Of a stretch of DNA of 33,810 nucleotides, positions 1 to 33,810 are shown piece after piece. A model generated the notes under the pieces. It did no database searches. It had not been told where the DNA came from and saw only the letters and a program-made list of their open reading frames with translations. The stretch is taken from contig JAFGXD010000091.1 of the NCBI GenBank assembly GCA_016936815.1, positions 1 through 33,810 of the forward strand, read 5' to 3'. Numbering within the stretch: the stretch's first letter is position 1; each line of letters opens with the position of its first letter. The position numbers were made by a program, and so were the translations under genes. This DNA is from Bacteroidales bacterium. Lineage in GTDB: Bacteria > Bacteroidota > Bacteroidia > Bacteroidales > GWF2-38-335.

Positions 1-511
1 CTGTTTTTAAAAGAGGTGATTCAGTAATCAAATTTTTAATAATTACCGTGTTTTCTGAAAAAATAGTGTATAAATTGGTTACCTCTTCACTTGGATTCAG
101 AAAAGCTTCGTATTTGTTTTCTTTTAGGAAATTAAATACAAATTCCGCATTTTCTTTTTCTGATTCAATAATGGTATAAAAATTAGAGGATTGATGTACC
201 ATAAATTCATTGAATAATTTTGTGCTCCAAATGCAAAATAATCCATAAGGGAATTTCTCAGTAATCATTTTCCATAGTTCAATAATATCTTCTGAAATAA
301 AGGGTTTGTAATTAATTTTAATCCGGAAGGAATAAATACCTTTCCCTATTCGTATTAGTTTTCCTTCTTTTATTAACCGGTTTAAAAGAATAACAAGAGC
401 ATTACGACTGACAAATGGTTCTTCTTCACTACATAAAGAAATTACCTCCTCTAAGGTGAATTTATCTTTTTTATAAAAAGCATCTTTTATAATATGACGT
501 GTATCATTCAT
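1..511 (-). CDS. AbiEi-like winged-helix protein (type IV antitoxin-like), 3' truncated
   Basis: An open frame runs from an ATG at 511 through the left edge (170 codons, no stop), so the C-terminus is missing. The N-terminal 60 residues look like a winged helix (a helix ending in ..SRNALVILLNRLIKEGKLIRI, then a wing containing GKGIYSF). The rest, starting at YKPFISEDIIELW, resembles the AbiEi/DUF6577-type antitoxin body of type IV toxin-antitoxin systems. In those systems the antitoxin represses its own promoter and opposes a nucleotidyltransferase toxin (AbiEii) encoded just downstream. Downstream here is off-window to the left, so the partner is inferred, not seen. The promoter at 530-560 is close to ideal and overlaps an inverted repeat, which fits autoregulation. 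ATG 511 is chosen because a further upstream ATG (518) meets a stop after four codons. It could also be a plain winged-helix regulator. Confidence 0.6.
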   Translation of the reverse strand, partial: MNDTRHIIKDAFYKKDKFTLEEVISLCSEEEPFVSRNALVILLNRLIKEGKLIRIGKGIYSFRIKINYKPFISEDIIELWKMITEKFPYGLFCIWSTKLFNEFMVHQSSNFYTIIESEKENAEFVFNFLKENKYEAFLNPSEEVTNLYTIFSENTVIIKNLITESPLLKT

Positions 512-529
512 GCGACATTTTTTTTCAAA

Positions 530-560
530 CAAAGATAGACATTATTGGCAAATAATCAAA
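530..560 (-). promoter_or_regulatory. Bacteroidota-type promoter for the AbiEi-like gene
   Basis: On the minus strand TTTG (560-557), a 19-bp spacer, then TATCTTTG (537-530) match the Bacteroidota consensus TTTG-N19-TAnnTTTG at every defined position. Transcription would begin near 523, about 12 nt before the ATG at 511. Confidence 0.75.
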
Positions 561-577
561 ATATTGCCGATAATGTC
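538..577. repeat. Inverted repeat, probable operator of the AbiEi-like regulator
   Basis: Arms GACATTATTGGCAA (538-551) and TTGCCGATAATGTC (564-577) are inverted copies with one mismatch in 14, separated by 12 bp. The 538-551 arm fills most of the promoter spacer and the other arm lies just upstream of the -33 box, so a bound dimer would block RNA polymerase. There is no T-run after it on either strand, so it does not look like a terminator for truA. Confidence 0.65.
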
Positions 578-599
578 ATTTTGCTATTTTTCCTTTTTT

Positions 600-1331
600 T
601 TAATACCCAACTTCCTCTAAAAACAAACCACATGCAGGCGCCGAAGTTCCAGCAAGAGAACGGTCTTTTGCTTCTATTATTTTTCTGAAATCTTCAATGG
701 AAATCTTTCCTTTTCCCACTAAAATTAATGTTCCTACAATTGCCCGTACCATATTTCGCAAAAATCTGTCTGCTGTAATTTCAAAAACTAGTTTTCCTCC
801 GTATTCTTGCCATTCAGCCTTCATAATTTTGCAATTATTGGTTTTTACATCGGTATGTAGTTTTGCAAAACTTGTAAAATCTTCATAATCAAATAATACT
901 TTTGCAGCCTCATTCATTTTTGCTACATCAGGTCGGGTTGACATAAACCAGGCCAAATCGTTGGCAAATGCATCTTTTTCAAAACCAATGTAATACTTGT
1001 ATGTTCTATATGTGGCATCAAATCTGGCATGAAAACCTTCTCTAACTTTTCTTATTTCATGAATTGCTATATCAACCGGCAATATTTTATTTAGTTTGCC
1101 TACAAGTTTGTCGTTTTCAAGCTTTAAATTACTGTCGAAATGTGCAATATAATTTCGTGCATGAACACCCGTATCGGTTCTTCCACATCCTGTTATTTCT
1201 ATCTCTTCACGTGTGATTAAACTCAGTTTTTCCTGCAAAACTCCCTGAATGGTTATTCCATTGTTCTGAATTTGCCATCCATGATAGGCTGTTCCTTTGT
1301 AAGAAAGATGTATTAAATATCTGTTTTTCAA
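600..1331 (-). CDS. truA: tRNA pseudouridine(38-40) synthase TruA
   Basis: TruA converts uridines 38-40 of the tRNA anticodon stem-loop to pseudouridine. The 243-residue length is normal for the family. The catalytic motif GRTDTGVHA is present with the nucleophile Asp53, and the N-terminal block YKGTAYHGWQIQ and the C-terminal RNMVRAIVGT block are typical. The start appears to be TTG at 1331: the frame is closed by a TAA at 1346-1344, and no ATG occurs before the conserved RYLIHLSYKG segment. ATT at 1337 or ATA at 1334 are the only other possibilities. It is divergent from the Bat operon and is the only recognisable housekeeping gene at this end. Confidence 0.96.
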   Translation of the reverse strand: MKNRYLIHLSYKGTAYHGWQIQNNGITIQGVLQEKLSLITREEIEITGCGRTDTGVHARNYIAHFDSNLKLENDKLVGKLNKILPVDIAIHEIRKVREGFHARFDATYRTYKYYIGFEKDAFANDLAWFMSTRPDVAKMNEAAKVLFDYEDFTSFAKLHTDVKTNNCKIMKAEWQEYGGKLVFEITADRFLRNMVRAIVGTLILVGKGKISIEDFRKIIEAKDRSLAGTSAPACGLFLEEVGY

Positions 1332-1357
1332 TATAATAAATGGTTAACTTTTTTTAA

Positions 1358-1365
1358 CAAAATTA
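1358..1365 (-). promoter_or_regulatory. -7 element upstream of truA
   Basis: TAATTTTG on the minus strand matches TAnnTTTG exactly. It would place transcription start near 1351, about 20 nt before the TTG start. No good -33 TTTG is seen at 19-21 bp, so this is a partial match. Confidence 0.4.
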
Positions 1366-1394
1366 CAAAAAAATTAAACTTTCTATCATTTAAA

Positions 1395-1425
1395 TTTGAA
1401 CATTGTTAGAAATGACGTAATATTG
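1395..1425 (+). promoter_or_regulatory. Promoter of the moxR-bat operon
   Basis: TTTG (1395-1398), a 19-bp spacer and TAATATTG (1418-1425, one mismatch to TAnnTTTG) give a good Bacteroidota promoter. Transcription would start near 1432, only about 13 nt before ATG 1445. It is the only good promoter seen ahead of the nine co-directional genes that follow. Confidence 0.7.
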
Positions 1426-1444
1426 ACTATTAAATGTATTGAAA

Positions 1445-2476
1445 ATGAATATGGATGAAAATTTAACCACCACCCAAATGATGACCGGAACTGTTGATAT
1501 ACGCGAGTTAAATGAACGTATTCAAAAGGAGTCCGCTTTTGTTGAAATGATAAGCATGGAAATGCAAAAGGTTATTGTTGGTCAGAAACACCTTGTTGAA
1601 CGCTTGTTGGTTGGACTTCTTTCTAACGGACACATACTATTGGAAGGAGTACCCGGATTAGCAAAGACATTGGCAATTAACACTTTGGCAAATTCAATTG
1701 ATGCCAAATTCAACAGAATTCAATTTACTCCCGATTTGCTTCCTGCCGATGTGGTGGGAACTATGATTTATTCTCAGAAAAATGAGGAGTTTATTGTGAA
1801 AAAAGGACCGATTTTTGCTAATTTCATTCTTGCCGACGAAATTAACAGAGCTCCGGCTAAGGTTCAATCAGCTCTATTAGAAGCCATGCAGGAAAGACAA
1901 GTAACCATTGGAGACCAGACTTACAAACTCGAAGAGCCGTTTTTGGTTTTAGCAACCCAAAACCCAATTGAGCAGGAAGGAACTTATCCTCTTCCCGAAG
2001 CTCAGGTCGACCGCTTTATGCTAAAGGTTGTAATTACTTATCCAACAAGAGAAGAAGAAAAGCTTATTATCCGCGAAAATATTGCCAAAACTATGCCTAA
2101 AGCTAATTCTGTGGTAAAAACAGAAGATATTATTAAGGCAAGATCGGTTGTTAAAGATGTTTACATGGATGAGAAAATTGAAAGATACATTGTTGATATT
2201 GTTTATGCAACTCGCGAGCCCGAAGCTTATAACCTAAAGAAATTCAGCAATATGATTAGCTTTGGAGCAAGTCCTCGTGCCAGCATTTCCCTTGCAATGG
2301 CTGCAAAAGCTTTTGCTTTTATCAGAAGAAGAGGTTATGTAGTTCCTGAGGATGTTCGTGCTGTTTGTCACGATGTATTACGCCATAGAATTGGACTTAC
2401 CTACGAAGCCGAAGCTGAAAATATTGTTTCCGAAGATATAATAAACGAAATTCTGAATACGGTTGAGGTGCCTTAG
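1445..2476 (+). CDS. moxR: MoxR-family AAA+ ATPase of the Bat operon
   Basis: MoxR ATPases are cytoplasmic chaperone-like AAA+ proteins that partner with von Willebrand A proteins, here BatA and BatB. About 343 residues. Walker A (GVPGLAKT, near residue 70) and Walker B (ILADEINRAP, near 130) are intact, and the ATQNPIEQEGTYPLPEAQ sensor region is typical. ATG 1445 is preferred because a TTG at 1439 lies very close to the predicted transcription start. ATG 1451 is also possible. It is the first gene of the operon and sits in the usual position ahead of the DUF58 gene. Confidence 0.93.
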   Translation: MNMDENLTTTQMMTGTVDIRELNERIQKESAFVEMISMEMQKVIVGQKHLVERLLVGLLSNGHILLEGVPGLAKTLAINTLANSIDAKFNRIQFTPDLLPADVVGTMIYSQKNEEFIVKKGPIFANFILADEINRAPAKVQSALLEAMQERQVTIGDQTYKLEEPFLVLATQNPIEQEGTYPLPEAQVDRFMLKVVITYPTREEEKLIIRENIAKTMPKANSVVKTEDIIKARSVVKDVYMDEKIERYIVDIVYATREPEAYNLKKFSNMISFGASPRASISLAMAAKAFAFIRRRGYVVPEDVRAVCHDVLRHRIGLTYEAEAENIVSEDIINEILNTVEVP

Positions 2477-2494
2477 TTTTACCAAAAACGAATT

Positions 2495-2908
2495 ATGAAA
2501 CATTTAATTTTAACACTTGCATTTTTCTTTTTGTTTTTTCAAGGTTCTTTGGGGCAAAATCTTATTGGGAAAAGCGTAGATCTAATAAAGAAGTACATGA
2601 CGGCTAAGTATCCTAAATATTATTGCGACGATACTTCTTTAAAAGGAGTTCATAGCTCAATAAAATTTATAGACGAGGATGAAATGAGAACACTAATGTT
2701 TTTTTTCGATGAAAATAATAAATGCAAATACTCGAAATTTATTATCGACAATACATTAATAAAAGTTTCTCTCGACTCTCTCAATAGGAAATATGAATAT
2801 AAAGGAAACCTTGTTTGGATTGAACAACAAAAAACAAAAAAGTTTGCAATTGCCATGCAAAAGAACGAATGGTTTTTTACAATAATAATCCAACCAAAGG
2901 AGAATTGA
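2495..2908 (+). CDS. Small secreted protein of unknown function inside the Bat operon
   Basis: This 137-residue protein has a clear signal peptide (Lys, then a run of Leu/Phe, ending near SLGQ at residue 21). The mature part is a compact, lysine- and aromatic-rich alpha/beta domain with no motif I recognise. It lies 18 bp after moxR and its stop is 1 bp before the GTG of the DUF58 gene, so it is translated from the same message. The usual order places DUF58 directly after moxR, so this looks like an extra member. An exported location fits the periplasmic faces of BatA, BatB, BatC and BatD, but no role can be assigned. Confidence 0.7.
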   Translation: MKHLILTLAFFFLFFQGSLGQNLIGKSVDLIKKYMTAKYPKYYCDDTSLKGVHSSIKFIDEDEMRTLMFFFDENNKCKYSKFIIDNTLIKVSLDSLNRKYEYKGNLVWIEQQKTKKFAIAMQKNEWFFTIIIQPKEN

Positions 2909-2909
2909 T

Positions 2910-3785
2910 GTGGAAGCAACGGAATTATTAAAAAAAGTAAGGAAAATTGAAATAAAGACCAGGGGTCTTTCAAGACAAATTTTTGCAGGTCAGTACCAGT
3001 CTGCTTTTAAAGGCAGAGGAATGACCTTTAGCGAGGTTAGAGAATATCAATACGGAGATAGTATAAGGGCTATAGATTGGAATGTTACTGCCAGATTTAA
3101 TCATCCTTATGTAAAAATTTATGAGGAAGAACGCGAACTTACGGTTATTATTTTAATTGACTTAAGTGGTTCTGAAATGTTCGGAACTCAAAATCAGTTT
3201 AAAAGAGAACTAATTACCGAAATTGCTGCTGTTTTGTCTTTTTCAGCAATTCATAATAACGATAAAATTGGGGTAATCCTTTTTACCGATATGGTTGAAA
3301 AATTTATTCCTCCAAAAAAGGGAAAGCAACATATCTTAAGAATAATCAGGGAATTGCTCGATTTCACTCCTCAAAATAAAGGTACAAATATTTCAGAAGC
3401 ACTTAAATTCTTTACTAATGCAATTAAAAAGCGTTCAACGGCTTTTATTTTGTCAGATTTTAGAGATAAAAATTTTGAACAGGCTCTAAATATTGCCAAC
3501 AGAAAACATGATGTTGTTGCTCTAAAAGTTTTCGATAAACGAGAACAGGAACTTCCATCGGTTGGCCTGCTTAAACTTTCTCATGCCGAAACAGGAAAAA
3601 CTATGTGGGTCGATACAGCAATTAGAAAGACCAGAGAAGCTTATAAAAAATGGTGGATAATGAATCAACAATCTATTAATGAGTTGTTTTCGAAAAGTGG
3701 TGTGGATTATGTAGATTTAGATACTTCATCCGATTACGTGAGACCTTTAATGCAGTTGTTTAAAAAACGAGATAGTAAGTATTAG
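2910..3785 (+). CDS. DUF58 domain protein of the Bat operon
   Basis: This 291-residue protein has the DUF58 hallmark around residues 36-62 (GRGMTFSEVREYQYGDS followed by RAIDWN) and a von Willebrand A-like second half beginning at VIILIDLSGSEMFG, with a DxSxS metal site (Asp, Ser, Ser). DUF58 proteins accompany MoxR ATPases and are thought to act with them at the membrane. The start is GTG at 2910, with a good ribosome binding site AGGAGA at 2898-2903. An ATG at 2908 is out of frame. The next gene begins 2 bp after the stop. Confidence 0.92.
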   Translation: MEATELLKKVRKIEIKTRGLSRQIFAGQYQSAFKGRGMTFSEVREYQYGDSIRAIDWNVTARFNHPYVKIYEEERELTVIILIDLSGSEMFGTQNQFKRELITEIAAVLSFSAIHNNDKIGVILFTDMVEKFIPPKKGKQHILRIIRELLDFTPQNKGTNISEALKFFTNAIKKRSTAFILSDFRDKNFEQALNIANRKHDVVALKVFDKREQELPSVGLLKLSHAETGKTMWVDTAIRKTREAYKKWWIMNQQSINELFSKSGVDYVDLDTSSDYVRPLMQLFKKRDSKY

Positions 3786-3786
3786 T

Positions 3787-5208
3787 ATGAGAAGAAAGTT
3801 TTTAATATTAATTACAGTAGTTTTTCTCTTTGTTTTAAAGGGAATGTCTCAGCAGCAAAATGTTAGCTATCAGGCCTCATTTAGTAAAGATACTATTTTT
3901 ATTGGAGATACCTTGAATTTGTTATTGGAGGCTTCATTCAGCAATAATTCAATTTTGGTTTTTCCGGAATTTAAAGATACTATAACTAAAGGTCTTGAAA
4001 TTTACCAATTTTCATCAACCGACACTCTTACAAACAAAAAGGGAGAAAAAAAGGCAAGAAAAATTATCAGCCTTATTTCTTTTGAACCCGGAGTGTATGC
4101 AATTAGTGGTTTTCCTGCCCTTTATGTGCAAAAAGACGGGCTTGCAGATACAATTTACTCTAATCAGGTTAGGCTAGCTGTTTTGCCAATGCCAATAGAC
4201 ACTAATGCTATTGATACTGTGTTTGCAGGCATGGACGGTAAAATTATTATGGGTTTGAATTTTGCGGAATCTGTAAAACAAAATTTTATTCCCGATTCTG
4301 TGAAACAGTCTATGAATCAACAAGAAACAGATGCTCTTGTAGACCAAATTTATGGTAGTAAACGTTCGGAAATTCTTTTGGAACTTGTTAGGCAACTAAA
4401 CCTTCCCGATACTATCGGATATATTGAATTGTTGGAAGAAATTATTATGGCTCCCGGTAATGTTCTTTTCATCATTAATAACTCCGGAAAGGCAGAAAGA
4501 CATGTGCTTCCTCAGCTTATTAAGGAAAGTTTTATTCAACAGAAAAAAGAAGTAAAAAAAGGAGATCCTCTTTTTTCATATTTTCCAATTATGGATATTA
4601 AACCGCCTTACGATGAGGAATGGTCAATTTGGGAAGATTTCAAAATTTTCTTGGAAGATTATGGTATATATCTGATAATTATTGTATTACTTATTGCAAT
4701 TGCACTTATTTATTTCATTTATTTCAAGAAAAAGAAACAGAAAGAAGATTTGCCTGCAATGCCTCTGGAACCTGCTCATATTATAGCTTTTAGAGATTTG
4801 AACGACTTAAAAGAAAAGAAATTATGGCAGGCCGGAAAGGTTAAGGAATTTCATTCAAGACTTACGGAAATTTTAAGAAGGTACATGGAACAACGTTATG
4901 GCATTATGGCTTTGGAGCAAACTACCTACGAAATACTTCAATCAATTGCCAAAGAAAAAATATTAAACAAACAAGAAAAAGCTATTCTAAAGGAAATTCT
5001 CGAATTGGCCGATTTGGTGAAGTTTGCGAAATTTACGCCTATTCCCGATGAAAACGACAGAAGCTTAAGAAATTCATACCAATTTGTGGAAAAGACAAAA
5101 ATTGTGGAGGAGATTACTAAAAATGAAGATGTTGACGAAAAGCAACTAGATGAAACTGAGAATTTGAAAGATGATGGTCGAATTACTAAAATGGAGGAGG
5201 ACTTGTAA
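3787..5208 (+). CDS. BatD-like membrane protein with periplasmic domain and cytoplasmic tail
   Basis: 473 residues: signal peptide (1-21), a periplasmic beta-rich domain (about 28-135) with the DTIFIGDTLNL start seen in BatD-type proteins, an uncommon middle segment (about 145-265), a transmembrane helix (about 293-313) and a DUF4381-like cytoplasmic helical domain (about 325-440, with HIIAFRDLNDL and EILRRYMEQRYG). The last 30 residues are acidic. This arrangement resembles proteins encoded between DUF58 and BatA in Bacteroidota Bat operons. The middle segment looks inserted between the beta domain and the conserved DIKPPY linker before the membrane. The gene overlaps batA by one base (TAATG), preceded by a GGAGGA ribosome binding site. 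Confidence 0.8.
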   Translation: MRRKFLILITVVFLFVLKGMSQQQNVSYQASFSKDTIFIGDTLNLLLEASFSNNSILVFPEFKDTITKGLEIYQFSSTDTLTNKKGEKKARKIISLISFEPGVYAISGFPALYVQKDGLADTIYSNQVRLAVLPMPIDTNAIDTVFAGMDGKIIMGLNFAESVKQNFIPDSVKQSMNQQETDALVDQIYGSKRSEILLELVRQLNLPDTIGYIELLEEIIMAPGNVLFIINNSGKAERHVLPQLIKESFIQQKKEVKKGDPLFSYFPIMDIKPPYDEEWSIWEDFKIFLEDYGIYLIIIVLLIAIALIYFIYFKKKKQKEDLPAMPLEPAHIIAFRDLNDLKEKKLWQAGKVKEFHSRLTEILRRYMEQRYGIMALEQTTYEILQSIAKEKILNKQEKAILKEILELADLVKFAKFTPIPDENDRSLRNSYQFVEKTKIVEEITKNEDVDEKQLDETENLKDDGRITKMEEDL

Positions 5209-6230
5209 TGCTGTGGGATTTACTCGATTTTCCGGGATTTAGCGAAGTTGAATTTCAGAACCCCGATTTCTTCTGGCTGGGACTGGTGCTAATTCCAATG
5301 ATTGTTTGGTACATTCTGAAAAATGAAAAATCTAAGGCTTCAATCAGCTTTTCGGGGTACGAAGGTTTCGAAAAGGCTTCATTTAACTATAGATATTGGT
5401 TTAGTCATATTCTTTTTGTGCTAAGAATTGCAGCGGTTGCAAGTTTAATTGTGATTCTTGCCAGACCACAATCTCATAATCAATGGGAAAATGTTAATAC
5501 ACAGGGAATAGAAATTGTAATTGCAATGGATATTTCGGGTAGTATGCTTGCCGAAGACCTTCAACCAAACAGACTTGAAGCAGCAAAAGAAGTTGCAATG
5601 AAGTTTATTTCAGGAAGACCAAACGACAATATCGGACTTGTTGTTTATTCAGGAGAATCTTTTCCGCAATGCCCTCTAACAATGGATCATACATCGCTGC
5701 TAAATGTTTTTGCTCAGGTAAAAAACGGAATGATAGAGGATGGAACTGCAATTGGGCTGGGGCTTGCTAATTCAGTTAACTTACTAAAAGACTCTAAATC
5801 GAAAAGCAAGGTTGTTATTTTGCTTACCGATGGTGTAAATAACCGAGGAATGATTGAACCAAAAGATGCTGCAGATTTAGCTACTCTTTACAATATTAGA
5901 GTTTATACTATCGGTGTTGGTAAAGAAGGAATGGCTCCTTATCCTGTTCAAACTCCTCTGGGAGTTAGCTACCAAAATATGGAAGTGGAAATTGATGAGG
6001 ATATTTTAATCGACATTGCCAAAAAAACCGGAGGAAAATATTTCAGGGCTACTAATAATGAAAGCCTTAAAATGATTTATGAAGAAATAGATCAGATGGA
6101 AAAAACTAAGCAGGAAACAGCAGTTCATTCAAGAACTCAGGAAGAATTTTTCCTTTTTGCTTTTTTAGCGGCAATTTTTGTCCTTTGTGAAATATTATTT
6201 AGAAACCTAATTTTTAAAACTATACCTTAA
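5208..6230 (+). CDS. batA: BatA, von Willebrand factor A membrane protein
   Basis: 340 residues. Two transmembrane helices near the N-terminus (about 22-37 and 66-86), a periplasmic VWA domain with the complete metal-ion site DISGS (Asp108, Ser110, Ser112), TAIG threonine and LLTDG aspartate, then a C-terminal transmembrane helix (about 312-332). BatA and BatB were named from the Bacteroides aerotolerance operon and are thought to form membrane complexes with the TPR proteins. Translational coupling to the preceding gene is likely because their stop and start share a base. batB follows after 2 bp. Confidence 0.93.
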   Translation: MLWDLLDFPGFSEVEFQNPDFFWLGLVLIPMIVWYILKNEKSKASISFSGYEGFEKASFNYRYWFSHILFVLRIAAVASLIVILARPQSHNQWENVNTQGIEIVIAMDISGSMLAEDLQPNRLEAAKEVAMKFISGRPNDNIGLVVYSGESFPQCPLTMDHTSLLNVFAQVKNGMIEDGTAIGLGLANSVNLLKDSKSKSKVVILLTDGVNNRGMIEPKDAADLATLYNIRVYTIGVGKEGMAPYPVQTPLGVSYQNMEVEIDEDILIDIAKKTGGKYFRATNNESLKMIYEEIDQMEKTKQETAVHSRTQEEFFLFAFLAAIFVLCEILFRNLIFKTIP

Positions 6231-6232
6231 GT

Positions 6233-7300
6233 ATGAGCTTCTTTAATTTTCATCATAGCGAATTACTTTGGGGATTGTTAATTATTCCCCTGCTTATTAT
6301 TATTTATTTTGTTGTGAATTATTTTGCTCACAAAAAGCTTCTTAAATTCGGAAACCTTAATCTAGTAAAAACCCTTATGCCTGATAGGTCGAAGTTTAGA
6401 CCTGTTATTAAATTTGTGTTATTAATTTTTGCTATTGGATTTATGATTTTTACTCTGGCCGATAAACCTGAAATACGTGACGATAATACAGATAAAAATG
6501 GAGTTGAAATTATTATTGCCCTCGATATTTCTAATAGCATGATGGCAAACGACATTCCTGCCGGAAGATTGGAAGCAGCCAAAATGACCATTAATAAGCT
6601 TGTTGACAGGCTAGACAAAGAAAATAATATTGGACTAATTGTTTTTGCCGGAGAGGCTTTTGTTCAGTTACCTATTACTCAAAATTTTGTTACTGCCAAA
6701 ATGTTTCTAAAATCTATTAGTCCTGAATTAATTTCTACACAAGGAACTGCTATTGGTGAGGCAATAAACCTTGCCACAAGGTCGTTTACTCCAAAAAATG
6801 AAAATAATAAGGTGCTTATTATTATTACCGATGGCGAAGATCATCAGCAGGATGCCATAGAAATGGCGAAACTTGCCGCTGAAAAAGAAATAATTGTTCA
6901 TACTATTGGAATGGGATTGCCAAAAGGTGGTCCCATACCGGTAATTATTAATGGTAAAAAGGATTATAAACGTAATAGTAATAACGAGATTGTTGTTACC
7001 AAACTAAATCAAAAAATGCTTGTGGATATAGCAAATGCCGGAAAAGGAAAGTATTTCACTTACTCATCAATAAACGGCTTGTTCGAAGAAATTGCAAAGC
7101 TTGATAAAACCAATTTAGCCGAAAATATGGAGGAAGAGGCTGATATTATTATAGAGTCAAGTGACGAAAAGTTCTATTTTCAGGAAAGATTCCTTTGGTT
7201 TGCCGGAATTGCTCTTTTCTTTCTATTATTAGAATTTGTTATTATTGAAAGGAAAAATAGGTTATTCAAAAACTTTAACATTTTTAAACTAAAAATCTGA
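6233..7300 (+). CDS. batB: BatB, von Willebrand factor A membrane protein
   Basis: 355 residues with the same plan as BatA: two N-terminal transmembrane helices (about 11-31 and 60-76), a VWA domain with metal site DISNS (Asp98, Ser100, Ser102), GTAIGEA threonine and IITDGED aspartate, and a C-terminal membrane helix (about 320-340) followed by a basic tail. It is a divergent paralogue of BatA. In related bacteria BatA, BatB and BatC interact. The gap to batC is 4 bp. Confidence 0.93.
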
Positions 7301-7304
7301 TTTT

Positions 7305-8243
7305 ATGAGAAGTATTTTAGTTTTAATATTATCGATAATTTGTTTGCCGGCAATCTCACAACTGGAGAGAAAATATATTAGTAAGGGCACAGATTCTTAT
7401 AACCAAAAACTGTATAAAGCTGCAGAAGATTATTATAGAAAAGCTCTGGAAAATGACCCTGAATCGTTTAAAGCTGCTTATAATATTGGTAATGCATTAT
7501 TCAAACAAGGTAAATTTGAAATGGCAACAAAACAGTATGAGGGTTTGTTGGAACGACCTAATTCAAGAGAACAATTGGCTCAGATTTATCACAATATTGG
7601 CAATTCTTATCTTGAGCAAAATAAGCTTGATGAAAGTATTGAAGCATATAAGAATGCACTAAGAAATAATCCGGGTAATTCAGATACTCAGTATAATCTT
7701 AGTTTTGCATTGCTTCTAAAACAACAACAGGAGCAACAAAATCAAAATCAACAGTGTAATAACCCAAATCAAGATCAAAATCAAGATCAAAATCAGGATC
7801 AAAATCAAGATCAGCAGAATAATGGAGATAATCAGCAGAAAGATAAAAATTACGACGATGCAGATGGCGATGGTATTCCCGATGATGTTGAAAAAGGAGA
7901 AAACCCGGGTAAACCTAGAGATACCGACAAAGATGGAACTCCCGATTATCAGGATACCGATAGCGACAACGACGGACTGCCGGATGAACACGAGGCAGGA
8001 GCAGATCCATCTGAGCCAAAAGATACCGACAAAGATGGTTTGCCCGATTATCGCGATACAGATTCCGATAACGACGGAACACCTGATGGACAGGATGAAG
8101 ATTCGGTTCAGGAAATAAAAATGTCGAAAGAAGATGCTGAAAGGCTTCTTAAAATGCTTATGGAAAAAGAACAGGAGACTTTAGATAAAGTTAATAAGGA
8201 AAAACAAAAACAAGTAAAAGTAAAAACCGAGAAAGACTGGTAA
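7305..8243 (+). CDS. batC: BatC, periplasmic TPR protein with thrombospondin type 3-like acidic repeats
   Basis: 312 residues: signal peptide (1-18), about three tetratricopeptide repeats (about 25-140, e.g. [10 protein letters not shown] and [12 protein letters not shown]), a Gln/Asn/Asp low-complexity linker (about 143-180, including NQDQ four times), then about 80 residues of DxDxDGxPD units (about 185-267) and a highly charged coiled-coil-like C-terminus. The aspartate units match the thrombospondin type 3 style of calcium-binding repeat, in which aspartates at alternating positions ligate the ion. Position and TPRs identify BatC, but the acidic repeat block is not what I expect in this family. 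Calcium binding is inferred from motif only. Confidence 0.85.
7767..7814 (+). repeat. 12-bp tandem repeat inside batC (four copies)
   Basis: Units AATCAAGATCAA at 7767, 7779, 7791 (one G change) and 7803 (last base G) encode NQDQ in frame, residues about 155-170. The unit length is a multiple of three, so slippage would lengthen or shorten the linker without a frameshift. Confidence 0.95.
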
Positions 8244-8254
8244 ACCAAAAAAAT

Positions 8255-10066
8255 ATGAGACTTAGTTTATTTATTTTATCATTAATATTTAGCTCAGGAC
8301 TTCTTGTGGGCCAAGATGTTACAGTTATTGCTTCCGGACCTAACGTTGTGGCCAATGGTGAAGCTTTTTATCTAAAATATCAGGTCAATGCTCAGGCAAC
8401 AAAACTTGTGCCCCCTTCTTTCGGAGATTTCGATTTTCTTGGCGGACCTTCCACTTCTACCATGCACAGTTATTCCAATGTTAATGGAGTAGCACAAAAT
8501 ACTGTTACTTATACATATACATACACTCTAAGGGCAAAAAAAGAAGGGAAGTTTAAACTTAATCCAGCAATTGTAACTGTTGGAGGAAAAGAATATTCGT
8601 CTAATTCAATTACCATTGATGTTGCTAAAGCTAATCAACAATCTAATCAAAATCAGAATACTCAAAACCAAACATCCGGACCTCCCAATATTAGTGGAAA
8701 TGATTTGTATTTATCTGTACTTGTGAATAGAACCAATATTTTTCAAGGCGAGTACCTTGTAGCAACTGTGAAACTTTTCTCTAAAGTAGATTTGGTGGAT
8801 TTGGGTAGTTACAACCCTCCAACTTTTAATGGATTCCTAAAGTCAGAGGTTGAACAGAAACAATTGCAGTTGCAAAAAGAAAATGTTAATGGAAATATTT
8901 ATAATACTGTTGTTATTGCACAATACATTTTAACACCACAAAAAAGCGGTAAGTTAATTATTGAACCTTCTGAAATAGAGTGTGTTATACAATATAGAGT
9001 TAATTCAGGTAGAAGAAGTTTAATGGATGAGTTTTTTGGTAGAAATGTGCAACGAATGACAAAAAAAGTTAGATCCTCTGCTGTTTCAGTTGTTGTAAAC
9101 CCATTACCGGGAAATAAACCCAATGATTTTAATGGCACAGTTGGTAAGTTTAATCTCGAAAGTTCAATAGATAAGAATGAATTAATGGCAAATGAAGCTA
9201 TTACTCTTACTTATACTGTTAAAGGTAAGGGAAATCTAGAACTTATTGATCCTTTTCAAATAAAGTTTCCACATAATTTTGAGGTTTATGATCCGAAAAT
9301 TATTAATAATGTAAGTACCGGAATAAATGGTTCTTCAGGCTCAAAAACATTCGAATATCTTGTAATACCTCGTCATGCCGGTAATTATACAATTCCGGAA
9401 GTTAAGTTTTCATATTTCGATTTAGAATCAAAAACCTACAAACAATTATCGGCACAATCGTATGAAATTTCAGTTGCTAAAGGCGATGGAACTAATGATG
9501 TTCCTGTAATTTCTGGAGTTGAAAAAGAAGATTTAAAGTATATTGGAAAAGATATCAGACATATAAAAACCAATGCTTCAAGTTTTGAAAGAACTAATGG
9601 CTTTATTTTTGGATCGTCAACATATTTTTTAAGTTTCCCTGCTGCTCTTTTGGCTTTTATTCTGATAGTGTTTTTAAGAAAGAACCATATTAAAAAGAAC
9701 TCCGATATAGCAGGCGTTAAGAACAAAAAAGCTAAAAAAATTGCAGAAAAGAGGCTTAGGGTTGCACATTCATATATGAATAGCAGCAATTCTGAATTGT
9801 TTTACGACGAGCTATTGAAAGCTATTTGGGGATATTTTAGCGACAAGTTTAATATTCCGTTGGCTGATTTAAGTCGCGAAAAAATAATTGACAAAATAAA
9901 GGCATTAAATCAGTCGGAAGACTTTGTTTCGGAGGTAAATGCAATAATAGACACTTGCGAGTTTGCCAGATACGCCCCTTCAGAAAGCAAAGGAGAAATG
10001 AATTTTATATACTCAAAAGCAGTTGGAATTATTGGAATGTCGGAAAAAAACTTAAAGCAGATATGA
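8255..10066 (+). CDS. batD: BatD, oxygen-tolerance membrane protein
   Basis: 603 residues: signal peptide (1-19), several periplasmic immunoglobulin-like beta domains beginning DVTVIASGPNVVANGEAF, a Gln/Asn/Ser-rich linker near residues 128-145, a transmembrane helix near 455-473 (around FLSFPAALLAFILIVFL), and a cytoplasmic helical tail with ELFYDELLKAIWGYFSDKF. This is the BatD layout. Its N-terminal beta domain is similar in kind to that of the protein at 3787-5208. It overlaps batE by four bases (ATGA), so the two are likely coupled. Confidence 0.92.
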   Translation: MRLSLFILSLIFSSGLLVGQDVTVIASGPNVVANGEAFYLKYQVNAQATKLVPPSFGDFDFLGGPSTSTMHSYSNVNGVAQNTVTYTYTYTLRAKKEGKFKLNPAIVTVGGKEYSSNSITIDVAKANQQSNQNQNTQNQTSGPPNISGNDLYLSVLVNRTNIFQGEYLVATVKLFSKVDLVDLGSYNPPTFNGFLKSEVEQKQLQLQKENVNGNIYNTVVIAQYILTPQKSGKLIIEPSEIECVIQYRVNSGRRSLMDEFFGRNVQRMTKKVRSSAVSVVVNPLPGNKPNDFNGTVGKFNLESSIDKNELMANEAITLTYTVKGKGNLELIDPFQIKFPHNFEVYDPKIINNVSTGINGSSGSKTFEYLVIPRHAGNYTIPEVKFSYFDLESKTYKQLSAQSYEISVAKGDGTNDVPVISGVEKEDLKYIGKDIRHIKTNASSFERTNGFIFGSSTYFLSFPAALLAFILIVFLRKNHIKKNSDIAGVKNKKAKKIAEKRLRVAHSYMNSSNSELFYDELLKAIWGYFSDKFNIPLADLSREKIIDKIKALNQSEDFVSEVNAIIDTCEFARYAPSESKGEMNFIYSKAVGIIGMSEKNLKQI

Positions 10067-10812
10067 AAAACATTATAATAATTTTGGGAATAGTTATTGC
10101 ACTAGTTGGTCAATCGCAGACTAGTGAATTACTCGATTCGGCAAATGCCAGATATAATGAAGGGAATTATACTCTGGCAATTAACTCCTATAAAAAAATT
10201 ATTTCTATGGGTTATGTATCGGCCGACTTGCATTACAATCTTGGAAATGCATATTACAGAACCGGCGATTTTCCTCATGCAATATTAAACTATGAAAGAG
10301 CTAGAAAACTATCGCCCAACGATGAAGATATTAAGTTTAACTTGCATTTGGCTTACTTAAAAGTTAGTGCAAAAAATGAGACAAAGCCTGAGTTGACAGT
10401 AAATATTTGGCTAAAAAATATAAGAATGATTGCTAGTTCAAATTCGTGGGCAATTTTTTCTATTATAAGTTTTATTATTTTTCTTAGCCTTGTTTTGGTT
10501 TTCCTATTTTCGTCAAATATTACTACTAAGAGAATTTTGTTGGTAGGAGCTGTTGTTTTATTATTTTTTTCTGTAATAGCTACAATTTTTTCCTACCAAA
10601 GAAAAAACGATGTTTTAAATTTTTCCACCGCAGTAATCTCCGACCCCACAGTAACCGTTAAAAGCTCTCCTGATGTTAATGGTAACGATGTTTTTATTGT
10701 TTATGAAGGGGCAATGGTATCGGTAAAAGACTCCATTCCGGGCTGGAAGAGGGTTGTTCTGCAAAATGGCGAATCGGGATGGATTCCCGCAGGGACTATT
10801 GTTGAAATATAG
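10063..10812 (+). CDS. batE: BatE, TPR and SH3-domain membrane protein
   Basis: About 249 residues: signal peptide or anchor (1-19), TPR units (about 25-110, e.g. ADLHYNLGNAYYRTGDFPHA), two adjacent membrane helices (about 130-150 and 160-178), and a C-terminal bacterial SH3-like domain (about 190-249, with VTVKSSPDVNGNDVFIVYEG and WIPAGTIVEI). The frame is open upstream to 9955, but the ATG at 10063 is chosen because it begins the signal peptide and overlaps the batD stop as ATGA. It ends the operon; no strong terminator hairpin follows. Confidence 0.92.
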   Translation: MKNIIIILGIVIALVGQSQTSELLDSANARYNEGNYTLAINSYKKIISMGYVSADLHYNLGNAYYRTGDFPHAILNYERARKLSPNDEDIKFNLHLAYLKVSAKNETKPELTVNIWLKNIRMIASSNSWAIFSIISFIIFLSLVLVFLFSSNITTKRILLVGAVVLLFFSVIATIFSYQRKNDVLNFSTAVISDPTVTVKSSPDVNGNDVFIVYEGAMVSVKDSIPGWKRVVLQNGESGWIPAGTIVEI

Positions 10813-10829
10813 AATCTTTTTAAGATAAG

Positions 10830-11051
10830 TTACTCAACCAAACGAGTATAGGCAATAGGTGGATCAATAGACTTATCGACAAAATATTCCACTAGATGAC
10901 TGTATGATTCAACGAATTTTGAAAGCTTTCCGTACTTTATCCCTTGATTCCTTAAATAGGCTCCTACTTCAGCAAGATTTGCCCAACCATTTTCCTTGGT
11001 GCAGTTCTTTACTGCTTCAATAAGTGAGTTTTCAATTAATTGTTTATCCAT
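10830..11051 (-). CDS. Stand-alone LOTUS/OST-HTH domain mini-protein
   Basis: 73 residues that are almost entirely one small domain. LIENSLIEAVKNCTKENGWA, then NLAEVGAYLRNQG, then YGKLSKFVES matches the OST-HTH/LOTUS winged-helix pattern, usually found fused to NYN (LabA-like) nucleases and proposed to bind RNA. The frame stays open to 11159, but the start is placed at ATG 11051 because the upstream extension is low complexity and not domain-like. It converges on batE (17 bp apart) and diverges from ligA. No nuclease domain is fused to it, so it would need to act as an adaptor or a nucleic-acid binder. Confidence 0.72.
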   Translation of the reverse strand: MDKQLIENSLIEAVKNCTKENGWANLAEVGAYLRNQGIKYGKLSKFVESYSHLVEYFVDKSIDPPIAYTRLVE

Positions 11052-11119
11052 GTTGCTAACATTTTCTATAACAAGACCAATTTTCTTAAAAAATTTCGTA
11101 TTGCAAAAAACTTGTCTAA

Positions 11120-13189
<2,070 letters not shown>

Positions 13190-13241
13190 TTTTTGCTTGC
13201 CCTATCAGTCTTTTATTTCCAAAAGCAAAAGTATTGTCGAA

Positions 13242-13270
13242 AGTCTGTTAATAAAACAGGCTTTTTTTTT
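13242..13270 (+). terminator. Rho-independent terminator after ligA
   Basis: Stem AGTCTGTT / AACAGGCT (one G-T wobble) with loop AATAA, followed directly by nine T residues (13262-13270). Confidence 0.85.
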
Positions 13271-13293
13271 CTATTATCTCTTGAAAAACTTGT

Positions 13294-13301
13294 TACATTT
13301 G
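13294..13301 (+). promoter_or_regulatory. -7 element of the transaldolase gene
   Basis: TACATTTG matches TAnnTTTG exactly, 23 bp upstream of the ATG, with the ligA terminator just ahead. The -33 region holds only TTTC-like sequence, so the full promoter is weaker than the others here. Confidence 0.6.
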
Positions 13302-13323
13302 GCCGTTATTAAAACTTTAGTTT

Positions 13324-13980
13324 ATGAAATTTTTTATTGATACTGCAAATTTAAAGCAAATTGAAGAAGCTCAGGCTTTGGGCGTACTCGATGGAGTAAC
13401 AACAAATCCTTCATTAATGGCCAAAGAAGGAATTAAAGGAGAAAAAAACATTAAACAACATTATATCAACATTTGTAATATTGTTGATGGTGATGTTTCT
13501 GCAGAAGTAATTTCAACAGATTTTGAAGGAATGATTCGTGAAGGCGAAGAATTAGCTGCTTTACATTCGCAAATAGTTGTTAAAGTACCAATAATAAAAG
13601 ATGGAGTTAAAGCAATTAAGTACTTTTCCGATAAGAAAATTAGAACTAATTGTACATTGGTTTTCTCGGCAGGACAAGCTCTTTTAGCAGCAAAAGCCGG
13701 CGCAACTTATGTTAGTCCTTTTATTGGCAGACTTGATGACAATTCAACCGATGGAGTTCAATTAATTGAGCAAATTGTGCAAATGTACAATTATTATGAA
13801 TTTGAAACTCAGGTTCTTGCTGCATCAATTCGACATACCATGCACATAATTAAATGTATGGAAGCCGGTGCCGATGTTGCAACTTGTCCCCTCGATGCAA
13901 TTCTAGGGTTGTTAAATCACCCTCTTACCGATATTGGTCTTGCAAAATTCCTTGCTGATTATAAGAAAGTTAACGGATAA
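13324..13980 (+). CDS. fsa: Transaldolase / fructose-6-phosphate aldolase-like protein (TalC/FSA type)
   Basis: 218 residues, the short-form size. The opening [16 protein letters not shown] and [13 protein letters not shown] and the Schiff-base lysine Lys87 in VVKVP are diagnostic of the small transaldolase/FSA family. It either moves a dihydroxyacetone unit between sugar phosphates (transaldolase) or cleaves fructose 6-phosphate; sequence reading alone does not settle which. Many Bacteroidota appear to use this short form as their pentose-phosphate transaldolase. The stop lies 10 bp before the TTG start of the next gene, so the two may be co-transcribed. Confidence 0.93.
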
Positions 13981-13990
13981 TTATTTTATT

Positions 13991-14608
13991 TTGGCATCAT
14001 TTATAAGACTTTACGAAGATAATCCCAATCCAAAGGACGTAAGAAAAGTTGTGGAAGTTCTTAACGATGGAGGGGTTGTAATTTATCCAACCGATTCTGT
14101 TTACGGTATTGGTTGTAGCATTGATAAAGCTAGAGCTGTTGAGAGAATAGGGCTGATAAAAAGTGAAAAAATAGAGAAAACCAATTTCTCATTTATTTTT
14201 TGCGATTTAAGTCAGATTTCCGAGTACACAAAAAATCTGGATAACACCATTTTTAAGTTATTAAAAAGAAATTTGCCCGGACCCTTCACTTTTATTCTAG
14301 AGGCAAATAACAATATTCCAAAACTTTTCAAGGCTAAGAAAAAAACCATAGGAATTAGAGTTCCGGATAACAATATTATTAGAGAAATTGTTCGGGAACT
14401 TGGTCATCCAATAATGACTACTTCTGTGTTAGACGACGACGAAATTATTGAGTACACAACCGATCCTGAGCTTATTTATGAAAAATACCAGGATTTGGTT
14501 GATTTAGTAATAAATGGCGGTTATGGCAACAACGAACCATCTACTGTAGTAGACTGCACAGGTCCTGAACCTGAAATAATCAGGGAAGGAATAGGACAGT
14601 TATTGTAG
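13991..14608 (+). CDS. YciO-type Sua5/YrdC family protein (threonylcarbamoyl-AMP synthase-like)
   Basis: About 205 residues. The core VIYPTDSVYGIGC, the KKTIGIRVPDN segment and the ending GYGNNEPSTVVDCTG match the Sua5/YciO/YrdC fold, closer to E. coli YciO than YrdC. Family members make threonylcarbamoyl-AMP from threonine, bicarbonate and ATP for tRNA t6A37. Whether this copy is the main enzyme or a YciO-like homologue depends on other copies in the genome. The frame is open back to 13934 inside the transaldolase gene, but TTG 13991 gives the usual N-terminus ASFIRLYEDNP and avoids the overlap. Confidence 0.85.
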   Translation: MASFIRLYEDNPNPKDVRKVVEVLNDGGVVIYPTDSVYGIGCSIDKARAVERIGLIKSEKIEKTNFSFIFCDLSQISEYTKNLDNTIFKLLKRNLPGPFTFILEANNNIPKLFKAKKKTIGIRVPDNNIIREIVRELGHPIMTTSVLDDDEIIEYTTDPELIYEKYQDLVDLVINGGYGNNEPSTVVDCTGPEPEIIREGIGQLL

Positions 14609-14612
14609 TTTT

Positions 14613-14738
14613 TTAGACTGCTGAATTATCCGATTCGGTATCTTTTACTTTCTTGTTTTGAATATTCTTTTTTGGTTCAAAAGTCTTTTTATTTTCCTGA
14701 TTTTCTTCAATTGTATTTTTGTCGCTTTTGTGGCAAAT
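14613..14738 (-). pseudogene. Possible C-terminal remnant of a lost gene
   Basis: A 41-codon minus-strand frame with no ATG reads as a lysine/glutamate-rich tail (e.g. NTIEENQENKKTF and KKVKDTESDNSAV) and ends at TAA 14615-14613. Restoring one A in the run near 14729 would join it to a second open stretch reading LIIDYLNLPQK. It lies just beyond the 3' end of the large secreted-protein gene and looks like a fragment left after rearrangement. The evidence is only codon-like composition. Confidence 0.25.
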
Positions 14739-14753
14739 TCAGGTAATCAATAA

Positions 14754-17369
14754 TCAAAACCCCTCACCTTTAACAAACTTGGAACTTATAACTCCCTTAC
14801 TACTATAAATTTTAACCAAATAAATTCCATTAGGCAAGGAGTTGATATCAATTTCAGCAACTTGTCTTTCGGGTGTTTGCTGCAGCAGCTTTTTTCCATT
14901 TATATCGTAAACCTCAATTTTTCGGGTAAATTCGGGTAAATTAATATACACAATATCTCTCGAAGGATTGGGATAGACAATGGTTTGTGAAAGTTTTTGC
15001 TCGGGTATTGAAACGGGAATTTCGCTAACATAAGTATTAACAGCAGTATTTGTAACAATTGCAGGATTGTAATCGAAGAAAATATAGGCTGTATTTGTTA
15101 CCATTGTTCCTTCTGCAAGATTTGGTTTTGGAGAAATAGAATACCTCACAAAACCATGACTTTCAGGTTCGTTTACTATGCTGTCGGGAAGCAAAATATT
15201 TTGGAAACTGAAAATGAGTTCGTTACCGGTATCCAATTCCAAGCTAACCGGATGACTAAATGCTTCGAGTGTGAAAGTTTCAAAATCCAGATTGTTGCTT
15301 ATTGTATCGCGAATAACCACAGTAAAAGCTGTATCGTTTCCGGTGTTTTGAAAACGTATGGTGTAGGTAAGTCGATCACCGTGTAGCACATATCCGGGAC
15401 TGCCAAAACCCGCCGGACTTACATTCTTATCGTTTGGATCGAATGAACCGGTAATTTCCTGTATCAAAGTATCGTAATTGTTTACCAGACAAGTATCAGG
15501 ATCTATTGGAGTAATAAATGCAGTTGAAAATAGCGTATCTCCTAAAAATTCTACACCCGGAACCACAAAGTCTGTTCTAATTACATTTTGCACGCCAGGT
15601 CCTAAATTTTCGTATTCAAACTCAAGAGTATTTCCAATAATAGAACTTGGTGTAATTGAACTTGAAACATAAGTAAGCAAAGAATCATACTCAAAACTAA
15701 CAGTACCCGAAGCATTTACAGTGCCCCAGTTTTTGCAGGTTAGCCAGTAATGAGTTGCAAAACCGGCACGAGTAGGGCCGCCGGTTATATACACAGCCAC
15801 ATCGGGAATATTAACTTTAGATAATATTCCAATATCAAGACTATCAACAAGTTGACCTGCCGAATCTATACTAAAAACATAATCGTCGGTTGTTGAATAC
15901 CAGTGAGCTAGAGGCACATAAGAAACAGTATAATTTCCCGGTTCAGCATAAAAATAGTAATACCCATCATTATTCGTAAAAGCAAATTGAGGTCCCGGTT
16001 CAAGCTTAACCATTTGATCTGCAACAACCGCTTCATCGAGGTCTTTTATTTGGTTTTCGTTTTCGTCTAGGAACATATTGCCGGTAATATTTGGTTCAAA
16101 AAGTTTCACTACCCACATATCATAACTACCATTATTTCCTGAAACATTGCCATCATTTGAATTTGTCGTACCAGCCACTATATAACCACCATCGATGGTC
16201 TGCTGAACGTTATATGCTCCATCAATTCCACTTCCACCTAGACATTTTTGCCATTTAATATTTCCGAGATTATCCAGTATCGCAACCCAAAAATCTACAT
16301 TTCCATGATTTCCGGAAACATCTCCATCATTTGATTCTGAATTTCCTGCCACTATATATCCACCATCTGAGGTTATTTGTATGGAAAAAGAATGTTCCCA
16401 ATATGTTCCTCCCAAACATTTTTGCCATTGAATATTTCCGAGATTATCCAGTTTGACAATCCAGACATCATAACCCCAGTTATATCCAAAAACATCGCCA
16501 TCACCAGAGCATGTCTCACCTGCAACTATGTAACCTCCATCTGCTGTTTGTTTTATAGAAAATGCTCCATCCCAGTCAGTTCCCCCCAAACATTTTTGCC
16601 ATTGCAAATCCCCAAGATTATCTAGTTTAACAACCCACATATCCTCTTCACCATTATTTCCTGAAACATCTCCATCATTTGAAAATGTATAGCCTGTTAC
16701 AATATATCCACCATCGGTAGTTTGCTGAATATAATGTGCTCTATCATATTCTGTTCCCCCAAAACATTTTTGCCATATAATATTTCCACTATTATCCAAT
16801 TTCACTATCAACATGTCTTCATTTCCATTATTTCCTGAAATATCTCCATCATTTGACCAGGTATATCCCGCTACAATATATCCATTATCTATTGTCTGTT
16901 GAATGAAATATGCATAATCATCATTTGTTCCACCTATGCATTTTTGCCATTGAATATTCCCGGAATTATCTAATTTAACAAACCATATATCATAACTACC
17001 ATTATTTCCCGTAACATCGCCATTATTTGAATTTGTCGTACCAACCACAATATAACCACCATCATCGGTCTTTTGAATGTGGGTTGCATAATCATCATTT
17101 GTTCCCCCAAAACATTTCTGCCACAGTAAATTTCCAATAATATCCAATTTCACTATCCATATATCAGTACCTCCATTATTTCCTGAAACATCACCATTAT
17201 TTGAACTGGTGCTTCCCGCAACAATATATCCACCATTAGAGGTTTGTTGAATGGAATATGCGTAATCACCATCAGTTCCCCCCAAACATTTCTGCCACTG
17301 AATATGCACCTGGCAGTTTAGCATGAAAGAAAAAGACAAAACAAAAAGAATTGAGAATAAGGTTTTCAT
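14754..17369 (-). CDS. T9SS-secreted protein with seven repeats, Cna-B-like and DUF11-like domains
   Basis: 871 residues: signal peptide (1-19); seven repeats of about 58 residues (about 22-425), each with WQKC(L/F/I)GGT, then QQT..GGYIVAG, then NNGxxDxWxVKLD; a SdrD B/Cna-B-like domain (about 428-500, FLDENENQIKDLDEA); immunoglobulin-like regions ending in a conserved-repeat (DUF11-like) domain (about 640-790, YTIRFQNTGNDTAFTVVIRDT); and a type IX secretion sorting domain (about 800-871, YPNPSRDIVYINL ... GIYLVKIYSSKG). It is presumably exported and anchored or released at the cell surface. Seven repeats could close a beta-propeller. Function unknown. It has its own promoter. Confidence 0.85.
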   Translation of the reverse strand: MKTLFSILFVLSFSFMLNCQVHIQWQKCLGGTDGDYAYSIQQTSNGGYIVAGSTSSNNGDVSGNNGGTDIWIVKLDIIGNLLWQKCFGGTNDDYATHIQKTDDGGYIVVGTTNSNNGDVTGNNGSYDIWFVKLDNSGNIQWQKCIGGTNDDYAYFIQQTIDNGYIVAGYTWSNDGDISGNNGNEDMLIVKLDNSGNIIWQKCFGGTEYDRAHYIQQTTDGGYIVTGYTFSNDGDVSGNNGEEDMWVVKLDNLGDLQWQKCLGGTDWDGAFSIKQTADGGYIVAGETCSGDGDVFGYNWGYDVWIVKLDNLGNIQWQKCLGGTYWEHSFSIQITSDGGYIVAGNSESNDGDVSGNHGNVDFWVAILDNLGNIKWQKCLGGSGIDGAYNVQQTIDGGYIVAGTTNSNDGNVSGNNGSYDMWVVKLFEPNITGNMFLDENENQIKDLDEAVVADQMVKLEPGPQFAFTNNDGYYYFYAEPGNYTVSYVPLAHWYSTTDDYVFSIDSAGQLVDSLDIGILSKVNIPDVAVYITGGPTRAGFATHYWLTCKNWGTVNASGTVSFEYDSLLTYVSSSITPSSIIGNTLEFEYENLGPGVQNVIRTDFVVPGVEFLGDTLFSTAFITPIDPDTCLVNNYDTLIQEITGSFDPNDKNVSPAGFGSPGYVLHGDRLTYTIRFQNTGNDTAFTVVIRDTISNNLDFETFTLEAFSHPVSLELDTGNELIFSFQNILLPDSIVNEPESHGFVRYSISPKPNLAEGTMVTNTAYIFFDYNPAIVTNTAVNTYVSEIPVSIPEQKLSQTIVYPNPSRDIVYINLPEFTRKIEVYDINGKKLLQQTPERQVAEIDINSLPNGIYLVKIYSSKGVISSKFVKGEGF
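16097..17303 (-). repeat. Seven tandem ~175-bp coding repeats
   Basis: The array encodes seven copies of about 58 residues in the secreted protein. Stretches such as the complement of CATTTTTGCCA recur at each unit start, and the units are clearly similar at DNA level but not identical. The length is in frame, so recombination between units would change the copy number without disrupting the gene. Confidence 0.9.
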
Positions 17370-17405
17370 AGCATTTGGTTTTTAGTTCAAATAAAAACTG
17401 ATATA

Positions 17406-17436
17406 CAAATGTATTAATTTATTGTATTAAAGCAAG
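17406..17436 (-). promoter_or_regulatory. Promoter of the seven-repeat secreted protein
   Basis: Minus-strand CTTG (17436-17433, one mismatch), a 19-bp spacer and TACATTTG (17413-17406, exact) match the Bacteroidota consensus. The predicted start near 17399 gives a leader of about 30 nt to the ATG at 17369. Confidence 0.7.
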
Positions 17437-17521
17437 ATGATTTTGGAAAAAATGAAAAATATTGGATATTAATTATTTGCAGTTTGCTGATGATTGAAGA
17501 TATCTATCCTGTTTATTTTTG

Positions 17522-17866
17522 TCAAAAAGACTGAATAATCTTATCTATTTTTTCCTTAAGTGAGGGTAATTCATAACAAACAACATTCCATACCTGCCTG
17601 GAAGAAACTCCAAAATACTCATGTGCAATTACGTTCCTAAAGGCCTTTATTTTGTTCCATTCAATGTCTAAATATAAAGTTTTTACTTCTTTACTTATAT
17701 TTGCGGCAGCCTCTCCAATTATTTCGAGTTGCCTTTCAACACCAGACTGGACAAGATGGTTATTTAAATACTTTTCTTCATCAAAGTCCTTTGTAAAACT
17801 TTCAATATATAGAATTGCATCCCTTATATGTAACAATCTTATTTTATCATTAAGCCGCTCTTTCAT
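17522..17866 (-). CDS. hepT: HepT-family toxin (DUF86), RNase-like
   Basis: 114 residues. The HEPN signature RX4HXY is intact as Arg77-NVIA-His82-Glu-Tyr84, and the GVERQLEIIGEAAANIS helix is typical of HepT. HepT is the toxin of the MntA-HepT (type VII) system, a HEPN ribonuclease silenced when MntA adds AMP to the tyrosine of that motif. Its ATG lies inside the end of mntA with a 17-bp overlap, so translation is coupled to the antitoxin. It lies between a secreted-protein gene and an uncharacterised exported-protein gene. Confidence 0.9.
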   Translation of the reverse strand: MKERLNDKIRLLHIRDAILYIESFTKDFDEEKYLNNHLVQSGVERQLEIIGEAAANISKEVKTLYLDIEWNKIKAFRNVIAHEYFGVSSRQVWNVVCYELPSLKEKIDKIIQSF

Positions 17867-18149
17867 ATATTAGTAGTTTATCCTTTTCAATAAGAGGTTT
17901 TATATATTTCGACATTCCATCTTCGGAAACAATGTCAACTTTTGCCTTTAGCTGTTTTTCGAGTTCTAGTTTCCAGCTAATAAGGTCTAAGAGACTAACA
18001 GGTACTGAATAGTCAATTTCAAGTATAATGTCAATATCACTCTTTTCATTTTCTTCGTTACGCGAATAAGACCCAAAAATATATGCTTTGATTACGGGTT
18101 TATTTGAGAAGTATGTCTTTAACATTTCAATGGATTCTTGTCGTAACAT
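17850..18149 (-). CDS. mntA: MntA-family nucleotidyltransferase antitoxin
   Basis: 99 residues with the minimal nucleotidyltransferase motif GSX10DXD complete: Gly26-Ser27, then Asp38 and Asp40; a further acidic residue lies in VDIVSED. In characterised pairs MntA transfers AMP from ATP to the HepT tyrosine and so neutralises it. It is first in the operon, upstream of hepT, which gives antitoxin-first expression. An exact -7 element lies 15 bp upstream of the ATG. Confidence 0.9.
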   Translation of the reverse strand: MLRQESIEMLKTYFSNKPVIKAYIFGSYSRNEENEKSDIDIILEIDYSVPVSLLDLISWKLELEKQLKAKVDIVSEDGMSKYIKPLIEKDKLLIYERAA

Positions 18150-18163
18150 TTTCGTTTTTTATA

Positions 18164-18193
18164 CAAAAATAAACAATATTTTCTTATAACAAT
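18164..18193 (-). promoter_or_regulatory. Probable promoter of mntA-hepT
   Basis: Minus-strand TATTTTTG (18171-18164) is an exact -7 match. ATTG at 18193-18190 is a weaker -33 with an 18-bp spacer. The start would fall near 18157, leaving only about 8 nt before the ATG. Confidence 0.5.
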
Positions 18194-18437
18194 CAATTAA
18201 TTTATTGTCAATAATATCCATAAAACTTAAGATTCTTGCCTAGATTTATTTTCCTTATATTAAATCTCAGGTACAAAGGAGTTTTTTCGGTTTTCTATTG
18301 TAATAGCATTTCATTCGATCAGGTTGAGAATAAACCATAAATCTTTTCCGCCAAGGCTTCAGACTAGTTGGTCTATAATTAACACACAAACCCCAATAAT
18401 GCAAAAGATATTAATTTTAATATATGAAAGAAGTCTC
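18194..18437. other. Intergenic stretch with a possible fossil reading frame
   Basis: The gap between mntA and the next gene has no ATG-started gene. On the minus strand 18410-18267 is open for about 47 codons with only TTG or internal ATG starts, reading in part NYRPTSLKPWRK and MVYSQPDRMKCYYNRK before a TGA. The tryptophan, tyrosine and cysteine content is unusual for random low-GC sequence. It may be a small gene, a decayed gene or a translated intergenic repeat. No hairpin terminator was found. Confidence 0.25.
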
Positions 18438-19289
18438 TTAAGAATTAGGCTGAAATCTCAATTCTAAATTATTTTCTTCCACTGTTATGTAGAACCAAGA
18501 ACCCCCAATATGATCGGTTGATCTGTAAGTGATTTTGTTCTCTTGCTCCTCTACGATCTCGAATCCCTCATCTTCTAATTCATCTTTAAACATTTTTAAA
18601 TCTACTTTTTGTTTAAGCGGATTTGAATATGGAATGCTTACCGACCATGTATAATATCTCTGCCAGGTTCCTCCGTAAGTTATATTTGTAAAAGGTAAAT
18701 CGGCAATAATTGCATATAATTTTTTTGGGAAAAATTCGAATTGCAATGAGGGTAAAACTTCTAAAGCTTCATTTATTTTAACAGGCTTTATTTTGCTGCT
18801 TAATTCTATTGAATAAACAAGAGTTCCACCACACATTTCCCGGTCTCCTCCTTCGTAATTGACTAAATCTAACATTATAAATCTGGTACTGAAAAATCCT
18901 TCCTCCTTTGTATATTTCATTGAAAAATCGCCATCTGCTTCTTCTTTTGTAAATTCATCATTTTTAAGGAATTGAGCAATTTCTTCGTTCCTCCCTTGCT
19001 GATTTCCTTCCAAAGCATATTCTGAGAAAAACCATGTTAGTATTACTTTCCCATCCTGAAAATCCATTGAATTTGAAAAACTAAATCTGAATGGGGGAAA
19101 ACTGTCTATAAAGGTATAAAGATGTTGTGGTAACAGAAAATGAGATTTGTGTTTATTGTCCGTCATTTTCTTCTTAAACTGTTCGTTTGTAGTAAGTTCC
19201 AGTTTGTTTACTGCTTTTTCTAAACTTGTTTCTTTTATTGGTTCTGTACCAAAAATTGATAGTAGCAACAAAATTGTTATGGTCTTCAT
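18438..19289 (-). CDS. Exported protein of unknown function
   Basis: 283 residues with a short hydrophobic N-terminus (residues 4-13) that looks like a signal peptide, although no clear signal peptidase II cysteine is present. The mature protein is rich in acidic residues and aromatics, with two similar-looking halves: each has a segment like FPPFRFSFSNSMDFQDGKVILTW or LPFTNITYGGTWQRYYTWSVS, followed by a helix such as FKDELEDEGFEIVEEQ or FLKNDEFTKEEA. This suggests an internal duplication, judged by eye. I do not recognise a family. It follows the terminator at 19314-19344 and has no convincing promoter. Confidence 0.7.
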   Translation of the reverse strand: MKTITILLLLSIFGTEPIKETSLEKAVNKLELTTNEQFKKKMTDNKHKSHFLLPQHLYTFIDSFPPFRFSFSNSMDFQDGKVILTWFFSEYALEGNQQGRNEEIAQFLKNDEFTKEEADGDFSMKYTKEEGFFSTRFIMLDLVNYEGGDREMCGGTLVYSIELSSKIKPVKINEALEVLPSLQFEFFPKKLYAIIADLPFTNITYGGTWQRYYTWSVSIPYSNPLKQKVDLKMFKDELEDEGFEIVEEQENKITYRSTDHIGGSWFYITVEENNLELRFQPNS

Positions 19290-19313
19290 AGAATTGGTTT
19301 TTAGCGCAATTTA

Positions 19314-19344
19314 CAAAAAAAAGCAGTTGCCTAAACAACTGCTT
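19314..19344 (-). terminator. Rho-independent terminator of the hydrolase-tetR-hydrolase operon
   Basis: Perfect 9-bp stem AAGCAGTTG / CAACTGCTT with a 6-nt loop, followed on the minus strand by a T-run (including the stem end, 19322-19314). It lies 30 bp past the stop of the hydrolase gene at 19375. There is no T-run on the plus side, so it acts on minus-strand transcripts. Confidence 0.9.
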
Positions 19345-19374
19345 TACTAAAACAAGCAAATTAACCTACGAGAA

Positions 19375-20514
19375 TTATTGTTTTATTATTTTGTAAGTAA
19401 AAAATCTGTTGCTGTTTGAAATTTGAATCAAGTAAATTCCTTCACCAAATTTAGTTGTTGGGAACTCGTAACGATCTCCTGCAAAGCTTACCGATTCCAC
19501 AATCTCTCCTGTAAGGTTGTAAATTTTCAATACACTTAATCCTTTTGGGTTTTCAATTTCAATAGATAAAATATCTTCAACAGGATTTGGATAGGCTGTG
19601 GCTTTTAAGGGTTTTACTTTTGAGATTTGCGTTAAATCACAAGATTGCTCGTAAGTAATTCTTCCCGATAATTGCAATGAATCGTTAAATTCGTTTATTG
19701 CCTCGTTATCATCTCTTAACGTATAGTCGAACCATATATTTATAAAATCGAACAATACATCGTGAATTTCTTCTCTGTCGAAGGTTGCGGAAGCATCAAA
19801 CAATGAGCAGTTAAAGTTATAATCGGCAAAATAACAATGATTGCAACCTGTAACACTAATAAAACTCTTACATGAGCTTGCAAGTGCGTTATACATAGGT
19901 GTTTGATTTTCACCGGCAGGGGCTATTGCATCTAAAGAACCCGAAAAGACTATTGCAGGCATGGTTATGCTAGCTGCTGCAGTTATTGCTGATGGTGTTG
20001 TTTCAGCAGCCGCAAAAGTTACCATTGTGGTAATATTGGGATTTGCATCAGCGGCAATAAAGGAGCTTCCACCACCCATAGAATGACCCATAACTGCTGT
20101 TTTGTCAGAAACTTTTCCAAAGAAATGAGAACCTGAATTCAAATTTTCCTCTTGCATCTTGCTTGCTAAAAATGCCAAATCTAATCCAAATGACTCGTGT
20201 GATGGCGACATACCTCCTTCAGTTCTCGGAAAAACCATAATGTATCCTTTTGGAACAAATTCATTCCAAAAGTTTGAATATGAGCTCCATGCCATTACAA
20301 AACCGTGACCGAAAACCAAAACCGGAAATTCTCCCGCTGCCATTGCTACATCATCACCTGCTACATCAGTCGGGTAATAAACCTCTGTTTGTATTTCACG
20401 ATCTGACCTGTCGGGGTCGTAAAAATAAATCTGTTTGTGACCAATTTCGTAGGTCTGACTGAACAATGTTATGCTCAGAAATGTGAATAAAAGGACTAAT
20501 TGCGATTTTTTCAT
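19375..20514 (-). CDS. T9SS-secreted alpha/beta hydrolase (esterase-like), short paralogue
   Basis: 379 residues: signal peptide (1-20), alpha/beta hydrolase (about 22-290) and a type IX secretion sorting domain (about 300-379, AYPNPVEDILSIEI ... GIYLIQIS). The catalytic triad is probably Ser145 in GHSMGGG, Asp195 in SGSLDAIAP and His226 in GCNHCYF; His70-Gly71 in FGHGF probably helps form the oxyanion hole. This motif order is that of dienelactone-hydrolase/chlorophyllase relatives and cutinase-like polyester hydrolases. Several cysteines around the histidine could form disulphides. It is the last gene of an operon and begins one base after the tetR stop. The substrate is unknown. Confidence 0.88.
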   Translation of the reverse strand: MKKSQLVLLFTFLSITLFSQTYEIGHKQIYFYDPDRSDREIQTEVYYPTDVAGDDVAMAAGEFPVLVFGHGFVMAWSSYSNFWNEFVPKGYIMVFPRTEGGMSPSHESFGLDLAFLASKMQEENLNSGSHFFGKVSDKTAVMGHSMGGGSSFIAADANPNITTMVTFAAAETTPSAITAAASITMPAIVFSGSLDAIAPAGENQTPMYNALASSCKSFISVTGCNHCYFADYNFNCSLFDASATFDREEIHDVLFDFINIWFDYTLRDDNEAINEFNDSLQLSGRITYEQSCDLTQISKVKPLKATAYPNPVEDILSIEIENPKGLSVLKIYNLTGEIVESVSFAGDRYEFPTTKFGEGIYLIQISNSNRFFTYKIIKQ

Positions 20515-20515
20515 G

Positions 20516-21106
20516 TTATTGATTTTTGGGTTTAGTTAATCCGTTAATTATTAAGTGAATAAAGTTGTTTAGTTTAGATTCTAACTGATCGGGACTTGCG
20601 TTAATGAAAAGTGGAATTTCTAATCCTTTCAGCAATGTAACTATTGTTTCGGCAGTCAATTCGGTATTAGAAACCTCGAAAGTTTCTTTTGCATTGCCTT
20701 CTTCCAGTATTTGCTGTACAAGAAAAACCTCCTCTTTCTGGTACTCTTCTCTAAGTTGATCTATAAATGGCAGATGGTCGAATAACTCGGTCTTAAATAC
20801 ATCATAAATAATTGATACATTGCGTAATGTATTCATTCTTGAGGTAATATATGCTTTAAGTTTACCTTTTGGGTCGGAAAAATTGCTTACCGACGACAGA
20901 ATGTTTGTCTTAAGAATTTCTGCTTCTGTTTTTACTACTTCCTGAAATACATCTTCCTTGTTCTTGAAGTAATAATAGACGGCGGTTTTGCTTAATCCTG
21001 CCTCCTTTGCAATGTCATCTAATGAAGCTTTTCTAAAGCCGTATTTTCCGAAAACTTTTCGCGAAGTGTCAATTATAAGTCTGTAAGAACTGTTTTCTTC
21101 TTTCAT
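20516..21106 (-). CDS. TetR-family transcriptional regulator
   Basis: 196 residues. The N-terminal helix-turn-helix is typical of TetR (about 9-55: RKVFGKYGFRKASLDDIAKEAGLSKTAVYYYFKNKED). The C-terminal ligand domain is all-helical with no recognisable ligand signature. It sits between two paralogous secreted hydrolase genes, 7 bp after one and 1 bp before the other, so all three share a transcript from the promoter at 24028-24059. Autoregulation of the whole operon is the simplest reading. No clear palindromic operator was found near that promoter. Confidence 0.93.
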   Translation of the reverse strand: MKEENSSYRLIIDTSRKVFGKYGFRKASLDDIAKEAGLSKTAVYYYFKNKEDVFQEVVKTEAEILKTNILSSVSNFSDPKGKLKAYITSRMNTLRNVSIIYDVFKTELFDHLPFIDQLREEYQKEEVFLVQQILEEGNAKETFEVSNTELTAETIVTLLKGLEIPLFINASPDQLESKLNNFIHLIINGLTKPKNQ

Positions 21107-21113
21107 TTTTCTT

Positions 21114-23948
21114 TTATTTTTGAATAATCAACTTTTTGGTAATAATACTATTTCTAGAAACAATTTTTAGATAGTATATACCCTCAGAAAGAATACTTAA
21201 ATCGAAAGAATTCTCTTTTTGAGCCTGAATTATATTTTGTTCCAATATTTTTCTTCCGCAATTGTCGAATATTATTATTTCCGCAAAGTCTTCACTAATG
21301 TTTAAACTAAAAACACCGGAAGTTGGATTTGGAAATATTTCCGCAACAATTTTATTATCAATTTCTTCTGTGCCAACTTCCATTTCCACATAAACTGAAT
21401 CTTCATCCCAGCAGCCAAACTCATCGTTAACAAGAACGCCGTACCAACCATCTTCGGTTACTGTAAGAGTCTGATTAGTAGAAAAATCCCACCAAAGATA
21501 CTCAGGAGCAAACGGAAAAGTTCCGGCGTTTAAGGTGAAAGGGTAGGAGGCTACAGAAATGGTGTCGTTTGTTCCGCCTAAATCAACATTTAGTTCGTAG
21601 GAAACAATTGTGCCGGTTATTGTGTTGTTAGCTGTTATTTCATCTTCCGCAAATTCAAACCATACATTTAAATCATAAGATCCATAACCTGAAAGGTCTA
21701 CTTGCGAATCGAATTCAAAAAAAATGTTTGCACCTATATCTAAAACTGAGGTTAGGGTTCTTGTTTCGGTATTTACAGGGAAAGATTCAATTTGGTAAAA
21801 AATGTCAATTGAGGAACCTGAGGAAATAATTGTTTCACCTATATTTTGTATTCCAATTGATATGGTATCTGTGCCATCGAAATAGCAACTGTAGTTTTGA
21901 ATTTGAGGATAAATAATTGACAAATCGGTTGTTAGAAGAACTTCATCCATAAAATCTATGTTTATTGCTGTTTGCGAATAATCGATTAATGAAGAAGCAG
22001 AACCGCCTGTAAATGCAGCGTCTAGAAATGTTATTTCCAGATTTGAAACATCATTTGCATCTTCGTGAGCAATTGCGTTGCCGGTTAGTGAAATTGTTGC
22101 TTGAGATGAACTTGTAACATTGATTTCAATTCCTAAGCCGGCCGGAAGATTTGCTGCGTTGTAATGAGTTGATTGAGTGAGAATTCCTGTTGTTGCAAAA
22201 GTTTCAACTTCTAGTGTTATATCAATTGTATTTCCAATGCTTCCGTCGTTTGCAGCAGCCTCAGAAAAGTTTAAGGAACTCCAATTAACGCTTGGAACCG
22301 GGGGAGGAGCTGTTATTGAAACATCGTCTAGGTACACCGAATAATAGAAATTCCCATAATAATGAAATCCAATATACACATTCTGACCAACATACGCAGA
22401 TAAATCAACAACAGTTTCTTGCCAAGTTGTGCCGGAAAGACTAACGGCAGTCCATGTAAAGTCGTTAGGATTGTTAGTGGTAGAAATTCCCCATTCCAAA
22501 ACTTCGGCACTTGAGTTGTATTTTCGATGCCAGAAGGATAGTACGGTAAAATCTTCATCAATAGTAAATTGAGGTGTAAACAGATATTGATTGTAGTTTG
22601 AAGAAGAGCTAATTGAACTGAATCTTGCAGAGTAAGTACCTGAAGGAGTGTGGTTTTGCGAACTCGACTGAGTTATATCGTTTGGTGAACTTCCTCCGGG
22701 TAGAACTTTGCTCCAACAATTGGGAAGGAAGCTGCCTTCAAAATCCTCAGTCCATGGGAATGCTGTTATCATGCCACATGAACTTGAAAACTGGTAAGGA
22801 CCAGCCCAATAGCTTAATTCGCCACCACAATCGGCTTGTACATAAAACTCGTAAGTTGTTGAAGCCGATAATCCTGCAACAGAATACGGATTTGAACTAA
22901 TACTGTTGTAAGTTGTAATTGCGGCTCCTGTTCCGGGAGTAAAGCCCGGTGTTCCTAATTCTATGTTCCAAAGCGTTTCCGAACCGGCAGGATTCCATGA
23001 AATATCTGCAGACGAGGAGGTAATATTTGAAGCATTTAGTCCCAAAGGCGGATTGCAAGCAGAAAGGTCGCACGATTGCTGATAAGTTATATCTGTTGTT
23101 GTGGGAAGCAAGGCGTTAAAATCATCAATTGCCTCATCATCGCTTCCTAAAGTATATTCGAACCAGGGGGTTAAGAAACTGAAAACAATAGCATGAATTT
23201 GGTCTCTTGTCAATGTAGCCGAAGCATCGAACATTGAGCAATTGAAATTGTAATCGGCAAAATAGCAATGATTACAGCCTGTAACGCTAATAAAATTTTT
23301 GCAATAACTTGAAAGAGCGTTGTACATTGGAATTTGGTTTTCGTCAGCTGGTGCAATTCCATCTACAGAACCAGAGAAAACAATTGATGGAATGTAAATA
23401 TCGGCGGCAGCAGCAATAGCTGAAGGAGTGGTTTCAGCAGCCGCAAATGTTACGATAGTATTTATGTTTGAATTTGCCTGAGCAGCAATAAATGAGCTTC
23501 CTCCTCCCATAGAATGCCCCATTACTGCCGTTTTTGTTCCTACTTTGCCGAAGAAAATAGAACTTGAGTTAATATTTTCATCCTGCATTGCATCTGCTAA
23601 AAATGCCAAATCTAGTCCAAAAGCTTCGTGCGATGGCGACATTCCTCCTTCGGTTCGTGGGAAAACCATTATATATCCTTTAGGAACAAATTCTTCCCAA
23701 AAATTAGCGTAAGAATCCCAGGTCATAACAAAACCGTGACCAAAAACAATAACAGGAAACTCTCCTGTTGTTAGGTCAACATTATCGCCAGCAACATCTG
23801 CCGGATAATAAATTTCTGTCCATATTTCTCTGTTACTTCTATCTGGGTCGTAAAAATACTGAGTCTTATGCCCGATTTGGTAGGGTTGCGCTTTTGCAAT
23901 AATGCTCAGAAACAAAATTGCCATAAGTAAAAGTTGTGATTTTTTCAT
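21114..23948 (-). CDS. T9SS-secreted multidomain alpha/beta hydrolase, long paralogue
   Basis: 944 residues: signal peptide (1-20); alpha/beta hydrolase (about 22-295) with Ser146 in GHSMGGG, Asp196 in SGSVDGIAP and His227 in GCNHCYF, very similar throughout to the hydrolase at 19375-20514; a fibronectin type III domain (about 300-390, LNASNITSSSADISW); a MAM/cleaved-adhesin-like domain (about 395-550, FPWTEDFEG ... YLDDVSI); beta-rich domains (about 550-860); and a type IX sorting domain (about 870-944, IFPNPTSGVFSLNIS). The added domains suggest binding to a polymer, a surface or another cell. It is the first gene of the operon, with a leader of about 70 nt. Confidence 0.88.
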   Translation of the reverse strand: MKKSQLLLMAILFLSIIAKAQPYQIGHKTQYFYDPDRSNREIWTEIYYPADVAGDNVDLTTGEFPVIVFGHGFVMTWDSYANFWEEFVPKGYIMVFPRTEGGMSPSHEAFGLDLAFLADAMQDENINSSSIFFGKVGTKTAVMGHSMGGGSSFIAAQANSNINTIVTFAAAETTPSAIAAAADIYIPSIVFSGSVDGIAPADENQIPMYNALSSYCKNFISVTGCNHCYFADYNFNCSMFDASATLTRDQIHAIVFSFLTPWFEYTLGSDDEAIDDFNALLPTTTDITYQQSCDLSACNPPLGLNASNITSSSADISWNPAGSETLWNIELGTPGFTPGTGAAITTYNSISSNPYSVAGLSASTTYEFYVQADCGGELSYWAGPYQFSSSCGMITAFPWTEDFEGSFLPNCWSKVLPGGSSPNDITQSSSQNHTPSGTYSARFSSISSSSNYNQYLFTPQFTIDEDFTVLSFWHRKYNSSAEVLEWGISTTNNPNDFTWTAVSLSGTTWQETVVDLSAYVGQNVYIGFHYYGNFYYSVYLDDVSITAPPPVPSVNWSSLNFSEAAANDGSIGNTIDITLEVETFATTGILTQSTHYNAANLPAGLGIEINVTSSSQATISLTGNAIAHEDANDVSNLEITFLDAAFTGGSASSLIDYSQTAINIDFMDEVLLTTDLSIIYPQIQNYSCYFDGTDTISIGIQNIGETIISSGSSIDIFYQIESFPVNTETRTLTSVLDIGANIFFEFDSQVDLSGYGSYDLNVWFEFAEDEITANNTITGTIVSYELNVDLGGTNDTISVASYPFTLNAGTFPFAPEYLWWDFSTNQTLTVTEDGWYGVLVNDEFGCWDEDSVYVEMEVGTEEIDNKIVAEIFPNPTSGVFSLNISEDFAEIIIFDNCGRKILEQNIIQAQKENSFDLSILSEGIYYLKIVSRNSIITKKLIIQK

Positions 23949-24027
23949 GTTGCTCGATTTTGAAGTTAGTTAAACATTCTTTTTAAAATGGGTTTTATTA
24001 AAAATAGAACGATTTAGTATAATGGTC

Positions 24028-24059
24028 GAAATATACAAAGATTATTTTTACAAAGCAAG
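24028..24059 (-). promoter_or_regulatory. Promoter of the hydrolase-tetR-hydrolase operon
   Basis: Minus-strand CTTG (24059-24056), a 20-bp spacer and TATATTTC (24035-24028, one mismatch) fit the Bacteroidota form. A run of 18 A (minus strand) ends one base upstream of the -33 box, in the place of an UP-like A-tract. Confidence 0.6.
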
Positions 24060-24060
24060 A

Positions 24061-24078
24061 TTTTTTTTTTTTTTTTTT
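24061..24078 (+). repeat. Homopolymer T18 between divergent promoters
   Basis: Eighteen consecutive T on the plus strand, next to the -33 element of the leftward operon and 75 bp upstream of the dinF -7 element. A tract this long is prone to slippage; it does not encode protein. Confidence 0.9.
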
Positions 24079-24152
24079 GAGATGTTTATAAACTGATTAT
24101 TAGAAAATAGGTAAATTAAAATTCTGGAATATGGCTTGTGAACTAAATGATT

Positions 24153-24160
24153 TATCTTTG
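24153..24160 (+). promoter_or_regulatory. -7 element of the dinF-like gene, nearly leaderless
   Basis: TATCTTTG matches TAnnTTTG exactly. Starts normally lie about 6-7 nt downstream, near 24167, which is almost on the ATG at 24169. The -33 position has no TTTG. Confidence 0.55.
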
Positions 24161-24168
24161 CTGCTCTT

Positions 24169-25488
24169 ATGATAAAACCATTCGACAGAAAAATTCTTAG
24201 GCTCGCACTACCTAATATTGTCAGCAACCTTACGGTTCCTTTGCTTGGTATGGCCGATTTGGCAATATTGGGGCATTTGGAGTCAATAGATTATCTTTCT
24301 GCCGTAGCTCTCGGAGGAATGGTCTTTTCAATTATTTATTCGGTTTTCGGTTTTTTACGAATGGGTACAAGCGGGTTTGCAGCTCAGGCAATTGGTTCAA
24401 GAGATTTAAGCGAAACAGCACTTGTTTTCTTGCGGGCAATGTTTGTTGCTCTTGCAATTGGCTTTTTGCTAATAGCTTTGCAAGTTCCAATTGATGTAGC
24501 TGCTTTTTCTATGATAGATGGCGCTGCTGAGGGGTCGGAATCGGTAAAAACACTGGCTGCAGAATATTTCTATATTCGTATATGGGCAGCTCCTGCAACA
24601 ATGGCAATTTTTGTCTTTAACGGCTGGTTTATTGGAATGCAAAATGCCAGGTTTCCGATGTTTGTTGCAATTCTAATAAATGTAATAAATGTTGGTTTAA
24701 ACTTGCTTTTTGTTTTTGGTCTTAATATGAAATCCGACGGGGTAGCTTATGGAACGCTAATAGCACAATATTCGGGATTGTTGGTTAGTGTGTTTCTGTT
24801 TTGGAAATATTACAAAAAAGTCTTTAAAAATGTAATGCCTAATCAGGTTTTTATTACTGCGAAAATTCTTCGTTTTCTTAATGTGAATAAAGATATTTTC
24901 ATACGATCTTTTACAATTATGTTGGTCTTATCGTTTTTTACCCTTCAATCGTTTGCAGAAAATAAAGAAACTCTTGCCATTAATACTTTGTTGCTTCAAT
25001 ACTTCTTTATTTACGCTTATTTTATGGATGGTTTTGCAAATGCTGCTGAGGCTCTTACAGGTAAATATATTGGAGCAGGCGACAAACTGATGCTAAGAAA
25101 ATCTATTTCAAGAAATTTTGCATGGGGGTTTTATCTCACAATTCCTTTTGCCATTGTTTACTTTTTTGCGGGAGATGCTCTGCTGCAGTTTCTTACAAAC
25201 GATGCGAATTTAATTGAAAAATCGGCTGAATACCTTCCATGGATTGCGTTAATTCCTTTAGTTTCTTGTGTTGCTTTTATTTGGGACGGTATTTACATTG
25301 GTGCAACAGCTTCGGCAGGTTTAAGAAATACCATGCTGATTGCAACTTTCGTGTTTTTTGCACCAACATGGTATTTTCTAAACGATTCTTTAGGGAATCA
25401 TGCTCTTTGGTTGGCCTTTATTTTATTTCTTTTTGGCCGAGGATTAATGCAGACAATTTTCGCAAAGTCTTCTATAAGAATTCCTTAA
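24169..25488 (+). CDS. dinF: MATE-family exporter, DinF type
   Basis: 439 residues with about twelve membrane helices. The N-terminus RLALPNIVSNLTVPLLGMADLAILGHL and the C-terminal WDGIYIGATASAGLRNTM and NHALWLAF closely follow the E. coli DinF subfamily, as does the length (about 440). MATE proteins export cationic or hydrophobic compounds using Na+ or H+. DinF has been linked to oxidative and bile stress, and the substrate here is unknown. It diverges from the hydrolase operon, and its stop overlaps the stop of the convergent macroglobulin gene. No ribosome binding site precedes the ATG, which fits an almost leaderless message. Confidence 0.93.
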   Translation: MIKPFDRKILRLALPNIVSNLTVPLLGMADLAILGHLESIDYLSAVALGGMVFSIIYSVFGFLRMGTSGFAAQAIGSRDLSETALVFLRAMFVALAIGFLLIALQVPIDVAAFSMIDGAAEGSESVKTLAAEYFYIRIWAAPATMAIFVFNGWFIGMQNARFPMFVAILINVINVGLNLLFVFGLNMKSDGVAYGTLIAQYSGLLVSVFLFWKYYKKVFKNVMPNQVFITAKILRFLNVNKDIFIRSFTIMLVLSFFTLQSFAENKETLAINTLLLQYFFIYAYFMDGFANAAEALTGKYIGAGDKLMLRKSISRNFAWGFYLTIPFAIVYFFAGDALLQFLTNDANLIEKSAEYLPWIALIPLVSCVAFIWDGIYIGATASAGLRNTMLIATFVFFAPTWYFLNDSLGNHALWLAFILFLFGRGLMQTIFAKSSIRIP

Positions 25489-28400
25489 TCATCAATTTTT
25501 ACTCTAATTCCTTCGCTGTGTGAGCCAAATTCGGGAGCGTACATACATTGAATAGAGGTTATTCCGTTGCTGAAATCGCCTTTATGACTTACTCTTAGTG
25601 CATATTCGAAAACGTAAGTTCCTTTTGGCAGATAAGAAATAAAGAAGTTTGTTGCTGCATCTTTGGTGCTTTCGTAATATCCCAAACCATCCTGATATTT
25701 GTACCTTGAAATTACATTTACAGGCTCGAAACCCGATGCACGCATATCTTTCATGTGTACGTATTCCATGGCGCGGTCGCAACGAAGCTCAATTCTTACA
25801 ATTATTTTGTCGCCAACTTTTAGCTTGTTTTTAGAAATAGGTTCAATAACTTTTCCTCTATCGGTCATTTTTTCTACAAACAATTTTTTCTCAAGTTTTA
25901 GTGGAGTTTCGGCAGGTGTAATTTTGTCAAGTTGTTCAAAATATTGCCAGTAAAGTGCTCCCCAGGCTACTCCTTCATCTTTTTTAGTTATTTTTACTTT
26001 TCCCATTTCAGGTGTAATTTCTCCTTTTCCCCACGATGTTTTAAAGTATCCTGTTCCGGCTTCAACCTGCACACCATCTAGTTTTTTAGGATCAATTATT
26101 TGGTCTCCCAATTGAATTTCAACCATTTGATCAGATTCTAACCAGTCGGCTCCTCTTAACAAAAGAGCATAAACGGCTTCCACAGTGGCTTTTGTGGTTT
26201 TCCAGTCTTGAGTTTGCTTTTGTTTCAATAGCCAAACTTTCATATCGTCTACTGCTTTATTGTCTTTTGCTACTTCATCGAAAAGTTCAATAAGCAAAGC
26301 TTGTCGTTCAATTGGAGCCTCATACCAGTAATATCCAACGTTGTCTTTCCAAAACATTCCAAGTTCTTCCGAATTTATTGAATGTTCACGAAGAGATTTT
26401 ATTATGTCGGTAGGAGTTTTTTCATCGGCCATTCTGTGAAGTGCAAGACCAATCATTCCTTGCATATATTTGCTTTCGCTAAGCCAGTAGCGTTGTGCCT
26501 GAAGTTTGTAATATTCATAGGCTTCTTCAATTCTTTTAGGAATGGGTTGATCTAAAAAGTAGGAGCGGGTGTACAAATAATGAATTTGTGTGCTTCCAAT
26601 CATCTTATCCTGCATTTCCTTCTCGGTGTAATGCTTTTTCAGATAATCGTAATCTTCCTTAATTCTGTCGTCAATATAATCAATGGCTTTTTTCACCATA
26701 TTCCATACTTTACTGTCTTCGCGAACTGCTTTAACGCCCAAAACATCTAAATGACCAAATCCGCAAACAATATGTTGGGTAATGTAACGACTTTCTGGCA
26801 TTCCTTTAAACCACGGCCAGCCACCGTTAGAAACCTGCATTTTCAATAATTTTTCAATAGCCGACTGTAATTCCCCCGACATTTTATTTAGGTCGAAAAG
26901 CAATCCTATTCTTTTCTTCCTTTGTGTTTCGTTCTGAGCATTAAGAACCCAAGGAGTTTCTTCAAGCAACAAGGCCTTAAGCTCTTGATTTTTCTCCAGA
27001 TTGCTCAATAAAGCCTTAGAATCGGGAGTATTTTTCCACGAATCGAAAACTTTCTTAATTTTTGGTGAAGAATTTGCAACATGCGATGCAAGTGAATTAG
27101 CGTAAAACCTGCTAAATACCTGTTCTGCACATTCGTAAGGGTATTCTATTAAGTAAGGAAGAGCCTGAACGGCATACCAAGCAGGATTTGAAGTAAACTC
27201 CAAAGTTAGTTTTTCGTGTTTTAGAGTTTTTGAACCGCCCGAATTTACAAGCTTTTCGAAGGTAAATTCTTTGCTTTGGTTACCTCTTATGGGTAAAGGC
27301 ATAGATTCGGTTACTAACATACGGTTTGTAAGAACAGGAACTGCATTTTGCTCACCATCGCTGAATTTGCCCGCTTTGGCAATTATTTTGTATTCTACCG
27401 CTCCCAGACCTTCGGGTATTTCAAGCTCCCAAGTAACAAGGGTATTTTGCTTGGCTTTTATGGTGAAGTCTTTTTTGAGGTTTTTGTCTTTAATTATATT
27501 GGTAATTGGTTTTCCAGTAATTGCATCGAGAAATTCTATTTCGGCAGTTCCTGAAATTTCTTTATCGTTTAGGTTCGAAATTTTTACGGGAAGTTCAATC
27601 TTGTCGTTTTCTCTGAAGAATCGGGGAATATTTGGCAACAACATAAGTTCTTTTTGGGTAACAAGCTCTTCGGAAATTATTCCGCTTTTCAAATCTTTTG
27701 TATGAGCCAAACCCAACATTTTCCAACGAGTTAAGGATTCCGGAATAGTAAATTTCACTATTAAATCACCGTCTTTATTGGTCTCTAAATGTGGATAGAA
27801 AAACGCCGTTTCGTTAAAGTTGGTTCTTACTTTTACGGGAGCATTGGATGCATTATTATTTTCTCCTGCCATTTCTGTTGAAGAAAGAAGTCCATCAGCA
27901 ATATCTACTGAATATGTAGCTGGTTTAGCCAAGTCAGCACCAAATTCGTCACCCGATTCTTCCGATTCGGCAACAGCCATTAACTTGGCACTTTCTTTTT
28001 TTCCTGCATTACCTCCGTTACCATTCATGTAATATGCGGCTTTTTCGTTTTTCGACCTGCTTTTTCCTTCGCCATCTCCTGTATAAGTTGTATATCGGTT
28101 GGAATAGCCGTAGTAATTAAATCCGAACCAATTTAATTTGTCGTGGTAAGGTGTTGAATATGAGTGATATTTAGTAAAGTTTTCACTAACAACCTGTGAA
28201 TACGACAAGCTAAAATCGTTACTATTTCTTCCTCTTGAAGCGTTGTAGTAATCGTTAATATTGAAGGTAAAATAATTTGCTCTGAATATATCCAATGAGG
28301 CATCGTAAAGTGTTGCCATCATTTCGGCTGCTACTTTTTCACCGTTTTTTCCTCTAATTTTTATTTTCCACTCTTCGGTCTCACCGGGTTGAAGTTTATC

Positions 28401-31400
28401 GCGGAAGGTCATAAATTCAATATCAAGTTCTTTGTTTGTGTATGGAACTACAATATTTCTGGAGGTTTGGTAAGATTTGTTGTTATAAATGAAAGAAAAA
28501 TGTACAGCAAAATTTCCTCTAAAGTTTTCAGTAATTGGAATTTCAATAAGTTTTTGTTCGTTGTTTATGTCTAGCCATTTCTTTTCAATAATTTTATTTT
28601 TATGCTCAATTTCATAAAGAATTTTAACATTATTACTGCTGCCGATTAGAAATTTAGCATTTTCGCCGGGTTCTCCTTTTGTTACCAAATCTTCGAACCA
28701 AAAATCGCTTGCAGAAGGCATTCTATTCGATTTTTCGGCAAAGACCATAAAAAACTCTTCACTTAGAATATTGTTTCCAAAAGAATCGATGGAAGTTAGT
28801 TCCACCTTATAATGTCCTGTTTCCCAATTTTTTATATTTCTTAAATTGAATTCAGCGGAATTACTTGTGTTAAAATCTTCAGAGAAAACCATTTTGCCTT
28901 TTTGCATTTCTCTGGGTTCGTTTTCGTTTTTGTAGACATTTCCCGGATACTTTTTAATCCACTCTTCATGTGTGTATAAGTATTTATCTGAAACTGACCA
29001 ATATTTTGCCTTAAGTGCAGTTTCGGGACTTAATAGTTTGTAAATGGAAATTTTCCCTTTGGCATTCAATTTTTGTCCGTTAAGATTAAGGGCATAAATT
29101 TGATATTTTTCTTCAGTTTCTTTACTAATGTTTCCTTTTAAACTAGTGGATAAATCGAGTGCAACATAGCCAATAGTTACATTGCCGCTAGTACTTTGTG
29201 TTTCTCCGTTAATATCGGTTACATCAACAGAAATACTATAATTAAAGGAGGCATTAGGATTTTTTGGAATTGATAAATCGGGAATTGATTTAAACTTAAT
29301 TTCGTAAATACCTTCTTCGTTTGTAACAACTTCGCCATGAGCAATTTCAGTTGAAGGAGATGAATAATAATACGACCACCAACCTCTCCATACAGGAGTT
29401 CTAATTACCCTAAAACTAACTTTTGCATCGGAAAGAACAGAACCGGCATAAGATTTTGCCGAGCCTTTAACTATAACCTCATCTTCAAGAATATAGCTGC
29501 CTTTTATGGGTAATAATTCAGTTTCAAATTTTGGTCTTTTGTATTCTTCAACTGAAATACTTTTGCTTCCATTGCTGTTTTTTATTTGAAAATTACCGTT
29601 AACCAAACCAAGTGGAATTGTAAAACTACCGCTAAATGTTCCGTATTCGTTGGTTGTTAGTTCTAAGCTTGTAACTTTTTGGTAGTTTACGTCAATTAGT
29701 TCAACTGTGGTTTTGTAATCTGTAGCAATGTTTTTTTCTTCATCGTATTGTTTTATTACAATACCTTTAAAATGAATAGTTTGGCCGGGACGATAAATTG
29801 CTCTGTCGGTAAAGAAATGGGTATTGTAAGTTGTTCTTTTTTCGTCTTTATATCTATTATAATTGTATAAGTAATGAGAATTATCGTTTGTGAAGAAGTC
29901 GTTGTTTAATGAATATTCAAGATAATATGAATTAGACTCGTCGGTTGAATTGAAACTAAAATATCCATCGGAATTGGTTAATATACTTTCTCCTTTTTTC
30001 TTAATGCTTTTTCTTGAAGAATAGTCGTATTTGTAATACAAGGTCTGAACTTTAACATTCTCAATAGGAATGCCTGTATTACGATCAACTACATTGCCTT
30101 CCAAAATTCCATTATAATTCGACCTTATAGTTGAGCTAAGGTGTGTGCTAAACAATGGGTTATAGCAAGAAATATTTTCCTTATAACTAAATTCTTCGTT
30201 GTTAGACAAAATAGCTACGAAAAAACCTATCGGCAGAGAATCAATAATAAATTCGGTGGAGTGGGGGTTTAAATCGCCAGTTCCCGGAAGGTTAATAATA
30301 TGTTGCTGACTAACAGTTGATTCCTTGAGAATTTTTTCGTATAGTTCGTTGTAATAATACTTTTCTTTAAGCTTTTTGAATTTTTGGTAATCAATAGAGC
30401 AAATTCTTAAATAGACTTTATTAATGTTTTTGTAATTTATTTTAACAGAAAAAGGCATATTTGGCGTAATAGCAGACATTGCATCCATACTAAGACTTCC
30501 GTTTTCCAGACGATATTTAAGAGCAGTTGCACGGTCGGATTCGTAAGTTCCGGCATAAGTGCTAATTATTTGATTGGCAAGATCTAAAGCTTGTTTGTTA
30601 TAATTCCGGTATTTGTAAGTTGTAGGATTAAGGGCAGAATACTTCTTTCCCAGATATTCGTATTGTTCAGCAATTTTAATCAGAACTGCACCTAATGCCG
30701 GTGATCCCGAAAATGTTGATTTCATTTCCATTAAAGCATTTAGGTACAGACTATCGGCCAAACCGTGTTTAGAGTTTTTGTAAACAAATTCAAGTCTTTC
30801 CAAGTCCACATCAACCAGAGCCAAAGTATTATTTTCTTCGAGTCGGTATTTTAGCAAGTTTCTGTATATCTGAATAGCATAAAAATGCAGCGACAATGTG
30901 TCATTTGATGTAAAATTCAGTTGAGAAAAACCGGAAGCATTTTTAAAGTATTCTTCACCTATAAGTTCAAAACGATCTGCCGGACGATTTAAAGAAGATT
31001 CTGAACTTTTAAAAAAATCCAAAGCCTTGTGCGAAAGAAAATCGAACAAAGTAGGGCGCATTTCATTATTGTGAGTGCCTTTAACAATTATTTCATCGTA
31101 AACAGATTTGTCGAGTTTTTGCAGATCTTCGGTTTTTTCAAGAGAAAGCATATAGTGTTTAATAACCACATCGAAAAGTTGGTTAAGCGACCAGGTTTCA
31201 ATATCGTTGTTATTAAAATTGGCAGTTTCGGTTCTATTGTAGAATTTCCAACGGTTATATTGATAATACATGTGATATAATTCGGCTAAAAGACTGTGCA
31301 TAATTGCATTATTAGGAAATTCAGCGGTTTCAACCTCCTTTTTCAAGTCAATAATTATTTGAGCAAATCCACCATCTTCAACATTGTTTTTGAACTTTAA

Positions 31401-31622
31401 TTTGTGCATAATGGCCTTAATAAACTCCCCATGTTCCTTGTCGGTTTTGGCTTTGGTGTAAATAATTTCCACAACTTCCAGAGCCGATTTTGGAAGGCCT
31501 TTTCTTTCAAGGCTATCAATTTTTTGCCATTGTTTTTCGTATTTGCCTTTTTTTATGGTTTGTGAATTTGTGGTTAGTCCAATTAATAGACTAATCATCA
31601 GTAAGATGCAGAATTGTTTCAT
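25485..31622 (-). CDS. Bacterial alpha-2-macroglobulin with intact thioester motif
   Basis: 2045 residues. Signal peptide (1-20); a helical N-terminal region (about 25-370); macroglobulin-like beta domains; a carboxypeptidase-regulatory-like domain (about 504-575, GILEGNVVDRNTGIPIENV); an MG2-type region from about 600 (FTDRAIYRPGQTIHFKG); a Ser/Asn/Tyr/Gly-rich bait-like segment (about 1124-1264); the A2M domain (about 1265-1355, PESLTRWK); and the thioester CAEQ at Cys1498-Gln1501 in YPYECAEQ, inside an alpha/alpha thioester domain. Such proteins trap proteases covalently in the periplasm or at the surface. No lipobox is evident and no pbpC neighbour is present, unlike many proteobacterial A2Ms. 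Its stop overlaps that of dinF. Confidence 0.9.
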   Translation of the reverse strand: MKQFCILLMISLLIGLTTNSQTIKKGKYEKQWQKIDSLERKGLPKSALEVVEIIYTKAKTDKEHGEFIKAIMHKLKFKNNVEDGGFAQIIIDLKKEVETAEFPNNAIMHSLLAELYHMYYQYNRWKFYNRTETANFNNNDIETWSLNQLFDVVIKHYMLSLEKTEDLQKLDKSVYDEIIVKGTHNNEMRPTLFDFLSHKALDFFKSSESSLNRPADRFELIGEEYFKNASGFSQLNFTSNDTLSLHFYAIQIYRNLLKYRLEENNTLALVDVDLERLEFVYKNSKHGLADSLYLNALMEMKSTFSGSPALGAVLIKIAEQYEYLGKKYSALNPTTYKYRNYNKQALDLANQIISTYAGTYESDRATALKYRLENGSLSMDAMSAITPNMPFSVKINYKNINKVYLRICSIDYQKFKKLKEKYYYNELYEKILKESTVSQQHIINLPGTGDLNPHSTEFIIDSLPIGFFVAILSNNEEFSYKENISCYNPLFSTHLSSTIRSNYNGILEGNVVDRNTGIPIENVKVQTLYYKYDYSSRKSIKKKGESILTNSDGYFSFNSTDESNSYYLEYSLNNDFFTNDNSHYLYNYNRYKDEKRTTYNTHFFTDRAIYRPGQTIHFKGIVIKQYDEEKNIATDYKTTVELIDVNYQKVTSLELTTNEYGTFSGSFTIPLGLVNGNFQIKNSNGSKSISVEEYKRPKFETELLPIKGSYILEDEVIVKGSAKSYAGSVLSDAKVSFRVIRTPVWRGWWSYYYSSPSTEIAHGEVVTNEEGIYEIKFKSIPDLSIPKNPNASFNYSISVDVTDINGETQSTSGNVTIGYVALDLSTSLKGNISKETEEKYQIYALNLNGQKLNAKGKISIYKLLSPETALKAKYWSVSDKYLYTHEEWIKKYPGNVYKNENEPREMQKGKMVFSEDFNTSNSAEFNLRNIKNWETGHYKVELTSIDSFGNNILSEEFFMVFAEKSNRMPSASDFWFEDLVTKGEPGENAKFLIGSSNNVKILYEIEHKNKIIEKKWLDINNEQKLIEIPITENFRGNFAVHFSFIYNNKSYQTSRNIVVPYTNKELDIEFMTFRDKLQPGETEEWKIKIRGKNGEKVAAEMMATLYDASLDIFRANYFTFNINDYYNASRGRNSNDFSLSYSQVVSENFTKYHSYSTPYHDKLNWFGFNYYGYSNRYTTYTGDGEGKSRSKNEKAAYYMNGNGGNAGKKESAKLMAVAESEESGDEFGADLAKPATYSVDIADGLLSSTEMAGENNNASNAPVKVRTNFNETAFFYPHLETNKDGDLIVKFTIPESLTRWKMLGLAHTKDLKSGIISEELVTQKELMLLPNIPRFFRENDKIELPVKISNLNDKEISGTAEIEFLDAITGKPITNIIKDKNLKKDFTIKAKQNTLVTWELEIPEGLGAVEYKIIAKAGKFSDGEQNAVPVLTNRMLVTESMPLPIRGNQSKEFTFEKLVNSGGSKTLKHEKLTLEFTSNPAWYAVQALPYLIEYPYECAEQVFSRFYANSLASHVANSSPKIKKVFDSWKNTPDSKALLSNLEKNQELKALLLEETPWVLNAQNETQRKKRIGLLFDLNKMSGELQSAIEKLLKMQVSNGGWPWFKGMPESRYITQHIVCGFGHLDVLGVKAVREDSKVWNMVKKAIDYIDDRIKEDYDYLKKHYTEKEMQDKMIGSTQIHYLYTRSYFLDQPIPKRIEEAYEYYKLQAQRYWLSESKYMQGMIGLALHRMADEKTPTDIIKSLREHSINSEELGMFWKDNVGYYWYEAPIERQALLIELFDEVAKDNKAVDDMKVWLLKQKQTQDWKTTKATVEAVYALLLRGADWLESDQMVEIQLGDQIIDPKKLDGVQVEAGTGYFKTSWGKGEITPEMGKVKITKKDEGVAWGALYWQYFEQLDKITPAETPLKLEKKLFVEKMTDRGKVIEPISKNKLKVGDKIIVRIELRCDRAMEYVHMKDMRASGFEPVNVISRYKYQDGLGYYESTKDAATNFFISYLPKGTYVFEYALRVSHKGDFSNGITSIQCMYAPEFGSHSEGIRVKIDD

Positions 31623-31776
31623 GGTTTTCTTGTTAATTTTTTATTTCAATGTAATAATGATACAAAAAAATGAAAAATCCATAATAACAAGTTCCTTTTT
31701 GATGAAATGTTAGTCTTTGGTATTGAGTTTGTTTTTTGTGAGGTTGGAAGTTTAGGAAATCAAAAAAGAGAAAATG

Positions 31777-32889
31777 TTACAAAATAATATTATAGGTTCC
31801 GCTTGTTAGAATTTTTTCCGGAATTTTGTTGCCAATTATCTCAGTATAACCATTGTTTTTTCTTCCAGGTTCAATTTTCACTTTTTTAAATTCAATTTCG
31901 GTTTCATTTTCGGTCACAAATTCCAATACAAATGCTTCTTCTTCGGAGTAAATAATGGCTTCATCCGGTATTGCCATTGCGGAATCGGATTCGGTAATAA
32001 TTTTCGCCTCAACATATATATTGTTTATAAGATTTGCGAAATCCGTATTTTCCAAATCTGCAAATACAGAAATTGTTTTTGTTTCAGGATTAATAGTTTT
32101 TCCAATAAAACTAATTTTTGCATTATATTCGAATTTGGTATTATTTATTAATCGAAATACTATAAATTGATTTACAGCAATTTTGCTAACGTCTTTTTCG
32201 AAAATGTTTAAGTGTAAGTGAAATTTTGTAGGATCTATTATTTCGGCAATTGAAGTTTCCTGCTCAGCGAATTTTCCATTAGAAATATTTATCGCTGAAA
32301 TGTATCCTTCAACAGGAGATTTTATTCTGTATGAATTGTAAAACTCCCCTTTTTCTATTTCCGTGGTATTCAACCCCATTGAATATACTTTAAGCTTAAG
32401 TGCTGAATAGTTTGCTTTTGCAATTTTGTATTCGCTTTCTTTGGCCATAAAGTCTTTTTCGGAAATAATTTTATCGTCGTATAAGGCTTTGGTTCTTTTA
32501 TATTCCGATTCTAATCGAAATAAAACCCCGGCAGCTTCTGCAAAACCTCTCTGAATTTCAATTATTTCGTTTCCTGAAATTTCGAACAGAATTTGTCCCT
32601 TTTTAACTAATTGGCCTGTTCTTACTAAAATATTTTTGATTTTTCCGGGCACAGAAGGATTAATTTCGAAAATGCCAATAGGCTGAAGAACAATATTTCC
32701 GTTGCAATTCACCTCATTGGTGAATTTCATAAATGAAGCCTGACCGTACCTCATATTTTCCTGAGCAAATTGCTCCTTGGTAATTGTAATGTTTGTTGTT
32801 TGTGTTTCAGATTCAGAATTTTCTTCGCTGCTGTTGCTACAGGAAACAAAAAACAATGTAATAATGAAAAAATATATCTTAAAGTTCAT
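31777..32889 (-). CDS. RND efflux periplasmic adaptor lipoprotein (CusB/CzcB type)
   Basis: 370 residues. A lipobox FVSC places the acylated cysteine at residue 17. A barrel-sandwich half (PSVPGKIKNILVRTGQLVKKGQILFEI, about 80-107), a coiled-coil hairpin (about 112-165), the second lipoyl half (RIKSPVEGYISAINISNGKF), then beta-barrel and membrane-proximal domains. The adaptor would link an inner-membrane RND pump to the TolC-type channel encoded 4 bp upstream. The metal-type grouping (CusB/CzcB) is based on overall resemblance; no metal-binding Met or His cluster is obvious. No RND gene follows; the next gene is the macroglobulin. Confidence 0.88.
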   Translation of the reverse strand: MNFKIYFFIITLFFVSCSNSSEENSESETQTTNITITKEQFAQENMRYGQASFMKFTNEVNCNGNIVLQPIGIFEINPSVPGKIKNILVRTGQLVKKGQILFEISGNEIIEIQRGFAEAAGVLFRLESEYKRTKALYDDKIISEKDFMAKESEYKIAKANYSALKLKVYSMGLNTTEIEKGEFYNSYRIKSPVEGYISAINISNGKFAEQETSIAEIIDPTKFHLHLNIFEKDVSKIAVNQFIVFRLINNTKFEYNAKISFIGKTINPETKTISVFADLENTDFANLINNIYVEAKIITESDSAMAIPDEAIIYSEEEAFVLEFVTENETEIEFKKVKIEPGRKNNGYTEIIGNKIPEKILTSGTYNIIL

Positions 32890-32893
32890 ATTA

Positions 32894-33810
32894 TTAGTTG
32901 GTTAAATAAATTAGTTCTATCATTTTAATATTGTAATTGTAAACATTTTCCAAATATTCCATTTGAATTTGCAATGCGTTTTCAAGGCTCATGTTTAGTC
33001 TTTTCAAATCAATTTCCCCCAATTCGTAGAGCTTTGTCGCTGTTCTTACCAATTCATCTTTCAATTGATTTCCGGAATTCTGATAAAAATCTATTTGCTC
33101 TTTAAGTTTTTCAATTTCAATATTGTATTGCATAATTTTATTATAAAGCAGCTGAGATTTGTATTCATTTAATTGATTTTGAGATTCTAAGGCAATTACC
33201 GATGATTTAATTTGTGCTTTTTGATTTCCATAAAAAAGTGGAAAAGCAATGCCAATTTCAAAACCATGATAATAATCGGAATTAGTATAATGATTTGTCC
33301 CAATGTAATAGTTTATTGAAAAATTGGGCAAAGTTTTTCTCTTTTCAATTTTGATATTTGTTCCAGCCAAAGCGTTTTCAAGCGTAAACATTTCCAAAGA
33401 AATATTAAGATTGGAATCTGAGAAGTTTTCTGCAATAATTTCATTTTCAGCAACAATGTTAAAGCTGTCTTTATAATTCATTATTGTTTGAAGTAAGATG
33501 AAATTTGATTTTATTTCGGATTCAATAGCTTTAATTTTTAGGTAGAATTGTTGTTTTGTAAACTGAATATCAAGTAAATCGAGGTTATTTATATTGCCGA
33601 GTTCTTTTTCTGTTTTTGAATTTTTTGCCAGATTTTCGTAAGTAGTAAGAAGATTAGCAAGAAACAGTTGTTTGTTTTTAAGGTTTTGAATTTTAAAATA
33701 CAAAGAAGAAACCTCTTTTTTAATTTCTATTGTTTTGATTTGTAAGAAATTATTCGCCATTTGAGTTTCAATTTCTTTTGCTCGTCTTTGAGCTGTGTAG
33801 AGTCCAGGAA
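32894..33810 (-). CDS. TolC-family outer-membrane efflux protein, 5' truncated
   Basis: The frame is open through the right edge (305 codons plus two bases, no start needed). A Met at 33760 is internal: the upstream residues PGLYTAQRRAKEIETQ continue the coiled coil and resemble the F-P-x-x-Y motif of CusC-type channels. Long alpha-helical coiled coils, the GFEIGIAFPLFYGNQKAQIKSS strand-turn and LGEIDLKRLNMSLENALQIQ are typical of the second half of the TolC fold. The stop is 4 bp before the adaptor gene. The gene may be a plain channel or the C-terminal part of a fused CusA-TolC protein. The window cannot distinguish these. Confidence 0.85.
   Translation of the reverse strand, partial: PGLYTAQRRAKEIETQMANNFLQIKTIEIKKEVSSLYFKIQNLKNKQLFLANLLTTYENLAKNSKTEKELGNINNLDLLDIQFTKQQFYLKIKAIESEIKSNFILLQTIMNYKDSFNIVAENEIIAENFSDSNLNISLEMFTLENALAGTNIKIEKRKTLPNFSINYYIGTNHYTNSDYYHGFEIGIAFPLFYGNQKAQIKSSVIALESQNQLNEYKSQLLYNKIMQYNIEIEKLKEQIDFYQNSGNQLKDELVRTATKLYELGEIDLKRLNMSLENALQIQMEYLENVYNYNIKMIELIYLTN

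Follow-up and report, generated by a model that had tools for sequence, protein, structure and literature searches.

A TSP3-like block of five predicted Ca2+-type loops in the linker of BatC from some Bacteroidales

The batC gene of a Bacteroidales bacterium, located within a stretch of 33,810 nucleotides that was analysed as a whole (the window), encodes a TPR protein followed by an acidic repeat block. This raises the question of whether the block is a thrombospondin type 3 (TSP3)-type module, how common such a module is in BatC and what it might do in the MoxR-Bat complex. The original prediction had seen in it a Ca2+-dependent spacer or sensor for which no description in BatC was known. 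In accordance with the latter, a literature search, with most subscription journals outside its range, found no paper joining "BatC" with "thrombospondin type 3".

The open reading frame at 7305-8243 (+ strand, 312 amino acids) is batC by its gene context, as it is flanked by batB and batD in a moxR-DUF58-batA-batB-batC-batD-batE operon, which is intact on the + strand of the window. The AAA+ ATPase gene moxR (1439-2476, +) was named from sequence and context and not by profile. It is separated by a small ORF from the gene at 2910-3785 (+), whose product we take, from general knowledge and context and not from a profile, to be the DUF58-type protein of MoxR/Bat operons; its counterpart adjoins the bat genes in relatives. 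The VWA proteins BatA (5208-6230, +) and BatB (6233-7300, +) exhibit the MIDAS motif DxSxS at residues 108 and 98, respectively, and batC is followed by batD (8255-10066, +; Pfam BatD 2.9e-48) and batE (10063-10812, +; TPR, weak SH3). A further ORF of 473 amino acids (3787-5208), situated between the DUF58 gene and batA, is conserved in position and had no Pfam match above cut-off.

The protein itself shows the features expected of BatC, namely a signal peptide, a TPR domain, a conserved C-terminal helix and a Trp end. Its best match in the NCBIfam library is the BatC model NF047507, with 65.7 bits still below the cut-off of 175; this model takes its name from Leptospira BatC and does not define BatC in general. 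The Sec signal peptide (residues 1-18, 7305-7358) is followed by Gln19, which is invariant in 19 sequences, and for exported proteins of Bacteroidetes the Q-rule predicts exactly such a Gln after the signal peptide (PMC5837995). Consequently, the block most likely resides in the periplasm, a compartment with available Ca2+. The TPR domain (residues 20-150, 7362-7754) was recognized by Pfam TPR_1 (1.1e-16), was modelled by AF2 with a pLDDT above 90 over most of its length and found TPR structures in Foldseek, among them TPRs of co-chaperones with C-terminal peptides as ligands (HOP, RPAP3). In the large block-bearing group, most families carry an extra, helical-looking insertion of about 20 amino acids in this domain, which is longer in G035 (L179) and absent from the window's genus, from SZUA-609/JC017 and from family f11. 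A low-complexity Q/N/D linker of low model confidence follows (residues 151-182, 7755-7850, including a 12-bp TRF array at 7766-7813). Behind the block, the C-terminal helix (residues 275-304, 8127-8216) is conserved in BatC with and without block, and the protein ends with K-D-W (8232-8240). Trp is the last residue in 132 of 135 BatC proteins, mostly as K-D-W or K-N-W, and is a candidate C-terminal docking motif for a TPR, either BatC's own or that of BatE.

The acidic DxDxDGxPD block behind the TPRs is real. Its motifs start at residues 185, 206, 219, 240 and 253, i.e. with a spacing of 21-13-21-13, and all five units are complete 12-residue EF-hand-like loops of the form DxDxDGxPDxx[E/D]. 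The tandem Ca2+-loop pattern of TSP3, DxDxDGxxDxx(D/E), is hence found in five out of five loops. When residues 140-272 were shuffled 100,000 times at the same composition, 0.003 units were obtained on average and never more than one. The block (residues 185-264) extends from 7857 to 8096, so that the previously proposed interval of 7858-8106 was right within a few bases and out of frame by one. Loops 1 to 5 are predicted at 7857-7892 (residues 185-196), 7920-7955 (206-217), 7959-7994 (219-230), 8022-8057 (240-251) and 8061-8096 (253-264), all on the + strand. The two halves of the block, residues 206-229 and 240-263, are internal repeats with 14 identical, 5 synonymous and 5 non-synonymous codons. 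BatC's two cysteines are located at residues 13 and 151, and the block contains none; it thereby lacks the disulfide cysteines of TSP3 in animal thrombospondins, which bacterial TSP3 do not need. A search of the window's own genome for the pattern DxDGxPD at the DNA level placed it in batC and at one isolated site elsewhere. This pattern search was preferred to a whole-genome Pfam TSP_3 search, whose negative outcome was set aside because it overlooked even the BatC block.

Comparison with known families and structures gave a graded picture. The full-length window protein reached 12.5 bits with TSP3_bac, and the block fragment alone 17.7 bits with TSP_3 and 14.4 bits with TSP3_bac, all below the Pfam cut-off of 25. 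Among 19 homologous block-bearing BatC proteins, 16 to 17 matched the two models at E up to 1, the best values being 6.8e-7 (TSP_3) and 1.5e-6 (TSP3_bac). A single block sequence found no match in the PDB. A profile built from 13 blocks matched the signature domain of COMP (cartilage oligomeric matrix protein), which binds Ca2+ (3fby, E 4.8e-4), the OmpA-family structure 5wtl (0.006) and the EF-hand metal protein lanmodulin (0.022). The AF2 model of the block, calculated from an alignment of four rows, consists mostly of coil with short turns (pLDDT 77, one of five models above 55). With this model Foldseek found 3fby as its sole and weak match (E 0.35, TMq 0.31), and VIA-align superimposed the two with a Z below 2. 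The block is therefore called TSP3-like, since its build is of TSP3 type and the window protein lies under the Pfam cut-offs for membership. In the Pfam TSP_3 comparison, which the original prediction had put forward as a check, the window protein thus fell short, but the relatives, the COMP profile match and the ligand conservation described below outweigh this result.

For the analysis of conservation the 19 block-bearing BatC proteins, which come from three separate lineages, were aligned. Counted over the five loops, 473 of the 475 cells at ligand positions 1, 3, 5, 9 and 12 contain D, N or E, which, together with the COMP match, supports the TSP3-type pattern that had been claimed. In loop 1 all five ligand positions are kept in 19 of 19 proteins, loops 2, 3 and 4 show the same ligand conservation, and loop 5 is the most variable, with Q at position 12 in 2 of 19. 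The loops are the best-conserved part of BatC: the block shows a mean pairwise identity of 70%, compared with 41% for both the TPRs and the C-terminus and 38% for the linker. By column, identity is 96% for the motif and 53% for the rest of the block, and the 42 invariant alignment columns consist mostly of D, G, P or E residues within the block. The excess conservation is hence carried mostly by ligand, Gly and Pro positions. Such a pattern is as expected of a metal-binding scaffold and does not single out a protein-binding surface. A supposed greater variability of the non-ligand loop positions compared with the TPRs was dropped, as their average is 0.47 versus 0.41.

The position of the block in the protein is equally regular. 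Without block, the stretch between the TPRs and the C-terminal helix measures 46-107 amino acids (median 68, n=71 BatC), compared with 121-146 amino acids (about 138) in the 17 of 19 block-bearing proteins measured, so the block was evidently added to the linker and not substituted for it. It is flanked by the Q/N/D-rich linker and by the C-terminal helix; in the BatC of SZUA-609 and JC017, Q/N-rich stretches flank it on both sides. Because the helix and the Trp end are common to both kinds of BatC, the block lies in a tether between two conserved parts. The number of units is five throughout and the 13-21-13 spacing is fixed, with a first gap of 19 to 26.

BatC was found in 266 of 294 genomes of the window's order, and among the matches listed (E to about 3e-29) it carries the block in 17 of these 266. 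The remaining BatC among the matches listed align only until about residue 182, in the low-complexity linker, and block-bearing proteins should be among those listed, given that in relatives about 100 bits come from the block alone. The 17 genomes, in all of which the block was read, belong to nine families (f1, f11, f17, f35, f55, f61, f65, f69 and f100). A draw of 396 genomes from the class yielded no block-bearing BatC outside the order; the candidate G349 has an acidic linker without loops, and seemingly full-length BatC of G016, G268 and G349 proved to have acidic linkers only (L181-L183). In a draw of 345 genomes from the phylum, block matches other than the window's were located in ORFs of 590-2350 amino acids which are not BatC. 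When 60 genomes of the order were searched with the 83-residue block, BatC accounted for six of the seven strong matches. Outside BatC, its relatives (L198-L204) form long and variable arrays within large secreted-type proteins. In a named collection the block was present in 3 of 80 BatC-like loci, namely those of Bacteroidetes bacterium GWF2_38_335 (the window's genus), Bacteroidales SZUA-609 and Marinilabiliaceae bacterium JC017, whose record bears no metagenome-assembly mark. With 17 genomes in the order and 3 of 80 named loci, the block is neither unique nor routine in BatC, and the original prediction was correct in regarding it as unusual.

In order to follow its history, a tree was calculated from the operon's DUF58 protein, BatA, BatB and BatD, excluding BatC (77 rows, 1564 columns; a quick tree with some low supports). 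Block-bearing BatC appear in three separate places on this tree: in a group of eight families including one member without block (f36), in the window's genus, and in SZUA-609/JC017, whose sister G030 has no block. Four changes are needed, at least three of them by well-supported branches. A single unbroken clade of block-bearing BatC is contradicted by the tree, which calls for at least 3-4 changes. The absence of the block from the BatC of f36 (G036, L236), which is nested among carriers, is likely a loss. As the units are the same in number and spacing, the module may have arisen once and then been lost or transferred.

What the module does can be approached from its design. The sequences make it very probable that the block binds Ca2+. 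We propose, and consider somewhat more probable than its denial, that it serves as a Ca2+-rigidified spacer which separates the TPR domain from the C-terminal helix and its K-(D/N)-W end. A fixed-length module of five tandem EF-hand-like loops has been inserted into the flexible tether of BatC, and each loop would bind periplasmic Ca2+ via D1, D3, D5, D9 and E/D12. A strand nearly devoid of secondary structure of its own would thereby become a compact, semi-rigid rod. Once loaded, the rod would set how far apart, and in what orientation, the TPR domain and the docking element at the C-terminus stand within the MoxR-Bat complex; these two parts may contact different partners. As most BatC have no such module, the complex does not need the block in general; in block-bearing Bacteroidales it probably depends on calcium.

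The same sequence facts would also serve a Ca2+ sensor or switch. Loss of periplasmic Ca2+ upon envelope damage or chelation would unfold the block, lengthen the tether and alter the state of MoxR-Bat, with the variable loop 5 as a possible site of lower affinity; a sensor would require an affinity near ambient Ca2+. A study of bat deletions in Leptospira biflexa, which did not support a direct action of Bat against oxidative damage, left open a periplasmic signalling role of Bat (PMC3557215). Against this stand the lack of any Ca2+-dependent Bat behaviour on record and the ordinary size of the partner proteins in block-bearing genomes, and we regard the switch as rather improbable. That the complex of some Bacteroidales is in fact gated by periplasmic Ca2+ through a block that changes tether length, and so acts as a sensor of envelope calcium, seems to us unlikely. 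From the proposed "Ca2+-dependent spacer or sensor" the spacer is thus the part which the data favour, as the block sits where a spacer would, and Ca2+ sensing is the part which they do not.

Other functions are less likely still. The nearly or fully invariant non-ligand residues T207, A231, G232, P235, P238 and S254 could belong to a specific surface for a partner protein or a cell-wall polymer, with Ca2+ just stabilising it, but many non-ligand positions are free to vary (identity 0.12-0.36) and the non-motif mean of 0.53 is little above the TPR mean of 0.41, which leaves such a surface quite improbable. Even less probable is a store or donor of metal serving the MIDAS sites in BatA and BatB: both motifs are retained and encoded beside BatC, but the VWA domains are kept although most BatC have no block, a mechanism of transfer is lacking, and MIDAS usually takes Mg2+. 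Any tie between the block and the MIDAS metals is conjecture. Low complexity is general in BatC linkers, some of which are strongly acidic and free of loops (L181-L183), so that a neutral acidic filler resembling TSP3 could be imagined; it is hardly credible in view of a register, ligands and unit number which stay constant, at 70% identity, over three lineages; the adjoining linker does not.

The observation behind the original prediction is confirmed and its interpretation partly supported. A conserved module of putative Ca2+ loops that is acquired or dropped whole by lineages offers a handle on Bat function. Read as a rigid spacer, it predicts that the ends of BatC must be held apart and that the Bat complex of block-bearing bacteria would depend on or respond to Ca2+.

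Further genes were noted elsewhere in the window, on the - strand. An 871-residue protein (14754-17369) contains about 7 copies of a 174-bp tandem repeat (16102-17305), a type IX secretion tail (Por_Secre_tail) and DUF7619. Two neighbouring alpha/beta hydrolases (19375-20514 and 21114-23948; Pfam PETase-like, 2.8e-18 and 2.5e-17) both carry type IX secretion tails, and the gene at 25485-31622 encodes a bacterial alpha-2-macroglobulin of 2045 amino acids (MG2, A2M, bMG10).

Compared with known systems, the block shares with COMP (3FBY) and TSP3 (PF02412) the tandem DxDxDGxxDxx(D/E) loops in two alternating spacings, but it comprises five units instead of a long wire, is free of Cys and, in the window protein, scores below the Pfam cut-off. 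The bacterial TSP3_bac arrays (PF18884) of OmpA-type (5WTL) and large secreted-type Bacteroidota proteins have a nearly identical unit, DTDxDGxPDYxDxDSDNDGIPDxxEAG (L199-L204). Those arrays are long, variable and attached to very large or outer-membrane proteins, whereas the BatC module is short, fixed and part of a soluble periplasmic TPR protein. Finally, BatC of the Bacteroides type agrees with the window protein in operon order, signal peptide, TPRs, QN linker, C-terminal helix and terminal K-(D/N)-W, but spans the corresponding distance with a linker of about 68 amino acids that contains no TSP3-like block.
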